The notes under the pieces were generated by a model. The model was not told the DNA's origin, did no database searches, and saw only the letters and a list, made by a program, of their open reading frames with translations. From Siminovitchia fordii DSM 16014 = CIP 108821 (GTDB lineage: Bacteria; Bacillota; Bacilli; Bacillales; Bacillaceae_C): a DNA stretch of 64,000 nucleotides. Numbering within the stretch: the stretch's first letter is position 1; every line of letters begins with the position of its first letter. Below are positions 1 to 64,000 of the stretch, piece by piece. Both the position numbers and the translations under genes were made by a program. The DNA lies in contig NZ_KB894686.1 in NCBI RefSeq assembly GCF_000374565.1, positions 186,001 to 250,000 on the forward strand, in the 5' to 3' direction.

Positions 1-1
1 T

Positions 2-40
2 GATGAGGATTTTATAATCGCTAGTAAGAAAGAAAAGTGA
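2..40 (+). CDS. 3' end of a small phage gene (partial)
   Basis: One frame is open from the window edge and ends DEDFIIASKKEK-stop. This tail resembles the end of the gene at 937..1152 (DEDGYEIASK), so it is probably the last dozen codons of a paralogue. Only the tail is visible, so the assignment rests on that short similarity and on the matching leader sequence that follows. Confidence 0.4.
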   Translation, partial: DEDFIIASKKEK

Positions 41-136
41 ATTGTAATCTAATAAATTTGTCACTTATTGTCGAACGATTACAGTAGGTGAATAGTCCCT
101 TTTGTCGAATAGGTTCGATGGGAGGGGGGGGAAGTA

Positions 137-439
137 TTGGCATATTTTTTATTATCTATTAACTACCAAGAAGATCACAAGTCTTGGGATTTTAAGGAAA
201 GTGGACAAGGGTATAAATTATATGAAGAAGTTAAGAGACGTTTTGAGAACTATGAATATAAAAGTAAACAAGAGGCTTTTAAGGTTAAGGATATAGTGCA
301 GATGACAATTATTCCTGTCAAAGAAAAGACAGATAATTATAGCGCTGCTAGTATTTGCCCGGAGACGTTCTTTAAAGCTGAGAAATTTCAAGAAATAGTG
401 GATTTCGTAGAAAAAGAATACCAGGTAATCAATAAATAA
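137..439 (+). CDS. Hypothetical small phage protein (100 aa)
   Basis: I do not recognise a family. The start is a TTG about seven bases after a long GGAGGGGGGG run. The first residues (LAYFLL) echo those of the 937 gene (LAYFNV), which supports the TTG start. The protein is soluble, mixed charged, with no membrane segment or known motif. A hairpin terminator follows the stop directly. An overlapping frame beginning at 102 is probably a shadow because it lacks its own ribosome site. This is one of three short genes with similar leaders at the left of the window. Confidence 0.55.
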   Translation: MAYFLLSINYQEDHKSWDFKESGQGYKLYEEVKRRFENYEYKSKQEAFKVKDIVQMTIIPVKEKTDNYSAASICPETFFKAEKFQEIVDFVEKEYQVINK

Positions 440-442
440 AAT

Positions 443-462
443 GCACCTATTGAGGTGCTTTT
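443..462 (+). terminator. Terminator after the 137..439 gene
   Basis: GCACCT, a four-base loop, AGGTGC and then TTTT form a short intrinsic terminator directly after the stop codon. Confidence 0.65.
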
Positions 463-594
463 CCTTATGACTAAAACACTTTAGAGTTGATGCGGATGGC
501 AAATTAGAGAATTTTGGTGATTATTGTCGATTGATTAAAGTAGGTAAATAGTCCTCCTGTGTAGAAGTGAGTAGTCAAAAAGGAGGGGTTGTAA

Positions 595-864
595 GTGGGA
601 TACAAATTGCAAAAATTATTTGATGATCCGAACTTTGCTGTCGGCTCAATCGGTTGTGACACAGGCCTGATGATAAATCCTCAAAACGATGTGGTTGATT
701 ACATGATTATAGAATATCCTGGGAGATTTGAGGTTTATTTGAATCTCTTCGATTATGAAGATCCATCTATCCCGAATGTTTTAGTGAAAGGCAAATCGAA
801 AAGCCTGGAAGTGGCGAAAAGTATTGCCGTTAGAAAACTAAACAAAGAAGCGTATGGTATTTAG
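595..864 (+). CDS. Hypothetical small phage protein (89 aa)
   Basis: The family is unknown. The GTG start is preceded by AAGGAGGGG at good spacing. The protein is compact and soluble, with an aspartate-rich middle (NLFDYEDPS) and a basic C-terminal third (KGKSKSLEVAKSIAVRKL). No catalytic motif is visible. It sits second in a row of three short genes, each preceded by a variant of the same leader (TAGGTRAATAGT followed by a TGTCGAA-like box), which suggests a duplicated gene cassette. Confidence 0.6.
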   Translation: MGYKLQKLFDDPNFAVGSIGCDTGLMINPQNDVVDYMIIEYPGRFEVYLNLFDYEDPSIPNVLVKGKSKSLEVAKSIAVRKLNKEAYGI

Positions 865-900
865 GTAAATAGTTGCAGGAAAATATCTCCTTTTGTCGAA
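862..900 (+). repeat. Third copy of a repeated small-gene leader
   Basis: The unit TAGGTRAATAGT followed 15-25 bases later by TTTTGTCGAA occurs before each of the three small genes, at about 83-109, 538-566 (second part decayed) and 862-900. Extra TGTCGAA-like boxes occur at 69-75 and 525-531. TGTCGAA matches the core of the Spo0A box. Whether Spo0A binds here is untested. Confidence 0.5.
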
Positions 901-936
901 GAACTTAAGGTAGACAAAAGAGAGGTGAGATATAAG

Positions 937-1152
937 TTGGCTTATTTTAACGTTCGATTTAAGTTGATAAACGGAGAAGAAAAGCTATATGTACAATATA
1001 AGGCAAAGGATTATGGTCATGTCGCTAATGAGGTTATGAACAGCAATGATGGTTGGTTTGGGGTCTATGGCGACTTAACTAACCTATCCAATGTACTTAC
1101 GTGTAGTATTATTGAGGTCGATGAAGATGGGTATGAAATAGCATCGAAATAA
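937..1152 (+). CDS. Hypothetical small phage protein (71 aa)
   Basis: No family is recognised. I chose the TTG at 937 because AGAGGTGAG at 921-929 then serves as the ribosome site; a GTG at 925 would lie inside it. The start (LAYFNV) parallels the 137 gene and the end (DEDGYEIASK) parallels the truncated gene at base 2-40. It looks like a small soluble protein and is followed by a terminator. It is probably part of a duplicated accessory cassette left of the packaging genes. Confidence 0.6.
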   Translation: MAYFNVRFKLINGEEKLYVQYKAKDYGHVANEVMNSNDGWFGVYGDLTNLSNVLTCSIIEVDEDGYEIASK

Positions 1153-1164
1153 GCAAAACAAACT

Positions 1165-1187
1165 AGGTGCCTAATAAGGCGCCTTTT
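1165..1187 (+). terminator. Terminator before the methyltransferase gene
   Basis: AGGTGCC, a six-base loop, GGCGCCT and a TTTT run (one G-T pair in the stem) follow the stop of the 937 gene. Confidence 0.65.
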
Positions 1188-1219
1188 CTTATGCCTAAAA
1201 TTCGGAGGTGGCAGTTAAA

Positions 1220-2500
1220 ATGCTGATAAGCAAAATTTCAATCAACGAGATAAATCCTGCACCTTATAATCCGAGAGTGGATTTAAAACCAGGTGATCCG
1301 GAATACGAAAAATTGAAACGATCAATTCAAGAATTCGGGTATGTTGAACCACTTGTTTGGAATAAGCAGACAGGTAATCTGGTTGGCGGTCATCAGCGTT
1401 TGAAGGTGCTGATCGATGAGGGTGTGACAGAGGTTCAAGTGTCAGTTATTGATATGGACCTCACAAAGGAAAAGGCGCTTAATATTGCTCTAAATAAAAT
1501 AAGCGGTGAATGGGATGACGAAAAATTAGCGGAGTTGCTGCATGAATTATCCCAAAGTTCAATTGGAATAGATTTAACCGGATTCGAGGAAGAGGAGCTG
1601 GACGATCTCATTGCCATTTTACCTTCAGATACGGAAATAGATGATCCAGTCACAGAAGATGAATTCGATGTTCAAGCTGCACTTGAAAATATCAAAGAGC
1701 CTGAAACAAATTATGGTGACGTCTGGAAACTTGGGCGTCATCTTTTAGTTTGTGGTGATGCAACAAAGTCAGAAGACATTGCAAAGCTCATGGGAAACGA
1801 CAAGGCAGATCTCGTAATTACGGATCCTCCTTACAATGTGGCCGTCACCAGTGAATCAAAGGAATTAAGTGAGTCCGGGAGAGATTCCATTCTAAATGAT
1901 GATATGTCAGCAGAGGAATTTGATCAATTTTTAAGTGATGTATTCAAAGGGTATGCAGCTCTTATGAAAGATTCAGCAGCCATATATGTATTTCATGGTT
2001 CATCCTACCAACGTGTATTTGAAAACACCATGAATAAACATGGGATTATTGTTCGTTCTCAATGTATATGGGTGAAGAATTGTCCTTCCTTTGGATGGAG
2101 TCAATACAGATGGCAGCATGAACCAGTATTCTACGCTTTCAAAAAAGGGAAATCCCCAGAATGGTATGGTGACCGGAAACAATCAACCGTATGGCGTACT
2201 GGATTGCTTGAAGATGTTCCGGAGCCTTCTACTGTTTGGGAAGTAAGTAGAGGGGATATTTCCAAATATGTTCATCCTACACAAAAGCCGTTAGAATTGA
2301 TTGCCATTCCATTGAAAAATAGCAGCAAGAGACATGATATTGTTGTGGATTTATTTGGTGGTAGTGGATCCACACTAATGACTTGTGAACAGACTGACAG
2401 GAAATGCAAAACGATGGAATTGGAACCTGTCTTTTGTGATGTTATCAAGCAACGGTTCTACGAGTTTACAGGTATTGAGCCAGTTTTGTTAAATCCATAA
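1220..2500 (+). CDS. ParB-like nuclease domain / DNA methyltransferase fusion
   Basis: A phage DNA methyltransferase (426 aa) with an N-terminal ParB/Srx-like domain (about residues 1-100, including GYVEPLVWN and VGGHQR). A class beta N4/N6 methylase domain follows, with the catalytic DPPY at residues 202-205 and the SAM-binding FGGSGST at about 379-385. The expected reaction is SAM-dependent methylation of adenine or cytosine-N4. ATG 1220 is favoured over GTG 1208 because CGGAGG at 1203-1208 is the ribosome site. ParB-methylase fusions commonly sit just before terminase genes in Firmicute prophages, where they may protect or mark phage DNA. Specificity cannot be read from the sequence. Confidence 0.9.
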   Translation: MLISKISINEINPAPYNPRVDLKPGDPEYEKLKRSIQEFGYVEPLVWNKQTGNLVGGHQRLKVLIDEGVTEVQVSVIDMDLTKEKALNIALNKISGEWDDEKLAELLHELSQSSIGIDLTGFEEEELDDLIAILPSDTEIDDPVTEDEFDVQAALENIKEPETNYGDVWKLGRHLLVCGDATKSEDIAKLMGNDKADLVITDPPYNVAVTSESKELSESGRDSILNDDMSAEEFDQFLSDVFKGYAALMKDSAAIYVFHGSSYQRVFENTMNKHGIIVRSQCIWVKNCPSFGWSQYRWQHEPVFYAFKKGKSPEWYGDRKQSTVWRTGLLEDVPEPSTVWEVSRGDISKYVHPTQKPLELIAIPLKNSSKRHDIVVDLFGGSGSTLMTCEQTDRKCKTMELEPVFCDVIKQRFYEFTGIEPVLLNP

Positions 2501-2514
2501 AAAATAAAAGAGGA

Positions 2515-2623
2515 AGGTGCTGGAACACCTCCCTCCCTTAGAGTGCCGAAACACCGGCAGAGATAGTGGAACGCTGTGGCCACAGATGACAATAGCCACT
2601 ATCTCACCTCAATTATAGTTGAG
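2515..2623 (+). ncRNA. Four-hairpin structured element (candidate RNA or packaging signal)
   Basis: Four consecutive inverted repeats fill the gap between the methylase and packaging genes. They are AGGTG/CACCT at 2515-2530, TGCCG/CGGCA at 2544-2559, a perfect 10-bp stem GAGATAGTGG/CCACTATCTC at 2560-2605 enclosing the palindrome CTGTGGCCACAG at 2574-2585, and CTCAA/TTGAG at 2608-2623. There is no T-tract and no open frame. I do not recognise an RNA family. It may be a cis-acting RNA, a small RNA or a DNA packaging site. Confidence 0.5.
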
Positions 2624-2639
2624 AGGTCGGTGCTAGGCA

Positions 2640-2864
2640 ATGAAAAATACAAACGAGTGTTCGATTGATGATCTGTTATTAGAGCATGAAGCTAAGACGG
2701 TGAGCGGCCTGCTTGAGTCAAAAGAGAAGTACCGGAAGATCATACAGGCGGGTATATCCAGATGGATAAAGGACTTTCAAGACGGACGCATTGAGATCAA
2801 AACGGTAGATGATTTGAAGAAACTCATTGAAATAGATTTGGAACTACAGAAAGATGATTTTTAA
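2640..2864 (+). CDS. Hypothetical phage protein upstream of terS (74 aa)
   Basis: Small soluble helical protein (MKNTNECSIDDLLLEHEAK...), with no recognised domain. The ATG has only a weak, distant GAGAGG upstream. It lies between the four-hairpin element and the small terminase gene, so a packaging-related role is possible by position only. The high share of charged residues (EKYRK, DLKKLIEIDLELQKDD) suggests a short helical bundle or coiled coil. Confidence 0.6.
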   Translation: MKNTNECSIDDLLLEHEAKTVSGLLESKEKYRKIIQAGISRWIKDFQDGRIEIKTVDDLKKLIEIDLELQKDDF

Positions 2865-2912
2865 AAACGAACTCAAACATAACAGAGTGTCGGAGGTGGG
2901 TGGTGATGTAGG

Positions 2913-3815
2913 TTGGCTAGACCGCGTGACCCAAGACGGGATAAAGCGAAAAAGATATGGTTAGACAGTGGCAAACAAATGAAGCTTGTGGACATTGCGG
3001 AAAAGTTGGGTGTGTCTGCAAGTACGGTACGAAAATGGAAATCCCAGGACAAATGGGATACAGATTCAAAAGGGAGCGCTCCTATTTCGAAAGGGAGCGC
3101 TCCTAAACGTTCCGGTGCTCCAACTGGTAATCAGAATGCCAAGGGGAACAGGGGTGGAGGTGCTCCAAAGGGCAATCAAAATGCTAGGGGTAACCCCGGA
3201 GGTCGTCCGCCATCAGGCAATAAGAATGCAGTTACTACCGGAGAGTATGAAACGATAATGTGGGAATACCTTGATGACGATGAAAAGGAACTATTCGAAG
3301 CCATTGAAACGGACCCACTCTACCAGATCGATATTACAATCCGGGAGTTATCCATCCGGCAACGACGAATGATGAAACGGATTAAACAACGTGAAAATGG
3401 ACTGACTGAAAAAGAAAGTCGCATCCTCAAAGAGATGCGAACCGTTAAAGAAATTATTGAGGTTCATGACGATAACACTGGAAATTCGAAGAAAGTTCCT
3501 ATCCATAAAGACAAACTTGTCACTGTAGAAGTGGAAGAAACAGAGTTTAGGAAAATCGACGATATCCTCAACATCGAAGAGGCTTTGACGCGGATCACCA
3601 ACCAGCTTGTCAAGGCGATTAAGCAAAAGCATGACATTGAAAAGTCGTATGGTGAGCAACCGTTGAAACTATCGTTAATACAGTCGAACATTGACAAACT
3701 GAATGCTGAAATTGCGAATATCAGTAATGACAATAGCAATAGCAGTGCAGATGACTGGGTAACGGCACTGAAAGAAGTTGCAGAAAAACGTAAGGTGAAG
3801 CGCAATGAGCAATAA
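2913..3815 (+). CDS. xtmA: Terminase small subunit (XtmA-like)
   Basis: DNA-recognition subunit of the packaging terminase, 300 aa. It starts at a TTG with GGAGGTGG upstream. The N-terminus (ARPRDPRRDKAKKIWL, then a helix-turn-helix around VDIAEKLGVSASTVRKWKSQ) matches the PBSX XtmA pattern. Residues 50-110 hold low-complexity repeats of the type GAPxGNQNAxGNxGG, often seen in Firmicute small terminases. The rest is helical and charged, as expected for oligomerisation and contact with the large subunit. It overlaps the large-subunit gene by 11 bases. Two identical 10-bp palindromes lie within the coding sequence at 3073-3103. Confidence 0.88.
   Translation: MARPRDPRRDKAKKIWLDSGKQMKLVDIAEKLGVSASTVRKWKSQDKWDTDSKGSAPISKGSAPKRSGAPTGNQNAKGNRGGGAPKGNQNARGNPGGRPPSGNKNAVTTGEYETIMWEYLDDDEKELFEAIETDPLYQIDITIRELSIRQRRMMKRIKQRENGLTEKESRILKEMRTVKEIIEVHDDNTGNSKKVPIHKDKLVTVEVEETEFRKIDDILNIEEALTRITNQLVKAIKQKHDIEKSYGEQPLKLSLIQSNIDKLNAEIANISNDNSNSSADDWVTALKEVAEKRKVKRNEQ
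3073..3103. promoter_or_regulatory. Twin palindromes inside terS (candidate pac site)
   Basis: GGAGCGCTCC occurs twice, at 3073-3082 and 3094-3103, with starts 21 bases apart (two helical turns). Each is a perfect 10-bp palindrome within the repeated codons for KGSAP. Phage pac sites often lie in or beside terS, so this is a candidate recognition site; no function is shown. Confidence 0.35.
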
Positions 3816-5232
3816 ACCATACAACGTGCTTGTGGACCTTCTTGATGTTTACTGGGATGATCCTGTGGCCTTTGCCGAAGACATATTACAGTTTTATCCC
3901 GATGAATGGCAAAGGAATGTCTTGAATGACCTTGCCGCTCATCCATTTGTCTCTGTTCGTTCCGGCCAAGGTGTAGGAAAAACTGGACTGGAAGCTGTAT
4001 CAGCAATTTGGTACCTATGCTGCAGACCGAATCCGAAGGTAGTTTGTACCGCTCCTACTAGGCAACAGTTGAACGATGTACTATGGGCTGAAATTGCCAA
4101 GTGGCTTGAATCTTCAATGGTAAAGAATTTCCTCAAATGGACCAAGACGAAAGTCTATATGATCGGCAATGAAGAGCGCTGGTTTGCAACCGCTCGAACT
4201 GCAACTAAACCGGAAAACATGCAGGGCTTTCATGAAGATTACATGCTTTTTATCGTTGATGAGGCTTCCGGTGTGGCAGACGATATCATGGAAGCCATTC
4301 TCGGAACGTTATCCGGTGCTGAAAACAAATTGCTGATGTGTGGCAACCCTACTCGAACGAGCGGGGTTTTTTATGATTCTCATCATCGAGATCGGGCTGA
4401 TTACAAGACACATAAGGTGAGCAGCTGGGATAGTTCCAGAGCATCTAAGGAAAATATTGAGCGTCTTATCCGAAAGTATGGTGAGGATAGCGACGTAGTT
4501 CGTGTCCGAGTTTACGGGGAGTTTCCGAAGTCGGAGCCTGATACCTTTATCCATTTGGAAAAGGTAGAAGCGGCGGCGATGCGAGAAGTTTATATGGATG
4601 AATCCGGAAATCGTATCATTCCAGAAGAAGCAGCGCTTGAGTTCGGTGTTGACGTGGCCCGCTACGGTGATGATGAAACTACCATCATTCCTCGTATTGG
4701 TAATCTCGTTCCATTTTTGAAGACATACAACAAACAGGACACAATGACCACAGCTGGGCATGTCATCAAACTTGCCAAAGAATTGATGCTCGAATACGGA
4801 AGACCTTCATGTGTTATCAAAATTGATGACGACGGTGTCGGCGGTGGTGTTACCGATAGACTTCGAGAAATTGTTTACGAAGAGGGGCTATACATCGATG
4901 TGATTGATTGTCACAACGGTGGAGCGGCATTAAATCCCGAACACTATTTCAACTGGGGTTCTGAGTCATGGGCAACCATTCGTGATTATCTCCATGATGG
5001 AGAAATACAGATACCAAATGATGAAGACTTGATTGGCCAGTTGTCCACTAGAAAGTATCGTGTGACATCGAAAGGGAAGATTCAATTGGAGAGCAAGGAT
5101 GAAATGAAAAAGCGCGGATTGCGCTCACCAGACAGAGCAGACGCTCTTGTTTTGGCGTTTGCGAAAACTGGTCAAGAATCGATTGACAGTGAAACAGCTG
5201 CGCTACTGAGAGGGGTGAGAGTCTATGGCTAG
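3805..5232 (+). CDS. xtmB: Terminase large subunit (XtmB-like)
   Basis: ATP-driven packaging motor and head-filling nuclease, 475 aa. The Walker A loop is SGQGVGKT at residues 53-60, and the Walker B strand is LFIVDEA with D152/E153. The C-terminal RNase H-like nuclease has its usual acidic clusters: FGVDVARYGDDET, IDDDGVGGG and SPDRADALVLAF. It is full length and overlaps both neighbours (11 bases with terS, 8 bases with the portal gene), consistent with translational coupling. It acts in the cytoplasm, docked on the portal. The family is close to those of PBSX-type headful-packaging phages. Confidence 0.93.
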   Translation: MSNKPYNVLVDLLDVYWDDPVAFAEDILQFYPDEWQRNVLNDLAAHPFVSVRSGQGVGKTGLEAVSAIWYLCCRPNPKVVCTAPTRQQLNDVLWAEIAKWLESSMVKNFLKWTKTKVYMIGNEERWFATARTATKPENMQGFHEDYMLFIVDEASGVADDIMEAILGTLSGAENKLLMCGNPTRTSGVFYDSHHRDRADYKTHKVSSWDSSRASKENIERLIRKYGEDSDVVRVRVYGEFPKSEPDTFIHLEKVEAAAMREVYMDESGNRIIPEEAALEFGVDVARYGDDETTIIPRIGNLVPFLKTYNKQDTMTTAGHVIKLAKELMLEYGRPSCVIKIDDDGVGGGVTDRLREIVYEEGLYIDVIDCHNGGAALNPEHYFNWGSESWATIRDYLHDGEIQIPNDEDLIGQLSTRKYRVTSKGKIQLESKDEMKKRGLRSPDRADALVLAFAKTGQESIDSETAALLRGVRVYG

Positions 5233-6733
5233 ATGGTACAACAAGGTTGTTGGGGAGATGTCGAAGCTTCGCAATAGTATTATGGCCCGATTTGGCATAG
5301 TGACTGGCACAATCGGTGCTACTTATAAGCTTGATAGCAGTCGGGTTGATTACAAAATGGCAAGAAGTCTCTACTATAACGAGGATGACAACTATAAATT
5401 AGGTGCCGGATTCGCTAAGCCCATCGTCAATATCAAATCAGCCTTTATCGGCGTTCCCGACTTTAACATTGGTGATAAGGAAGCCAAGGAGATATTGGAC
5501 GCCTTCACTAAGGCAAATCGTTCCAAAATGCAGGATACACATAGAAATGCCCTGAGGGAAGGTGATTGCTTTGTTTGGATAACGCGGGAGGAAGAAAAGG
5601 ATAAAAGTCTGTACCCAGAGTTGTCAACGGTTCTTAAATACAACATTCTGCCGCCGGAGATGGTGAAAAAGATTAATCGGGATCCATTGACCAATGAACC
5701 AATAGAATATGTCCTGGAATCCGAAACTGAGTGGGAAGATGATAAAGGTTACAAGAAGAAGGCAAAAATCATTCAAACAATTAGTCGAGGGCTAAGAGTC
5801 ATTGAAGTTGATGGAGATGAGGTTCCGCCAGGTGTTGAACCTGGTAAGCATACGACACCTTGGGACTTCATTCCGATTATTCATTTCAAAAATGAAGATG
5901 ACGAAACCGCGGCGTTTGGAAAAAGTGAGTTGGAACCTATTGAACCCTTTTTAAAGGCCTATCATGATGTGACTCTTCATGCAATTAAAGGTTCGAAAAT
6001 GCATAGCACGCCAAGGTTGAAGTTGAAATTGAAGGATGTAAAAGCTTTTCTAGCCAACAACTTTGGTATTACCGATCCGGCCAAGTATTTCAAGGATGGG
6101 AACACCATCGATCTTGATGGTCAGGAGATGCTAATTCTAACTTCCGAAGATGATGCAGAATTTATTGAAGCTCGATCCGCTACTGGTGATGCAAAAGGCT
6201 TACTGCAATTGCTCTTTTACTGTATTGTCGATGCTTCGGAGATTCCTGAATTCATTTTCGGTGTTCATACACCATCAAGTCTTTCATCTGTCAAAGAGCA
6301 GATGCCAATCATGATGCGGAGCATCGAGCGGAAGAGGGATCAATTCACAAGCAGTTGGCAACAACTAGCCCGGATGGTACTGGCCATGACCGCTCAATCT
6401 GAAAATAAGTCATTTTCCACCTTTGCCAACGATCTTGTGTGGGAAAAAATTGATCCTAGAGATGGTAAGGAAATTGCTGAAGAGCTGAAAATCACTGTGG
6501 AAGCCCTCACAGTAGCGCTCAACAACAACATAATCAGTCATGAAGCAGCTGTTAGTTATCTGGCTAAATTGGTGGAAACCATGAACGAATATGAAACTGA
6601 AGATCCGGAAATCGAGGGAGAGAAGGATCGAATCGCTTTGACAAAACTTGAGAGATCAAGGCTTGGTGATGAAACCTTTCTCGAAAAGCAGTTGAGTAAA
6701 ATCAAGCAGAGTTTGGATAAAAAGGCGGTGTAA
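5225..6733 (+). CDS. Portal protein (SPP1 gp6-like)
   Basis: Portal ring subunit, 502 aa, through which DNA enters and leaves the head. Length and sequence pattern fit the SPP1 gp6/XkdE portal family. Typical features are the N-terminal YYNEDDNYKLGAGFAKPIVN region, a crown/wing segment rich in charged residues, and the conserved HTPSSLSSVKEQMPIMMRSIERKRDQ... stretch. A long helical C-terminus follows, as usual for the family. It begins within the last codons of the large terminase gene and is followed after four bases by the MuF gene, in the standard head-gene order. Confidence 0.88.
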   Translation: MARWYNKVVGEMSKLRNSIMARFGIVTGTIGATYKLDSSRVDYKMARSLYYNEDDNYKLGAGFAKPIVNIKSAFIGVPDFNIGDKEAKEILDAFTKANRSKMQDTHRNALREGDCFVWITREEEKDKSLYPELSTVLKYNILPPEMVKKINRDPLTNEPIEYVLESETEWEDDKGYKKKAKIIQTISRGLRVIEVDGDEVPPGVEPGKHTTPWDFIPIIHFKNEDDETAAFGKSELEPIEPFLKAYHDVTLHAIKGSKMHSTPRLKLKLKDVKAFLANNFGITDPAKYFKDGNTIDLDGQEMLILTSEDDAEFIEARSATGDAKGLLQLLFYCIVDASEIPEFIFGVHTPSSLSSVKEQMPIMMRSIERKRDQFTSSWQQLARMVLAMTAQSENKSFSTFANDLVWEKIDPRDGKEIAEELKITVEALTVALNNNIISHEAAVSYLAKLVETMNEYETEDPEIEGEKDRIALTKLERSRLGDETFLEKQLSKIKQSLDKKAV

Positions 6734-6737
6734 GTAA

Positions 6738-8246
6738 TTGGACCGTCTATCGTTGGAAGCTAGAAAGCAACTGATTGAGCTGCTTTTGAGGCAAAGCAAG
6801 GAAATAAAAGAGATATACATTGGTTCTGTTGACAGCATCGCAGATGAAATCAAAAAACGAGAACTCGAAGGAACAGCTTATCAGTATATCGAAATGATCG
6901 ATGACCATTTGAGAAATGAAGCCTTAACCGTCGAGGACAAACTTATCAAACTATTTGATGAAGGTTTGAAGATTAGCGTTGAGGCAGGAATGCATCAGTC
7001 TAAGCAGGCAACGCTATCCTTTCTGAAAAAAGCACATATCGACTGGAAACCCATTGAACGAGCATACTTCCGTGCAAACACCGCAGTTGTTGAGAAGATG
7101 AAACAGCGGACAATCAAAGGTCTCAATCTGTCTGATCGCATTTGGGAAAAGAGCCAACAAGTAAGAATCTCGATTGGTCAGATTGTGCAGCAAGCAATAG
7201 CAGAGGGCGAGCACCCTGTCAAAGTAGCGGAACTGCTAGAACGGTACGTCAGAGATGGAGCCAATACTTTCGTTGTAGAATACCCCAACATGATGGAACG
7301 CATGCCGTTGAAGATGGATTTGAGTTATGAGTCGTTGCGGCTTGCGCGGACAGAAATGGCTGCTGCATTTGGAGAGGGTGTCAAAGAGGGGGCTGAATTA
7401 AATCCGTCAAATTTAGGGATTCAATGGGGCCTGTCAAATGCAGGGAACGCATGTGATGTCTGTAAGCAGAACGCAGCAAATGATGAAGATGGATTAGGTC
7501 CTGGTGTTTATAAAGTTGAAAACCTTCCAGACTATCCAGCGCACCCGAATTGTCTTTGCTATTTGTCGGAAGTATTAGAGGACACAGATGCATTTGTTGA
7601 TCGGTTGATTGAGTGGAATAGGGATCCTTCTTCACAACCGGATATTGAGCAGTGGTATCAAAAAGAAATAAAGTCAACTAATCATATTTCCTATCAATCG
7701 ATAAATTGGACACAAGAGTTATCAGTTTCTCAGACAACTTCTAATGAATTAAACTACCATCATCAACAATTGAACGAATTCATGAAGACAAATAAAAGAG
7801 AAAAAGCAGTTTTATTAAATGTAGATGATGGGAAGGTTTTGTTTGAGCAAGAAGGCCATTCAGAAGATCAAGTTATTTTAAATAAAGAGTTCATAAAGTT
7901 ACTTAAAAATAGTCCACCTAAAAGCATTATATTTGCACATAATCATCCATCGACAACTACATTTTCAAGTTCAGATATTGATAAAATAATAAGATATCCA
8001 TCTGTAAGGGCACTAACGCTTGAATGCATTGATGGTTCAAAATATCTGATAGATGGTAAAAATTATAGTCATTCATGGAAAGCATTCTTCTTCGGGAGTA
8101 AGTATGATAAGATTTATAACAATATTGCTAAGAAATATCCCCAACTAAACGATTCATCTATATATGATGTTTGGGATCAATTCGTGCACGAAGTAACCCA
8201 AGAAATTTCGAAAGAATACAATCTAATCTATAAGAAGGTGAATTAA
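6738..8246 (+). CDS. MuF-like minor head protein with JAB-like C-terminal domain
   Basis: SPP1 gp7/MuF-type head morphogenesis protein, 502 aa. The start is a TTG after AAGGCGGTG. The MuF domain ends near residue 285 and carries the family's cysteine/histidine pattern (CDVCKQ ... HPNCLC). Beyond it is a 200-residue extension that ordinary gp7 proteins lack. The extension contains HNHPSTTTFSSSD at residues 401-413, a JAB/JAMM-like metalloprotease signature (H401, H403, D413). The extension is more AT-rich than the front of the gene. MuF proteins with variable C-terminal effector domains are known as phage polymorphic toxins, and the small gene immediately downstream is in the usual immunity position. 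A processing protease is the alternative role. Confidence 0.82.
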   Translation: MDRLSLEARKQLIELLLRQSKEIKEIYIGSVDSIADEIKKRELEGTAYQYIEMIDDHLRNEALTVEDKLIKLFDEGLKISVEAGMHQSKQATLSFLKKAHIDWKPIERAYFRANTAVVEKMKQRTIKGLNLSDRIWEKSQQVRISIGQIVQQAIAEGEHPVKVAELLERYVRDGANTFVVEYPNMMERMPLKMDLSYESLRLARTEMAAAFGEGVKEGAELNPSNLGIQWGLSNAGNACDVCKQNAANDEDGLGPGVYKVENLPDYPAHPNCLCYLSEVLEDTDAFVDRLIEWNRDPSSQPDIEQWYQKEIKSTNHISYQSINWTQELSVSQTTSNELNYHHQQLNEFMKTNKREKAVLLNVDDGKVLFEQEGHSEDQVILNKEFIKLLKNSPPKSIIFAHNHPSTTTFSSSDIDKIIRYPSVRALTLECIDGSKYLIDGKNYSHSWKAFFFGSKYDKIYNNIAKKYPQLNDSSIYDVWDQFVHEVTQEISKEYNLIYKKVN

Positions 8247-8249
8247 TCC

Positions 8250-8465
8250 ATGCATGAAGAAGGATTGGACAATATACCAGATTGGCCAGAAATGATGAAA
8301 CAAGGTATGTCCTTTGATGAGTATATGAAGTTTAGGAAACAGAAAAACATTGAAAGAATGGAATATATGTTAAAAGTAAATGAAATCAATCTTTCTGCAG
8401 AAGAAAAAGCAGCAGTAATAAAAGAAATTGAAAAAGAAAAAAGAGACCTGGAACAAAGCACTTAA
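8250..8465 (+). CDS. Small partner gene of the MuF-JAB protein (candidate antitoxin, 71 aa)
   Basis: Acidic and basic helical protein with no recognised family. It starts three bases after the MuF stop, with AGAAGGTGAATTAATCC as ribosome region. The second half (EEKAAVIKEIEKEKRDLEQ) looks like a coiled-coil helix. It shares the AT-rich composition of the MuF extension rather than that of the head genes, and is closed by its own terminator, so extension and small gene look like one swapped unit. Position after a MuF effector suggests an immunity or chaperone role; this is inference only. Confidence 0.7.
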   Translation: MHEEGLDNIPDWPEMMKQGMSFDEYMKFRKQKNIERMEYMLKVNEINLSAEEKAAVIKEIEKEKRDLEQST

Positions 8466-8480
8466 CAATGGTGCTTTTTT
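8457..8480 (+). terminator. Terminator inside the late operon after the partner gene
   Basis: AGCAC, a nine-base loop, GTGCT and six Ts. It overlaps the end of the preceding gene and is followed by ATTATGCATAAAAGGAGG, a seam also seen in variant form near 26,513 and 26,944. Confidence 0.6.
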
Positions 8481-8505
8481 ATTATGCATAAAAGGAGGTG
8501 AGAAA

Positions 8506-9693
8506 GTGGACAAAGTGCTAATTTGTGGTGAGATGGCGACCAATGACAGGAAAATCTTTCAATTGTTCGGCAATGTCGCTGGTGAGATGAGGCTGGATGA
8601 TATCCCTCCTGCTCCAGGTGTTGATGTCAATGAGCTGAAAAAGGGTGATGAAGATCCGTTAGAGGTTGTCGTTGAAATCCCCGCTTCTAAATCGAAACGT
8701 GGATGGAACTATACCGCCAATTCGTTAAAAAATATCGTTGATGCTGTCAACAGCAAGACATTAAATGGTTTCCTTGGCCACCAGAAACCCGAGGATGTAA
8801 GCAATCAATTCCTGCCGCCTGTTACCCATTGGGTAGGGGCAAAGATGGTAGGAGAGATTGCTTATTTTCGTGGAGTGGTAGATGCGGCTGCCAAAGACTT
8901 GAAGAGATGGATTAAAGCGGGTCGCATTCGCCAGGTTTCAATCTTCGGAATTCCGAAGTTACAAAGGGCGGCGGGTGAAACGAATGTTGTCGGATATGAG
9001 CCAATGTCAATTGACTGGACGCCGTTGGACAGAGCAGGAATGAACACTCGCATTGTTGCCATGAGCGGTGAAATGTGGGACCTGGAAGGGCAAGGTCCCT
9101 CCGGTGAAATGGATAATCATGAAGGAGGTGCTGGCATGACGCCAGAGGAACTATTAAAAGCATTAAAGCAAATGCTCGGAAACAAGCAGATTACTGTCCC
9201 GATGATTGCGGGAGAAATGGGCTGGAAACCTGAAGAGGTAGCCGCTGATATTGATTCAAATTGGGTGAATAACCTTACATCTTCCGCTGACAAATTGAGA
9301 AAGGTCGAGGAAGCGCTCGGCATTTCTGGTGAAATGGATATTGTCGCAGCGGCTAAAAGTGCCGCTGAAGCACTGAAAGCCCAAGAAACAGCGGGGCTTG
9401 AAAGGATTATTGGTGAAATGATCGACACTAAGATTACATCTGACGCCATTAAAAAGGATATCAAGGACCCGAATACACCTATCGGCAAAATGTGGTCCTA
9501 TCACGAAAAAGGATTTGCTCCCGATGCTACAAAAGAGCAGATTGCTGGTGAGATGGATTCTTTCTTGGCTGATGGAGTGGTTAAGGGAATTATCAGTTCT
9601 TATCATACAGATCAACCCGCTGGCGTTGGTTCTGGTGGTACCAATACAAACACAGCCCCTCAAGGGTTAAAAACAAAGCGTATTTCGCTATAA
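8506..9693 (+). CDS. Prohead protease-scaffold protein (XkdF-like)
   Basis: Putative capsid maturation protease fused to scaffold, 395 aa. The start is GTG 8506, six bases after AAAGGAGGTG. The N-terminal 200 residues look like an XkdF-type phage serine protease, with likely catalytic His in FLGHQ (H92) and Ser in RQVSIFG (S145). From about residue 205 it is helical and charged like a scaffold. The tripeptide Gly-Glu-Met occurs eight times (residues 8, 26, 188, 200, 236, 275, 303, 348), usually as hydrophobic-x-GEM. It is placed between head and capsid genes as expected. I suspect the GEM sites are cleavage sites. Confidence 0.8.
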   Translation: MDKVLICGEMATNDRKIFQLFGNVAGEMRLDDIPPAPGVDVNELKKGDEDPLEVVVEIPASKSKRGWNYTANSLKNIVDAVNSKTLNGFLGHQKPEDVSNQFLPPVTHWVGAKMVGEIAYFRGVVDAAAKDLKRWIKAGRIRQVSIFGIPKLQRAAGETNVVGYEPMSIDWTPLDRAGMNTRIVAMSGEMWDLEGQGPSGEMDNHEGGAGMTPEELLKALKQMLGNKQITVPMIAGEMGWKPEEVAADIDSNWVNNLTSSADKLRKVEEALGISGEMDIVAAAKSAAEALKAQETAGLERIIGEMIDTKITSDAIKKDIKDPNTPIGKMWSYHEKGFAPDATKEQIAGEMDSFLADGVVKGIISSYHTDQPAGVGSGGTNTNTAPQGLKTKRISL

Positions 9694-9706
9694 GGAGGTA
9701 ATTTGA

Positions 9707-10102
9707 ATGGCATATAAAGGACAACCAGTCCCAAGCACTGTGCATTATGCTTATCGAGCAAAGGTTTCTGACGGAAAAAGTGTAAAGGTAACGGTTCCTG
9801 AAAAAACAGAGATTGAGAGTGGCAAGTTCTATCAGTTGGATGGCTTTTTTGGTGCAGCATTCCACTCTGTTAAAACCGGTGATGGTGAAACAGGTGAGGT
9901 CAGTCTGAACATAGAGCAGGCAGAATATGAAACAGACCAAATTAGTACAACACAGGCTTTTGCTGTTGGTACTCCAATTTATTGGAATGAAGCGACTGGC
10001 AAGTTTACCGAAACGGAAACTGACAATCGCCTCGTTGGCCGTGTTACATCAGCCAAAGATAAAAATAACACCATCTGGTTCATTCTGGGGCCACAGGTTT
10101 AG
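9707..10102 (+). CDS. Capsid decoration-like protein (DUF2190 type)
   Basis: Small beta-rich protein, 131 aa, lying between scaffold and major capsid genes. The C-terminal half (FAVGTPIYWNEATGKFT ... RLVGRVTSAKDKNN) matches the pattern of DUF2190-type proteins, which are thought to decorate or stabilise heads. It has a good ribosome site (AAGGAGGTAATTTG). No membrane segment or catalytic motif is visible. It could alternatively be a minor head-fibre protein. Confidence 0.75.
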   Translation: MAYKGQPVPSTVHYAYRAKVSDGKSVKVTVPEKTEIESGKFYQLDGFFGAAFHSVKTGDGETGEVSLNIEQAEYETDQISTTQAFAVGTPIYWNEATGKFTETETDNRLVGRVTSAKDKNNTIWFILGPQV

Positions 10103-10116
10103 AAGGGGGATAAATC

Positions 10117-11172
10117 ATGAGAATTCATTCAATCGAATCACTGAAAGAAAAACGACGTAAAGGGACTATCGAAGCGGTGGTTCCTTTTTCTATTAACGGA
10201 TCACAAGCTGAGGTTACGAAAAAAATCGTAAACGGCGAAATGGAGACATATGAGCTGTCGAAGCCAATCGGGGAAATGATGACTTCCGAAACATCTCGAA
10301 AAGAGCTACTTCAAAAGGTTGTACTTGACGTTGAACTTGGTCGTGAGGATGTACCAGTCCTTTATAAGCCAATCTATGAAACATTGCAGGATCCAAACTT
10401 CCCGCGTGAGTTCGAAGCGAAATGGGCTCAATATGGAACGGTTATCTTCTTTGAGCACCTAGAAGGCGAGGAAGTGAAGTTCGGTTCTTTACTCGCCGAA
10501 CAGGGCCCGATTGCACGCATCAAAGGTTACTCTGCTGGATTCGAGTACACCAAGGAAATGCAAATATTCAACCAAACATTCAACTTTGAATTAATGAACA
10601 AAGCATTTGGTGAGGCTCATAATGCGTTGCTGAATCACCTACATCTTGCTCCAATCATTAATTACAAGTATAAATCCGATAATAAGACCGCTCCCGTTTA
10701 TGTAAAACCTGATGGTACGAAGGGAACTGCAAGTGATGCTCATTACCTCTTGTCGTTACGTGCCACGCTTCGCCAAGCATTGAAGGATGCAAGAACAGCT
10801 AAGCGCCCAGGAACGGTATTGCTGGCTAATTCTGCAAATAAAGAGGATATCCAAGACGCGCTTGGCAGCATGACGCTCCAAGCTACGCCATACGGGGCTA
10901 CAACAGGAATCAATGACATCATTTATTACGATGGTTGGGAAGCGCAGGTTTCTAAGAAACAGTATGTATATGACGGAGTTCCAGAGGGCAAGGCATTCTT
11001 GATTCGTCCAAAACGTGGATTCAAAGAACTTGTCAAACAAGGCTTGCAAATCAATGCAACCATGGGCGATCTAACTCGTTTAGTTGAATCACAGGTTGTT
11101 GGTGACTTCTGGCGTGGAGTTTTTGCTGCAGTCGAGGAGAATGTCCAAGAGATTACTTTACCTGGACAATAA
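10117..11172 (+). CDS. Major capsid protein
   Basis: Predicted head shell protein, 351 aa, in the canonical place after the scaffold and decoration genes. It is soluble, mixed alpha/beta, with the conserved C-terminal pattern KAFLIRPKRGFKELVKQG and LTRLVESQVVGDFWRGVFAAVEEN seen in phage capsid proteins of this type. The N-terminal 60 residues are basic then contain two GEM motifs (residues 40-42 and 52-54), like those in the scaffold, just ahead of the likely folded core. That arrangement would fit removal of an N-terminal delta segment by the neighbouring protease. Confidence 0.82.
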   Translation: MRIHSIESLKEKRRKGTIEAVVPFSINGSQAEVTKKIVNGEMETYELSKPIGEMMTSETSRKELLQKVVLDVELGREDVPVLYKPIYETLQDPNFPREFEAKWAQYGTVIFFEHLEGEEVKFGSLLAEQGPIARIKGYSAGFEYTKEMQIFNQTFNFELMNKAFGEAHNALLNHLHLAPIINYKYKSDNKTAPVYVKPDGTKGTASDAHYLLSLRATLRQALKDARTAKRPGTVLLANSANKEDIQDALGSMTLQATPYGATTGINDIIYYDGWEAQVSKKQYVYDGVPEGKAFLIRPKRGFKELVKQGLQINATMGDLTRLVESQVVGDFWRGVFAAVEENVQEITLPGQ

Positions 11173-11186
11173 GGCGGTGAAGCCTA

Positions 11187-11546
11187 ATGGACGAAAAGAT
11201 CATTAAAAAAATGAGGAGATTCCTCGATGAAGTAATTCCGGAGGGCGGGGGAGAGAGTGATACCCGCTTTTCGGATGATGATTTGTGGGAGATATATGAG
11301 GAATATCAAAATGTTTATAAAGCTGTGTCTGTAGGGTGGACAGAAAAGGCCGGGATGATTGCTGCAGAGCGTGGCAACTATGATGAATATCATGCCGGAA
11401 ATGAGCGATACAAATATGTAAATTTAACCACTGCAATTAATGCTGCTTTAGCTATGGCCAAACAGTATGACGCTTTATATAAGCAAGAGCAGGAGCAAAA
11501 TATAAGTGGTTTAATCTTGAAATTCAAAGCGCCGGATGTGATTTAA
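11187..11546 (+). CDS. Head-tail connector protein (YqbG-like)
   Basis: Short helical protein, 119 aa, following the capsid gene with AAGGCGGTGAAG as ribosome site. The position and pattern (MRRFLDEVIPE ... FSDDDLWEIYEEY ... TTAINAALAMAKQYDALYKQE) fit the YqbG/gp15-like adaptor that stacks on the portal. The helical content and length agree with that family. The function is by synteny with the PBSX/skin operon rather than by a diagnostic residue. Confidence 0.7.
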   Translation: MDEKIIKKMRRFLDEVIPEGGGESDTRFSDDDLWEIYEEYQNVYKAVSVGWTEKAGMIAAERGNYDEYHAGNERYKYVNLTTAINAALAMAKQYDALYKQEQEQNISGLILKFKAPDVI

Positions 11547-11547
11547 G

Positions 11548-11928
11548 ATGAATCCCGTTGAACTACGCCGTAAGGATACGAAATGGAATATCGCACAAAA
11601 TCCGACGACGATTACCATTAAGCGAACAGAAAAGATTAGGGCAGGCGGTGCAATTGATGAAGTCGAATTACCCGTAGGCCCTTTTACTGTTCGCATTTTT
11701 TCGTCCAAAACCGCCTTCCCTAAAACGGTGACTACCCTTGCAGGAGAAAAGCATGTGGATCAGCATTATGGCCTTCTTGCAGACTATGAAGCAGATATCC
11801 AAGCAGGGACAAATGTTAAAGACGAATTCGAAGTAAATGGCATGAAGTTCATTGTTATAGCTGTCCACCCGCAATCGATCAACGGTCAGATAGTCAGTTA
11901 TCAATGTGAACTAGAGAAGGTGGGTTAA
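11548..11928 (+). CDS. Head completion/stopper protein (YqbH/XkdH-like)
   Basis: Beta-rich small protein, 126 aa, starting one base after the previous stop. Features such as NPTTITIKRTEK and YGLLADYEADIQAG ... FIVIAVHPQSINGQIVSYQCELE fit the XkdH/YqbH group, equivalent in place to phage head-tail stoppers. It lies in the conserved run connector, stopper, gp10-like protein, terminator. No catalytic motif is seen. Confidence 0.72.
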   Translation: MNPVELRRKDTKWNIAQNPTTITIKRTEKIRAGGAIDEVELPVGPFTVRIFSSKTAFPKTVTTLAGEKHVDQHYGLLADYEADIQAGTNVKDEFEVNGMKFIVIAVHPQSINGQIVSYQCELEKVG

Positions 11929-12348
11929 ATGGGTCTTGGAGATCAGATTAAATCAGATATCGACAGAAAGATAGCAGGAATGTACTCACTCGGGAATCAC
12001 CTTGGAAAAGATATGGAAAGACAAGCTAAGAACAATGCTCCTTGGACTGACAGAACAGGAAATACACGACGAACCATAAACGGTGGTGCCGATCAGAGTG
12101 CAAGGGGGGTCACTCTATTTCTTGCTCACGGTTCGATGGTGGGAACTTACCTAGAGACCGGTACACCATCTTATGTGATTAGGCCCAAAAGTAAGAAGGC
12201 ATTACGCTTTGTTTCGGGAGGGGAAGAAATCTTTGCAAAAAGAGTTAATCATCCAGGTATCTCTCCCCATCCAATTGTCGAACCAACGGCCGATTCAAAC
12301 TGGCCGAAGATCAAACAGCAAGTACGACGGTACTGGGAGAGTTCCTAA
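11929..12348 (+). CDS. HK97 gp10-like tail-joining protein (YqbI/XkdI-like)
   Basis: A 139-aa protein of the HK97 gp10-like/XkdI group. The conserved middle reads THxNxAPWTDRTGNTRR-like (here NNAPWTDRTGNTRRTINGG) followed by YLETGTPSYVIRPK, and the C-terminus has HPGISPHPIVEPT. Such proteins help couple heads and tails. It directly abuts the previous gene and overlaps the next by one base. Confidence 0.78.
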   Translation: MGLGDQIKSDIDRKIAGMYSLGNHLGKDMERQAKNNAPWTDRTGNTRRTINGGADQSARGVTLFLAHGSMVGTYLETGTPSYVIRPKSKKALRFVSGGEEIFAKRVNHPGISPHPIVEPTADSNWPKIKQQVRRYWESS

Positions 12349-13184
12349 TGAGGGATGAGCTTAGAGAAATATTAGTTGCAAATGTACTTACCGTCAAAGG
12401 GGAGGTCTGGGAACCGTCCGCAGCTGGTCCAGAATTACCCAAGCCACATTTAGTACTTAGGGAAGGAGTTCAAAACACAGGTGAGCCATATGCTGATTTC
12501 ACCACTTTTTATGAGGTGTGGCCTTACGTCAAACGAACCTCATTCCGGAGAGTTGATGATCTTTCGCAAGAGGTCATTTCTGCTCTGCATCGCAAACGGT
12601 TTGATGTCAAAGCGGTACCTCACTACATCGAGTACATTGGCACAGCCAGTGAAGACATAGTGGATAAGGAATGGGATGCTTTGACTAGAGGCTTGCGTTT
12701 CCAAGTGTTTTCTCTTGCTTGGCTATTGCATAAAGCTGTGGAGCCGGATCCCGTTGATGGCATGAAAAAATGGACTGAGAGAATATTCCCTAACCTTCAA
12801 ACCAATCCAGTTGCATGGTCACCTTCGGATGATACACCTGCTCTTTATTGGCGGCAGGCATCTTTGCAAGGTACTGAGCCGACCAATTGGGGTGCTTGGA
12901 TCACTGCGCGGCTTCGGGGCCACATCATTGCTCCGGAAGTCGCTGTCCGCAAGGAGTGGACTGAATTAGTTACAAGAAAATTAGCTTTAGATGCCAAAAC
13001 GTATCTTTCGGATAACTCAAAGATGCGTTTTTTGCATGTTTCCGCTGATAGTGGATATGACCCATTTCAACAGGGGCAAATCCAACTGGATGTCAGGTAT
13101 GGCATTTTGAAAGAGAAAATACCTTACGAAAAGATTAATAGAGTCGAAGCAGACCCGGCTCATGGAGGTGTGATTATTGGCTAA
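12348..13184 (+). CDS. Tail terminator-like protein with extra C-terminal domain
   Basis: In PBSX and skin this slot holds XkdJ/YqbJ, a tail completion protein of about 160 residues. Here the protein has 278 residues. The first 120 or so have the tail-terminator pattern (MRDELREILV ... VWPYVKRTSFRRVDDLSQEVISALH). A second part from about residue 135 begins DGMKKWTERIFP and ends in a comparable beta-rich run, perhaps a duplicated or fused terminator domain. It overlaps the previous gene by one base and the next by eight. Confidence 0.65.
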   Translation: MRDELREILVANVLTVKGEVWEPSAAGPELPKPHLVLREGVQNTGEPYADFTTFYEVWPYVKRTSFRRVDDLSQEVISALHRKRFDVKAVPHYIEYIGTASEDIVDKEWDALTRGLRFQVFSLAWLLHKAVEPDPVDGMKKWTERIFPNLQTNPVAWSPSDDTPALYWRQASLQGTEPTNWGAWITARLRGHIIAPEVAVRKEWTELVTRKLALDAKTYLSDNSKMRFLHVSADSGYDPFQQGQIQLDVRYGILKEKIPYEKINRVEADPAHGGVIIG

Positions 13185-13377
13185 GAAAAAAGCAAGTGAA
13201 AAAGTTGTGCAGATTCCTGAAACGACCTATTCACATGAGGAAATATTGCAGGCCGCTAAATCATTTGGAGAAACGCAAGAGGTTGTGGCCGGCGCTTTAC
13301 GTATCGCAAATAAAGAAAATTTAAGCCGTTCGGAAGTGGAAAAGGCCATTCGAACTTTTAAAACGAGGAAGGTGTAA
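13177..13377 (+). CDS. YqzN/YkzM-like small phage protein (66 aa)
   Basis: Short protein just ahead of the sheath gene, the same place as YqzN in skin and YkzM in PBSX. It starts with a TTG inside the end of the previous gene and has GGAGGTG upstream. The sequence has a lysine-rich beginning and a helix pair (SHEEILQAAKSFG, NLSRSEVEKAIRTFKTRKV) that looks like a small helix-turn-helix-like fold. The role is unknown. Confidence 0.68.
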   Translation: MAKKKASEKVVQIPETTYSHEEILQAAKSFGETQEVVAGALRIANKENLSRSEVEKAIRTFKTRKV

Positions 13378-13380
13378 CGA

Positions 13381-14772
13381 ATGATTGGAGCTATGTTTAA
13401 ACTAGGGGAACAGAAAGTTCGTCCTGGTGTTTACGTTCGTTGGTATAACGATGGAGGGACACCTCAAGCGGGTGGATCATCTGGTATTGCTGCAGCTGTT
13501 ATTAAATCTAATTGGGGTCCGCTACAAAGAGTAATTGCAATTGATGATGCAAACAAAGTCGAGGAAGTGCTGGGAACGGGAAAAGGTGCCCAAGTAGCAG
13601 AACAGATTTTGCTTGGTGGAGCAACAGAGTTAATCGTTGTGCGTGCAGGTTTAGGTGGCACAGCATCGGAACTTTCGCTGAAAGATTCAACGGGTGTTGA
13701 TCTATTAAAAATCAAAACGAAATACCCGACTTCCCGTGAATTTAACGTCACCATCAGAGAATCCCTCAATGTAGGTGAAAAAGAATTCATCGCCTATGAA
13801 GGTAATCATGCGATTGAAAGATTCTCATTCGCTCAAGGTAGCAATGAAGCTGAGACGTTAGCTAGTTTGATTAATACAACAAGTATATATTTTACAGCTG
13901 AAGCATTAGGAAATGACACATTTGCTCCAATTGTTAATGAAAGATTAACTGGCGGAGCGGATCCAGATATTGTCGCCAAAGACTATACAGATGCCTTTGG
14001 CATTTTGGAACGTAAGTTTTTTGACGGAATCACAGTTGATACCGAGGATACAGCTATTCATGCAAGCCTCAATGCTTACATTAATCGTAGCTTGCAGTTA
14101 GGCTCTCGAATCATTGGTGTTGTCGGGGAAAAGATCGATGTTCCATTTAATACTCGTATTCAAAATGCTCGTTCCTTTAATAACTTTTCAATGGTTTATG
14201 TTGGCAATGGTTATGCGGTGGGTGACACAGGATTAGATGGCGCCCTTGCTGCTGGTCGAGTGCTTGGTGAAATGGTGTCCGGGATTTATAAGGCGTCTCT
14301 GACCAAGAAAGAAATCCAAGGTTCTACTGGTGTTTATGGGGAGCTGACGCCATCTCAATATATTGAAGCTGCTAAAAACGGAATGTTGGTGTTCTCGGAA
14401 AGTGTCAACGGTGTGGCTCAAATTGATTATGGAATCAACACACTGGTCTCAACGGGTACTGATGAGGACGAGGGATGGAAGAAGATTCGACGCGTTCGTA
14501 CCCGCTTTGAGCTAATCGATCGTATTGCCTTTACAATTGCCAATGCAATGAGTGCCGGTATTGACAATAACAACGATGGTCGCCAACATCTTATTACTTT
14601 AGCAAATGGCATCATCAATAATATGATCCAGGAAGGTGGATTAGAAAGTGGGGAAATGATCATTGATCCATCTACTCCACCACAAGGAGATTCTGTATGG
14701 TACAAGTTTGATAACCTTGTGGATCTTGACGGAATTGAGAAAGTTTACCTTGCATTCGGATTTAGATATTAA
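13381..14772 (+). CDS. xkdK: Tail sheath protein (XkdK/YqbK-like)
   Basis: Contractile sheath subunit, 463 aa, which polymerises around the tail tube and drives DNA injection. The N-terminal RPGVYVRW and the conserved C-terminal segments (RRVRTRFELIDRIAF, GDSVWYKFDNLVDLDGIEKVYLAFGFRY) are typical of the XkdK family. Length is normal. It starts at ATG 13381 after GGAAGGTG. Its presence shows the prophage is a myovirus-like contractile phage. Confidence 0.92.
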   Translation: MIGAMFKLGEQKVRPGVYVRWYNDGGTPQAGGSSGIAAAVIKSNWGPLQRVIAIDDANKVEEVLGTGKGAQVAEQILLGGATELIVVRAGLGGTASELSLKDSTGVDLLKIKTKYPTSREFNVTIRESLNVGEKEFIAYEGNHAIERFSFAQGSNEAETLASLINTTSIYFTAEALGNDTFAPIVNERLTGGADPDIVAKDYTDAFGILERKFFDGITVDTEDTAIHASLNAYINRSLQLGSRIIGVVGEKIDVPFNTRIQNARSFNNFSMVYVGNGYAVGDTGLDGALAAGRVLGEMVSGIYKASLTKKEIQGSTGVYGELTPSQYIEAAKNGMLVFSESVNGVAQIDYGINTLVSTGTDEDEGWKKIRRVRTRFELIDRIAFTIANAMSAGIDNNNDGRQHLITLANGIINNMIQEGGLESGEMIIDPSTPPQGDSVWYKFDNLVDLDGIEKVYLAFGFRY

Positions 14773-14786
14773 AGGAGGAATAACCC

Positions 14787-15224
14787 ATGTCAGATGGACG
14801 TTACGTATTTAGAAACTGTATACCGGATGGCTCCATTGATGTAGTAAATGTCCAACCCGGAGAAATTATGAATCGTGAATGGAGTTTCCGCGTCAACATG
14901 CCCCCGGAGTTACAAGAAAAGCTTGATGCGGGTGAATTTGATCCACGGAACATTCTGCAAGGAAAAGACGGTGAGTTGTATGACGGAGACGGTAATTTCT
15001 TAGCTGAAGTGAATACGTTCCAAGCCCAAATGAACTTTAATACGACCGATTACCAACCTGCCGCCGGAATGGTAGTCTGGGGGATTACTACAGGATACAC
15101 ATTCACCCTTACTTTTACTGAAACGGTTGTAAGGGACAGATTGCTCGTAAAAATCTTGAACGCATTTAAGAAAGGGCAGAAAATGCCACAACTAAACTTC
15201 ACTGGCGTTTTGCGCGCTAGTTAA
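14787..15224 (+). CDS. xkdM: Tail tube protein (XkdM/YqbM-like)
   Basis: Inner tail tube subunit, 145 aa, that stacks inside the sheath. The sequence (GRYVFRNCIPDGSIDVV ... EWSFRVNMPPELQEKLDAGEFDPRNI ... VRDRLLVKILNAFKKGQKMPQLNFTGVLRAS) fits the XkdM family in length and pattern. It has a strong AAAGGAGG ribosome site. Order sheath, tube, chaperone is conserved. Confidence 0.88.
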   Translation: MSDGRYVFRNCIPDGSIDVVNVQPGEIMNREWSFRVNMPPELQEKLDAGEFDPRNILQGKDGELYDGDGNFLAEVNTFQAQMNFNTTDYQPAAGMVVWGITTGYTFTLTFTETVVRDRLLVKILNAFKKGQKMPQLNFTGVLRAS

Positions 15225-15238
15225 CGGGAGGATAAAAC

Positions 15239-15730
15239 ATGACTGAAGAAAAGATGAATCAAGAGGAATTACTGGCCGTTGAAGATGACGTACTTCGCGG
15301 CCTTCTTGGTGCTTTCGAAGACCAACAAGATGATACAGTGGCGATTGAAATAGCTAGGAATGGAAAAGTTTATTTCTCATTTGATATTCGAGGTCTAACC
15401 GAAAAGCAGTATCAAGACCTGCAGGATCAGGCCACAAAGTTCAAGAAAGCAAAAAACCTTGGTGGCGTTAAGATTGCAGAAGAAACGGATATCACTCGAT
15501 TTCGTTCGCTGCTGATTTATCATGCAACTGCTGAAGAAGACCGGAAGAAGCTTTGGAATAACAAAGAAGCTTGGAGAGCACTGAATGTGGTAAATGGACC
15601 TGATCTCATTGATAAAGTGTTAAAGGCGGGAGAGAAAAAGGCCATTATCGACAAAATCGATGAAATTAGCGGCTATAACGACGAAACGGACGAAATCATA
15701 AAAAACTCATCGAAGCAGGAGGAAAGCTAA
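15239..15730 (+). CDS. xkdN: Tail assembly chaperone, short form (XkdN/YqbN-like)
   Basis: Chaperone (163 aa) that coats the tape measure protein during tail assembly, equivalent to the G protein of lambda or gpE of P2. Acidic N-terminus, then FDIRGLTEKQYQDLQDQATKF and RFRSLLIYHATAEEDRKK, typical of XkdN. The coding end contains a slippery A AAA AAC at 15700-15706, and a second frame continues in the -1 phase to 15894. About 156 codons are shared by both products before the shift. Confidence 0.85.
   Translation: MTEEKMNQEELLAVEDDVLRGLLGAFEDQQDDTVAIEIARNGKVYFSFDIRGLTEKQYQDLQDQATKFKKAKNLGGVKIAEETDITRFRSLLIYHATAEEDRKKLWNNKEAWRALNVVNGPDLIDKVLKAGEKKAIIDKIDEISGYNDETDEIIKNSSKQEES
15700..15706 (+). 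promoter_or_regulatory. -1 programmed frameshift signal A AAA AAC
   Basis: In the zero frame the codons are ATA AAA AAC, giving the canonical X XXY YYZ heptamer. Slippage leads into an open -1 frame that runs to the stop at 15892-15894, one base before the tape measure start. Confidence 0.8.
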
Positions 15731-15894
15731 CCCTCCTGCATGAGATTTTTCAACGGACGGGTAAATTGCCCGACGAAATCATGAGCAAACCGAAAAGCAT
15801 ACAAAAATTTGCATTTCTATCAATGCAAGAGCAACTAAAGCGAGAACAAGAAGAGCGTCAAGCAATAAAACGACAAACGAAGGGAGGGAAGTAG
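15706..15894 (+). CDS. Tail assembly chaperone, -1 frameshift extension
   Basis: This 62-codon frame (LIEAGGKLTLLHEIFQR ... LPDEIMSKP ... LKREQEERQAIKRQ) has no good start of its own and is entered by slippage in the upstream gene, giving a fusion of about 218 residues. It corresponds to the GT or E+E' proteins of other long-tailed phages, in which the extended chaperone recruits the tape measure. The frame is too short for ordinary gene calling and would be missed. Its coding character (charged helix, family-like LHEIFQRTGKLPDEIM) is clear. Confidence 0.8.
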   Translation, partial: LIEAGGKLTLLHEIFQRTGKLPDEIMSKPKSIQKFAFLSMQEQLKREQEERQAIKRQTKGGK

Positions 15895-18800
15895 GTGGCC
15901 AAAGAGATATATCGGATTGAGATTCCAATTGAGACGAAGGACAATTATAGCAAGGGGCTAGACAAAGCAAAGAGAGATATTGAAAGCCTAGAGAAATCGG
16001 CAAAGCGTTCCGGAAAAGGGATGTCCGAACTGGGTAACAGTGCTCAGAATGCTGCAAAAGGCGTTGAAAAAATTGGCGGATCCGCAAGCAGATCTGAGGG
16101 ACAAGTGTCCAGGTTCCAAAGTGTCGTACAGCGGACTAGAGACAGACTGAGGGATTTGTCTGGCCGGAAATGGGAATTAACTTTACGTGCAGTAGATAGA
16201 GCATCGCATATCATCAGGAGTGCAAGCTCGATGGCCAGTAGTTTCGCTGGTAAAACATACAGTATCACCTTGCGGGCCGTTGATATGGTAACCCGTCCTT
16301 TACGTGGAATCATGAGTGCCGCCTCTTCCACTCTCGGATTGGTAGGAGCTGCAGGAGGAATAGGTGCAGGTGTGGTCCTACCTCTTAAAATCAAGATGGA
16401 CCGGCAGAGTGTTACTACTGCATTCGAAGTATTGTTAGGGAGTAAACAAAAGGCTGATCAACGGATAACCGAATTAACAGAATTTGCCGGAATGACACCG
16501 TATACCCGTGACGAAATCTATAAATCAAGTCGAATCCTTGAAGTATTTACAAAAGGAGCCCTGTCTACTGGAAAAGGATTGACAATGGTTGGGGACATTG
16601 CAGCTGGTACACAAAATGATTTTGAAAATACAGCTCTATGGATGGGCCGTATGTACGATGGTATGGCATCCGGACGAAAAATCGGTGAAGCGGCTGCTCG
16701 TTTGCAAGAATTGGGTGCCATTGATGGTGCAGCTAGGCAGAGGCTTGAGGACTTGGCTGAAGCCCCAATGTCTATTGCGAAAAAATGGAAATTAGCTGAA
16801 AAAGAGTTCCAACGCTTTGACGGAATGATGGAAAAGATGTCCGGAAACCTTCAAAACCTGTTGCTTGGAGCCAAAGTGTTTTTCCTAAATAATATGGTCG
16901 CTCGATGGGGTGATGGCCTTTCAAAAGCTTTAACTCCTGCCCTTAAAAAGTTCCGTGAATGGAGAAGTGAAAATTCTGAAGGTATCAAAGAGATGGGAAA
17001 TGCTTTTGAAAAATATGGGGAGAAAGTCGCTGGATTTGCTATCGAAAAGGGAAGTAGCGCCATAGGTTTTTTGCGTAAAGTATTTTTCCCTTCGAAAGAG
17101 GAACTAAACAAATTTGCAGATGTTAACAAGTATTTACCGGAAGATCTTGCAGAGAAGTTACCTAAAGCTAAAGAAATTTCGTTTTCGACAAAAGTTGCGT
17201 TTGTAATCGAGACAGCTAACAACGTGTTTTCGGAATGGTGGGAGGAAAAAGGTCGTAAACAAATCACCGGTCTTTCTGAGAAAATAGGGACAGAGTTTGG
17301 AGAGATTATCAACCGTGCCATTCTTGGAATGCTTGGAGTTGATTCGAAAGAAGGCGGTAACTCTTTTGTTTCTGCTGGCTTTGAAGCAGGGTCCAGTTTT
17401 GTTAAAGGCTTTCTCGATGGACTAGATGCAGGAGACTTAGCTTTGCAAATCGCTAAAAAAATCGGAGAAATTAACTTGAAGGGTGCAACGGATCCATTCA
17501 AAGGTAATGGGTTCGGAAGTACAGCAGGAGCATTTCTAGTAGATGCTTTAGTTCTTGGGGCACTATCAAAGATACTCAGCCCGTTTAAGTTATTGACAAC
17601 TCCTATAAAGTGGATTAAATCTATGATGCCAGGTGGCGGAAAAGGAGGAAGTGGGGGTGGAGGTACTGTTGCAACAAATACCAAAACTACTAGTACTGAT
17701 ACTTCAAAACCATCCCAGCCTAAAGGACCTGTAATCGTTGATCAACATGGACGTTCTATATCAACTTCAAAACAATCACAATCATCACAACCTAAAGGTC
17801 CAGTTATAGTTGATCAACATGGAAGGCCATTTTCTCCATCTTCATCAACACCTAAGACCTCACCAGTTCCCAAGACAGCATCATCGACCCCATCAATCCC
17901 TAAAGCGGCTGCAGGAGGGAAAGGGTTATTCCCTTGGTTAGGCAAGGTGCTCGGGCCAATGGGAACTTTTATGACATATAAGTCAATTGACACGAGTTTT
18001 GGTGACTGGCTTTTCGGCCACAAACCAGGTGATGTAAAAGATAAGGGGCTACTTTCTAATCCGTTTAGAAATCCGATGAAACAGGAGTTTCATGATGACT
18101 ATAGGCAAGGTTGGATTTACAAAATGCTCGGTATAGATGGGCCGGGCAGTAAGAAATCAGCTGTTGCAGCTGAATTGGAGAACGAGGAAAGATTACCTCC
18201 TGGAATGAAGTTAAATACTACCAGCAATCACCCATCAGCATCTAAGTATGTTCCTGATTTAAAAGCCATGGGTTTCTCAGGGACAACCGGCCCGATGGAT
18301 GCCCAAATGCAAGGAGTTATTCATAACATTGAAACGTTGAAGATGCACCTAGGAAATGCATCTGGCTGGGTGGTTGGAGCCTTTCAACCATTAGAAGGTG
18401 CAGGGGCTGGATTGAGTCATAATATATCTACCTTATCCGAGTATTTAGGACAAGCATCTGGTTGGGTAGTGGAGGGTCTGATGCCATTGCAGGAGGGTGC
18501 AGCATCAATTGGACACAATATGAGTACTCTTTCGGAATACTTGGCCCAAGCATCTGGATGGGTGATTGAAGGACTCTATCCGTTACAAGAGGTGTCTGCG
18601 AATATCGGTCACAATATGTCAACCCTGTCTGATTATCTAGCCCAAGCATCTGGGTGGATAGTAGAGGGATTATATCCTCTATCCGAAGGTTCGGCTAATG
18701 TAAGTCATAACATGAACACGTTATCTGAATATCTTGGTCAAGCGTCCGGCTGGGTTGTTGAAGGTCTATATCCTATGCAAGAGCATGGGGCAGCTGTTAA

Positions 18801-19506
18801 CCATAATCTGTCCACTTTGACAACCTATTTAGGTGAAGCATCTGGATGGGTGGTTGGCGCATTTCAGCCAATTCCTGAAAATGCAGGTCCCATCCATCAC
18901 AACATGAGCACACTTGCCAGTTATCTGGGCCAAGCTTCTGGCTGGGTAGCGTCAATCAACGGGATCCAAGGTGGAGCAGCAGCAGTTAAATCGGCTCTTA
19001 ATAACTTGGCATCCAGAATAAACAACGTTCCAACGCCAAGAATATCTGTACCGAGCTTGCCAAGTTTCAATCCATTGAGGTTGTTCAGAAGGTATGCAAC
19101 TGGTACTGATTTCCATCCCGGTGGCCCTGCAATCGTTGGTGACGGTGGCGGCTCTGAGTTGATAAGATACCCAGACGGCAAAATGGCATTATCTCCTGCT
19201 ACAGACACACTTGTCAATTTACCGCGCGGAACAAAAGTCATGCCTCATCATAAGACAGCAAAATTGATGGATGTCCCGGCATATGCTGATGGCATAGGAT
19301 TTGATGATGTTAATCCTGCTCAATCAGGACAAGTTGTTGGCGGGAACAACACATCAATAGAAATTGGTGATACACACGTCACCGTAGTTGTCCAAGGTGG
19401 AGAACAAGATGATCCTGATGATTTAGCGACAAGGATTGCGGATAAAGTAGCGGGTATCATTGCTGACAAGGTTGAACGAATCGCACCAAATATGCCAGCA
19501 ACATAA
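15895..19506 (+). CDS. xkdO: Tail tape measure protein (XkdO/YqbO-like)
   Basis: Tape measure, 1203 aa, which fixes tail length and passes into the cell with the DNA. GTG start after AGGGAGGG, one base beyond the chaperone stop. The N-terminal 100 residues are helical and charged. The region LRAVDRASHIIRSASSMASSFAG and LKIKMDRQSVTTAFEVLLGSKQKAD... are typical of the family, followed by a glycine-rich hydrophobic part. A Gly/Ser/Thr/Pro linker with a duplicated GPVIVDQHGR lies around residues 580-660. Seven copies of a 32-residue unit occupy residues about 809-1021. The C-terminus ends in a phage-typical helical tail. Confidence 0.9.
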   Translation: MAKEIYRIEIPIETKDNYSKGLDKAKRDIESLEKSAKRSGKGMSELGNSAQNAAKGVEKIGGSASRSEGQVSRFQSVVQRTRDRLRDLSGRKWELTLRAVDRASHIIRSASSMASSFAGKTYSITLRAVDMVTRPLRGIMSAASSTLGLVGAAGGIGAGVVLPLKIKMDRQSVTTAFEVLLGSKQKADQRITELTEFAGMTPYTRDEIYKSSRILEVFTKGALSTGKGLTMVGDIAAGTQNDFENTALWMGRMYDGMASGRKIGEAAARLQELGAIDGAARQRLEDLAEAPMSIAKKWKLAEKEFQRFDGMMEKMSGNLQNLLLGAKVFFLNNMVARWGDGLSKALTPALKKFREWRSENSEGIKEMGNAFEKYGEKVAGFAIEKGSSAIGFLRKVFFPSKEELNKFADVNKYLPEDLAEKLPKAKEISFSTKVAFVIETANNVFSEWWEEKGRKQITGLSEKIGTEFGEIINRAILGMLGVDSKEGGNSFVSAGFEAGSSFVKGFLDGLDAGDLALQIAKKIGEINLKGATDPFKGNGFGSTAGAFLVDALVLGALSKILSPFKLLTTPIKWIKSMMPGGGKGGSGGGGTVATNTKTTSTDTSKPSQPKGPVIVDQHGRSISTSKQSQSSQPKGPVIVDQHGRPFSPSSSTPKTSPVPKTASSTPSIPKAAAGGKGLFPWLGKVLGPMGTFMTYKSIDTSFGDWLFGHKPGDVKDKGLLSNPFRNPMKQEFHDDYRQGWIYKMLGIDGPGSKKSAVAAELENEERLPPGMKLNTTSNHPSASKYVPDLKAMGFSGTTGPMDAQMQGVIHNIETLKMHLGNASGWVVGAFQPLEGAGAGLSHNISTLSEYLGQASGWVVEGLMPLQEGAASIGHNMSTLSEYLAQASGWVIEGLYPLQEVSANIGHNMSTLSDYLAQASGWIVEGLYPLSEGSANVSHNMNTLSEYLGQASGWVVEGLYPMQEHGAAVNHNLSTLTTYLGEASGWVVGAFQPIPENAGPIHHNMSTLASYLGQASGWVASINGIQGGAAAVKSALNNLASRINNVPTPRISVPSLPSFNPLRLFRRYATGTDFHPGGPAIVGDGGGSELIRYPDGKMALSPATDTLVNLPRGTKVMPHHKTAKLMDVPAYADGIGFDDVNPAQSGQVVGGNNTSIEIGDTHVTVVVQGGEQDDPDDLATRIADKVAGIIADKVERIAPNMPAT
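18319..18957 (+). repeat. Seven in-frame 96-bp repeats in the tape measure gene
   Basis: Seven tandem units of about 96 bp encode the motif HNxSTLxxYLxxASGWVVxxxxPL followed by a variable link. The period is a whole number of codons, the amino acids are better conserved than the bases, and the units sit in one open frame, so this is protein repeat expansion and not a CRISPR array. Confidence 0.9.
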
Positions 19507-19520
19507 AAGAAGGTGATGCA

Positions 19521-20144
19521 ATGAGATTCTCTTTAATAGACCCTTCGAATAAAAAAACATTGATATTCCCGGTTACTCCTGAGGGACTGGATGTATCAAT
19601 GGGGGCAAAAACGATTCACTATTCCCATGTAAAGATTGGGGATAGTGAAATCCCCCGAGGGTCCAATCCAATTACTCTATCATTTAAGGGTATACTGCCA
19701 AGTAGTTTAATCCACGTACCGAAAAAAGAGAGTAAGACAAGTGCAAATAGCCTTATCAAGCAGATCAAGTCATGGCAAAAAGCAGACCGAAAAAAGTTGA
19801 AGCTTATTATTACCGGGACCCCTTGGAATATTGATGTTTTTATCGAGGAATTTAGCCCAAGTTACAACGGCCCTACAATCACATATACCATTACTTTAAA
19901 AGAGTATAGAAGCATGGTAGTGCGCCAGACAAAACAAAAGGTGAAAAAGCGTCCTGCTAGTAAGCCTAAACCCCGAGTATATACAGTCAAAAAGGGAGAT
20001 AACCTTTGGAACATTTCTAAGCGATACACTGGTAAAGGTATACGCTGGAAGGAAATGTGGGCAATCAATAAATCAAAGAGTAGAAGTAAGAATCCTCATT
20101 TAATCTATCCGGGTGAAAAATTCACCTTGCCAAGCGGGTGGTAA
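19521..20144 (+). CDS. xkdP: LysM-domain tail protein (XkdP-like)
   Basis: A 207-aa tail component with a C-terminal LysM peptidoglycan-binding domain (YTVKKGDNLWNISKRYTG ... NPHLIYPGEKFTLPSGW). The N-terminal part (LIFPVTPEGLDVSMG) is that of the XkdP family. It likely lies at the tail tip and contacts the cell wall. It is followed after three bases by the hub gene. Confidence 0.88.
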   Translation: MRFSLIDPSNKKTLIFPVTPEGLDVSMGAKTIHYSHVKIGDSEIPRGSNPITLSFKGILPSSLIHVPKKESKTSANSLIKQIKSWQKADRKKLKLIITGTPWNIDVFIEEFSPSYNGPTITYTITLKEYRSMVVRQTKQKVKKRPASKPKPRVYTVKKGDNLWNISKRYTGKGIRWKEMWAINKSKSRSKNPHLIYPGEKFTLPSGW

Positions 20145-20147
20145 TAT

Positions 20148-21158
20148 ATGGATCTAGCAAAAGTTGAATACAGGATCAGAGTAAAAACCCCAAACGGCAA
20201 TATATTTACACTTGACCAAGCACTCACTGATTCTTGCAATCTGGAAGAAAACGACGGGGAGGTTGCTGCTAGGCTGTCTTTTACAGTGAAAAACGAAAAA
20301 GTTGGAAATGCTTGGCTTCACAAACAGTTGTATGTTGGGAACTTTGTCTATGTGCATGCCAAAGCAGGTGGTGCGTGGCAAGAGGTTTTTCGTGGTCGGA
20401 TTTACGATTGGATTACTTCTGCAGCTAAAATGAATGTGACGATTATCGCTTTTGACATGAATTATCGTTATCAAGTGTCTGAGGTAAACATCTACCGCAG
20501 GAAGAATGAGACTGGAGCCAGTTTAGCGAAGCGTTTAATAGCAAGGTGGCGGAATCGAGTAATTAAAAAGCTAGACGGCCCTCACAAAAAGCTTCCTGCC
20601 AAGGCATATGATAATAAGTTAACAGTAACTGAAATCATTCAAGACACCATAACCGAAAGCAAGAAGAAAGGCGATGATGATTATGTGATCCGTTGTATCG
20701 AAGGTGAAATAGCTGTCATTAGAGCTGGTACAAATACTACGGTCTATATTTTAAGTGAAAAAGACTATCTTGAGGAACTCGAGGATCACCACAGTATTAG
20801 GAAACTTGTGACACGTGTCCGAATCTATCGGACCAACGATAAAGATAAAAATGCCAAAGCTAAGTTGACTGAAACCCTTGATGGAAAAACTGAATACGGC
20901 GTCCTGCAAAGGCTAGTTTATACGGATGGAAAGAACCTTTCTGAAGCAAGAAAAGAAGCCAAGCAGATATTAAAAGATGAGGGCAAGGTTGAGAAGACTC
21001 GTGAATTAAACCATCCTGATGTTCCGTTCATTAAAAAAGGGGACCTTGTAATGGTGCATGGCGGAACCGTTGGAAGTGCTAAAAATCCGGCAAAGTTAAT
21101 CGTCAAAAGTATCAATCACGACATCAAAAACCTTTCAATGAAGATTGTGTTTAAGTAG
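20148..21158 (+). CDS. xkdQ: Baseplate hub protein (XkdQ-like)
   Basis: A 336-aa protein in the place of XkdQ, related to late control gene D proteins that form the hub of contractile tails. The sequence has an N-terminal tail-tube-like beta region (LEENDGEVAARLSFTVKN ... GRIYDWITSA), a helical insert and a C-terminal end DVPFIKKGDLVMVHGG ... KSINHDIKNLSMKIVF. Soluble. It belongs to the continuous tail operon. Confidence 0.83.
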   Translation: MDLAKVEYRIRVKTPNGNIFTLDQALTDSCNLEENDGEVAARLSFTVKNEKVGNAWLHKQLYVGNFVYVHAKAGGAWQEVFRGRIYDWITSAAKMNVTIIAFDMNYRYQVSEVNIYRRKNETGASLAKRLIARWRNRVIKKLDGPHKKLPAKAYDNKLTVTEIIQDTITESKKKGDDDYVIRCIEGEIAVIRAGTNTTVYILSEKDYLEELEDHHSIRKLVTRVRIYRTNDKDKNAKAKLTETLDGKTEYGVLQRLVYTDGKNLSEARKEAKQILKDEGKVEKTRELNHPDVPFIKKGDLVMVHGGTVGSAKNPAKLIVKSINHDIKNLSMKIVFK

Positions 21159-21166
21159 GTGATTTA

Positions 21167-21424
21167 ATGGCCCATGAAAATGAAGGAGTCGTAAAGCTAG
21201 TTAAAGCGATGCGTTCACAGTCTCAAAAAGTTTTCAGTGTGAACAGTCAAAATAATATGCTTGGGACAATGACCGGCAGCGGCATTTATATAGACTCAAT
21301 CGAAGATGAAATCCCTCAGGGGGATTTTTTAGTTTTGCAGACTGGACAACCGATCACAACAGGAGATCGTGTTGTTTGCATACCATGTGGTGACTATTTC
21401 GTTGTTTTAGGAAAGGTGGAATAG
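21167..21424 (+). CDS. xkdR: XkdR-like baseplate protein (85 aa)
   Basis: A short beta-rich protein ending GDRVVCIPCGDYFVVLGKVE, with the pattern of XkdR, normally between hub and gp25-like genes. Its reading frame starts at ATG after GTAGGTGATTTA. Function in the baseplate is by gene order. Confidence 0.72.
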   Translation: MAHENEGVVKLVKAMRSQSQKVFSVNSQNNMLGTMTGSGIYIDSIEDEIPQGDFLVLQTGQPITTGDRVVCIPCGDYFVVLGKVE

Positions 21425-21425
21425 G

Positions 21426-21905
21426 ATGGCTGATGAATTTGCAGGGTTTGATACGACTGGAATAGACATCGAGGATGATGTAGAAGATCTTGAAATTGAT
21501 ACAGTTGCCCCTAAGTATGACCCTGAACAAGCTTGTCTTGCTGTTAATGCAATAGGGAAAGTTGAAATCGGAACTGAGAGAGATGCTTACCATTTTTGGG
21601 TGACAAAATGTCTATTAACAGAACGGTATAAGTACCTTGGGTATAGCACGGATTTTGGAGTGGAGATTGAAGACATCATGCGATCAGACTATCCGAGGGA
21701 CATTGCCGAAAGCGAGATGCAACGAACGATTACCGAAGCATTGTCCATCGATTCCCGAACTTTATCGGTTGATAATTTTGAGTTTGATTGGAGCGGTGAT
21801 GGGGTTGTTATCACCTTTGAAATTGAATCGATATTTGATACCGAAATTTATCAGCTAGCGAAAGGCGGTGAAGACGTTGGCGGAGTTGCCATTAGTGCTG
21901 CCTGA
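21426..21905 (+). CDS. xkdS: gp25-like baseplate protein (XkdS-like)
   Basis: A 159-aa wedge protein of the gp25/XkdS family. The acidic N-terminus is followed by FWVTKCLLTERYKYLGYSTDFGVEIEDIM and an end typical of gp25-like proteins (ITEALSIDSRTLSVDNFEFDWSGDGVVITFEIE). It starts one base after XkdR and overlaps the start of XkdT. Confidence 0.82.
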   Translation: MADEFAGFDTTGIDIEDDVEDLEIDTVAPKYDPEQACLAVNAIGKVEIGTERDAYHFWVTKCLLTERYKYLGYSTDFGVEIEDIMRSDYPRDIAESEMQRTITEALSIDSRTLSVDNFEFDWSGDGVVITFEIESIFDTEIYQLAKGGEDVGGVAISAA

Positions 21906-22986
21906 ATTTTTGAATGAAAGTGAAGAGGAAATACACGAAAGAATGTTAAAGCAGGCTCCTTCGAATTTTGATGTATCGGAGGGGTCTTTATTTTGGGATA
22001 TTACTAAACCAACGGCAATGGAAAAGGCAAAGATTCTCGAATTTACCCTACCGTTGTTGATCATGCATATGCTTCCTCAATTTGCTGAGGGAATATTTTT
22101 GGATTATCACGGAGAACGCGAGGGAATATCAAGACGGGCAGCGACCTACTCAACAGGCACAATTGAGGTTACCGGCGTAAGTGGGACATTTATTCCGGCG
22201 GGCACTACATTAACCACAGATGAAGTAGACGGTGTATCCATTGAATATAGAACGATAGCGGATGCGACGATTGATGAATCAGGTGTTGTTAAAATCCAAA
22301 TCGAAGCACTTGAATCCGGCACAAGAGGGAACGTTCCTTCAAACTCCATTAAAAATTTGCTCGAGCCAGTCTCCGGTGTGCATTCCATTACAAATGTCGA
22401 AAGCACTATTGGCGGGTATGACGAAGAGAATGACGAAGAGTTTAGAGAGCGGATATTACAGACAAGCCGTACTAGATCCTTTACAGGTACGAAAGAAGAT
22501 TATATTCGATGGGCCAAAGAAATTCCTGGTGTAGGAGAAGTCCTTGTTGTACCGGAGTGGGATGGTCCTGGAACTGTCAAAGTATTGATTGCGAGTAGCT
22601 CTGGTTCGGTTGCTGCGCCTGAATTGATTAAACAGGTACAGACCCATATTGCACCCGATGGTAGAGACGGTGGAGGATTGGCTCCGATTGGGGCACTGGT
22701 AACCGTAACAGGGATAAACGGTAAATCTATCAATCTCTCGTTTGCAATAACGTTAGCAGAGGGCTACACAACAGAAAACGTAAGAAAAAGCATCGAATCG
22801 TCATTATCAGGTTATTTCGGGGAACTAGAGCAAGGCGGACTTGTCCGTTACATGAAAATTGGTGCCATCATTATGACGACTCCAGGAGTAGTCGATTACG
22901 ATAACCTGCTTGTTAATGGCGGATCCGCCAATATCCAACTTGCTCCTGATGAGGTCGCTGTCATCGGCGAGGTGCTGATCGCATGA
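21877..22986 (+). CDS. xkdT: Baseplate J-like protein (XkdT-like)
   Basis: Baseplate wedge protein, about 369 aa, of the gpJ/XkdT family. Signature region: EGSLFWDITKPTAMEKAKILEFTLP, then HGEREGISRRAA and VTGVSGTFIPAGT, later GYDEENDEEFRERIL and GVGEVLVVPEWDGPGTV. I favour TTG 21877 with AAAGGCGGTG as ribosome site; GTG 21868 is possible. It overlaps the previous gene by about 29 bases and the next by four, as in PBSX. Confidence 0.88.
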   Translation: MAELPLVLPEFLNESEEEIHERMLKQAPSNFDVSEGSLFWDITKPTAMEKAKILEFTLPLLIMHMLPQFAEGIFLDYHGEREGISRRAATYSTGTIEVTGVSGTFIPAGTTLTTDEVDGVSIEYRTIADATIDESGVVKIQIEALESGTRGNVPSNSIKNLLEPVSGVHSITNVESTIGGYDEENDEEFRERILQTSRTRSFTGTKEDYIRWAKEIPGVGEVLVVPEWDGPGTVKVLIASSSGSVAAPELIKQVQTHIAPDGRDGGGLAPIGALVTVTGINGKSINLSFAITLAEGYTTENVRKSIESSLSGYFGELEQGGLVRYMKIGAIIMTTPGVVDYDNLLVNGGSANIQLAPDEVAVIGEVLIA

Positions 22987-23582
22987 ATTTAAAAGACAAA
23001 ATCATTACTTCTCCCAAAGCAATTGAAATGATGAACTATATCTTACCTTTTTATGATAATGATGAGTATTTGCTCCACGCGTTCCAAGCAATAGGTAAGG
23101 AGTTCGATAGTCTTTTTGAAATGATAGATTCTTTTGATACACAGCCTTACCCGCAACGTGCTACTTGGTCATTGCCTTATTGGGAGCAGCTTTTTGGATT
23201 AATTGCCGGTGCAGGAGAGTCCATTGAGGAACGAAGACGAAGAGTTATTGCTTTCCTTGGTTCTGGGCAACCCGTAAACCGAAAAAGGGTTGAGAACATT
23301 TTAACGAGTGCTGCCGGTGTCAAAGTGGACATCTTTGAAAATATTTCCCCCTATACTTTACGGGTAATATTGAACAACTATGATAAGGCTGACTTTATCC
23401 ATATGATGAAGGTGCTCGAGGATGTTAAACCTGCTCATTTATCCTATACAATTTCCTCGAGAACAGTTGAGAAAATGAAGTTTAAAGAAAAAGTTTATGT
23501 CAATTTACGTCGTTATCATACTGTGAGGGAATTTCGGGTAGGTAACCCAGCGATGAGAGAGCAAAATGAGGTGGCACTATGA
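22983..23582 (+). CDS. xkdU: Baseplate/tail protein I-like (XkdU-like)
   Basis: 199-aa protein of the XkdU/YmfQ family. The conserved motif SLPYWEQLFGL, a proline-tyrosine region and GQPVNRKRVENILTSAAG follow the expected order. It connects baseplate and fibres in PBSX-type phages. It overlaps its neighbours by four bases on both sides. Confidence 0.82.
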   Translation: MNLKDKIITSPKAIEMMNYILPFYDNDEYLLHAFQAIGKEFDSLFEMIDSFDTQPYPQRATWSLPYWEQLFGLIAGAGESIEERRRRVIAFLGSGQPVNRKRVENILTSAAGVKVDIFENISPYTLRVILNNYDKADFIHMMKVLEDVKPAHLSYTISSRTVEKMKFKEKVYVNLRRYHTVREFRVGNPAMREQNEVAL

Positions 23583-23854
23583 GTTTATCAGATTACTATT
23601 TGAAAAGAGCAGTAACGGATTTGGAAGGTAGAGTTAGCAAAGTGCTGCTAAACAATGAGGAAGTGCCAATTATAAGCATTACCAATAAGGGGCGGCAATT
23701 AATCGTGAATACTGACAGGGTTGATAACATCCGTAGGATTAACTCAGTCAAACTCTTAGACGAGTTGAATAATGTAATACTCGAACGGAGTCCTAACAGG
23801 AATACAGAGGGAAGTCGCTCCTTAGAATTCCGTTTTGAAATTGAGGTGGAATAG
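23579..23854 (+). CDS. Hypothetical tail-fibre-associated protein (91 aa)
   Basis: Small protein between the XkdU and fibre genes, with an ATGA overlap to the gene before. It reads LEGRVSKVLLNNEEVPIISITNKGRQLIVNTDRVDNI, a beta-rich pattern without a recognised family. No signal or membrane segment. Possibly a fibre adaptor. Confidence 0.6.
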   Translation: MSLSDYYLKRAVTDLEGRVSKVLLNNEEVPIISITNKGRQLIVNTDRVDNIRRINSVKLLDELNNVILERSPNRNTEGSRSLEFRFEIEVE

Positions 23855-23855
23855 A

Positions 23856-25868
23856 ATGGCCTTTGATGCAAAAACAAATTGGAAATATGATGATCCTGTC
23901 ATGGAAGATGATTTTAACCGGTGGGAAAAAGGAATAAAAGATGCTCATAACTTAGTCGATGCAATTGGTACGGATCTGACCACTTTTAAGAAACGTCGAG
24001 ACAACCCTCATGCGGTTACAAAAGCTCAGGTGGGATTGGGTAATGTAGATAATGTCAAACAGGCAAGCAAGGATGAGTTCGATACTCATGACACCGATAA
24101 TATCAGGCATGTCACAGCAACGGAGCGAACGAAATGGAATGCTGCAGAAGAAAACGCATTAGATTGGGTAAAATCTTTTGGGATTGGGACAGACAGAGCA
24201 ATTTATTTGAGAGATGATGATCTTAATGTTGTTAGAGAGGGTGGCTTATATTACGTCGGTGCTAATACAGTCAACAAGCCAGTAACAGACAACGGATACT
24301 TATTAGTATTACCATATACATCAACATACACCGCCCAAATCTATTTAACCAACGGTAAAGGGAATATGTATACCAGGGTCAGTACTAACGTGGGATCAAC
24401 TTGGGAAGCTTGGAAAACTCTGGAGACAACAGCTGGTGCTCAAGCGAAGGTTAATGCTCATGCTAATTTAAAGAATAATCCTCATGAGGTGACAAGTGAG
24501 CAGGTTAGCCTTACATCTTATAGACCTGCTACAGATAGTGGTGACTTGTACCCAATCGGTTTTACTATGTTTTTCATAGGTGCAGATGATACCGGGTATC
24601 CAACTACTCACGGTATAGTTGTAAACATGAAATACAACAGTACAAGGTTTACTCAATGGTATTTCAGTCACGGTGGAGGAGGACATGCAACAGTCGGTAA
24701 TGCACAATTTAGGCACTGGTACACTGGAGTAGGTTGGTCTCAGTGGTATAGGGTGGAGACTACGGAAGGAGCACAGGATAAGGCTGATAAAGCTTTAATG
24801 GATGCAAAAACTTATGCAGACGGAAAATCCTCTTTGTTTACGTCAGACACAAGAGATGTGAATGATCCTCCTAGTAAATATTCTAGGCAATTATTCTTTG
24901 AGTTCAAAAGATTAACTGCTATAGGGCTCTCAGCTGCAGGAACTTACTGTACAGTTATAACTGACGGTCGGTGGACAGGGTCTTCCGGGGGACGTAAAAA
25001 TCAAATTGCCTTAACTGACAATGGTAAAATGTTTATGAGACTAGGAAGTGCAGACGAATCCTCTTGGGGATCCTGGGTAGAGATGGAAACAACTGCAGGA
25101 GCCCAAACAAAGGCGAATAAAGCTTTGTCTGATGCACAGGCCTATTCAATGAATCAAGTGGCTGTTGGTTCTACAGCAGACCCCAACACGACACAGGAAG
25201 CCTACATCCTGACAAACCACGCCAACTCACCGGGAGGCGGTATCTACTGGCACATCCATACGTTCTTCTACTCTTCGAAAACGGGGAACAGGTCACAAAC
25301 AGCAGTTTCATATAGTGGAAGCACTCCCCGCATGATGATTAGGCATATGTATGGTGGCACATGGTCTCCATGGGAAGAATTATCTAAAGAAGGGCATAAA
25401 CACGTGTGGGCCGACATTACGGACGTAGGGAACGCATCTACATCTACGAGAGGTATTGTCCAACTATCGACAGCCACAAACAGCACATCCACTACTTTGG
25501 CGGCCACACCTAGTGCTGTTAAGTCGGCATACGACTTAGCAGCAGGAAGAGAAACCCTTTCAGGAGCTCAAGCAAAAGCAAATGCAGCTGAAGCAAACGC
25601 AAAGTCTTATATTAACAGTAAAATTCAGTCAGGAATGGGTACTCAAAAAGTTCCTCCTAATACGGTAGGTACTGGTAAAATAGTCTTTCCAAAAGCCTTT
25701 GCAAAAACTCCGAATGTAGTAGTGTCATTGGTTTCCGGAAGACCCGATACACGCTCAATTACATTATGGGACAGTGATTTAAATACTACTGGGTGTACCG
25801 TATATCTTTGGAACGGTAGTAATTCGGAACTGGATTTTAGATACTACTGGGTAGCTCATGAACAATAG
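23856..25868 (+). CDS. Tail fibre protein with pyocin-knob-like repeats and H-type lectin end
   Basis: Receptor-binding fibre, 670 aa. ATG 23856 gives the family start MAFDAKTNWKYDDPVMEDDFNRW; an upstream in-frame frame is inside the previous gene. Three knob-like modules occur (GLYYVGANTVN..., GDLYPIGFTMFF..., and another with WSPWEELSKEG), each joined by ETTAGAQ-type linkers. The last 65 residues (VFPKAFAKTPNVVVSLV ... FRYYWVAHEQ) look like an H-type lectin domain that would bind a surface sugar. It probably sets host range. Confidence 0.87.
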   Translation: MAFDAKTNWKYDDPVMEDDFNRWEKGIKDAHNLVDAIGTDLTTFKKRRDNPHAVTKAQVGLGNVDNVKQASKDEFDTHDTDNIRHVTATERTKWNAAEENALDWVKSFGIGTDRAIYLRDDDLNVVREGGLYYVGANTVNKPVTDNGYLLVLPYTSTYTAQIYLTNGKGNMYTRVSTNVGSTWEAWKTLETTAGAQAKVNAHANLKNNPHEVTSEQVSLTSYRPATDSGDLYPIGFTMFFIGADDTGYPTTHGIVVNMKYNSTRFTQWYFSHGGGGHATVGNAQFRHWYTGVGWSQWYRVETTEGAQDKADKALMDAKTYADGKSSLFTSDTRDVNDPPSKYSRQLFFEFKRLTAIGLSAAGTYCTVITDGRWTGSSGGRKNQIALTDNGKMFMRLGSADESSWGSWVEMETTAGAQTKANKALSDAQAYSMNQVAVGSTADPNTTQEAYILTNHANSPGGGIYWHIHTFFYSSKTGNRSQTAVSYSGSTPRMMIRHMYGGTWSPWEELSKEGHKHVWADITDVGNASTSTRGIVQLSTATNSTSTTLAATPSAVKSAYDLAAGRETLSGAQAKANAAEANAKSYINSKIQSGMGTQKVPPNTVGTGKIVFPKAFAKTPNVVVSLVSGRPDTRSITLWDSDLNTTGCTVYLWNGSNSELDFRYYWVAHEQ

Positions 25869-25883
25869 AGTAGGGGTGAAGTT

Positions 25884-26375
25884 ATGATCATTGAAGAAAT
25901 TTATGGATCCAAAGATACCACTTTACATGACTTTTCTATTCTTATAGAGGGGAATAATCTAATAGTCAGTCCGGGGACATTATGGGTGAATAACGAAATA
26001 GTGTTCCAATCAATGTCTGATCAAATATTTGAGATAGGCACAAATCCTTGGTCTTTACGTGTAGAAGAAGGTGGTATTAATTTAAGAGCCGCTAATATCC
26101 CTCCTGAGGATAGTGAGATTCCAAATTGTAAAATCGAGTTAGCATGGATGGAAGAGGGAAATATATATTTCAGAAAAATTGTGGATGAAGAACCCTTAGA
26201 AAGTCCGGGGATAGAAAATCCGGTACTTAACTTCGCTGAGAAAGAGCAGGTTGACTTATTAGGAAAAATGTTAGTAGAAAAAGAGATACAATTAATGCAA
26301 TTACAGGCTATAAACAAGCAGCTGGGCGAAGTACTTGTTATGCACGATATAAGGCTTATGGGAGGAGGGTTGTAA
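25884..26375 (+). CDS. Hypothetical fibre-cluster protein (163 aa)
   Basis: Soluble protein with a beta-rich N-terminal half (MIIEEIYGSKDTTLHDFSILIEGNNLIVSPG) and a helical C-terminus likely coiled (EKEQVDLLGKMLVEKEIQLMQLQAINKQL). It sits between the fibre and XkdX genes, where fibre chaperones or secondary fibre proteins are found. Its family is not recognised. It overlaps the next start by one base. Confidence 0.62.
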   Translation: MIIEEIYGSKDTTLHDFSILIEGNNLIVSPGTLWVNNEIVFQSMSDQIFEIGTNPWSLRVEEGGINLRAANIPPEDSEIPNCKIELAWMEEGNIYFRKIVDEEPLESPGIENPVLNFAEKEQVDLLGKMLVEKEIQLMQLQAINKQLGEVLVMHDIRLMGGGL

Positions 26376-26512
26376 TGACTGATTTTGATCGTGTAAAGTT
26401 ATTTTTCGTTAACGGTTGGGCGACAAAGGATCAGGTTGCCATTTATGTACAATATAATAAAATCACTCCAACACAATATGAGGAGATCACAGAGGAGCCA
26501 TACGAAGCGTAG
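26375..26512 (+). CDS. xkdX: XkdX-family small protein (45 aa)
   Basis: A short gene whose ATG overlaps the previous stop (TAATG). The protein MTDFDRVKLFFVNGWATKDQ..., ending YEEITEEPYEA, has the hallmarks of the XkdX family: a conserved aromatic N-terminus and ITxxQYxEIT. The role is unknown; XkdX lies near fibre and lysis genes in PBSX-type phages. Confidence 0.8.
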   Translation: MTDFDRVKLFFVNGWATKDQVAIYVQYNKITPTQYEEITEEPYEA

Positions 26513-26544
26513 GCTTTTTTATTTTGCAGAAAAGGAGAGAGGGT

Positions 26545-26937
26545 ATGGAAACTATATTTAAATCAGTTGTCGCTGTCATCGGGGCGATCATTACATTCTT
26601 ATTGGGGGGGTGGTCGCCTTTGTTACAGGTGCTAGTTATTTTTATTGTCATGGATTATGTATTGGGATTTTTGGTTGCAGCAACACATGGGGAATTAAGT
26701 AGTTCAATCGGATTCAAAGGGATTGCCAAAAAGGTAATCATTCTGTCATTGGTAGCAGTAGCGTATGCAATTGATACGATCATGGGAGATGGCACATTTA
26801 TAAGGGACGCGGTCATCTTCTTTTATTTGGCGAATGAACTGTTGAGTATTTTGGAGACGGTGGGCAAAACAAACTTGCCAGTACCGGATGTGCTTAAAAA
26901 AGCAGTCGAAAAATTAAGCGATAAGAGTGACGCATAA
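26545..26937 (+). CDS. Phage holin (holin_4 / toxin-secretion type)
   Basis: A 130-aa membrane protein that would form pores in the cytoplasmic membrane to release the amidase. Hydrophobic stretches occur at about residues 8-22, 28-45 (VLVIFIVMDYVLGFLVAA) and 62-80 and again near FLYLANELLSILE. The pattern fits the phage_holin_4 family. I chose ATG 26545 after AAAGGAGAG; an upstream TTG at 26524 lies before the ribosome site. The stop is inside a terminator hairpin. Confidence 0.82.
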   Translation: METIFKSVVAVIGAIITFLLGGWSPLLQVLVIFIVMDYVLGFLVAATHGELSSSIGFKGIAKKVIILSLVAVAYAIDTIMGDGTFIRDAVIFFYLANELLSILETVGKTNLPVPDVLKKAVEKLSDKSDA

Positions 26938-26952
26938 GCGTTGCTCTTTTTT
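26923..26952 (+). terminator. Terminator overlapping the end of the holin gene
   Basis: AAGAGTGACGC, ATAA loop, GCGTTGCTCTT and then a TTTTTT run. It precedes ATATTGAAAAGGAGGAATT, the amidase leader. Confidence 0.65.
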
Positions 26953-26972
26953 ATATTGAAAAGGAGGAATTA

Positions 26973-27893
26973 ATGATGTCTGTTAAAATCAAACAACAAT
27001 TAGTATCCCAAAATGTAATTAAGAAGCGCTCATACGGTTATGGAAATCCCTGTCGATATATCACAATTCACGAAACAGCTAACGAAAATACTGGAGCCGG
27101 TGCTCAAACACACGCTAATTTACAATCTAACCTAAACCCGAGACAGGCAAGCTGGCAATATCAAGTTGACGATAAAGGTGTAATTCAGTCGTTTCCCGAT
27201 ACAGTTATGTGCTGGGCAGGTGGCGACGGTAATGGTCCTGGTAACAGGCAATCCATCCACATTGAGCTTTGCGTGAATAATGACAGCAGCTTTAAAAAGA
27301 CAGTGCAAAATGCAGCTGCTTTGGTAAAACATTTGATGGCAAAGCACAGAATCCCGATCAGCAACGTTGTCCAGCATAACAGATGGAGTGGAAAAGATTG
27401 TCCACATTATTTACGTAATGGAGAAAAAGGAATCAATTGGTTTAATTTTATCAGCATGGTAAAAGGAAATGAGGTAAAAGTTGAGGCTCCTAAAACTCAG
27501 GTTGGATCAGCAAAAGAAGGTCCTAAAAAGCCGACTGGCGGTTATACAGGTGATTCCATTGTCGATTACCTTAACAGTATCAAGGTTGATTCAAGTTTTG
27601 CCAATCGTACAAAACTGGCAGCGCAACATGGGATCAGTAATTACAGGGGTACAGCAGCTCAAAACCTTCAATTACTCAATAAATTGAGGGCCAGCGGTAA
27701 AACGTCTGCAACTGCAAAATCCGCGGCTAAAAAAGGCAACAAAGAAACTGACAGCATTGTAGATTATCTCAAATCGATTGACGTTAATTCTTCCTTTGCC
27801 AATCGGAAAAAGCTTGCGGCCAAACATGGTATTAAAAATTATACTGGTACGGCTGCCCAAAATACGCAGCTGCTTAAAAAGTTGCGAGGATAA
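26973..27893 (+). CDS. N-acetylmuramoyl-L-alanine amidase, phage endolysin (CwlA-like)
   Basis: Lytic enzyme, 306 aa, which cleaves the amide bond between muramic acid and L-alanine in peptidoglycan. The Amidase_2 domain (residues about 20-165) includes YITIHETAN with a zinc ligand His, ASWQYQVDDKG and QHNRWSGKDCPHYLR with the other ligands. After a linker, two copies of a roughly 45-residue wall-binding repeat follow: DSIVDYLxSIxVxSSFANRxKLAAxHGIxNYxGTAAQNxQLLxKLR. A strong AAAAGGAGG site lies upstream and a terminator follows. There is no signal peptide, consistent with release through the holin. Confidence 0.92.
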   Translation: MMSVKIKQQLVSQNVIKKRSYGYGNPCRYITIHETANENTGAGAQTHANLQSNLNPRQASWQYQVDDKGVIQSFPDTVMCWAGGDGNGPGNRQSIHIELCVNNDSSFKKTVQNAAALVKHLMAKHRIPISNVVQHNRWSGKDCPHYLRNGEKGINWFNFISMVKGNEVKVEAPKTQVGSAKEGPKKPTGGYTGDSIVDYLNSIKVDSSFANRTKLAAQHGISNYRGTAAQNLQLLNKLRASGKTSATAKSAAKKGNKETDSIVDYLKSIDVNSSFANRKKLAAKHGIKNYTGTAAQNTQLLKKLRG

Positions 27894-27902
27894 TAAGAAA
27901 AT

Positions 27903-27925
27903 GCCCGGCGTTGACCGGGCTTGTT
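27903..27925 (+). terminator. Terminator of the late operon
   Basis: GCCCGG, six-base loop, CCGGGC then TTGTTT. A near-identical hairpin occurs at 29,083-29,100 and a decayed one at 30,658-30,677. Confidence 0.7.
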
Positions 27926-27934
27926 TCTACTCTG

Positions 27935-28360
27935 TCAAGTCGTCGCGCGAATCCATTTTTCTACCACTTCTCGAAGGTCATTTTCCTTGGCTTTTACATC
28001 ATCCATATTGGAAAATTTCACAATTGCTCTGTCACCCGTTACCCACTCCAATATCTCGCTACTATCCACAAATAGAGGTTCATTGTTCGGAATTTCTTTT
28101 ACTTTTGCCCCGCAATGAAAAATGAGCCGAAAAAATCCTTTTCCATTAAGATTAAACGTTATCCTATCATGATCATCAACACAGTAACTAGGTGCATTCC
28201 ATTTGATTTTTTCAGTAATTTTGCTGTTTGTTCCTAAAATGATTTTTCTAACTTCTGTTATTTCCTCTTTAAGTGGATGTTCAAGGTTGTTCATAAACTC
28301 TGCTACTTGTTCAGGCCCAGACAAGGACTCTTTCGAATTAGTTCTTTTGTTTGATGGCAT
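27935..28360 (-). CDS. DUF1801-type protein (141 aa)
   Basis: Cytoplasmic protein of the YdhG/DUF1801 fold. Conserved features include HPLKEEITEVRKIILGTNSKITEKIKWNAPSYC and the later GDRAIVKFSNMDDV. ATG 28360 follows AAAGGGGTG; a GTG nine bases upstream is possible. The function of the family is unsettled (iron or DNA-related proposals exist). It runs opposite to the phage late genes, typical of accessory cargo. Confidence 0.72.
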   Translation of the reverse strand: MPSNKRTNSKESLSGPEQVAEFMNNLEHPLKEEITEVRKIILGTNSKITEKIKWNAPSYCVDDHDRITFNLNGKGFFRLIFHCGAKVKEIPNNEPLFVDSSEILEWVTGDRAIVKFSNMDDVKAKENDLREVVEKWIRATT

Positions 28361-28407
28361 ACCTTTCACCCCTTTATACTCCAGTATTCTTCACAAAAAT
28401 ATTTTGA

Positions 28408-28791
28408 CAACAACTAGAAAAACCCCTTCTTGAATACCGAAATTTTTTGCTACTCTTGACCACGATATTTATCTTCTTAACCGCTTTCGATAGAACTGAA
28501 CATATTTCTATATCTAATATTGAAGTTACAGTTATTAAATCCGAAAATATTCTCCGTTATGACTTTAAATTATAGAACAACGGTACAAAACCATTCAATA
28601 GCGAGTATGATTATCCTGGTCAGTATTTCTATGGACTTGAGGTAGTTGTTCGAACGAATAAAAAATTGGCATCTAAGATGGAATTAATTAAAAATAGCAA
28701 ATTTATCAAAATGGTTTCTATGTGTGGAAGCGGAACAGGTTCCATCGAACCTGGGGCTGTAGGTTCTTTTCATATGAATTATAAGATTTAA
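28408..28791 (+). pseudogene. Secreted-protein remnant interrupted by TAG
   Basis: One frame is open from 28,408 to 28,788 except for a single TAG at 28,573-28,575. The first part looks like a hydrophobic signal segment (NFLLLLTTIFIFLTA) followed by TEHISISNIEVTVIKSEN; the part after the TAG continues DYPGQYFYGLEVVV and KFIKMVSMCGSGTGSIEPG to a TAA. Coding texture is clear on both sides. No strong start is present. It is most simply a decayed secreted or lipoprotein gene; I do not recognise its family. Confidence 0.6.
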
Positions 28792-29036
28792 AGAGGGGGT
28801 AAACCGCCCTCTACGTTTACAAATCGTAGCATTCCTTTTCCAACGGATATAACATCTTCCTGATTAAAAATAATACAGGCTGTTCCTCCAACATACTTCT
28901 CACATTCAAACTCACCAAGAACTGTCACATATCCTTTTTCAAAAGAATAAACCCGTTGTTTATCGTTGTCCTCAGAATCAAAAGCTACTAATTCATTATG
29001 CAAGTATGCTTTTATTGGTTTTTCATATAATTTCAT
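28788..29036 (-). CDS. Hypothetical cargo protein (82 aa)
   Basis: ATG 29036 follows AAAGGGAT on the minus strand; a longer frame begins at 29075 without a ribosome site. The protein (KLYEKPIKAYLHNELVAFDSEDNDKQRVYSF...) is soluble and beta-rich with no recognised family. Its 3' end converges on the pseudogene. Single-gene reversed units like this are common in prophage accessory zones. Confidence 0.55.
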   Translation of the reverse strand: MKLYEKPIKAYLHNELVAFDSEDNDKQRVYSFEKGYVTVLGEFECEKYVGGTACIIFNQEDVISVGKGMLRFVNVEGGLPPL

Positions 29037-29082
29037 GTTTATCCCTTTCTTTTTACAAACAATAACTCTCACCATGAAAAAG

Positions 29083-29107
29083 GCCCGGCATTGACCGGGC
29101 TTAGTTT
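29083..29107 (-). terminator. Repeated GCCCGG terminator
   Basis: GCCCGG, six-base loop and CCGGGC, nearly identical to the hairpin at 27,903. A T-run follows on the minus strand (CCTTTTT), so it can end the 29,190 gene; a shorter one follows on plus. Confidence 0.65.
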
Positions 29108-29189
29108 TTTCATGGCATACACATTAATTCTCAGGGTTTCTTCACAATCGCTTCCCTTTTTGGAAGAAGATTCGTTAAAATATTATGTT

Positions 29190-29402
29190 CTAATTCTCTT
29201 TCAAAAATTTCTCATATGCTCTTGAAGTGATTAAAGGTATAATACAAAGACCTGCAAATGAAGCAATCCCTACAACAAGTAGGTAAATTGCTGTATTTGG
29301 CTTAGGGTTATCTACAACAAAAATAGCAATGGTCGAAAAAAGCAGTGAAATTCCAATCGCCTTTAATACTATATTTTTTCTAATTCTTTGTATACTACAC
29401 AC
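29190..29402 (-). CDS. Small two-helix membrane protein (70 aa)
   Basis: Two hydrophobic segments (about residues 13-30, KAIGISLLFSTIAIFVV, and 38-58, AIYLLVVGIASFAGLCIIPL) separated by a short polar turn, with a positive N-terminus. No family is recognised. The GTG start is almost on top of AAGGGGGT, so the true start could be further in; the exact N-terminus is uncertain. It lies in the cargo zone, oriented against the late genes. Confidence 0.5.
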   Translation of the reverse strand: MCSIQRIRKNIVLKAIGISLLFSTIAIFVVDNPKPNTAIYLLVVGIASFAGLCIIPLITSRAYEKFLKEN

Positions 29403-29533
29403 CCCCTTCGTTATGTTTCGAGTTATTAGTCAACTTACATCCATTGTAACACTTTTTATCCCACAATCTTGCCCTTTAATGGAATAACAAGTTTGCAGTT
29501 TTAAACGACTATATCTGTAATAAAACATACAGC

Positions 29534-29578
29534 AAAAGCCCCTGGAATTTTGGTCGGTAAGGGACCCCAAGGGCTTTT
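29534..29578. terminator. Bidirectional terminator-like hairpin
   Basis: AAAAGCCC and GGGCTTTT flank a 29-base loop that itself holds GGTC/GACC. It could end transcripts from either side. Confidence 0.5.
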
Positions 29579-29811
29579 CAGTTGGTATATAAAAATTAAT
29601 GAAAAGAGTTATATTAAGTATAGATTATTAAATATCATTAACAATCCTTTTTCGCTCGACATTAATCGACAGTCCAGCATTGACAGACTTAAATAATGGC
29701 TATTCAAAAAGCAAAAAAGGAAATTCCGATCAATAATGTAAATCCTTTAACAATGCCAGTTGGACACCGTCAACTAATAATTTAAATAATAATTCTAATT
29801 CAATGTACTCA
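29579..29811. other. AT-rich non-coding stretch
   Basis: I see no convincing gene on either strand in this AT-rich stretch of the cargo zone. Short A- and T-runs are frequent. With the flanking gap from 29,403 it makes about 400 bases without a supported gene. Confidence 0.5.
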
Positions 29812-29925
29812 CTAGCACCAATATCCACCTGTATCTTTATAGTCTTTCATTTTCATTCTGATCAAAGAAGAGTAAAGGCTTATAACTCCACACAAAATTA
29901 TTAATAATCCTATAATCATATCCAT
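29812..29925 (-). CDS. Tiny membrane protein (37 aa)
   Basis: Small gene on the minus strand with a strong AAAGGAGGAG ribosome site. The protein MDMIIGLLIILCGVISLYSSLIRM followed by KMKDYKDTGGYWC has one hydrophobic helix and a short polar tail. It is below usual length cut-offs. No family is recognised, though single-helix peptides of this size are frequent in Bacilli. Confidence 0.6.
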   Translation of the reverse strand: MDMIIGLLIILCGVISLYSSLIRMKMKDYKDTGGYWC

Positions 29926-30067
29926 TCCACCCACTCCTCCTTTTACGATGCGAACCAACGATTCCCATTATGTACCCGCTACCAGTCTTACCCTTATGTT
30001 AGAGGTATCTATCTTATTCTATACAATGTTGTTTATTTCAATTATCTAAATTAAAGGAGCAAATCAG

Positions 30068-30520
30068 ATGAAAAAAGTTTATGAGATATTAAGAATTAAA
30101 CAAGTTGCAGTTGAAATGGAATTAGATAATGAAATGGTGATCGGTTCACCCGAAGAAGCAGCCAAAGTAGCTGCATCTTTTATTTGTGATGAAGACCGAG
30201 AAATTTTCCTAGTTTTGTGTCTCAATACTAAAAAGAAAGTCGTTGCGATCCATCGATGTCATGTTGGATCGCTAAATGCTTCAATCGTCCATCCAAGAGA
30301 GGTTTTTAAGGCGGCGATCATGAACAATGCAGCATCAATAATCGCAGCACATCAGCATCCAAGCGGAGATGTAACGCCATCCTTGGAAGATATGAAAGTA
30401 ACCATGCGATTAGATGAAGCAGGCAAAATATTAGGAATCGAGCTGCTCGACCACGTAATAGTTAATGCAACTGGTGAATATAGCAGTATAAAGGATATTA
30501 TTAGTAAAACTGTAATATGA
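30068..30520 (+). CDS. RadC/JAB-like phage protein (150 aa)
   Basis: Isolated C-terminal-type RadC domain of the JAB/MPN fold, lacking the helix-hairpin-helix part of the chromosomal protein. It carries HQHPSGDVTPSLEDM, the metal-binding signature with Gln in place of the usual Asn between the two His. The sequence IVHPREVFKAAIMNNAASIIAAHQHPSG is typical of the mobile-element RadC group (family YkfG/YeeS). The role of these proteins is unclear. The start has AAAGGAGC upstream. Confidence 0.85.
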   Translation: MKKVYEILRIKQVAVEMELDNEMVIGSPEEAAKVAASFICDEDREIFLVLCLNTKKKVVAIHRCHVGSLNASIVHPREVFKAAIMNNAASIIAAHQHPSGDVTPSLEDMKVTMRLDEAGKILGIELLDHVIVNATGEYSSIKDIISKTVI

Positions 30521-30878
30521 TGTAAAAATTATAATATAAAGGAGTAGTTTAATATAAAAACAATAATTAAGCGGGTATGAATTGAAGTAGGGGGAGAGGT
30601 GGTATTGCTACTCAAAATAAGCAAGCTCCTGAAGAGGTTAATGAGTTAAATTAAAAAGGCCCGGCACTGACCCGGCTATTGCTGTTCTTTTAGTAAAACA
30701 CCTTTAATAATTCGTTCGATTGAATTATTAAACGGGTAAAAAAGGGAGATATCTAAACTGTATAAGCTGGAAAGTTTAGAAATCCAAGTAACAGCCAATC
30801 CAATGTTTTTTATTAAACAGTAATATTGTACGGATTAGGTACTTGATTTTTTCTAATGAAGAATCGACCATAAACAAA
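30521..30878. other. Intergenic region of the cargo zone
   Basis: No supported gene in about 350 bases. It contains GGGGGAGAGGTGG followed by a 16-codon frame without an ATG (MATQ-like if ATT were used), too weak to call. A decayed copy of the GCCCGG terminator lies at 30,658-30,677: one base change (GACCCGGC for GACCGGGC) breaks the stem. Confidence 0.5.
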
Positions 30879-30911
30879 AACAGGTAATACAGCATCGGCT
30901 CATTACCTGTT
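30879..30911 (-). terminator. Terminator of the toxin-immunity unit
   Basis: AACAGGTAAT and ATTACCTGTT form a perfect 10-bp stem around a 13-base loop. On the minus strand TTTTTG follows, which fits a terminator for the gene ending at 30,921. Confidence 0.75.
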
Positions 30912-30920
30912 TACTAAAAG

Positions 30921-31499
30921 CTAGTTCATATTTTTTATTTCACACTTCAATTCTTTCAATAGTCGTTTTGCCTCAATTAAATTATGAGACCTAGTATCCT
31001 CGTCCCTAAAAAAAATATATTTTTCACCGGCAATTATAACTGCGTTTAGAAAAGCTATTTCATCGCAGCTTACTCGCGTCTCTTGAGAAACAGGAAGATC
31101 TGATCTTAAATCAAATAAAGCACTATTTCTAAAAACCCTAAATAGAACTAAATCTTTTGGGGAGGATTTAATTTTCTTTATGGACCATTCTAGTGGATTT
31201 GTGAACAGTTGAGTCTCACTGTATTTTCCATCATCCACATACTCGCGTACCATGGTTAATAAAGCAGTCCACATTAAATCTACATCATCCCAATCAATAA
31301 AAGTGGATACATCTACACCATTTATTTGGATGCAAACGACTCCAAATAAATCAATCCCTTTATTTTTTGTTAACATACGATTCAAAGTTTCTTTAGCTCC
31401 GAAATCTTCTATATTTATAAAAAAGTTTTTTGGGTTAGACAATTCTTCAAAATAAGTATCTAGGTCCTTTGTACCGAGATACGTCTGAATATTGATCAT
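30921..31499 (-). CDS. Probable immunity protein of the toxin cassette (192 aa)
   Basis: Cytoplasmic protein with no signal peptide, 13 bases after the toxin gene on the same strand, in the usual place for an immunity gene. The sequence (FEELSNPKNFFINIEDFGAK, FIDWDDVDLMWTALLTMV, TNPLEWSIKKIKS) is acidic and has no family I recognise. The gene ends in a good terminator. The immunity role is inferred from context. Confidence 0.65.
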   Translation of the reverse strand: MINIQTYLGTKDLDTYFEELSNPKNFFINIEDFGAKETLNRMLTKNKGIDLFGVVCIQINGVDVSTFIDWDDVDLMWTALLTMVREYVDDGKYSETQLFTNPLEWSIKKIKSSPKDLVLFRVFRNSALFDLRSDLPVSQETRVSCDEIAFLNAVIIAGEKYIFFRDEDTRSHNLIEAKRLLKELKCEIKNMN

Positions 31500-31512
31500 T
31501 TAATCCACAACC

Positions 31513-32268
31513 TTATTTAAGAGGATAGAATGTAGTGACTCGGTAATTTTTAACCACAAGTCTGTATTTCTGACCATCTATTTTGACATTAATTGTACCA
31601 TAGCCATTCTTTATTTGAGATTTATTTTTATTCAAAATTTGAATAATTTGAGCTCTAATTTTACCACTAGAGATATTTGGATTAAATAACGTTTTGTCAA
31701 TAGCCCCTGTCCAATATTTAGGATGATGCATATGTAAAATATGATTCATACTACTTCGTTGTAATACTACTGTTTTATTTTTTCCGAGGTTCACTTTTGC
31801 CGCTTTAAAGTTTTTCGTGTGATTGACAGCTTTACTTTTAGGTTGTTTTTTGAAAATTTTAGAACCAAATTTTACTACATGTTTTCCGCCGGACATGACA
31901 ACTCGAGCAATTAGACCCCAAACGTACGGTTGAAATTCGGGCTCCTTGAAACTTGGATCATCTTCATTAATGATAATGAAGTCATATTCTGATTCGTAAT
32001 CTTCTCCATCTGCTAGGTCTATGTATTCATATTCCTGTTCTTCGAGATCATCGTCTTCAAATTCCACAAATTCATCATTATTATACTCTACATCAATTTC
32101 TTCCCATTCTACATTGCTCCAGTCAAAGTCTTCTCCGTGAATAGCGTCATCGATTAGTTGCTCATCATCATTATACATTTCTTTAGCCAATACTATATTG
32201 CTACCAACTGAACTGAAAAATAATAAAAATGCTAGAAAACCACTTATTAAAACAGTAAATTTTTTCAT
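31513..32268 (-). CDS. Secreted toxin candidate (251 aa)
   Basis: The N-terminus is a clear signal peptide (MKKFTVLISGFLAFLLFF..., likely cut after Ala28). A very acidic region follows (residues about 32-110, many D/E), then a semi-hydrophobic segment WGLIARVVMSGGKHVVKFG near 117-135 typical of pre-toxin parts. The C-terminal 80 residues begin LQRSSMNHILHMHHPKYW (H176, H179, H181, H182) and end YRLVVKNYRVTTFYPL, the layout of small nuclease-like polymorphic toxin domains (BECR-like or type 35). Some similar Bacillus proteins are called SAR2788-type putative toxins. The activity is inferred. Confidence 0.65.
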   Translation of the reverse strand: MKKFTVLISGFLAFLLFFSSVGSNIVLAKEMYNDDEQLIDDAIHGEDFDWSNVEWEEIDVEYNNDEFVEFEDDDLEEQEYEYIDLADGEDYESEYDFIIINEDDPSFKEPEFQPYVWGLIARVVMSGGKHVVKFGSKIFKKQPKSKAVNHTKNFKAAKVNLGKNKTVVLQRSSMNHILHMHHPKYWTGAIDKTLFNPNISSGKIRAQIIQILNKNKSQIKNGYGTINVKIDGQKYRLVVKNYRVTTFYPLK

Positions 32269-32297
32269 AAAAATCCCTCCTATTGTATTTTAAATAT

Positions 32298-32343
32298 AAA
32301 TGTTACACAATGTTGCAAATGTTACATATATATATATATATAT
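32298..32343 (-). promoter_or_regulatory. Toxin promoter region with a direct repeat
   Basis: AAATGTTACA occurs twice, at 32,298-32,307 and 32,317-32,326 (19-base period), between the toxin start and a (TA) run at about 32,327-32,342. On the minus strand TTGCAA and TATTTA could serve as promoter hexamers in the same stretch, so the repeat could be an operator. Confidence 0.4.
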
Positions 32344-32554
32344 CGTATTCTATTTTTAGGAATAAAACTACCAAATTAGTGAAAATTAGGAATAAAGGTT
32401 TAGTGTAGTACTAGTTACACTTGGTGAAATTCCTTAGAGGCCTATGATTTCTTGGACTAGCTGTTTTTATACTTGTAAACAAACAATCTAACTATTTAGA
32501 ACTATGCTTCCAACTTAAGTACCGATCCTATAATCTATAAGCAAACTTTTCCAC

Positions 32555-32600
32555 TTGAATAGCGAACAAATGTTCTGTTATAATAGTAAACAATTGTTCG
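32555..32600 (+). promoter_or_regulatory. LexA-boxed promoter for the 32,611 operon
   Basis: TTGAAT (32,555-32,560) and TATAAT (32,579-32,584) are 18 bases apart. Between them lies CGAACAAATGTTCT at 32,563-32,576, which matches the Bacillus SOS box CGAACRNRYGTTYC at the core. A second, weaker box (CGAACAATTGTTTA on the other strand) lies at 32,587-32,600. Repression by LexA and DNA-damage induction are inferred. Confidence 0.75.
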
Positions 32601-32610
32601 GGGTGATGAT

Positions 32611-32829
32611 ATGAAAAGCTTGTTAATGCGTGCAGTAGAGTCCAAGCAAAGTCTTGAATTAATTTACATAAACAGGGATAACCAATTATCTCAGCGCATC
32701 ATAAAAGTAATAGCTGTTACTGATTCAGCAGTCAAAGCCTACTGTTACCAAAAACGACAATTTCGCACTTTTAACCTGAATTACATATTGTCGGTTGACT
32801 CTGTAAGGCAAAGGAGAAAAGGAGCATAA
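32611..32829 (+). CDS. Small WYL-like protein (72 aa)
   Basis: Small beta-rich basic protein (MKSLLMRAVESKQSLELIYINR ... FNLNYILSVDSVRQRRKG) resembling an isolated WYL-type domain. Such genes are often paired with yolD in Bacillus. It is preceded by CGGGGTGAT and by the LexA-boxed promoter, and its stop overlaps the start of the yolD reading frame (TAATG). SOS-induced expression is expected. Confidence 0.7.
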   Translation: MKSLLMRAVESKQSLELIYINRDNQLSQRIIKVIAVTDSAVKAYCYQKRQFRTFNLNYILSVDSVRQRRKGA

Positions 32830-33174
32830 TGAAGCAAAATAAGCTTACTCAAGGAAGTAACATGCGATGGGAATCAAGCAGAATGACATTGCCGGAACAT
32901 GTAGAAGAAATTTTATTGTGGAGAAATGAACGAGACAAGGTTCAGAAGCCACAACTGGACGCAACTAGAAGAAATAAATGATATTCTGTACATTGCAATT
33001 GAATATAATAAGCCTGTCATCTTTACCTTATGGAAAGAAGGGGAGTTCCAGAAAATTACCGGTAATCTTCATTTTATTGATGAAATCAATAAGCGGGTTC
33101 ATGTAGTGGATATGAAAGAACAAGTACATAAATTAAAATTTGATGCAATTATAAAGGTGAAATATGCTGAATGA
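32829..33174 (+). pseudogene. yolD: yolD-like gene, frameshifted
   Basis: The first frame (MKQNKLTQGSNMRWESSRMT..., LPEHVEE, KVQKPQLDA) is the standard YolD start. Reading fails near 32,968, and the rest of YolD (TQLEEINDILYIAIEYNKPV ... KFDAIIKVKYAE) continues in the next frame to 33,174. A loss of two bases (or gain of one) around GACGCAACTAGAA explains it. YolD proteins accompany UvrX-type error-prone polymerases, and no uvrX is in this window. A sequencing error is possible. Confidence 0.8.
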
Positions 33175-33202
33175 AACTCTTCCTAAACTGGAAGGGTTTT
33201 TT
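33175..33202 (+). terminator. Terminator after the yolD remnant
   Basis: AACTCTTCC and GGAAGGGTT pair (9 bp with one G-T), six-base loop, then TTTTTT. It separates the SOS unit from the recombinase. Confidence 0.75.
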
Positions 33203-33219
33203 AATATGGACAAACTGTA

Positions 33220-33252
33220 GGTGCATATCCTTCATTAAGGAGGGGATGCACC
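33220..33252 (+). promoter_or_regulatory. Hairpin that covers a ribosome site upstream of the recombinase
   Basis: GGTGCAT and ATGCACC (33,220-33,226 and 33,246-33,252) pair, and TCCTT/AAGGA extend the stem around a CATT loop. The 3' side contains AAGGAGGGG, so the ribosome site of the short leader frame at 33,254 is folded away. It may control translation of the leader and of spoIVCA downstream. Confidence 0.55.
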
Positions 33253-33253
33253 C

Positions 33254-33421
33254 ATGCATATCAGTATTGTAACCCAAAATCCTAATGACAAAACGAAAAA
33301 AGCTTGCTATGCTTATTTATACAAGATTATCAAGGAGAGAAAGCTCTATGAAAGCTATTTACGTGCGCGTAAGCACAGACGAGCAAGCGGAAAAAGGATA
33401 CAGCATCGACAACCAGATTGA
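33254..33421 (+). CDS. Candidate leader peptide overlapping the recombinase start (55 aa)
   Basis: ATG 33254 stands ten bases after AAGGAGG. The first 35 codons (MHISIVTQNPNDKTKKACYA...) look like a real basic peptide; the last 20 overlap the recombinase gene in another frame and read like a shadow. It ends at 33,421. A basic peptide beside a large serine recombinase could be a leader or, less likely, a directionality factor. Not recognised as a family. Confidence 0.45.
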   Translation: MHISIVTQNPNDKTKKACYAYLYKIIKERKLYESYLRARKHRRASGKRIQHRQPD

Positions 33422-34847
33422 TCTATGTAGAGAAAAAGCTGGCACGGATGAATTCCTTAAGTATGTAGATGATGGATATTCAGGTGAGTTTCTTGATCGG
33501 CCGGCCTTGTCAAAGTTACGGGATGATTTAAAAAACGGATTAATTGATGAGGTTATTGTTTATGATCCTGATAGACTTTCAAGAAAACTCATGAATCAAT
33601 TAATTATATCCGAGGAAATTGAAAAGCGAGCAAACCTCATATTTGTCAATCATGATTATCAAAAGACACCAGAGGGGATGCTCTTTTACCAAATGCGTGG
33701 AGCAATCGCTGAGTTTGAGAAAGCGAAAATCAATGAGCGGATGAGTGGCGGCAGAAAGAGAAAAGCACTTGATGGGAAAGTTGTAAAAAACCCAAATATG
33801 TATGGCTATGATTATGATAAAGAAAACTCGCAATTGGTGATCAACGAAAAAGAAGCTGAAATTGTACGATTGATTTTTGATCTGTTTACAAAACCTAACA
33901 ACAATATTCAAGGAATTAACGGAATCGCACTCTATTTGACAAATCAGAACATCCCTACAAAAAAGGGAAAGAGTGTATGGCATCGTCAGGTAGTTAGACA
34001 AATATTAATGAATGAAGCATATACAGGTAGGTTTTATCATAATCGATGGAATACAGAAGGGATGCTTGGGAATAAATACAGGCCGAAAGACGAAAGAAAG
34101 CCGATGACAGAAAGGCCCAGGGAGGAATGGATTGAAATCTCTTGCCCCGCCATTATAGATGATGATGTTTTTGAACACGCCCAAAGGCTATTAGCGGAAT
34201 CTCGCCGGAGATGGGCTAAGAAAAGCAATAACCAATACTTATTAAGTGGTTTATTGCGTTGCGGGCACTGCGGAAATACAATGACCGGTAGGCGGCAAAA
34301 AAATTGGGGCAATTACGTCCTGGAGTATTCAGACATTAAAAATACGGCTGGTGCAAAAAACAAAGGTTGCGGAATGAGAGTAAAGGCCGAAACCCTAGAA
34401 AAAGAAGTTTGGGAGCAAATCAAGTCTTATATTCATGATCCGGCTGAACTCGAAAAGGCCGCTAATGAGCCAAATGAGGATAATAATTTTGAACAAATGG
34501 AAATAGAACGTTTGGAAAATAAAATAAACAGCGCTAAAGAAGGCAGGAAACGGTTGCTGTCTCTTTTAGCGAAAGGAATGGACATATCTGACGAGGAAAT
34601 CAGGGAACAGCTTGCAGACCTAAAAGAACAAGAAAAACAAGCAGAAAGAAAGCTAGCCGAACTGATATCAAAGAAAAAAGAATCACAATCCAGCGAGTAC
34701 AGCAAACGTTTATTTTCAGAAGTTGCAGACTATTTATTGAGCATAGACGATACGGAACTTACATTTGAAGATAAGCAGACGATCATTCGGCAAATAGTGA
34801 AAGAAATAATTATATATAAGGAAAGTATTGATATTCACGTCTTTTGA
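33348..34847 (+). CDS. spoIVCA: Site-specific serine recombinase, SpoIVCA-like
   Basis: Large serine recombinase, 499 aa, the same length as B. subtilis SpoIVCA. It excises the element from sigK in the mother cell. ATG 33348 follows AAGGAGAG at good spacing and gives the family start [14 protein letters not shown], with catalytic Ser9 in YVRVS. The resolvase domain is followed by the recombinase domain ([18 protein letters not shown]), a zinc ribbon ([13 protein letters not shown] ... KGCG) and a long coiled coil. The pattern [21 protein letters not shown] and QLLLSGL-like regions match SpoIVCA. Its stop lies about 25 bases before the sigK remnant. Confidence 0.93.
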
Positions 34848-34867
34848 TTGCTACACTACTGACTTTA

Positions 34868-34880
34868 GGATTGAGATTCT
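34868..34880. other. Right attachment junction within sigK
   Basis: The sigK reading frame becomes recognisable at about GAG-ATT-CTC-ATG. The bases just left (AGGATTGAG) do not encode the expected RCIENE of sigma-K, so the crossover is near 34,870-34,874. ATTGA here differs by one base from the AATGA core known for B. subtilis skin. Confidence 0.7.
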
Positions 34881-35262
34881 CATGCATTTAAGGGCTCTCA
34901 AAAAGACACGGAAGGATGTTTCACTTCATGATCCCATTGGCCAGGATAAGGAAGGCAACGAAATTTCCTTGATCGATGTATTGAAATCTGATGCGGAAGA
35001 TATTTTTGATACGATTCAATTGAACATGGAGTTGGAAAAGATCAAGGAATATATAGACGTATTGGATGACAGGGAAAAAGAAGTGATCATCGGCAGATTC
35101 GGGCTGAATCTTGAAAAGGAACGGACTCAGCGGGAAATAGCCAAAGAACTCGGGATATCAAGAAGTTATGTTTCGCGGATTGAAAAAAGGGCCTTGATGA
35201 AAATGTTCCACGAATTTTACAGAGCGGAAAAAGACAAGATGAAAAATCTAAAGGACGGTTAA
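34871..35262 (+). CDS. sigK: RNA polymerase sigma-K factor, C-terminal half (spoIIIC part)
   Basis: C-terminal part of the late mother-cell sigma factor. The sequence [30 protein letters not shown]... then [25 protein letters not shown] and [35 protein letters not shown] covers the end of region 2, region 3 and the region 4 helix-turn-helix. No start codon with a ribosome site fits the beginning, because the N-terminal half (spoIVCB) lies beyond the left edge of the phage. Excision would restore a full sigK. In-frame phage-derived codons extend up to 34,828. Confidence 0.93.
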
Positions 35263-35293
35263 AAAGGGGGCTTGCAAAAAAAATAGGGGAGGC

Positions 35294-35440
35294 ATGAGAT
35301 ATTTGCCGGGGAATAATGACGGAAGTGTTCAATATGAACTGGAAGTCCAGCGGATGATCGATGAAGGGGGAGCCGTTTTCCAGGAGTACCTTGCAAAAGA
35401 AAAGACGGAAACAAAAAAAGACATGAAAGCAAAGGAATAA
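35294..35440 (+). CDS. Hypothetical small protein after sigK (48 aa)
   Basis: ATG 35294 with AGGGGAGGC upstream. The protein (MRYLPGNNDGSVQYELEVQR ... FQEYLAKEKTETKKDMKAKE) is highly charged and helical with no recognised family. It lies between the sigK end and a shared terminator, and has good coding character for such a short frame. It may be cotranscribed with sigK after excision. Confidence 0.6.
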   Translation: MRYLPGNNDGSVQYELEVQRMIDEGGAVFQEYLAKEKTETKKDMKAKE

Positions 35441-35444
35441 TATG

Positions 35445-35485
35445 AAAAGCCAGTTTCGTGACAAAGAGCGAAACTGGCTTTTTAC
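35445..35485. terminator. Bidirectional terminator between sigK and pssA
   Basis: AAAAGCCAGTTTCG and CGAAACTGGCTTTT pair over 14 bases with a 10-base loop. A-run on one side, T-run on the other; the flanking genes converge. Confidence 0.85.
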
Positions 35486-36024
35486 TATACTTTCTTCAAT
35501 GTAAATGTGCTGATCATGAGAAGTGATAGAACGAGAGTGATGAACAAGAAAGAAAATGGTGGGAGGTAAGGTATTGCCAAATAACTCAGAGTAAGCAGGC
35601 AGCCGGCAGCAGTAATGGGAAGGCCGGTAAAAAAACCATGATTCTCCGAGATATTAAACCTTGCAAGACGGAAGGCACTACATCCTATATAAAAGATTGT
35701 AAAAAAGACGCCCGGAAAACCAAACAAATTCAGAATTCCTTGGTATAATAACAAAGCAGGTGCTACACCGAAAGAGATGATATCACTCATGGAATCAAGC
35801 TGTTTTCCCAGCTCTGATTCGATTTGCAGTTTTCTTGCAGCCATTCCGTCGAAACGATCTGCCATTGCAGCTATGAAAATGAGCAGGAGACTTAAATGCA
35901 GCTGGCCTTGTATCCCTGCGATGATGGCAAATCCGCCCAATCCAAGGTTAGTAAAAGTAAGGACATTCGCCGTTTGGGCCTTAAGCTTTTTTATGGTATG
36001 ATCGACGACTTCGGACAGAAACAT
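35485..36024 (-). CDS. pssA: CDP-diacylglycerol--serine O-phosphatidyltransferase
   Basis: Membrane enzyme, 179 aa, making phosphatidylserine from CDP-diacylglycerol and serine. The CDP-alcohol phosphotransferase signature is present: DGMAAR, then G and two Asp in GKQLDSMSD. Several hydrophobic helices surround it. It is the first step to phosphatidylethanolamine, completed by Psd encoded just beside it on the opposite strand. The two genes are divergent with about 110 bases between. Confidence 0.93.
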   Translation of the reverse strand: MFLSEVVDHTIKKLKAQTANVLTFTNLGLGGFAIIAGIQGQLHLSLLLIFIAAMADRFDGMAARKLQIESELGKQLDSMSDIISFGVAPALLLYQGILNLFGFPGVFFTIFYIGCSAFRLARFNISENHGFFTGLPITAAGCLLTLSYLAIPYLPPFSFLFITLVLSLLMISTFTLKKV

Positions 36025-36134
36025 AACACTCCTCCTTTTCTGGTATGATTAATATTTCATGTCATTATTTAATTATATGACTTCTTATTCATAAAGTTAA
36101 GTATAAATTTCAGTTGGGTTTGGGGGCAATCAGA

Positions 36135-36929
36135 TTGAAAGCGGCTCTATATCGCGTTTTTATTGAACTTACGAATGGGCCTTTAACATCGGCGGCAATA
36201 AGGGGATTTGCAAATTCCCGGATGAGCAGGTTGTTTATTAAATCCTATGCTGCTTTTTATAAAATAAATCAGGAAGAGATGGCAAAGGACATTCAATCAT
36301 TTCCTACTTTACATTCTTTTTTTACAAGGCATCTGAAAGAAGGCGCAAGGAAAGTCGATCATAATCCGGACAGTGTCGCGAGCCCTGTTGACGGCATAAT
36401 AGAAGATACAGGAACCATTACATCCGAAAAGGAAATAATAGCAAAGGGAAAATCATATTCCATCGCCGAGATGCTTGGCGGCAAGGCACAGGCTGAAAAG
36501 TATGAAGGCGGCACGTATATCATTATATACTTGAGCCCTTCCCATTATCACAGAATTCACAGTCCTGTAAGTGGAAAAGTAATCAATTGCTATTCTTTGG
36601 GGAAAAGGTCGTTCCCAGTTAATCGACTGGGATTAAAATTCGGACGATCGGTCTTGGCAAAAAACCATCGGGTGATTACTGAAATTGCTTCTGAGAAAAC
36701 GACAGTTGCCCTTGTAAAAGTAGGAGCCATGTTCATTAATTCTGTCATAGTTACGAACAGGAACCATGAGTGGGAAAAAGGGGAGGAAGCTGCTTTTTTT
36801 TCCTTTGGATCCACAGTTCTTCTTCTATTCCAAAAAGGGGCCTTTGTTCCAGGTGATATTATGAAATCATCCGTAGAAGTTAGGATGGGGGACCCACTGG
36901 GACGATTAACTGGTGAAAAGAAACACTAA
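36135..36929 (+). CDS. psd: Phosphatidylserine decarboxylase proenzyme
   Basis: Pyruvoyl-dependent enzyme converting phosphatidylserine to phosphatidylethanolamine. FSFGST near the C-terminus holds the self-cleavage Gly-Ser site, where the Ser becomes the pyruvoyl group. Other signatures are SPVDG, YLSPSHYHRIHSPVSG and VGAMFINSV. I favour TTG 36135 (KAALYRVFIEL, aligned with other Psd starts), with the GGGGG upstream as ribosome site; TTG 36114 is possible. Length about 264 aa, normal. A strong terminator follows. Confidence 0.92.
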   Translation: MKAALYRVFIELTNGPLTSAAIRGFANSRMSRLFIKSYAAFYKINQEEMAKDIQSFPTLHSFFTRHLKEGARKVDHNPDSVASPVDGIIEDTGTITSEKEIIAKGKSYSIAEMLGGKAQAEKYEGGTYIIIYLSPSHYHRIHSPVSGKVINCYSLGKRSFPVNRLGLKFGRSVLAKNHRVITEIASEKTTVALVKVGAMFINSVIVTNRNHEWEKGEEAAFFSFGSTVLLLFQKGAFVPGDIMKSSVEVRMGDPLGRLTGEKKH

Positions 36930-36930
36930 A

Positions 36931-36957
36931 AAAGCACCTGGAACAGGTGCTTTATTT
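36931..36957 (+). terminator. Terminator after psd
   Basis: AAAGCACCTG, GAA loop, CAGGTGCTTT: a perfect 10-bp stem with a short T-run. Confidence 0.8.
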
Positions 36958-36966
36958 CCGTTATTT

Positions 36967-37107
36967 TCAACAGGGCAATTTCGATCGACGAGCCAATGAG
37001 CGGCGTTCTATTTCAGATTCCATAAGACTGATGAATTCAGGGCTCAAATTTAATCTCTTTGCTTTAAAATAAGTTTCAATCAATAATTCATCGGATAACT
37101 TTTTCAT
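36967..37107 (-). CDS. sda: Sporulation inhibitor Sda
   Basis: Sda, 46 aa. It binds the DHp domain of the sporulation kinase KinA and blocks phosphorelay when replication is incomplete. The protein [21 protein letters not shown] ... [20 protein letters not shown] matches Sda (helix hairpin) closely. The gene is too short for ordinary gene callers. ATG 37107 follows GGAGGTGAAGCTG. DnaA boxes lie upstream, as in B. subtilis. Here it is between psd and yqeG, the known neighbourhood. Confidence 0.93.
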
Positions 37108-37223
37108 CAGCTTCACCTCCATGAATATTCACGTTCTAGCTCAGGGGCATATTGAATAAAATGATAGGTTCTTTTATTTGTAACTTACTTTAGCAAAGAA
37201 ATCTTTGTGGAACAAGCGTTCCT

Positions 37224-37322
37224 TTATCCACAACTCTTGGTGGATAACCTGTGGTCAATTTGTTTATAACAAGGTTGAAGCCGTTCGTTGATGCACTTGG
37301 ATTGTTCATAAAGTTACCCACA
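37224..37322 (-). promoter_or_regulatory. DnaA boxes upstream of sda
   Basis: A perfect DnaA box TTATCCACA lies at 37,224-37,232, one with a single mismatch (TTATCCACC) on the other strand at 37,239-37,247, and TTACCCACA at 37,314-37,322. They lie between sda and yqeG. DnaA regulation of sda is known in B. subtilis, so the same is expected. Confidence 0.75.
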
Positions 37323-37341
37323 ATTCGAGGTGGTGTAGGAA

Positions 37342-37350
37342 TTTGTCGAA
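37342..37350 (+). promoter_or_regulatory. Spo0A-box-like site between sda and yqeG
   Basis: TTTGTCGAA contains the Spo0A core TGTCGAA. It lies near the presumed yqeG promoter and sda upstream region. Binding is unproven. Confidence 0.4.
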
Positions 37351-37446
37351 AAGTTTAGGTAATATATTTTTTCTTGTAATATTTTGAAACTCATTGGCAG
37401 ATTTATTAAGATTGAAATATGATGAAGAGATAATGGGGTGCACAAG

Positions 37447-37962
37447 TTGTTGAAACAATTTTTACCAGATGAATATGTTAAAAGTATTTATTCAATAGAT
37501 CCTACTGTTTTAAAAGAAAAGGGGATTAAAGGCATTATTACCGACTTGGATAACACGCTTGTCGAATGGGATCGCCCTTATGCCACTACTGAACTCATTG
37601 ATTGGCTGGAAGAGTTGAAGAACCATGACATGAAAGTGACGATTGTGTCGAATAATAATGAAAAAAGAGTAGGAGACTTTTCTAATCCATTGAATATCCC
37701 GTTTATTTACAAAGCCAAAAAGCCTTCCAGAAAAGCTTTTAATCGGGCCATAAAAGAGATGGGATTATCACGAGAGGAGACCGTGATTATCGGAGATCAG
37801 CTGTTGACGGACGTATTCGGGGGAAACCGGGCAGGATTTTATACGATTTTGGTTGTCCCAGTTGCCCAGTCAGACGGCTTTTTCACGCGATTTAACCGGA
37901 TGGTGGAAAGAAGGATCATGGCTTCGTTCAAACGCAAAGGTTTAATTAAATGGGAGGAATAA
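37447..37962 (+). CDS. yqeG: HAD-family phosphatase YqeG
   Basis: HAD superfamily hydrolase, about 171 aa, of the YqeG group. Motif I is DLDNTLV (ITDLDNTLVEWDRP), motif II around IVSNN, the Lys in KAKKPS, and motif IV GDQLLTDVFGGNR. TTG 37447 gives the standard start LLKQFLPDEYVK with TGGGGTG upstream; GTG 37438 is possible. Its substrate is not firmly known. It leads the operon that includes yqeH, aroE, yqeI, nadD, yqeK, rsfS and yqeM. Confidence 0.92.
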   Translation: MLKQFLPDEYVKSIYSIDPTVLKEKGIKGIITDLDNTLVEWDRPYATTELIDWLEELKNHDMKVTIVSNNNEKRVGDFSNPLNIPFIYKAKKPSRKAFNRAIKEMGLSREETVIIGDQLLTDVFGGNRAGFYTILVVPVAQSDGFFTRFNRMVERRIMASFKRKGLIKWEE

Positions 37963-37964
37963 AT

Positions 37965-39065
37965 GTGAAAAACGAACATTGCATCGGCTGCGGTGTTGCC
38001 ATTCAGATCGAAAGGCCGGGTGAACTCGGATTTACGCCGAGTTCCGCATTGGAAAAAGAAGAAATCATCTGCCAAAGATGCTTTCGGTTGCGACATTATA
38101 ATGAAGTTCAGGATGTGGAGCTGTCGGACCAAAGCTTTCTTGATATCTTGCATGCGGTTGGCAATACCAAAAGCCTTATCGTTAAAATCATTGATATATT
38201 TGATTTCAATGGGAGCTGGATTCCCGGCATCCAAAGGTTTGTCGGTAAAAATCCTGTCCTTTTAATCGGTAATAAAGTGGATCTGCTGCCAAAATCAACA
38301 AACAAAAATAAATTGGTGAACTGGATGAAAAAGCAGTCAAAAGAAATGGGACTCAGCCCTTTGGATGTATTGCTTGTCAGTGCAGAAAAAGGCCATGGCA
38401 TCCAGGAGGCGCTTGTTGAAATCGATAATCTTCGCCAGGGGCAAGATGTATATGTAGTCGGCTGTACAAATGTAGGAAAGTCCACGTTCATCAACCGCGT
38501 GATTAAGGCTGCCGCGGGTGGAAATGATGTCATTACTACCTCACATGTGCCAGGGACAACATTGGATATGATCGAAATTCCGCTTGATGACGGAAAAAGT
38601 CTAGTTGATACGCCAGGTATCATTAACCATCATCAGATGGCTCATTATGTAAGCAAGAAAGATTTGAAGATGATCACGCCCAAAAAAGAAATCAAACCGC
38701 GTGTCTATCAATTGAATGAAAGCCAGACACTATTCTTTGGAGGTCTTGCCAGACTTGATTACATAAACGGTGGCAGACGATCTGTTGTTTGTTACCTGGC
38801 CAACAGTATCGATATTCACCGGACCAAGCTTGAAAAGGCGGATGAACTGTATGAAAAACATGCCGGCGAAATGCTGAAACCTCCGGGAAAAGGGGAACTT
38901 GAGGCTTTTCCGAAGCTTGTAAGGCATGAATTCAAATTAAAGGATAATAAAATGGATATCGTCTTTTCGGGATTGGGTTGGGTCACGCTGAAAGAACAGG
39001 GTGCACATGTTGCGGCATATGCCCCAAAAGGAGTTTCGGTATTATTGCGGCCTTCGCTTATTTAA
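37965..39065 (+). CDS. yqeH: Ribosome biogenesis GTPase YqeH
   Basis: Circularly permuted GTPase of 30S subunit assembly, 366 aa. The N-terminal zinc finger CIGCGVAIQ ... CQRCFRL comes first, then the permuted G motifs: NKVD (G4) before GCTNVGKSTFINR (G1) and DTPGI (G3). The GTG start at 37965 is preceded by GGGAGGAATAAAT. It is two bases after yqeG, so the genes are coupled. Confidence 0.95.
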   Translation: MKNEHCIGCGVAIQIERPGELGFTPSSALEKEEIICQRCFRLRHYNEVQDVELSDQSFLDILHAVGNTKSLIVKIIDIFDFNGSWIPGIQRFVGKNPVLLIGNKVDLLPKSTNKNKLVNWMKKQSKEMGLSPLDVLLVSAEKGHGIQEALVEIDNLRQGQDVYVVGCTNVGKSTFINRVIKAAAGGNDVITTSHVPGTTLDMIEIPLDDGKSLVDTPGIINHHQMAHYVSKKDLKMITPKKEIKPRVYQLNESQTLFFGGLARLDYINGGRRSVVCYLANSIDIHRTKLEKADELYEKHAGEMLKPPGKGELEAFPKLVRHEFKLKDNKMDIVFSGLGWVTLKEQGAHVAAYAPKGVSVLLRPSLI

Positions 39066-39089
39066 TATATATAAGACAGGATGATTGGA

Positions 39090-39932
39090 TTGAAAAAACT
39101 TTATGGTGTCATCGGAGATCCGATAGCCCACTCATTATCACCAGCCATGCAAAATAAAGAGCTTAAGGAGCTTGGAATTGATGCATACTACCATCCTTTC
39201 AGAATTGAGGGAAAGGATTTGAAGACCGCTGTAGAGGGAATGAAAGTAATAGGGGTTGAAGGTTTCAATGTGACCATCCCTCATAAAACAGCCATCATAC
39301 CTTTTTTGGATAAGATAGATCCTCTTGCAAAGGCAATCGGCGCAGTCAACACGGTTGTCCGGGAAGGAGACCATTTTGTCGGCTATAATACTGACGGTGT
39401 TGGATTTGTAGAATCTCTCAGGGAAGATTGGAAAAAAGATCTGAACGGTGAGCGGGTTCTAATCATCGGGGCCGGCGGTGCGGCAAAAGCGATCTATTAT
39501 ACGCTCTTATCAATCGGGGTCAAAAGGGTAGATATATGTAATAGGACGCTCTATAAAGCGGAAGAATTAATTGCAGCACAGCCTTATGAAGCCGATTCAA
39601 AAGCAATACCATTGGATGTGGCTGAAACAAATATCGATAAATATTCCCTGGTTATACAGACGACATCCATTGGGATGGCCCCCGAAATAGATAAAAGCCC
39701 TATTTCATTAAGGGGAATCAGGCCATCTGCCTTTGTTTCAGATATTATATATAATCCGGATCAAACATTATTCCTTAATCAGGCAGCTCAAAAAGGAGCC
39801 AAAACGCAAAATGGTCTTGGGATGCTTGTTTATCAAGGGGCACTGGCTTTTGAAAAATGGACTAATGTAAAACCGGATGTCACGCGCATGAAAAGGACTT
39901 TGACTAACATCTTGGGAGGATCACCATGCTGA
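39090..39932 (+). CDS. aroE: Shikimate dehydrogenase
   Basis: NADP-dependent reduction of 3-dehydroshikimate to shikimate in aromatic amino acid synthesis. 280 aa. TTG 39090 gives the standard start KKLYGVIGDPIAHSLSP; ATG 39081 is possible. The dinucleotide-binding loop is GAGGAAKAIYY, the substrate site NVTIPHK, and the C-terminus GLGMLVYQGA. It overlaps the next gene by seven bases. Long operon as in B. subtilis. Confidence 0.95.
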   Translation: MKKLYGVIGDPIAHSLSPAMQNKELKELGIDAYYHPFRIEGKDLKTAVEGMKVIGVEGFNVTIPHKTAIIPFLDKIDPLAKAIGAVNTVVREGDHFVGYNTDGVGFVESLREDWKKDLNGERVLIIGAGGAAKAIYYTLLSIGVKRVDICNRTLYKAEELIAAQPYEADSKAIPLDVAETNIDKYSLVIQTTSIGMAPEIDKSPISLRGIRPSAFVSDIIYNPDQTLFLNQAAQKGAKTQNGLGMLVYQGALAFEKWTNVKPDVTRMKRTLTNILGGSPC

Positions 39933-40225
39933 CTGGAAAGCAAAAAAGATTTTTACGATCAAAAGCACATCATCTCCAGCCTATTTTTCAAGTTGGAAAA
40001 GGCGGGGTAAATGAAAATATGATCAAACAGATCAAGGATGCATTGGAGGCGAGGGAGTTGCTCAAAATAAGCGTCCTCCAAAATTGTGAAGAAGACAAGG
40101 AAGTTGTGGCTGAGGAAATTGTCCGCGGTACTGATAGTCAACTTGTACAAATTATCGGACGGATCATCGTTCTTTATAAGGAATCCCGTGAAAACAAACA
40201 AATAGAGCTTCCGTCGAAGGGCTGA
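39926..40225 (+). CDS. yqeI: YhbY/YqeI-family RNA-binding protein (CRM domain)
   Basis: A 99-aa CRM-domain protein that likely binds pre-50S ribosomal RNA. It begins MLTGKQKRFLRSKAH and contains QVGKGGVNENMIKQI and KISVLQNCEED; QIIGRIIVLYKES is the conserved end. The gene overlaps aroE and is followed seven bases later by nadD. Confidence 0.92.
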   Translation: MLTGKQKRFLRSKAHHLQPIFQVGKGGVNENMIKQIKDALEARELLKISVLQNCEEDKEVVAEEIVRGTDSQLVQIIGRIIVLYKESRENKQIELPSKG

Positions 40226-40232
40226 TATCCGA

Positions 40233-40805
40233 ATGAAAAGAAAAATAGGCATTTTGGGAGGGACATTTGATCCTCCACATCTGGGGCATCTGATCATAGC
40301 AAATGAGGTAATGGAACAATTGAAGCTTGATGAAGTGAGATTCATGCCTAATCATGAGCCTCCTCATAAAGAGCGACACAGTGGCACAACGGTGGAAAAT
40401 CGACTGTCCATGCTTGAAAAATCCATCGAAGGGAACCCGTCATTCTCGATAGAAACAATCGAATTGAATCGGGATGGACGGTCCTACACATATGATACGA
40501 TGAAGGAACTAAGCGAGAAAAATACAGAAAATGATTATTATTTTATTATAGGGGGCGACATGGTGGAATATTTGCCCCATTGGTATAAGATTGAAGAGTT
40601 GCTCAAGCTTGTTCAGTTTGTAGGCACAAATCGCCCGAATTGTAACTTGGAAAGTCAGTATCCCATCACTTTTGTCAAAGTTCCCATGATTGAAATTTCC
40701 TCCTCCATGATCAGAGACCGGGTGAAAAACGGGGCATCCATTAAGTATTTACTCCCGGAGAATGTCATCTGTTATATAGAGGAGAATCATTTATATGAAA
40801 CGTGA
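40233..40805 (+). CDS. nadD: Nicotinate-mononucleotide adenylyltransferase
   Basis: Transfers AMP from ATP to nicotinate mononucleotide in NAD synthesis, 190 aa. N-terminal GGTFDPPHLGHL carries the ATP-binding HxGH, and ISSSMIRDRV-like (EISSSMIRDR) is the second nucleotide motif. Overlaps yqeK by 11 bases. Confidence 0.95.
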   Translation: MKRKIGILGGTFDPPHLGHLIIANEVMEQLKLDEVRFMPNHEPPHKERHSGTTVENRLSMLEKSIEGNPSFSIETIELNRDGRSYTYDTMKELSEKNTENDYYFIIGGDMVEYLPHWYKIEELLKLVQFVGTNRPNCNLESQYPITFVKVPMIEISSSMIRDRVKNGASIKYLLPENVICYIEENHLYET

Positions 40806-41352
40806 ACAAGCTTTTACTATAGTCAATGAAAAAATAGCAGGACCAAGGTATGAACATACAAAAAGAGTCGCGGAAACGGCAGAAAAGCTTGCAGTCAAAT
40901 ATGGGGAGGATGTTGAAAAAACAGTATTGGCTGCTATTTTTCACGATTATGCCAAACTCCTTCCTATAAATGAGTTGAAAAAAATCATTGCTGATTACAA
41001 GCTTGATTCCCGCTTATTGGACTACCATCCCGAACTGTGGCATGGTCCAGCAGGAGCTATACTAGTCCGTGAAGAATTGGGAATAGAAGATGAAGACATT
41101 TTCAATGCGATTCGTTACCATACTACTGGGAGGGCAGGTATGACCCTTCTTGAAAAAATCATTTATATTGCGGATTATATCGAACCTGGAAGGCAATTTG
41201 ATGGCCTTGACGAAGTCAGAATGCTTGCAGAGACAGATTTGGATAAAGCTTTGAAAAAGTCAATTGGAAATACGATCAAATTTTTAATCGACAAATCTGT
41301 TGCTGTTTTTCCTGATACATTTGAAGCATATAACGATATGGTAAAAAAATAA
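40795..41352 (+). CDS. yqeK: HD-domain phosphohydrolase YqeK (Ap4A hydrolase type)
   Basis: HD-superfamily hydrolase, 185 aa, thought to cleave diadenosine tetraphosphate to two ADP. The HD motif is FHDYAK, with upstream YEHTKRV and later HPELWHGPAGA and IRYHTTGRAGMT. Its place beside nadD and rsfS is conserved. Confidence 0.92.
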   Translation: MKREQAFTIVNEKIAGPRYEHTKRVAETAEKLAVKYGEDVEKTVLAAIFHDYAKLLPINELKKIIADYKLDSRLLDYHPELWHGPAGAILVREELGIEDEDIFNAIRYHTTGRAGMTLLEKIIYIADYIEPGRQFDGLDEVRMLAETDLDKALKKSIGNTIKFLIDKSVAVFPDTFEAYNDMVKK

Positions 41353-41366
41353 GGAGGAGATAAAAT

Positions 41367-41723
41367 TTGGATTCTAAAGCACTTTTAAAAACGATCGTAA
41401 AGGCTGCCGATGACAAAAAAGCAGAAGACATTGTTGTTCTCAACATGCAGGGGATTTCACTCATTACAGATTATTTTCTTATTTGCCAAGGGACATCGGA
41501 AAAACAGGTTCAGGCGATAGCGAGGGAAGTGAAGTCGGCTGCAGAGAAAACCGGCCTTGATATCAAGAAAATAGAAGGTTTCGAGGAAGCAAGATGGGTT
41601 TTAATTGACATGGGCGATGTGATTGCTCATGTATTCCATAAAGATGAAAGAAATTATTATAATCTCGAAAGACTTTGGGGAGATGCCCCAATTGAAAATA
41701 TCCAAAAGGAATTGGCTCCGTGA
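41367..41723 (+). CDS. rsfS: Ribosomal silencing factor RsfS
   Basis: 118 aa protein of the RsfS/YqeL/Iojap family that binds ribosomal protein uL14 and blocks subunit joining. Motif: DIVVLNMQGISLITDYFLICQGTS and WVLIDMGDVIAHVFHKDERNYYNLERLWGDA. TTG start with AAGGAGGAG upstream. It overlaps yqeM by four bases. Confidence 0.95.
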   Translation: MDSKALLKTIVKAADDKKAEDIVVLNMQGISLITDYFLICQGTSEKQVQAIAREVKSAAEKTGLDIKKIEGFEEARWVLIDMGDVIAHVFHKDERNYYNLERLWGDAPIENIQKELAP

Positions 41724-42466
41724 GTTATGAACAGCTTGCTTATGTATATGACCACTTGATGGCAGATGCGCCGTATGACGACTGGCTCCGGTATTTAACG
41801 AAGGTAACGGAGAGTTATCAGGCACCCGGGAACAGGGTGCTTGATTTAGGCTGTGGTACGGGGGAGTTGTCAATCCGCCTACTTAAACAGGGATTCGATG
41901 TGACAGGGGTGGATGTGTCAGAGGATATGTTGGCTGTCTCTGCCGAAAAAGCGGATAAAGAAGGGGTGGCTCTTCCCTTGTTCCAGCAAGATATGAGCAA
42001 GTTGGAGGGATTGCCGGAATTCGATATCGCCACAGTTTTTTGCGACTCTCTTAATTATCTGTCAACGCCGGAAGAAGTGCAGAATACCTTCCGTCATGTT
42101 CACCGGCATCTCGCTCCTAACGGGCTGTTTTTATTTGATGTTCATTCTACTTATCAGATGGAAAGTGTATTTTTAAATCAGACATTCACGTGGAATGAGG
42201 AAGAGGTTGCCTATATATGGAGCTCTTTCCCAGGAGAAGAGCCTCATTCTATTGAACATGATCTGACCTTCTTTTTATTGGACGGAGAGTCAGGCCAGTA
42301 TGAACGGGTCGAAGAATTCCATCAACAGAGGACTTATCCGGTGCATGATTTTGTGGATTGGCTCCATGAAGCCGGATTTGATGTCCTTTCCGTTACCGCA
42401 GACTTTAGCGACAATCCTCCGGGAGAAACGTCACGCCGGATCTTTTTTACATGCAGAAAAAAATAA
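41720..42466 (+). CDS. yqeM: SAM-dependent methyltransferase YqeM
   Basis: Class I methyltransferase, 248 aa. Motif I is VLDLGCGTGELSIRL, followed by DVTGVDVSEDML, and motif IV QQDMSKL. The GTG start overlaps the rsfS stop. It ends the operon; a stem structure follows and comER converges. The substrate is not known. Confidence 0.9.
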   Translation: MSYEQLAYVYDHLMADAPYDDWLRYLTKVTESYQAPGNRVLDLGCGTGELSIRLLKQGFDVTGVDVSEDMLAVSAEKADKEGVALPLFQQDMSKLEGLPEFDIATVFCDSLNYLSTPEEVQNTFRHVHRHLAPNGLFLFDVHSTYQMESVFLNQTFTWNEEEVAYIWSSFPGEEPHSIEHDLTFFLLDGESGQYERVEEFHQQRTYPVHDFVDWLHEAGFDVLSVTADFSDNPPGETSRRIFFTCRKK

Positions 42467-42474
42467 ACTATGGA

Positions 42475-42554
42475 GGAGGCTGCCTTTAAGTACCAAGCCA
42501 TGTGGCTCCGGGAAATGAGGATATTCTGTCCGCATTCGTACAAAGGCCGCCTCC
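42475..42554. other. Large hairpin between yqeM and comER
   Basis: GGAGGCTGCCTTT (42,475-42,487) pairs with AAAGGCCGCCTCC (42,542-42,554) with one G-T/T-G mismatch class, holding a 54-base loop that contains AGCCA/TGGCT and GTAC/GTAC. No T-tract is adjacent, so it is not a simple terminator. It could be a structured RNA or a mRNA 3' element. Confidence 0.5.
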
Positions 42555-42642
42555 AACAGTGCCGGCAACACTAGGCCGCTGAATTTTTTCATAATTTATG
42601 AAAAAGGAAGAAGGGTTTTTGCTTTTCATATAGAATACTTTC

Positions 42643-43464
42643 CTATGAGCTGAATTTATTTTGGATATGAAAAGCTTCATCGGCAAATTTTTTATGCGTG
42701 GCACGGAACAGTTTTTCAAACATTTCTCCTTTTTCCTGCTCCATTACAGCGATCCCTTCCCCCGTAATTCCTCCTTTTACGCATACTTTCTCCTGCAAGG
42801 CAGGGAGAGTAAAATGTTTTTGTTTTAAAAGCTCCCCAAGTCCGATTAGCATATTTTCCGCTAACATTGTTGCCGTACCTTCATCGATTTTTGTTTCGGT
42901 GGCTGCCGCTTCAATTAAGCTTCTTGTCAAAAAACTGATAAAAGCCGGTCCGCAACTTACAATATCCGATGAAACCCGGATAATGTCTTCGTGTATTTCA
43001 AACGGAACGGATACTTTGGAAAACATCTCCCACAATTTATCTTTCCAATGATATTTACAACTATCTCCAAACGTAAACAAAGAAACTCCTGCATGTGCTC
43101 TATTTGTGATGCTTGGAATGATCCTTGCACACGATGCATCAACCATTTCTTCCAGCCACGGCACTTGGATGGGGCTGGTGATCGAAACAAGACATTTTTC
43201 CCGACTGAATAACTCGGCTTTTTCTTTTGTTAAAGAAATGATATCCAACGGCTTCACACAAATGAAAATAATGTCTGATTGCCTTATAACTTCATCCGCG
43301 CTACTCTCCACCGTGATGTCCCTATACTTATGTTTAAGCCTGTCGGCTTTAGATTTCGTCCTGTTTGTAACAATGAAATCCGAAGGAGAAACCGCTCCGC
43401 CAGTTATTAAAGCCTCCAATAGAATGGTTCCCATGTTTCCTGTTCCTATCAATCCGATCTTCAT
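42643..43464 (-). CDS. comER: Late competence protein ComER (P5C reductase-like)
   Basis: Pyrroline-5-carboxylate reductase-like protein, 273 aa, divergent from comEA as in B. subtilis. The Rossmann motif GLIGTGNMGTILLEAL starts it, with CVKPLD and the family region GPAFISFLTRSLIEAA. It is called ComER for the comE locus; its role in competence is not clear and it is linked to biofilm or sporulation control in some Bacilli. Confidence 0.92.
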   Translation of the reverse strand: MKIGLIGTGNMGTILLEALITGGAVSPSDFIVTNRTKSKADRLKHKYRDITVESSADEVIRQSDIIFICVKPLDIISLTKEKAELFSREKCLVSITSPIQVPWLEEMVDASCARIIPSITNRAHAGVSLFTFGDSCKYHWKDKLWEMFSKVSVPFEIHEDIIRVSSDIVSCGPAFISFLTRSLIEAAATETKIDEGTATMLAENMLIGLGELLKQKHFTLPALQEKVCVKGGITGEGIAVMEQEKGEMFEKLFRATHKKFADEAFHIQNKFSS

Positions 43465-43550
43465 GCTGTTCCCCCCTTCAATTTTCTATTCCTGACAATG
43501 TATGTATCTAAAATAAATAATATTCATATAAGAAAGGCGGGTAATTCGAA

Positions 43551-44171
43551 ATGATTTGGCTCCAAAAATACAAAATGTTATTCATAAGCTGTGGTGTGGC
43601 TGTAGTTGTGATATTTCTTTTTATTAGCGAGCCAAAAGATGAAATGGCTGCAAAGAATGAAACGGCTCTACAGACAGTGATGGAAGAGAAGATCGATAGT
43701 TCCATTGAGTTGGAACAAGAGGTGGCTGAAGGACCAGTTTTTGTCGATGTAAAAGGGGCTGTTTCTCTGCCTGGGATTTATGAAGCGAAAGATAATGACC
43801 GAGTTCTCGATGCTATCGAATATGCCGGGGGCCTTTTGGAAATCGCTGATGAGAAGCAGATCAACTTTGCACAAAAAGTGCACGATGAAATGGTCATCTA
43901 CGTTCCGGAAAAAGGGGAGACCATAGAAAATGATGCGCCCCCTTTAATGATAAGCCCTTCGAACGGACAGGCAAATGGAAAAGTGAATATCAATCGTGCT
44001 GAGTTATCGGAGCTTGAAACCCTTCCGGGAATTGGTCCGGCCAAAGCGAAGGCAATCATTGACTATCGGGAACAGCAAGGACATTTTAAAAAGGTGGAAG
44101 ACATACAGAATATTTCAGGTATAGGTGAAAAAACATTTGAAAAGCTCCAGGAGTCCATTTCTGTCAATTGA
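43551..44171 (+). CDS. comEA: Competence protein ComEA (DNA receptor)
   Basis: DNA-binding receptor of transformation, 206 aa. A short N-terminal membrane anchor (MLFISCGVAVVVIFLFI) is followed by a SLBB-type domain (VFVDVKGAVSLPGIYE), a Ser/Asn linker and two helix-hairpin-helix motifs (LETLPGIGPAKAKAIIDYR and IQNISGIGEKTFEKL). It binds DNA outside the membrane and passes it to ComEC. Confidence 0.95.
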   Translation: MIWLQKYKMLFISCGVAVVVIFLFISEPKDEMAAKNETALQTVMEEKIDSSIELEQEVAEGPVFVDVKGAVSLPGIYEAKDNDRVLDAIEYAGGLLEIADEKQINFAQKVHDEMVIYVPEKGETIENDAPPLMISPSNGQANGKVNINRAELSELETLPGIGPAKAKAIIDYREQQGHFKKVEDIQNISGIGEKTFEKLQESISVN

Positions 44172-44225
44172 CTGGACCGGATACAAGCCTTTAAACTATA
44201 GGAAACGCCAAAGAAGGAGTAGCAT

Positions 44226-44690
44226 ATGGAAAGAATATCGTGGAAGCAATACTTTATGGCTCAGAGCCATTTATTGTCATTTCGAAGTACTTGTACGAGG
44301 CTTACAGTCGGTGCAACAATCGTAAGAGATAATCGGATTATCGCAGGTGGGTATAATGGATCGATTGCCGGCGGTGTCCACTGTATTGATGATGGGTGTT
44401 ATGTCATTGACGGGCATTGCGTCAGGACGATACATGCTGAAATGAATGCGATCATCCAATGTGCAAAATTTGGGGTTCCGACGGATGGGGCAGAAATATA
44501 TGTAACTCATTTCCCTTGTCTCCAGTGTACGAAAGGAATCATCCAAGCGGGAATAAAAGCGGTCTATTATGCGGAGGATTATAAAAATCACCCACATGCA
44601 TTAGAGCTGTTCGAACAAGCCGGCGTTCATACGGAACAGGTCCCGCTTGATCGGGAAATCTTCATGAAATTTGCCTATGCGACTGAATAG
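44226..44690 (+). CDS. comEB: ComEB, dCMP deaminase-like
   Basis: Zinc-dependent cytidine/dCMP deaminase family protein, 154 aa, shorter than the about 189 aa of B. subtilis. The catalytic HAE is in TIHAEMNAII and the zinc Cys pair in PCLQCTK. It has a good AAGGAG site. In the competence locus it lies between comEA and comEC; it is not essential for DNA uptake in B. subtilis. Confidence 0.92.
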   Translation: MERISWKQYFMAQSHLLSFRSTCTRLTVGATIVRDNRIIAGGYNGSIAGGVHCIDDGCYVIDGHCVRTIHAEMNAIIQCAKFGVPTDGAEIYVTHFPCLQCTKGIIQAGIKAVYYAEDYKNHPHALELFEQAGVHTEQVPLDREIFMKFAYATE

Positions 44691-44783
44691 GAACGGAGCG
44701 GGCCAGTCTCCCGTCTAATCTAAGAGGGAAGTTTTAACCCCTAATAGATAATTTACAATGACAATACTCGAAAGGAGGCAAAC

Positions 44784-47120
44784 ATGTCTGGAAAGTGGGT
44801 TTACATGGCGCTGGCAGCTTTGTCCGGCGTCCTGCTTTCTTTTGAACTTCACTGGATTTCATTCCTGATGATATCATTAGGAATGATCAGGATTTTTTAT
44901 CGTGAAAGCTCTACATTCCTTATTCTTTACATTGCATTTATGTTATTTTTTTATTTTGTCAGCGAGGTTGTTAGAATAGCAAATACCTCTCAATACGAAT
45001 CTCCTGACAAAATTCAAGAAATTGCTCTGACCTTCAAACAATATCCTCAAATTGACGGAAATAGGCTGAGAGCCGTTGCAGTCACTCCACAAAAAGAGAA
45101 GTTTATGCTCCTTTATAAAATTCCAACCGAAAATGAGAAAAATGAACTGACGCATAAGCTACGGTCCGGATTGACCTGTATGATGAACGGTCAATTGGTC
45201 AAGCCCGAAGCAAACCGAAATGAGCATGCTTTCAATTATCAATTATATTTAAAAAGGATGGATATCCACTGGATTTTTGAACCAGACAGCATCCATGTCA
45301 CTGATTGCCATTTAAGCACAGTTTCTATTACAGACTCTCTGCAAAATTTACGGGCATCAGGCATTCATAGCATTGAAACTAAATTTCCGAAAACGCTGGC
45401 TTCTTACGCGGCTGCCCTTATTTTTGGTGAGAGATCGCTCATTTCTGAAGAGGCTGATCGGTCTTACAAACAGCTTGGGGTTGTACATTTGCTCGCCATA
45501 TCCGGCCTTCATGTCGGGATTATAGCCGGAGCTGCCTTTTTTCTGTGCATAAGGTTAGGCATGACAAGAGAATCTGTCATATGGACACTTTTTATTTTTC
45601 TGCCTGGATATGCAGTTTTGAGCGGCGCGAATCCACCGGTCATCAGGGCTGTCATAATGGCAATCTTGCTTTTATCATCTAAAAAATGGCGGATGCCATT
45701 GTCTACGTTGGATATTTTTTCGATTAGCTTCATCTTGTTTCTGCTTTTTGATCCCATGCTGGTTTATCATATCGGTTTTCAGCTTTCCTATGCAGTCAGC
45801 TTTGCTCTTACTTTATCATCGGGTTACTTTTTCCAAAAAAACGAGAACGTGATTTGTCAAATGATGAACATATCGGTTGTTTCCATGTTTTCTTCATTGC
45901 CGATCCTTTCCTATCATTTTTATGAATTTTCTCTGATCAGTATTGCAGCAAATCTGCTTTTTGTTCCGCTTTATACACTTCTACTTTTGCCGGCCGTTTT
46001 TATTCTTTTCGCCCTTTCAATTATGGACTTTTCGATTTTTCCAATGGCAGCAGCGGTTGTCGACCGCATTGTACAGTTATCGGAAAAAATGGCGCTTGCG
46101 GCAGGGTCTTTTCCTTATTCGGTGTTTTTGGCAGGAAAACCCTCGTCTGTAGGCTTAATCTTTATTGTAAGCGGTATACTTGTTTTCTTCGTTCTCAAGG
46201 AAAAAAAGATCCGACTGCTTAAATGCGCATTGCCGCTCATCGTCGTTTTAGCTGTCCATTCTTTAATCCAGAAGTATTCACCTTATGGGGAAGTCGTTTT
46301 CATTGATGTGGGACAAGGTGACAGTATTCTGATCAAACTCCCATATAACCAAGGAGTCTACATGATTGATACGGGCGGACAGCTCAAGTTTCCTATTCCG
46401 GAATGGCAGAAGAAGAGGAAGCCATACTCTCTTGGAAGAGATACATTGATTCCTTTTTTAAAGAGTAAAGGGATCAGTCGGATTGATAAATTGATTTTAA
46501 CCCATAGTGATACTGATCATATCGGAGCGGCAAATGAGTTAATGGGCGAATTGAAAATCAGTGAAATTTTAATCAGCCCCAATTCCTGGGAAAAGCCGAT
46601 TATGGCGGAGATCGTAAACAAGGCCTTTATAGAAAACATAAAGGTGGAAGAAATAAAAGCCGGATATGGATGGAAAAATAAAGCCGGTGTATTTCATTTT
46701 ATTTACCCATTTGATGATGACTATGAAGGGAACGATGATTCACTTGTTCTATATGCTTCGTTTGGTGGCATGCGCTGGCTTTTTACTGGTGATTTGGAAT
46801 CTGCCGGAGAACTGGAAGTGGCATCTACTTACAGCCGGCTTGAAGTCGATGTGTTAAAGATAGGCCATCATGGAAGCAGGGGATCGACAAGTTTGCCTTT
46901 CGTGCAACTGACAAAACCAAGGTACGCGATTATTTCAGCGGGCAAGTCCAACAGATACGGACATCCGCACACTGAAGTTCTTGAAATTTTGGATATGGAA
47001 AATATTCAAATACTTCGGACGGATGAACACGGAGCAATTCACTACCGGTTTAATTCCAAAGGAGGAACCTTTAAGACTGTTTTGCCATATGATAGTGCGA
47101 GAAGCCTGTTAGGGCAATAA
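44784..47120 (+). CDS. comEC: DNA internalization channel ComEC
   Basis: Channel for transforming DNA, 778 aa. An N-terminal OB-like region precedes a multi-helix competence domain (LGVVHLLAISGLHVGIIAGA, VLSGANPPVIRAVIM), and the C-terminus is a metallo-beta-lactamase-like domain with THSDTDHIGA and GHHGS, a nuclease candidate for the second strand. FIDVGQGDSILI is present. ATG after GAAAGGAGGC. Confidence 0.95.
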   Translation: MSGKWVYMALAALSGVLLSFELHWISFLMISLGMIRIFYRESSTFLILYIAFMLFFYFVSEVVRIANTSQYESPDKIQEIALTFKQYPQIDGNRLRAVAVTPQKEKFMLLYKIPTENEKNELTHKLRSGLTCMMNGQLVKPEANRNEHAFNYQLYLKRMDIHWIFEPDSIHVTDCHLSTVSITDSLQNLRASGIHSIETKFPKTLASYAAALIFGERSLISEEADRSYKQLGVVHLLAISGLHVGIIAGAAFFLCIRLGMTRESVIWTLFIFLPGYAVLSGANPPVIRAVIMAILLLSSKKWRMPLSTLDIFSISFILFLLFDPMLVYHIGFQLSYAVSFALTLSSGYFFQKNENVICQMMNISVVSMFSSLPILSYHFYEFSLISIAANLLFVPLYTLLLLPAVFILFALSIMDFSIFPMAAAVVDRIVQLSEKMALAAGSFPYSVFLAGKPSSVGLIFIVSGILVFFVLKEKKIRLLKCALPLIVVLAVHSLIQKYSPYGEVVFIDVGQGDSILIKLPYNQGVYMIDTGGQLKFPIPEWQKKRKPYSLGRDTLIPFLKSKGISRIDKLILTHSDTDHIGAANELMGELKISEILISPNSWEKPIMAEIVNKAFIENIKVEEIKAGYGWKNKAGVFHFIYPFDDDYEGNDDSLVLYASFGGMRWLFTGDLESAGELEVASTYSRLEVDVLKIGHHGSRGSTSLPFVQLTKPRYAIISAGKSNRYGHPHTEVLEILDMENIQILRTDEHGAIHYRFNSKGGTFKTVLPYDSARSLLGQ

Positions 47121-47491
47121 AAGCAAGCCGGCCTGTACACCGATGTACAGAATCGAGTCCTTCAACATAAAGATTAGGTAACGCGGTAGTCACTGCTAAT
47201 GTTGAAAAGATGGTTTAATTTAATCTCAGTTAATGCATTCCGGCAAGATCAAAAAGTGATATCCTGTTGTTACTTGCACTAGGGCCTCTGATTGTCAGAG
47301 TTGGACGACGCAGGGGGTAAGAAGGTGATTAACAACCTGGGGATTTTTATTATCATCTTCTTCCACAATAAAAGAAGAAGCTTGCGTAATGCAAACTTCT
47401 TCTTTCTTGGATAAGTAATTTTTAGGATTAGTGCTGTCACTTCGAGTCACAAGACGCTTTCCTGCTGCTTAAACAGTTTTGTGTTTTACGA
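47121..47491. other. Intergenic stretch with several hairpins (comEC to yqzM)
   Basis: No gene in about 370 bases. It holds CTGTACA/TGTACAG (47,133-47,150), TTCAACAT/ATGTTGAA (47,161-47,206), CTCTG/CAGAG (47,286-47,300) and a terminator-like AAAGAAGAAG/CTTCTTCTTT at 47,371-47,405, which can serve yqzM or comEC. The first three are unexplained. Confidence 0.5.
47371..47405. terminator. Terminator hairpin comEC/yqzM
   Basis: AAAGAAGAAG-C-TTGC and GCAA-A-CTTCTTCTTT form a long stem around GTAAT. T/A-rich flanks allow use in both directions. Confidence 0.7.
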
Positions 47492-47638
47492 TTACTTGCC
47501 GAGAACTTCGATTACTGTGCCAATCACAAAAATGGCTGTGAAGAATACAAATGATACAGCGAAGCCGACTCCGGAATCGATGGCATCATTGCGCTTGGAC
47601 TGCACACTTTGTTCAAATTCGAATTCAGATTCTCTCAC
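47492..47638 (-). CDS. yqzM: YqzM-family small membrane protein (48 aa)
   Basis: YqzM, 48 aa. The protein MRESEFEFEQSVQSKRNDAI, then DSGVGFAVSFVFFTAIFVIG, has a soluble N-terminus and one transmembrane helix; VQSKRNDAIDSGVGF is diagnostic. GTG start after GGAGGGGTAGTT. It lies between comEC and holA as in B. subtilis. Function unknown. Confidence 0.92.
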   Translation of the reverse strand: MRESEFEFEQSVQSKRNDAIDSGVGFAVSFVFFTAIFVIGTVIEVLGK

Positions 47639-47773
47639 AACTACCCCTCCTGTTTCCACTATAGTATAGATGATGCTTTAAAAAAAATCCACTTTCCTTT
47701 TACCTCTGTTGACAAGAGTTGACACATATACTTTTTTTACTTGTGGTCAAACTATCCTTACGGCACGTTACTC

Positions 47774-47811
47774 CGCTTTTGAATAAGTGTCCTAGGCCTT
47801 ATTTAAAAGCG
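47774..47811. other. Strong hairpin upstream of holA
   Basis: CGCTTTTGAATAAG and CTTATTTAAAAGCG form a 14-base stem (one G-T) with a 10-base loop. It is not followed by a T-run. It lies about 120 bases before holA. Role unknown. Confidence 0.45.
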
Positions 47812-47931
47812 TTCAATATAGATTAGGGGGCTTTGGCCAAAGGTGAAGTCCCCTTTGCCTCTTGTCAAAATTCCTCTCTTTCCTTACGATGAGTATAGGG
47901 TTGAAGTTTGGGAAAGAGAGAAGAATGTCAT

Positions 47932-48948
47932 ATGAGCATAATGAAAAATATTAGAAACAAAACTTTTTCGCCAATATATTTATTATACGGAACGGAAGCC
48001 TTTTTAATCAATGACGTTAAACAGAAACTGATGGCGAATGTGTTAACAAGTGACAGTGAGGAATTTAATTATTCAGCTTATGACCTTGAAGAGACGCCGG
48101 TGGAGATAGCGATAGAAGATGCTGAAACTTACCCATTCATGGGAGAAAAAAAACTGGTTATTCTACATAATCCTGTTTTTTTTACGGCAGTTAAGCAAAG
48201 GGAAAAAGTGGAGCATGATATAAAAAGGCTGGAGAAATATTTAAGTGACCCGGCTCCATATACGGTCATGGTTTTCATTGCCGATTACGAAAAGCTTGAT
48301 GAGAGGAAAAAAATCACAAAACTTGTTAAGAAGCATGCAGAAATTTTAGAAGCCAAGCCACTGGATGAGCCCCAATTAAAAAGTTGGATCAGGGAACGTG
48401 CCGCATTCCACCTCACCGAAATAGAAGAGCCTGCTATTGAAACTTTGCTTTTCTTGACAGGAAATGATTTGATGACCTTGAATGAAGAACTGATAAAACT
48501 GTCTCTCAATGTGGGAGAAAACGGTGTGATAAACGAACAAACAGTCAAAAATCTGATTTCCCGAACTTTGGAACAGAATGTATTTTCTTTGACAGAGAGC
48601 GTCGTCAAGAGGGAAAGTGATGAGGCCCTTCGTATCTATTATGATCTGATAAAGCAAAATGAAGAGCCGATCAAAGTGCTCTCCCTTATTGCTGGACAAT
48701 TCAGGCTTATATATCAAGTGAAGGAATTGACGGGGCGGGGATATAGCCAAAAGCATGCGGCCGGCTTGTTGAAAGTGCATCCCTACCGGGTGAAATTGGC
48801 AGCAGGGCAAGCCAGTTCTTTTTCTAGTGATGAACTGAAGGCCATTATTAATTCAATAGCTGAATGCGATTTGAAATTAAAAACTGGAGGACTGGATCGC
48901 TCCGTCGCTGTGGAATTGTTGCTGATTCAAATACTTAAAGGCAAATAG
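47932..48948 (+). CDS. holA: DNA polymerase III delta subunit
   Basis: Clamp-loader delta subunit (YqeN), 338 aa. It opens the sliding clamp in replication. Start ATG 47932 gives MSIMKNIRNKTFSPIYLLYG; the ribosome site (GAGAGAAG) is modest and an in-frame TTG at 47908 exists. AAA+ fold with family-specific FLLYG-like start, PFMGEKKLVIL, NDLMTLNEELIKLSL and the C-terminal LIAGQFRLIYQVKEL region. Confidence 0.92.
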   Translation: MSIMKNIRNKTFSPIYLLYGTEAFLINDVKQKLMANVLTSDSEEFNYSAYDLEETPVEIAIEDAETYPFMGEKKLVILHNPVFFTAVKQREKVEHDIKRLEKYLSDPAPYTVMVFIADYEKLDERKKITKLVKKHAEILEAKPLDEPQLKSWIRERAAFHLTEIEEPAIETLLFLTGNDLMTLNEELIKLSLNVGENGVINEQTVKNLISRTLEQNVFSLTESVVKRESDEALRIYYDLIKQNEEPIKVLSLIAGQFRLIYQVKELTGRGYSQKHAAGLLKVHPYRVKLAAGQASSFSSDELKAIINSIAECDLKLKTGGLDRSVAVELLLIQILKGK

Positions 48949-48956
48949 GAATCAAA

Positions 48957-48984
48957 AAAAACGACCCTCAACAGGTCGTTTTTT
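48957..48984 (+). terminator. Terminator after holA
   Basis: AAAACGACC, seven-base loop, GGTCGTTTTTT. Confidence 0.85.
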
Positions 48985-49082
48985 AGTTAAAAAATCGTAA
49001 TGATTACGATATTCATTTGAATAAAATGTGTTTTTCAGCGCCTAATGACTATCCGTTCATGATCAGACACTTACGCTTTTCT

Positions 49083-49346
49083 TTATGCACTCAGGTTGCT
49101 GAGCTTTTTAGCCAAGCGTGCTTTTTGGCGGTTGGCTGTATTTTTATGGATGATTCCTTTTGTGACAGCTTTATCCAATTGCTTGACTGCATTTTTGAAA
49201 AGTTCTTTTGCGTTTTCATCATTTTGAGCGGCAGCAGCTTCAAATTTTTTGACAGCTGTACGCATCGCTGATTTAAATGCTGCATTTTGTTCGTTTTTAT
49301 ATTCGTTGATTTTTACACGTTTAATCGCAGATTTAATGTTCGGCAT
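49083..49346 (-). CDS. rpsT: 30S ribosomal protein S20
   Basis: S20, 87 aa, a helical protein that binds 16S rRNA in 30S assembly. The true start is ATG 49346 ([20 protein letters not shown]) preceded by GGAGGTGAAC; the longer frame is not used. The C-terminus [18 protein letters not shown] is typical. Monocistronic, transcribed towards holA. Confidence 0.97.
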
Positions 49347-49529
49347 TTCGTTCACCTCCCGCAGACCATTCAATTTGCCCATTCGTTATCCAATAGAACA
49401 AGAGTATTTTACCAAACGGACTTCAATATTGCAATATTAAAAGAAAATCCATCCCACCTTTGTGAATGAATAATCCCATCAACGGAGAAGATGAATGATA
49501 AAACAACAAGCAAGGGAGGCATCTGAACA

Positions 49530-50642
49530 TTGAATGACAATAAGCTGGACTTAAGCGGCTATTCTGTTAGGACGGATTTGGCAAAAGAGGCCTTTGAAAT
49601 GGCTGTCGGCCAATTGGAACAGGAAACGAAGAGTGAAATTAACGGAGTAATGGTGGAAGAACGGGATGAGGATGGTGTGAAAATTACCTCTGTTAAAATT
49701 GCTCCTGAAGGCGAAGCGCAGATTGGAAAAAAGGCAGGGAATTATGTAACGTTGGAAGTACAAGGGATCAGGAGCCAGGATACAGTTCTGCAGCAAAAGG
49801 TACAGGAAATATTTTCGGCAGAATTCAGCCGTTTTTTACAGATGATCGGCATACCGAAATCAGCAAGCTGTCTAGTCGTCGGACTCGGTAACTGGAATGT
49901 AACGCCTGACTCGCTTGGACCAAGGGTATGCGAAAATTTAATTATAACGAGGCATCTGTTTGAACTTGAAGCCCAGAATGTCGATGAGGGCTACAGGCCT
50001 GTAAGTTCCATTTCTCCTGGAGTGATGGGGATTACAGGAATTGAAACGAGCGACATCATTTTTGGGGTAGCAGAAAAATCAAAACCGGACTTTATTGTAG
50101 CAATCGATGCTTTGGCCTCCCGATCCATTGAGAGGGTGAATTCAACAATCCAAATTTCTGATACCGGTATCCACCCTGGATCGGGGGTGGGCAATAAAAG
50201 AAAGGAACTTAGTCATGGAACATTGGGTATACCGGTCATCTCCATCGGTGTTCCGACTGTAGTTGATGCTGTGACCATTACGAGTGATACGATAGACTTT
50301 ATTCTGAAACATTTCGGAAGAGAAATAAAAGAATCGGGTGAGCCTTCGAGGTCGTTGGCGCCGGCTGGTCTGACATTCGGCAACAAGAGAAAACTTACGG
50401 AAAGGGACTTACCGGGAGAAGACCAAAAGAAGACGTTTATGGGAATTGTCGGAATGTTGGATGATGAGGAAAAAAGAAAGTTGATCCAGGAAGTACTCGC
50501 ACCGCTCGGGCACAATCTGATGGTCACGCCCAAAGAGGTGGATGTATTTGTTGAAGATATGGGCAATCTGATTGCTGCAGGTTTAAACGCTGCACTCCAT
50601 ACGGCTGTTGACCGTAAAGATGCAGGATTTAAAACACGTTGA
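49530..50642 (+). CDS. gpr: Germination protease Gpr
   Basis: Aspartic-type self-processing endoprotease, 370 aa, that degrades small acid-soluble spore proteins in germination. It starts at TTG 49530 after AGGGAGGC and contains an N-terminal [10 protein letters not shown], the pro-region cleaved to activate. Later [31 protein letters not shown] and [19 protein letters not shown] are family features. It is expected to be expressed in the forespore under sigma-G. In B. subtilis spoIIP follows; here yqxA does. Confidence 0.95.
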
Positions 50643-50717
50643 TTTCCTTGAGGTTCTATTAATACTCTCTCTTTCATAAACAATTAGTAGAGTAGGCGGA
50701 GACGGAGGGTGACGATT

Positions 50718-51062
50718 TTGATTAAATTTATCTTGAAATTTCTGCTTTTGGCGATGGTCCTGTTTGTAGGTGTTTTTATAGGAATGGAAAAAGCCCATCA
50801 GGGAATGCAGGATATGAAAGGTTATGAAGATACGTCACTTCCGCCTCCGGTCCATGTAAGTGAGGGTGAGGATGGAAAGATTGAGGCTGCTCTTTTAGGG
50901 AGTGAGATTAATCATACTGAGGAACTTGCCCAAAAAAAGAAAGAACTGGAAGATCTCGAAACTTACAATTTTATTTCTTCCATGGGAAAAACGTTTTCTT
51001 CTTTTGTAAAAGAGGCTACGAAAAATATAATAGATTTTTTAATGGGTTTATTTAAAGAGTAA
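50718..51062 (+). CDS. yqxA: YqxA-family sporulation-locus protein (DUF3679)
   Basis: About 114 aa, with an N-terminal hydrophobic anchor (LIKFILKFLLLAMVLFVGVFIG) followed by ME-KAHQGMQ and a helical tail. In B. subtilis yqxA lies between spoIIP and lepA. TTG 50718 fits CGGAGGGTGA as the ribosome site; GTG 50709 is possible. Function not known. Confidence 0.82.
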   Translation: MIKFILKFLLLAMVLFVGVFIGMEKAHQGMQDMKGYEDTSLPPPVHVSEGEDGKIEAALLGSEINHTEELAQKKKELEDLETYNFISSMGKTFSSFVKEATKNIIDFLMGLFKE

Positions 51063-51111
51063 TCGATTGCTTCATATAAAAAATAGTGCATATTCATATA
51101 TGTGCTTTTTT

Positions 51112-51140
51112 TTGTGAATTGAGAGTGGGGCTGATATAAT
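51112..51140 (+). promoter_or_regulatory. SigA-type promoter upstream of lepA
   Basis: TTGTGA (51,112-51,117) and TATAAT (51,135-51,140) are 17 bases apart, about 40 bases before the lepA ATG. Confidence 0.65.
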
Positions 51141-51181
51141 TTAACCTAGTGGACATGTGCCTATTAACAGGAGTGAAAAAA

Positions 51182-53020
51182 ATGAATCATTTTGACAGAC
51201 AGAAGAGACAAGAGAAAATCCGAAACTTTTCAATCATTGCCCACATTGACCATGGGAAATCCACGTTGGCTGACCGCATTCTTGAAAAGACAGAAGCCCT
51301 TTCTTCGAGGGAAATGAAGAACCAACTGCTGGATTCCATGGATCTGGAACGGGAGCGGGGCATAACAATAAAATTGAATGCAGTCCAATTGACATATAAG
51401 GCTAGGGATGGAGAGGAGTATATCTTTCATTTGATAGATACTCCAGGGCACGTCGATTTTACTTATGAGGTTTCTAGAAGCCTGGCTGCTTGCGAGGGAG
51501 CCATTCTTGTTGTGGATGCCGCCCAAGGGATTGAAGCCCAGACACTTGCCAATGTTTATCTGGCTCTTGATAATGATCTGGAAATTGTACCGGTCATCAA
51601 TAAAATCGACCTTCCTGCAGCCGACCCGGAAAGGGTCCGCAAGGAAATTGAAGATGTTATCGGCCTGGATGCCTCTGATGCTGTGCTTGCATCAGCAAAG
51701 GCAGGAATCGGGATTGAAGAAATACTCGAGCAAATAGTGGAAAAAGTGCCGGCACCGGAAGGAGATCCGGAAGCACCATTGAAAGCTCTCATATTTGATT
51801 CCCTTTATGATGCATATAGGGGGGTCATCGCTTCCATTCGTGTGATGGAGGGTACGATCAAGGCAGGAGATAAAATAAAAATGATGGCTACCGGCAAAGA
51901 GTTTGAAGTAGCAGAAGTTGGGGTCCACGCTCCTAAGCCGATGATTGTTGATGAACTGACTGTGGGAGATGTCGGTTTCGTTACAGCTTCCATTAAAAAT
52001 GTGGCAGATACGCGAGTCGGTGACACCATTACAAGTGCAACTAATCCGGCGAGCGATCCGCTTCCGGGTTACCGAAAAATGAATCCGATGGTTTTCTGCG
52101 GACTTTATCCTATAGATTCAGCCAAATTCAATGATTTGAGAGAAGCGCTGGAAAAGCTTGAATTGAATGATTCGGCCCTTGAGTACGAGGCTGAAACATC
52201 ACAGGCCCTCGGGTTTGGATTTCGCTGTGGTTTTCTGGGGCTTTTGCATATGGAAATCATTCAGGAGCGGATTGAACGTGAATTTAAAATCGATTTGATT
52301 ACAACTGCTCCAAGTGTAATTTATAAAGTATACATGAATGATGGTACGGAAATATCTGTGGATAATCCTGCCAATATGCCGGATGCCCAGAAAATAGACA
52401 GGGTAGAAGAGCCGTATGTAAAAGCATCAATGATGGTTCCTAATGATTATGTAGGTGCCGTAATGGAACTGGCTCAGGAAAAGAGAGGTCAATTCATTGA
52501 CATGCAGTATCTGGACGAAATCAGGGTAAATGTTGTTTATGAAATCCCGCTTGCGGAAATCGTCTATGACTTCTTTGACCTTTTAAAATCTAACACTAAA
52601 GGCTATGCCTCTTTTGATTACGAACCGATTGGTTACAAACCTTCCAATCTTGTGAAAATGGATATTTTGTTAAACAGTGAAAAAGTGGATGCCCTCAGCT
52701 TTATTGTCCATAAAGATTTTTCTTTTGAGCGTGGAAAAGCCATTGTTGAAAAATTGAGAGATCTTATTCCCCGCCAACAGTTTGAGGTGCCTGTCCAAGC
52801 AGCAATTGGCCAAAAGATCGTTGCTAGGTCCACCATCAAGGCTATGAGGAAAAATGTCCTTGCGAAATGTTATGGTGGGGACATCTCAAGGAAACGTAAA
52901 CTTCTTGAGAAGCAGAAAGAAGGGAAAAAACGGATGAAACAAGTGGGGTCTGTTGAGGTTCCGCAGGAGGCATTCATGGCTGTCTTAAAAATGGATGATT
53001 CCGGAAACAGCTCCAAATAA
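51182..53020 (+). CDS. lepA: Elongation factor 4 (LepA)
   Basis: Ribosome-bound GTPase, 612 aa, implicated in back-translocation or 30S assembly. ATG 51182 with AGGAGTG upstream gives [20 protein letters not shown]; a longer frame from 51149 has no ribosome site. G1 is [15 protein letters not shown]3 [12 protein letters not shown] and G4 [10 protein letters not shown]. The C-terminal domain ends with [19 protein letters not shown] typical of LepA. Confidence 0.97.
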
Positions 53021-53040
53021 AACTCCTCAGCACAATAAAA

Positions 53041-53080
53041 GAAAGGGAGAGTATCTCTTGCATATGCCCTTTCTTTTTTT
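53041..53080 (+). terminator. Terminator after lepA
   Basis: GAAAGGG and CCCTTTC with a 19-base loop, then a run of seven Ts. Confidence 0.75.
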
Positions 53081-53112
53081 CTGCCAATCAAGTCGGACAA
53101 GGTCGTGAAAAG

Positions 53113-54243
53113 ATGAACTCAGCCTATATTCATATACCTTTTTGTGAGCATATATGCCACTACTGCGATTTTAATAAATTCTTTATGCATGGACAGCCGG
53201 TGGATAAATATCTCGAGATGTTGGAAAAAGAATTTAGATTATATAAAGACCGGTTTCCGGAAATGAAACTGAAAACGATTTTTGTGGGGGGCGGCACACC
53301 GACAGCTTTGAATGTAAGCCAGTTTGATGCGTTTTGTTCTGCAATTCGAGAAAATCTCCCTTTCTCCAAGGAAGGGGAATTCACTTTTGAAGCGAATCCC
53401 GGCGATCTTACCGAAGAAAAGCTGCGTGTGTTATCAAATTATGGTGTCAACAGACTCAGTTTTGGCGTCCAATCGTTCAATGATGAGCTGTTAGAAAGAA
53501 TAGGGCGGTCCCACCAAGTGAAGGATGTTTACCGCTCTATCAGCAATGCCAGACAAGCCGGATTTTCCAATATAAGCATTGATTTGATTTACGCATTGCC
53601 GGGTCAAACGGTGGAGGATTTTTCGGATACTGTAAAAAAGGCCATTGAACTGGATCTGCCGCATTATTCGGGTTATTCCCTGATTGTTGAGCCGAAGACG
53701 GTCTTTTATAATTTATTGAGAAAGGGAAAGCTTAAATTACCAGGAGAAGATCAGGAAGCAGCAATGTATGAAATTTTAATCGAGCAGATGGAGAAAAACG
53801 GTTTGAAGCAGTATGAAATTAGTAATTTTTCGAAAGCGGGCTTCCAAAGCACTCATAACCTTGTTTATTGGAACAATGATGAATATTTTGGTTTCGGGGC
53901 AGGGGCCCATGGATATGTTAATGGTATCCGGTACTCAAATTATGGACCTTTGAAAAAATATATGGAACCGTTGGAGGAGGGCCTCCTCCCAATTTTTGAA
54001 AAACATGAAGTGACGGATCGCGAAAGAATGGAAGAAGAAATGTTCCTTGGTTTAAGAAAAAGGACAGGTGTCAGCATTTCTCATTTCCAAAGGAAGTTTT
54101 CAATCAATCCTAAGGAACTATTCCAAAAACAAATGGAGACATTGAAATCAAAAGGCATGATCGAAGAGAAAAACGACAGTATTCGACTAACGCGCCAAGG
54201 ACTTTTTCTTGGAAATGAAGTGTTTCAAAGCTTTATTATTTAA
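53113..54243 (+). CDS. hemW: HemW, radical SAM heme chaperone (HemN-like)
   Basis: Radical SAM enzyme, 376 aa. CEHICHYCDF gives the CxxxCxxC iron-sulfur motif, and the next positions have Asp-Phe in place of the extra Cys of true coproporphyrinogen dehydrogenase, so HemW (heme chaperone) fits better. GGGTPTALN, VNRLSFGVQS and YSLIVEPKTVF are family signatures. It precedes the hrcA operon as in B. subtilis. Confidence 0.93.
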   Translation: MNSAYIHIPFCEHICHYCDFNKFFMHGQPVDKYLEMLEKEFRLYKDRFPEMKLKTIFVGGGTPTALNVSQFDAFCSAIRENLPFSKEGEFTFEANPGDLTEEKLRVLSNYGVNRLSFGVQSFNDELLERIGRSHQVKDVYRSISNARQAGFSNISIDLIYALPGQTVEDFSDTVKKAIELDLPHYSGYSLIVEPKTVFYNLLRKGKLKLPGEDQEAAMYEILIEQMEKNGLKQYEISNFSKAGFQSTHNLVYWNNDEYFGFGAGAHGYVNGIRYSNYGPLKKYMEPLEEGLLPIFEKHEVTDRERMEEEMFLGLRKRTGVSISHFQRKFSINPKELFQKQMETLKSKGMIEEKNDSIRLTRQGLFLGNEVFQSFII

Positions 54244-54276
54244 TTTAAAGGTACTTGGAAAATGAGTATAAATTCG

Positions 54277-54311
54277 TTGACATCAATAGGTCATTTTGTT
54301 ACTTTTATATT
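54277..54311 (+). promoter_or_regulatory. Promoter of the heat-shock operon
   Basis: TTGACA at 54,277-54,282. The -10 is less clear: TACTTT at 54,300 is 17 bases away, TATATT at 54,306-54,311 is 23 away. The CIRCE element follows. Confidence 0.6.
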
Positions 54312-54315
54312 AGAT

Positions 54316-54342
54316 TTAGCACTCATGATGACAGAGTGCTAA
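54316..54342. promoter_or_regulatory. CIRCE operator (HrcA binding site)
   Basis: TTAGCACTC, nine-base spacer, GAGTGCTAA: a perfect CIRCE inverted repeat just before hrcA. HrcA bound here represses the operon. Confidence 0.97.
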
Positions 54343-54354
54343 CAGGGGTGATGA

Positions 54355-55389
54355 ATGGTGCTTACAGATCGTCAATTGCTCATATTGCAAGCCATTATTG
54401 ATGATTTTATCAGGTTTGCCCAACCCATTGGCTCGGGAAAATTGTCAAAAAGGGAAGAAATAAATCTAAGTTCGGCAACGATCCGCAACGAAATGGCAGA
54501 TTTGGAAGAGTACGGGTACATTGAAAAAACCCATACTTCATCGGGGCGTATACCCTCTGAGAAGGGGTACAGATACTATGTGGATCATTTATTGGCACCA
54601 GAAATGCTCCGTACCCATGAGAGGCAACTTATCCATTCCATCTTTGCGGAGAAAATATATGAACTCGAAGATGTTGTACAGAGATCTGCTAGTGTTTTGT
54701 CAGAGCTGACGAATTACACGGCAATCCTCCTTGGCCCCGCAGTCAAGGAAAACAAGCTGAAGCGTCTGCAAATTGTTCCTCTTTCCGGAGAAAAAGCTGT
54801 TGCTGTAATTATTACGGATACTGGGCATGTGGAAAACAAGATATTTTCACTGCCGGAAAACTATGTACCGGGAAATATAGAGAAGCTCGTCAATATTTTA
54901 AATCAAAAGCTTGCTGGGGTACCGATTTCTGAATTGAAGGCTAAAATTGAGTATGAAGTGGCAGAAATTTTGAGACAGAATATCCATCAATACGATAAGC
55001 TGCTGCAATCCATATTAAAAACGATTGATGTACCGGGCAATGAGAAAATATTTTTCGGCGGGAAAACCAATATGTTAAATCAGCCGGAGTTCCATAATAT
55101 TAACAAAGTCCGCTCTCTGATGAACATGATTGAAAAGGAAGAGGGAATTTATGAGCTATTCAGGCATATTCCCCACGGTATTCATGTTACGATCGGGAAA
55201 GAAAATAAAAATATGGCCATGGAAGATTGCAGTCTTATTACGGCCACATACTCCATCGGCCAAGAGCCAGTTGGAACAATTGCCATTTTGGGACCCAAAA
55301 GAATGGAATATTCCAGAGTCATCGGTCTCCTTGACTTTTTAAGCAGGGATATGAGTGAAGCATTAACAAAAATGTTTAACGAAAGTTAA
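54355..55389 (+). CDS. hrcA: Heat-inducible transcription repressor HrcA
   Basis: HrcA, 344 aa, represses the hrcA-grpE-dnaK-dnaJ operon at CIRCE, with GroE as partner. Wing helix-turn-helix at the N-terminus ([48 protein letters not shown]...). GTG 54358 is an alternative start, close to that of B. subtilis. AGGGGTG precedes it. Confidence 0.97.
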
Positions 55390-55403
55390 GCCAAAACTGG
55401 AAT

Positions 55404-55434
55404 GGGAATTAGCGTTATTGCTAATTTCCCTTCT
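55404..55434 (+). terminator. Terminator-like hairpin after hrcA
   Basis: GGGAATTAGC and GCTAATTTCCC pair around GTTATT, with TTCTTT behind. A partial stop here would lower expression of grpE-dnaK relative to hrcA. Confidence 0.6.
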
Positions 55435-55701
55435 TTATTGCATAAGCGCTTGTGATATTTGATTGTTAAGTGATGTCCGGGATGGTCCAATCCAGGTGAT
55501 GCAACAAGACGTCGCTGCCTGATCCTGCCTTTTTGGGGTGAAGGCTAAAGGTCGTTTCAGTTAAACCAATGAAGTTATGAAAACGCGGATATTGGTTTGA
55601 ACATTCGACGTTTAGGACATAGCGGCTTGAGGAGACCCTCCTCGCCCGAGTTGTACATCTTAGACAGGTGCTTACGCTTATATTTTAAGGAGGTGAAGAC
55701 A
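55435..55701. other. Long hrcA-grpE spacer
   Basis: About 270 bases without a gene, longer than the short spacer I recall between these genes in B. subtilis. It contains GAGGAG/CTCCTC (55,629-55,643) and AT-rich text ending GGTGCTTACGCTTAT, which resembles decayed intergenic repeats of Bacillaceae. Confidence 0.45.
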
Positions 55702-56316
55702 TTGCAAGAAGAATCGAAAGAAACACTAAAGCCGGAAGATTTGAATCAAGAAGAAACGCCAGAAAATAATGAAGTTAAGTCTGAAGGCCAAAGCGAACAA
55801 GAAAATGGCAAAGCTGACGCCGTTCAGTCCTCTTCGGATCAAGAAGATGAACGTGAACAAGAGCTGACAAGTAAAATCAAAGAGCTCGAAGCTCAGCTTG
55901 AAGAGAAGGAAAATCGCTATTTGCGCCTGCTTGCAGATTTTGATAATTTCCGCCGCCGTACCAAAGTTGAAAGGGAAGCGGATGAAAAATATAGAGCACA
56001 GCATTTGATCACGAATCTTCTTCCTGCAATCGATAATTTTGAAAGAGCCATGCAGATCGAACCTGATAATGAGCAGACAAAGGCACTGCTTGAAGGGGTT
56101 GGAATGGTTTATAGAAGCATCATCGAGGCCTTGAAGAGTGAAGGAGCCGAACAAATTGAGGCAGTTGGAAACGAGTTTGATCCAAACCTTCATCAGGCGG
56201 TGATGCAGGCGGAGGAAGATGGAACTGAGGAAAATATCATTTTGGAAGAATTCCAAAAAGGATATGTATTAAAAGATCGAGTTATCCGACCATCGATGGT
56301 CAAAGTAAGTAAATAG
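55702..56316 (+). CDS. grpE: Heat-shock protein GrpE (nucleotide exchange factor)
   Basis: GrpE, about 204 aa, exchanges ADP for ATP on DnaK. TTG 55702 has AAGGAGGTGAAGACA at ideal spacing; the long frame upstream to 55,597 is not coding. The N-terminus is low-complexity acidic, then a long coiled coil ([29 protein letters not shown]) and a C-terminal beta domain ([11 protein letters not shown] ... [16 protein letters not shown]). Confidence 0.96.
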
Positions 56317-56344
56317 TGAGAAATAGTTAGGTACATATTGTTAA

Positions 56345-58201
<1,857 letters not shown>

Positions 58202-58210
58202 AGTGTTGAA

Positions 58211-58246
58211 AAGTCAAAGCCCGCTGAAACGGGCTTTGACTTTTAT
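58211..58246 (+). terminator. Terminator after dnaK
   Basis: AAGTCAAAGCCCG and CGGGCTTTGACTT form a perfect 13-bp stem with a six-base loop, followed by TTT. It would reduce readthrough to dnaJ. Confidence 0.88.
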
Positions 58247-58410
58247 TCTGGTGTCAGCTCAAAGAAGGTTTCATATGATGTGAAGGGCGTCATGGCTTCT
58301 TCTTTGCGAATCGTTCTGTTTGCAAGCGCCACGTGCCACTTGCGCTTTTCTTATTTAGATCAGATATGATAAAATGAACGTTATGTGAATAGATTCGGGA
58401 GTGTGGAAAC
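58247..58410. other. dnaK-dnaJ spacer
   Basis: About 160 bases, no gene. The text AAGCGCCACGTGCCACTTGC then GCTTTTCTTATTTA looks like the end of a dispersed Bacillaceae intergenic repeat. A promoter before dnaJ is likely (TATGATAAAAT) but its -35 is not clear. Confidence 0.4.
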
Positions 58411-59523
58411 ATGAGCAAAAGGGATTATTATGAAGTGCTTGGCATATCGGAAAACGCTTCTAAAGATGAGATTAAAAAAGCTTATAGAAGACTTTCAAAA
58501 AAATACCATCCGGATATAAATAAAGAACCCGGTGCGGATGAAAAATTCAAGGAAATTACGGAAGCCTATGAAGTGTTAAGTGATGATCAAAAAAGAGCCC
58601 AGTACGATCAATTCGGCCACGAGGGGCCCCAAAGCGGGTTTGGTGGCGGAGCGGATTTTGGTGGTTTCAGTGGATTTGAAGATATATTTAGTACTTTCTT
58701 CGGCGGGGGCCGCAGAGATCCCAATGCACCAAGGCAGGGAGCCGATTTACAATACACGATGACTCTTACATTCGAAGAAGCCATCTTCGGAAAAGAGACA
58801 GTCATTGAAATTCCTAGAGAAGAAACCTGTGACACATGCAACGGATCAGGTGCCAAACCTGGAACAACACCTGAAACTTGCCATTATTGCCACGGAACAG
58901 GCCAATTGAATGTTGAGCAGGAGACTCCTTTTGGAAGAATCGTCAACCGCAGGGTTTGTCAGCATTGCCACGGAACGGGCAAAATCATCAAAGCAAAATG
59001 CCAGACTTGCCATGGAGAAGGCAAAGTAAAAAGAAGAAAGAAAATCAATGTTAAAATCCCTAAAGGGATTGACGATGGCCAGCAGATGCGTGTTGCGGGC
59101 CAAGGGGAGCCGGGTGTTAATGGCGGACCGCCAGGAGATCTCTTTATTGTATTCCATGTCATGCCCCATGAGTTCTTTGAACGGGACGGTGATGACATTT
59201 ATTGTGAAATGCCGATTACTTTTGTCCAGGCTGCACTCGGTGATGAAATAGAAGTCCCGACATTGTATGGAAAAGTGAAGCTGAAAATACCTGCTGGTAC
59301 CCAGACAGGTACAAGGTTCAGACTGCGTGAAAAAGGTGCACAGAACGTACGTGGATTCGGAAAAGGGGATCAGCATGTTCTCGTCAAAATTGTTACGCCG
59401 ACAAAGTTGAACGACAAGCAAAAAGATTTGCTTCGTGAGTTTGCGGAAATCAGCGGGAATGTACCAGATGAACAGAACGAAAGTTTTTTTGGGAAAATGA
59501 AACGTGCTTTTAAAGGCGATTAA
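58411..59523 (+). CDS. dnaJ: Chaperone protein DnaJ (Hsp40)
   Basis: Co-chaperone of DnaK, 370 aa. J domain with HPD ([10 protein letters not shown]), Gly/Phe region ([16 protein letters not shown]), four CxxCxGxG zinc motifs ([32 protein letters not shown]), and C-terminal substrate domains. The start has GTGTGGAAAC upstream (weak). Confidence 0.97.
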
Positions 59524-59540
59524 ATGAATGGAGCAGTCAA

Positions 59541-60479
59541 ATGAATTGGACTGAAATTAGTATACTTACTACTAATGAAGCTGTTGAACCGGTAAGTCAT
59601 GTTTTATATGAAGCTGGCGTAACCGGGATAGCAATCGAAGACCCCGCTGATTTCTTGCGGGTGAGGGAGAATCGATTCGGGGAAATATATGAACTGAATC
59701 CTGATGATTTCCCCGCTGAAGGAGTTGTCATTAAGGCTTATTTGCCAAATACGGATAACTTAAATGAAACAGTGGATGAAATCAAACAAAATATTTCAAA
59801 GCTTACAGAGTTTCAAATTGATATCGGGGAAAATAAAGTCACCCTTTCAGATGTTAAGGAAGAAGATTGGGCAACATCATGGAAAAAGTATTATCATCCG
59901 GTCAAAGTCTCGGACCGGTTTACAATTGTACCGACATGGGAGGACTATACTCCTGAAAGTGATGAACTGATTATTGAGCTAGACCCGGGTATGGCGTTCG
60001 GAACAGGCACTCATCCGACGACAGTCATGTGTATACAAGCTCTCGAAAAGACAGTGAAAAAAGGAGACTCCATCGTTGATGTGGGGACGGGATCCGGCGT
60101 ATTGAGCATAGCGGCGGCATTGTTGGGGGCCAAAGAAGTAAAGGCGCTGGACCTGGATGCGGTAGCAGTGGAAGCTGCACGACAAAACATCTCTCTAAAC
60201 CATGTGGATGAAATCGTAATGGTTGAGCAAAATGATTTATTAAACGGAATTACGGAACAAGCGGATATCGTTGTTGCAAACATTTTGGCGGAAGTCATCA
60301 TTTCCTTTTCCGATGATGCCGCACGAGCAGTCAAAAAGGGCGGCTATTTCATAGCTTCAGGAATTATTGAGCAAAAGACCGAGGTTGTGAAAGCTGCCCT
60401 TCAGAAAGCCGGCTTTATGGTCGAAGAGACAATCAGAATGGAAGATTGGGCCGCATTCATTGCCAGGCGTTTAAACTAG
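59541..60479 (+). CDS. prmA: Ribosomal protein L11 methyltransferase
   Basis: PrmA, 312 aa, methylates ribosomal protein L11 using SAM. Motif I is [19 protein letters not shown], preceded by [15 protein letters not shown], a family signature; [10 protein letters not shown] is the NPPY-like motif. It is downstream of dnaJ as in B. subtilis (yqeT). Confidence 0.95.
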
Positions 60480-60489
60480 GGGTGAAGAA

Positions 60490-61245
60490 ATGCAGCGGTA
60501 TTTCATTAATGAACCATTTAATGGGCAAGAATCTGCAGTTATTTCAGGCGAAGATTACCATCATATCACCCGCGTAATGAGAATGAAGCCAGGTGACCGG
60601 CTTTATGTGGTATTCGAGGGTGGAGAAGCTGGAATAGGGATGATTGATTCGATTATGAACTCCTCTGTGGAAATCCGGATCACTGGATGGGAAGAAGCAA
60701 AATCAAAGGAGCTCCCTGTCGAGGTGACGATTGCGAGCGGGCTGCCAAAAGGGGATAAATGGGAGTGGATCATACAAAAAGGGACCGAACTGGGAGCTTC
60801 GCAATTTGTCCCTTTCATTGCTGCCCGCTCCATTGTAAAATGGGAAGAGAAAAAAGCCTCTAAAAAGCTCGATAGATGGAAGAAAATAGCGAAAGAGGCA
60901 GCAGAGCAATCACATCGCCAAAAAATCCCGCGAATTTCTGAGCCCCTCTCTTTTAAACAGCTTCTTACTTTAGGAGACAGTTTTGACTATAAGGCTGTAG
61001 CTTATGAGGAGGCCGCCAAAAATGGGGAAAAGAGCGGCTTGGCACAAATATTTACATCCGCTGGAAGGGATAATGCCATTTTGCTGGTTTTCGGTCCGGA
61101 AGGCGGGTTCGAAGAGGAAGAAACTGAGCAGCTGCAAGCTAATGGTTTTAAATTGGTCGGATTAGGTCCAAGGATTTTAAGAACGGAGACAGCTCCACTG
61201 TATGCATTATCCGCTGTTTCCTATCATTTTGAATTAATGAGGTGA
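60490..61245 (+). CDS. rsmE: 16S rRNA (uracil1498-N3)-methyltransferase RsmE
   Basis: SPOUT-class rRNA methyltransferase, 251 aa (YqeU). N-terminal PUA-like QRYFINEPF, then SGLPKGDKWEWIIQKGTELGA, AAEQSHRQKIPRI and the knot GPEGGFEEEE with LGPRILRTETA. It overlaps no gene but is two bases from mtaB. Confidence 0.95.
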   Translation: MQRYFINEPFNGQESAVISGEDYHHITRVMRMKPGDRLYVVFEGGEAGIGMIDSIMNSSVEIRITGWEEAKSKELPVEVTIASGLPKGDKWEWIIQKGTELGASQFVPFIAARSIVKWEEKKASKKLDRWKKIAKEAAEQSHRQKIPRISEPLSFKQLLTLGDSFDYKAVAYEEAAKNGEKSGLAQIFTSAGRDNAILLVFGPEGGFEEEETEQLQANGFKLVGLGPRILRTETAPLYALSAVSYHFELMR

Positions 61246-61246
61246 T

Positions 61247-62599
61247 ATGATGTCTCTCGTGGCATTTCATACATTAGGTTGCAAAGTCAACCATTATGAA
61301 ACGGAAGCCATTTGGCAACTGTTTAAAAATAATGGATATGAGCGGGTGGAATTTGAAGATACCGCTGATGTTTATGTCATCAATACATGCACGGTCACGA
61401 ATACCGGGGATAAAAAAAGTCGTCAAGTGATCCGCCGCGCCATTCGTAAGAACCCTGATGCTGTCATTTGCGTGACAGGGTGCTATGCTCAAACATCACC
61501 TGCTGAAATCATGGCGATTCCCGGTGTAGATGTCGTTGTTGGAACACAGGACCGAGTGAAAATGCTTGATTACATCGAGCAATACAAAAAAGAACGCCAG
61601 CCCATTAACGGGGTAGGCAATATTATGAAAAATCGGGTATATGAGGAATTGGATGTTCCATCATTCACCGACCGTACGCGTGCCTCCCTTAAAATACAGG
61701 AAGGGTGCAACAATTTTTGTACTTTCTGCATTATACCATGGGCTAGAGGGCTCATGCGTTCCCGGGATCCACAGGAAGTTATCCGCCAGGCACAGCAGCT
61801 TGTGGATGCAGGGTACAAAGAAATCGTGTTGACCGGAATCCATACAGGCGGATACGGGGAAGACATGAAGGATTACAATCTTGCCGCATTGCTTCGCGAT
61901 TTGGAGGCACAAGTGAAAGGGTTGAAGAGGCTTCGTATTTCTTCCATAGAAGCAAGCCAGCTTACTGACGAGGTCATTGATGTCATTGACAAGTCACAGC
62001 TGGTTGTAAGACATTTGCATATTCCGCTTCAATCCGGGTCAAATACTGTCTTGAAGAGAATGCGCCGCAAATATACAATGGAATTTTTCGCCGAGCGCTT
62101 GGAATTATTAAAGAAAGCATTGCCTGATTTGGCCATCACCTCCGATGTAATTGTCGGATTTCCAGGTGAGACTGAAGAAGAATTCATGGAGACTTACAAC
62201 TTTGTAAAAGAACATAAATTCTCAGAGCTGCACGTATTCCCTTACTCTATGAGAACAGGAACACCGGCAGCGAGAATGAAAGATCAGATTGATGAAATTG
62301 TAAAGAATGAGCGGGTTCATCGCCTGATCTCTCTTTCAGACCAATTGGCAAAAGAATATGCATCAAAATTTGAGAATGAAGTCCTTGAAGTCATTCCTGA
62401 AGAGCCGTTCAATGGCGATCCCGACAAAGGTTTGTATGAAGGGTACACAGACAACTATCTAAAAGTGGTCTTTCCGGCGACCGAAGAAATGGTCGGCAAG
62501 CTTGTAAAAGTTAAAATTACAAAAGCGGGATACCCTTATAATGAAGGACAGTTTGTCCGCGTAATGGATGAGGGAGCCCCGGCTACTATGGTAGTATAA
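61247..62599 (+). CDS. mtaB: tRNA (N6-threonylcarbamoyladenosine37) methylthiotransferase MtaB
   Basis: Radical SAM enzyme, 450 aa (YqeV), that adds the 2-methylthio group to t6A37 of tRNA. N-terminal MTTase Fe-S domain (TLGCKVNHYETEAI, INTCTVTN, CVTGCYAQ), the radical SAM triad CNNFCTFC, and a TRAM-type C-terminus. Start ATG 61247. Confidence 0.96.
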   Translation: MMSLVAFHTLGCKVNHYETEAIWQLFKNNGYERVEFEDTADVYVINTCTVTNTGDKKSRQVIRRAIRKNPDAVICVTGCYAQTSPAEIMAIPGVDVVVGTQDRVKMLDYIEQYKKERQPINGVGNIMKNRVYEELDVPSFTDRTRASLKIQEGCNNFCTFCIIPWARGLMRSRDPQEVIRQAQQLVDAGYKEIVLTGIHTGGYGEDMKDYNLAALLRDLEAQVKGLKRLRISSIEASQLTDEVIDVIDKSQLVVRHLHIPLQSGSNTVLKRMRRKYTMEFFAERLELLKKALPDLAITSDVIVGFPGETEEEFMETYNFVKEHKFSELHVFPYSMRTGTPAARMKDQIDEIVKNERVHRLISLSDQLAKEYASKFENEVLEVIPEEPFNGDPDKGLYEGYTDNYLKVVFPATEEMVGKLVKVKITKAGYPYNEGQFVRVMDEGAPATMVV

Positions 62600-62603
62600 A
62601 CTG

Positions 62604-62630
62604 AACTGCAGCGATAGGCTGCAGTTTTTT
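62604..62630 (+). terminator. Terminator after mtaB
   Basis: AACTGCAGC, GATAG loop, GCTGCAGTT and Ts. Confidence 0.85.
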
Positions 62631-62664
62631 TAAACAATAAAAATGTCAGGGGAGGAACAAAGAA

Positions 62665-63321
62665 ATGCTTCCAAAAAATATTAACCGAATGATTGATCAT
62701 ACTTTATTGAAGGCTAATGCAACGAGAGACCAAATTGAGAAATTATGTGAAGAGGCGAAGGAATATCATTTTGCATCTGTTTGTGTGAATCCAACGTGGG
62801 TGGAACATGCTGCCGTCCTATTGAAAGGAACGGATGTTAGGGTTTGCACGGTCATCGGGTTTCCTCTAGGAGCCTCTACACCGGATTCAAAAGCATTTGA
62901 AACGAAAGATGTTATTGAAAAAGGTGCACAGGAAGTGGATATGGTCATCAATATCGGGGCATTGAAAAGTGGGGATCTTGAACTTGTAGAAAAGGATATC
63001 CAGGGCGTTGCGGCTGCAGCAAAGGGGAAGGCGCTTGTAAAGGTAATCATAGAAACGTGCCTTTTGTCTGATGAAGAGAAAAAGACGGCCTGTGAAATAG
63101 CAAAGAGAGCTGGAGCTGATTATGTAAAAACTTCAACAGGCTTTTCAACTGGGGGGGCAGTGGAGCATGATGTAGCGTTAATGCGGGAAACAGTTGGAAA
63201 TCAAATGGGCGTTAAGGCATCCGGCGGTGTCCGTTCTGGTGAGGACGCTATAAAAATGATCAAAGCCGGAGCGACACGGATAGGGACAAGCTCGGGTGCA
63301 AACATCATTAATGGAATATAA
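62665..63321 (+). CDS. deoC: Deoxyribose-phosphate aldolase
   Basis: DeoC, 218 aa, splits deoxyribose 5-phosphate to glyceraldehyde 3-phosphate and acetaldehyde. The Schiff-base Lys is in [12 protein letters not shown], and [11 protein letters not shown] and [12 protein letters not shown] are typical. It has its own GGGGAGG site after the mtaB terminator. In B. subtilis a different gene follows mtaB, so it may be a local arrangement. Confidence 0.95.
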
Positions 63322-63772
63322 GTTACTTTTAAGAGACACTGATTGAATGGCTGAATTGTCATAATTCAAGCCGGTTAAACTAACGACGGCAAGTTTTTTA
63401 TGTAGATACGGGAGCATTTTTATGAACTGTTGATTACGATGCAATAGCTCGGTATAACTATAACAAACGTCTTTATTTTCCCATTTCCAATTCTTTAGAA
63501 ATATGATTTATAAGCAGAGTCTTGATTGCAGGCAACAGTTGAACGGACTTATTTTTTTCGGGTTATTGAAAACATCGGGACATATACGGGGCTGAGACTT
63601 GGATAGAAATTCTAAACATTAACTGGTAGATTGTTGAGCTTTCCGATGATGCAGCAATCGCGAGTAAAGTGCATGTGTATCGTCTCGTCGCTCCGCACCT
63701 TTTACGGTCACTTTCAATAGTGGATTATTGAGCAAATATGATAAGCTGGCTTTTGATAGTTGGGTAAAGCTT
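63322..63772. other. Intergenic region after deoC
   Basis: No supported gene on either strand in about 450 bases. GCCG/CGGC with a 14-base loop and TTTTTT near 63,369-63,400 may end deoC. The rest shows no clear structure. Confidence 0.5.
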
Positions 63773-64000
63773 TTAAATTTTCTTTTTATGAAGCTTAACT
63801 ATGAACTGTCCAAACTGGGTGGCAAATGGCAGCACAGCTAATGAGCAAATGATATTGAATATAACACTGGCATGGGCCAGTTGAGTTTCCGGATTTGCAG
63901 TCAAAGCGATACTCCAATCAGCCAAGTTTGATATGAACGGCAAAAACACCAGGACTCCGAAGATATTCAGCCACAAGTGGGCATAGGCGGTGAGTCGAGC
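63773..64000 (-). CDS. yqeW: Na/Pi cotransporter family protein YqeW (C-terminal part, cut by window)
   Basis: C-terminal 75 codons of a membrane transporter. Reading on the minus strand from the window edge: ARLTAYAHLWLNIFGVLVFL, then SIALTANPETQLAHASVIFN and ICSLAVLPFATQFGQF. The QLAHASVxFN motif is the second repeat of the Na/Pi cotransporter (PNaS) family, matching YqeW. The frame stays open to base 64,000; the rest lies beyond. A Met within it (63,976) is not the start. Confidence 0.82.
   Translation of the reverse strand, partial: ARLTAYAHLWLNIFGVLVFLPFISNLADWSIALTANPETQLAHASVIFNIICSLAVLPFATQFGQFIVKLHKKKI

Follow-up and report, generated by a model that had tools for sequence, protein, structure and literature searches.

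In Bacillus subtilis, sigK is split by an intervening element termed skin, the recombinase of which is encoded by spoIVCA. Expression of spoIVCA has been reported to be sigma-E-dependent and almost completely SpoIIID-dependent (PMC517825; PMC5025042), and the sigma-E promoter is described as lying more than 200 bp before the spoIVCA start (PMC6957869). The latter paper also describes the skin Skr protein, the product of a 64-aa ORF that runs at its 3' end 101 nt into spoIVCA, in a different frame, and proposes that recombination units are interchangeable (PMC6957869). The skin elements of B. subtilis, Clostridioides difficile and Clostridium tetani are reported to be without particle formation, and the same text describes MMB025, an infectious contractile-tailed Alicyclobacillus phage that is 99.99% identical to a sigK prophage, citing as similar the Clostridium perfringens phage phiS63, an inducible phage described as a functional sigK intervening element (PMC13141910). 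Phages that integrate in sigK and are infectious have thus been published, and the element described here, a compact and complete-looking phage, joins the few sigK-integrated phages so far reported. Among the matches listed in a search of the open-licence literature (titles and abstract openings), none concerned this phage, none described a LexA box accompanied by a SpoIIID box in the region before skr, and none described a sigK gene in three pieces.

The interrupted sigK gene

The DNA analysed is a stretch of 64,000 nucleotides of Siminovitchia fordii (hereafter the window), the start of which corresponds to C2:186001; positions without a contig name are window positions. A sequence-only reading had found the C-terminal half of sigma-K here without an N-terminal half, and had advised looking to the left of the window for the missing half (spoIVCB). 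That half was indeed recovered there, at C2:168269-168628, with NCBIfam SigK (TIGR02846) positions 2-118 matched at C2:168278-168625 (E 3e-57). In the profile search the C-terminal half occupies window positions 34861-35262 (TIGR02846 positions 112-227), the 3' part of the gene being annotated at 34873-35262 (+). The two halves are on the same contig (C2) and the same strand, with the N-terminal half 52.3 kb upstream of the C-terminal half. The SigK family search covered the whole source genome (a 4.5 Mb draft in 45 contigs, 99.6% complete), and no intact sigK above the SigK cut-off was found anywhere in it. Neither of the two outcomes that the sequence-only reading had named as fatal to it, an intact sigK elsewhere or the lack of a left half, is therefore seen in this draft, and sigK is split in two with both halves present, as in a skin-type interruption. 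A 268.9-bit SigK-family match at C1:388927, whose counterpart adjoins intact sigK in every one of five congeners, is read as sigE; B. subtilis, used as a control with its sigK split by skin, likewise has a SigK match and none above the cut-off.

SigK was above the cut-off in all five of the other species of the genus that were examined, which places the insertion in one of six species when the source genome is included. Identity to the SigK proteins of these congeners is 93-98% over the N-terminal half and 96-98% over the C-terminal half, and in all five the sigK DNA is continuous across the split point. The insertion looks recent, because these five species carry intact sigK, and they make a comparison of the pre- and post-integration states possible. 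Within the GTDB family, SigK is above the cut-off in 31 of 34 genomes; the source genome and a second genome, G007, have a split gene, and G027 has a partial match (positions 60-227). At E <= 1e-100 the recombinase is present in two of the 34, exactly the two in which sigK is split.

The attachment core and the element boundaries

The right attachment core, TGAGATT (34872-34878, +), is repeated at the left junction outside the window (L009:2604-2610; C2:168604), so that a short common core of 7 bp lies inside sigK at both junctions, as is the case for skin-type elements. The codon phase of the core is identical at the two junctions, and TGAGATT is also found in the five intact congener sigK genes. 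The length of the element from core to core is 52,268 bp, and its right two thirds make up window positions 1-34871 (+), as delimited by the cores and by both sigK halves on C2. The position of a recombinase directly before the sigK C-terminal half, as stated in the sequence-only reading, was confirmed; the distance given there as 25 bases was corrected to 24 bases, counted from the recombinase stop to the core at 34872. In 41 of 51 related loci (L111-L161, self included), a sigK half is found no further than about 1.5 kb from the recombinase, this being the C-terminal half in 27, the N-terminal half in 16 and both in 2. The junctions inspected in the relatives fall at the same sigK position, and most have similar phage-side arms, of the TGACNTTA and TAATGTCA types.

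The recombination unit

The SpoIVCA-type large serine recombinase (499 aa; 33348-34847, +) was assigned by its Pfam domains (PF00239, PF07508 and PF13408) and by its relatives, and stands at a junction of the element in the manner of skin-type recombinases. It retains 92 of the 93 positions that are near-invariant among 51 relatives. Its start is overlapped by 74 nt, in another frame, by an ORF of 55 aa (33254-33421, +), and an ORF in the same frame crosses the recombinase start at all 52 loci compared (L110-L161, MMB025 and self included). A Skr profile was built from the first 31 codons, outside the overlap, of the other 51 loci, which avoids similarity forced by the overlapping recombinase; the window ORF was its sole significant match (E 7e-6, with the next at 0.22, among 1810 ORFs). 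By layout and profile match the ORF looks like a Skr-like excision factor, that is, a recombination directionality factor, whose gene extends into the recombinase gene in a different frame as in skin-type units. When phage records were searched by tblastn using the 55-aa ORF, only two matches were returned, both at E 8, and MMB025 was not recovered, so the Skr membership of MMB025 rests on position and frame.

The control region upstream of skr

SpoIIID has the consensus WWRRACARNY. Directly upstream of skr lies a candidate sigma-E promoter, TAATATG-15-CATATCCT (33202-33231, +), which overlaps a SpoIIID-type box, ATGGACAAAC (33206-33215), such that the order across 33206-33231 is ATGGACAAAC, 8 bases and CATATCCT. 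We take ATGGACAAAC to fit the SpoIIID consensus and CATATCCT to resemble a sigma-E -10 element, and a SpoIIID gene is present in the source genome. The tests for this joint motif, and those for terminators and LexA boxes below, were framed after the upstream sequences had been inspected, and concern related loci; read in this light, a SpoIIID box (with at most one mismatch) joined to CATA was found at 31 of the 52 loci, the window's own among them, and in 170 of 10,400 shuffled upstream regions, the shuffles here and in the hairpin test preserving base content only. The spacing is 8 in 28 of the 31 loci, and the remaining 21 of the 52 are without the motif as scored. Taken alone, the motif is weak: the window yields one exact match where 0.25 are expected (at least one in 21 of 100 shuffles), and 6.5% of shuffles score at least as high for sigma-E; the sigma-E consensus scores of individual upstream regions were non-significant for most loci. 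The candidate sigma-E promoter lies about 120 bp before the recombinase start, compared with more than 200 bp in B. subtilis, and because of this difference the motif could be a promoter or binding site other than the counterpart of the B. subtilis spoIVCA promoter.

In the interval between a YolD-like gene and skr there is a terminator-like hairpin (33173-33200, +; -14.3 kcal/mol, z -4.4), the T run of which lies mostly within the stem, and which is absent from the list produced by a terminator scan of the + strand. By our own criteria, hairpin terminators precede skr at 16 of the 52 loci and in 3 of 1,040 shuffles. The YolD-like gene itself (32829-33174, +) is spread over two reading frames, with PF08863 matched on 32926-33171 and the upstream frame at 32829-32978; the two parts match L123 and L124, and the gene looks broken. 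It follows a small WYL-domain gene (32611-32829, +; PF13280 at 22.8 bits, cut-off 21.8), in front of which is a sigma-A-type promoter match, TTGAAT-18-TATAAT (32555-32584, +), of a class found at chance level over the whole region (11 found, 10.1 expected). Within this promoter match, between the hexamers and 690 bases upstream of skr, is an exact LexA-type palindrome, GAACAAATGTTC (32564-32575). Upstream of skr, the exact form GAACN4GTTC is present at 10 of the 52 loci, where 200 simulation runs gave 0.9 on average and 5 at most; some of these ten loci are close relatives, and at one (L118) the box precedes the sigK N-terminal half. Palindromes with up to one mismatch were dropped in favour of the exact form, as the window holds 26 for 22.65 expected, which is at chance level, and L009 holds 3 for 7.05 expected, which is below chance. 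At L123, L132, L134 and L136, genes encoding a LexA DNA-binding domain on its own (PF01726) stand behind LexA boxes, upstream of skr.

The phage genes

The sequence-only reading had credited the element with a complete set of contractile-tail late genes, and the PHROGs assignments agree, naming terminase, portal, neck, sheath, tail, tape measure, baseplate wedge, fibre, holin and endolysin functions. All of the genes located in this paragraph by PHROGs family are on the + strand. A ParB-like/DNA methyltransferase gene (1208-2500; phrog_498, E 4e-158) is followed by those for the terminase small and large subunits (2913-5232; phrog_1889, E 1.5e-95 and phrog_2, E 5e-50), the portal protein (5225-6733; phrog_64, E 7e-48) and a MuF-type head morphogenesis protein with an extra C-terminal part (6738-8246; phrog_1657, E 4e-85, on residues 4-312 of 502). 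Next are the genes for a head decoration protein and a putative major capsid protein (9707-11172; phrog_122, E 1e-23 and phrog_3116, E 6e-167), the role of the latter being assigned from gene position, as phrog_3116 is of unknown function. The tail region comprises the contractile sheath (13381-14772; phrog_279, E 3e-69), a tube-type tail protein, an XkdN-like protein and the tape measure protein (14787-19506; phrog_365, phrog_389 and phrog_167), and then a LysM protein of endolysin type according to PHROGs, tail proteins, two baseplate wedge proteins and a tail fibre (19521-25868; phrog_380, 400, 120, 6, 521 and 7389). Lysis would be provided by a holin and an amidase/endolysin (26524-27893; phrog_199, E 9e-33 and phrog_5182, E 1e-69). 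A neck protein was also assigned by PHROGs, and the left part of the element encodes a repressor, an antirepressor, a DnaC-type loader and a sigma-like factor (PHROGs), together with an M78 peptidase. Packaging, head, tail and lysis genes are all present, the gene content to be looked for in a temperate phage integrated in sigK, and the late genes that were scanned are open frames, most of which cover the greater part of their PHROGs profiles.

Compared with its nearest relatives in catalogued phages, the terminase large subunit is 65% identical to that of Parageobacillus phage JGon-2020a and 59.5% to that of phiCD27, and the putative capsid is 64.7% identical to that of BalMu-1 and 54.9% to that of phiCD27, BSP7-type phages also being among the nearest; the sheath has merely 22-35% identity to catalogued phages. 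An IMG/VR record of 42 kb (G775) matches 28 of 31 queried element proteins at 100% identity, two of the 28 partially since they cross the ends of query pieces, and represents the same prophage. It is without the holin, the amidase, the recombinase and a sigK half, and may come from the same genome as the source.

Some further observations were made on individual genes. The MuF protein carries about 190 additional C-terminal residues with a weak, below-cut-off RadC/JAB match, and a separate RadC-like gene is found at 30068-30520. Several HNMSTLSEYLGQASGWV-type units are repeated in the translation of the tape measure gene (15895-19506), in which TRF detected no DNA repeat. At 30921-32268, a gene for a secreted-looking protein with weak, below-cut-off EndoU nuclease similarity and an adjoining same-strand gene form a candidate prophage-borne toxin-immunity pair.

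Related elements and the exchange of their parts

Among 397 genomes of the order, 21 carry a relative of the recombinase (E <= 1e-90, self included), and among 398 of the class, 47 do; the two samples overlap. SigK is above the cut-off in 6 of the 64 genomes that have such a relative, against 31 of 34 in the GTDB family, so the recombinase accompanies split sigK, if not strictly. Judged by these matches, the recombination unit is a family across the sampled Bacilli, found mostly with split sigK and on differing phage bodies. The distance between the sigK halves ranges from 5.8 to 57.2 kb in the 22 of 64 genomes that could be sized, and, among elements with known ends, at least those of G000, G068, G261 and G706 contain a Pfam sheath.

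The related loci take several forms. At L129 (G204) the interruption is about 2 kb long and holds little beyond the skr-recombinase unit, and at G403:C7:450083-461801 the sigK halves are on opposite strands, suggesting an inversion. Apparent division of sigK into three pieces was seen at L226, L227, L229 and L231 (G425, G547, G681 and G517), where the C-terminal half left by the recombinase family ends again after ~37 residues (at DKEGNE), and the last piece follows at a distance of about 6-14 kb, with a second serine recombinase, ~27% identical, in between; at L228 and L230 no third piece was found in the 20 kb examined. In G007 the sigK halves are 19 kb apart (G007:C1:47291-66998; L225), with the recombinase in the middle of the element, about 8-10 kb from each half, unlike most other loci. 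For a recombinase of B. chungangensis (61%), an initial appearance of no linkage to sigK was rejected, as G007, apparently the same genome, has it between the halves.

A search of genome contigs with the recombinase gave 80 loci, of which the B. chungangensis one was close; the other 79 were 21-30% identical and mostly from Bacteroidota by title, and were set aside; viral contigs gave two, one close but on a different body (G790/L184) and one at 26%. Related capsids were found at 22 IMG/VR loci, from which 15 records were analysed and 7 short contigs left out. These 15 records, possibly fragments, carry a tyrosine integrase in eight cases, a serine recombinase in one (G787) and neither in six. 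Six of them, together with G790, were compared gene by gene. The closest other capsid (G776, 88%) goes with a tyrosine integrase, and G790, with a recombinase 63% identical, has almost no match to the phage body. In the G311 element the recombinase is 53% identical, and of the other 30 proteins just three have matches there: an amidase, an antirepressor (in part) and, weakly, a methyltransferase. G787 has a related body, a recombinase of the same family and the sigK C-terminal half at the end of the record; it looks like the G068 prophage, since both the Skr ORF and the identities are the same, and hence is no independent case. G068 and G261, both Bacilli, resemble the source genome in having a related body in sigK (capsid 65-66%, sheath 42%, recombinase 54-55%), but they belong to another genus and are divergent throughout, the stretches compared ending before the tail-end genes. 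This distribution fits a shuffling of recombination unit and phage body among elements, and the related bodies with tyrosine integrases, together with the related units on other bodies, support the published idea of interchangeability.

A model for the element and its alternatives

The account of the sequence-only reading, a skin-like, myophage-like prophage interrupting sigK, is upheld by both gene halves, the core, the contractile-tail genes and the skr-recombinase layout. We consider it probable that the element is a temperate phage with contractile-tail genes, recently integrated in sigK, whose skin-type unit excises it in the mother cell and which is inducible as a phage. The phage would integrate in sigK by means of this unit, which comprises the attachment site, the Skr-like factor and the SpoIVCA-type serine recombinase, and in the lysogen sigK is split after the codons for ...IENEI, such that no sigma-K could be made. 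In the sporulating mother cell, sigma-E with SpoIIID would most likely activate both skr and the recombinase gene, perhaps at the candidate promoter at 33202-33231; Skr would then direct the recombinase to excision, and recombination of the 7-bp cores would restore sigK, with the forespore retaining the prophage. In growing cells the phage is probably under its own repressor, and a lytic cycle may be possible after DNA damage. The regulation, excision and particle formation that we infer for this element derive from its sequence, the expectation of sporulation-regulated excision being founded on homology and on the recurring upstream motif.

The unit may have been kept for sporulation in an element that has been domesticated and makes no particles, its phage genes merely still being present. 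This appears unlikely to us, though it is the likeliest of the alternatives: the skins of B. subtilis, C. difficile and C. tetani are reported without particles (PMC13141910), small forms are common among the relatives (as the 22 of 64 sized genomes, at 5.8-57.2 kb, and L129, at about 2 kb, illustrate), the YolD gene looks broken, and the hairpin separates upstream transcription from skr. However, the scanned late genes are open and mostly cover the greater part of their profiles, capsid and terminase have relatives in catalogued phages, and the intact sigK of all five congeners implies little time for domestication. The presence of the insertion in one of the six species examined would also suit a plain inactivation of sigK, with a late sporulation block and without developmental excision; this we regard as improbable, given the conservation of recombinase, Skr-like ORF, core and upstream motif and the retention of the same arrangement in many other genomes. 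That the interruption is an artefact of assembly or strain mixture, as a draft in 45 contigs might lead one to suspect, is scarcely credible, as both junctions lie within one 326-kb contig with clean att-type joints, and the same prophage (28 of 31 proteins at 100%) is in IMG/VR, even if that record possibly stems from the same genome.

A more speculative extension of the temperate-phage model, which we put forward tentatively and would not expect to hold, is that one excision unit serves two programmes and moves as a cassette between phage bodies, with sigK as its preferred docking site. Transcription of an SOS operon (the LexA-box promoter, the WYL gene and the YolD remnant) would leak past the terminator and reach skr and the recombinase gene to give lytic excision, and the sigma-E/SpoIIID promoter directly before skr would fire the same unit in the mother cell; for temperate phages of spore-forming bacteria, sigK would be a favoured place to dock. 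Such dual control fits the exact LexA palindromes at 10 of 52 loci, four of them with stand-alone LexA DNA-binding domain genes. The element is a case in which the possible use of one excision switch for lysis as well as for development can be tested.

Comparison with known systems

By published description, the B. subtilis skin shares with the present element the interruption of sigK, the SpoIVCA-type recombinase and the skr-type ORF that overlaps it out of frame, and by analogy sigma-E/SpoIIID control would be expected here too. The two differ in that the present element has a complete-looking set of phage modules, that its recombinase lies at the sigK 3' half and reads toward it, and that the published skin promoter is further upstream than the candidate found here (PMC6957869). 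Prophage SPbeta in spsM of B. subtilis is comparable as a prophage in a mother-cell gene with an integrase/excision-factor unit responsive to stress and sporulation, but its target gene is another one and its integrase SprA is reported to be 26% identical to SpoIVCA. The phage phiS63 is similar, by description only, as a phage that is a sigK intervening element. MMB025 is likewise a contractile-tailed phage, matches a prophage in sigK and is reported to be infectious; its SpoIVCA-type integrase is 50.6% identical over the full length, and an overlapping ORF stands at the Skr position. MMB025 is 105 kb in size, compared with 52 kb here, and in the 13.5-kb part of it that was compared only the recombinase and, weakly, the methyltransferase match among 31 element proteins.
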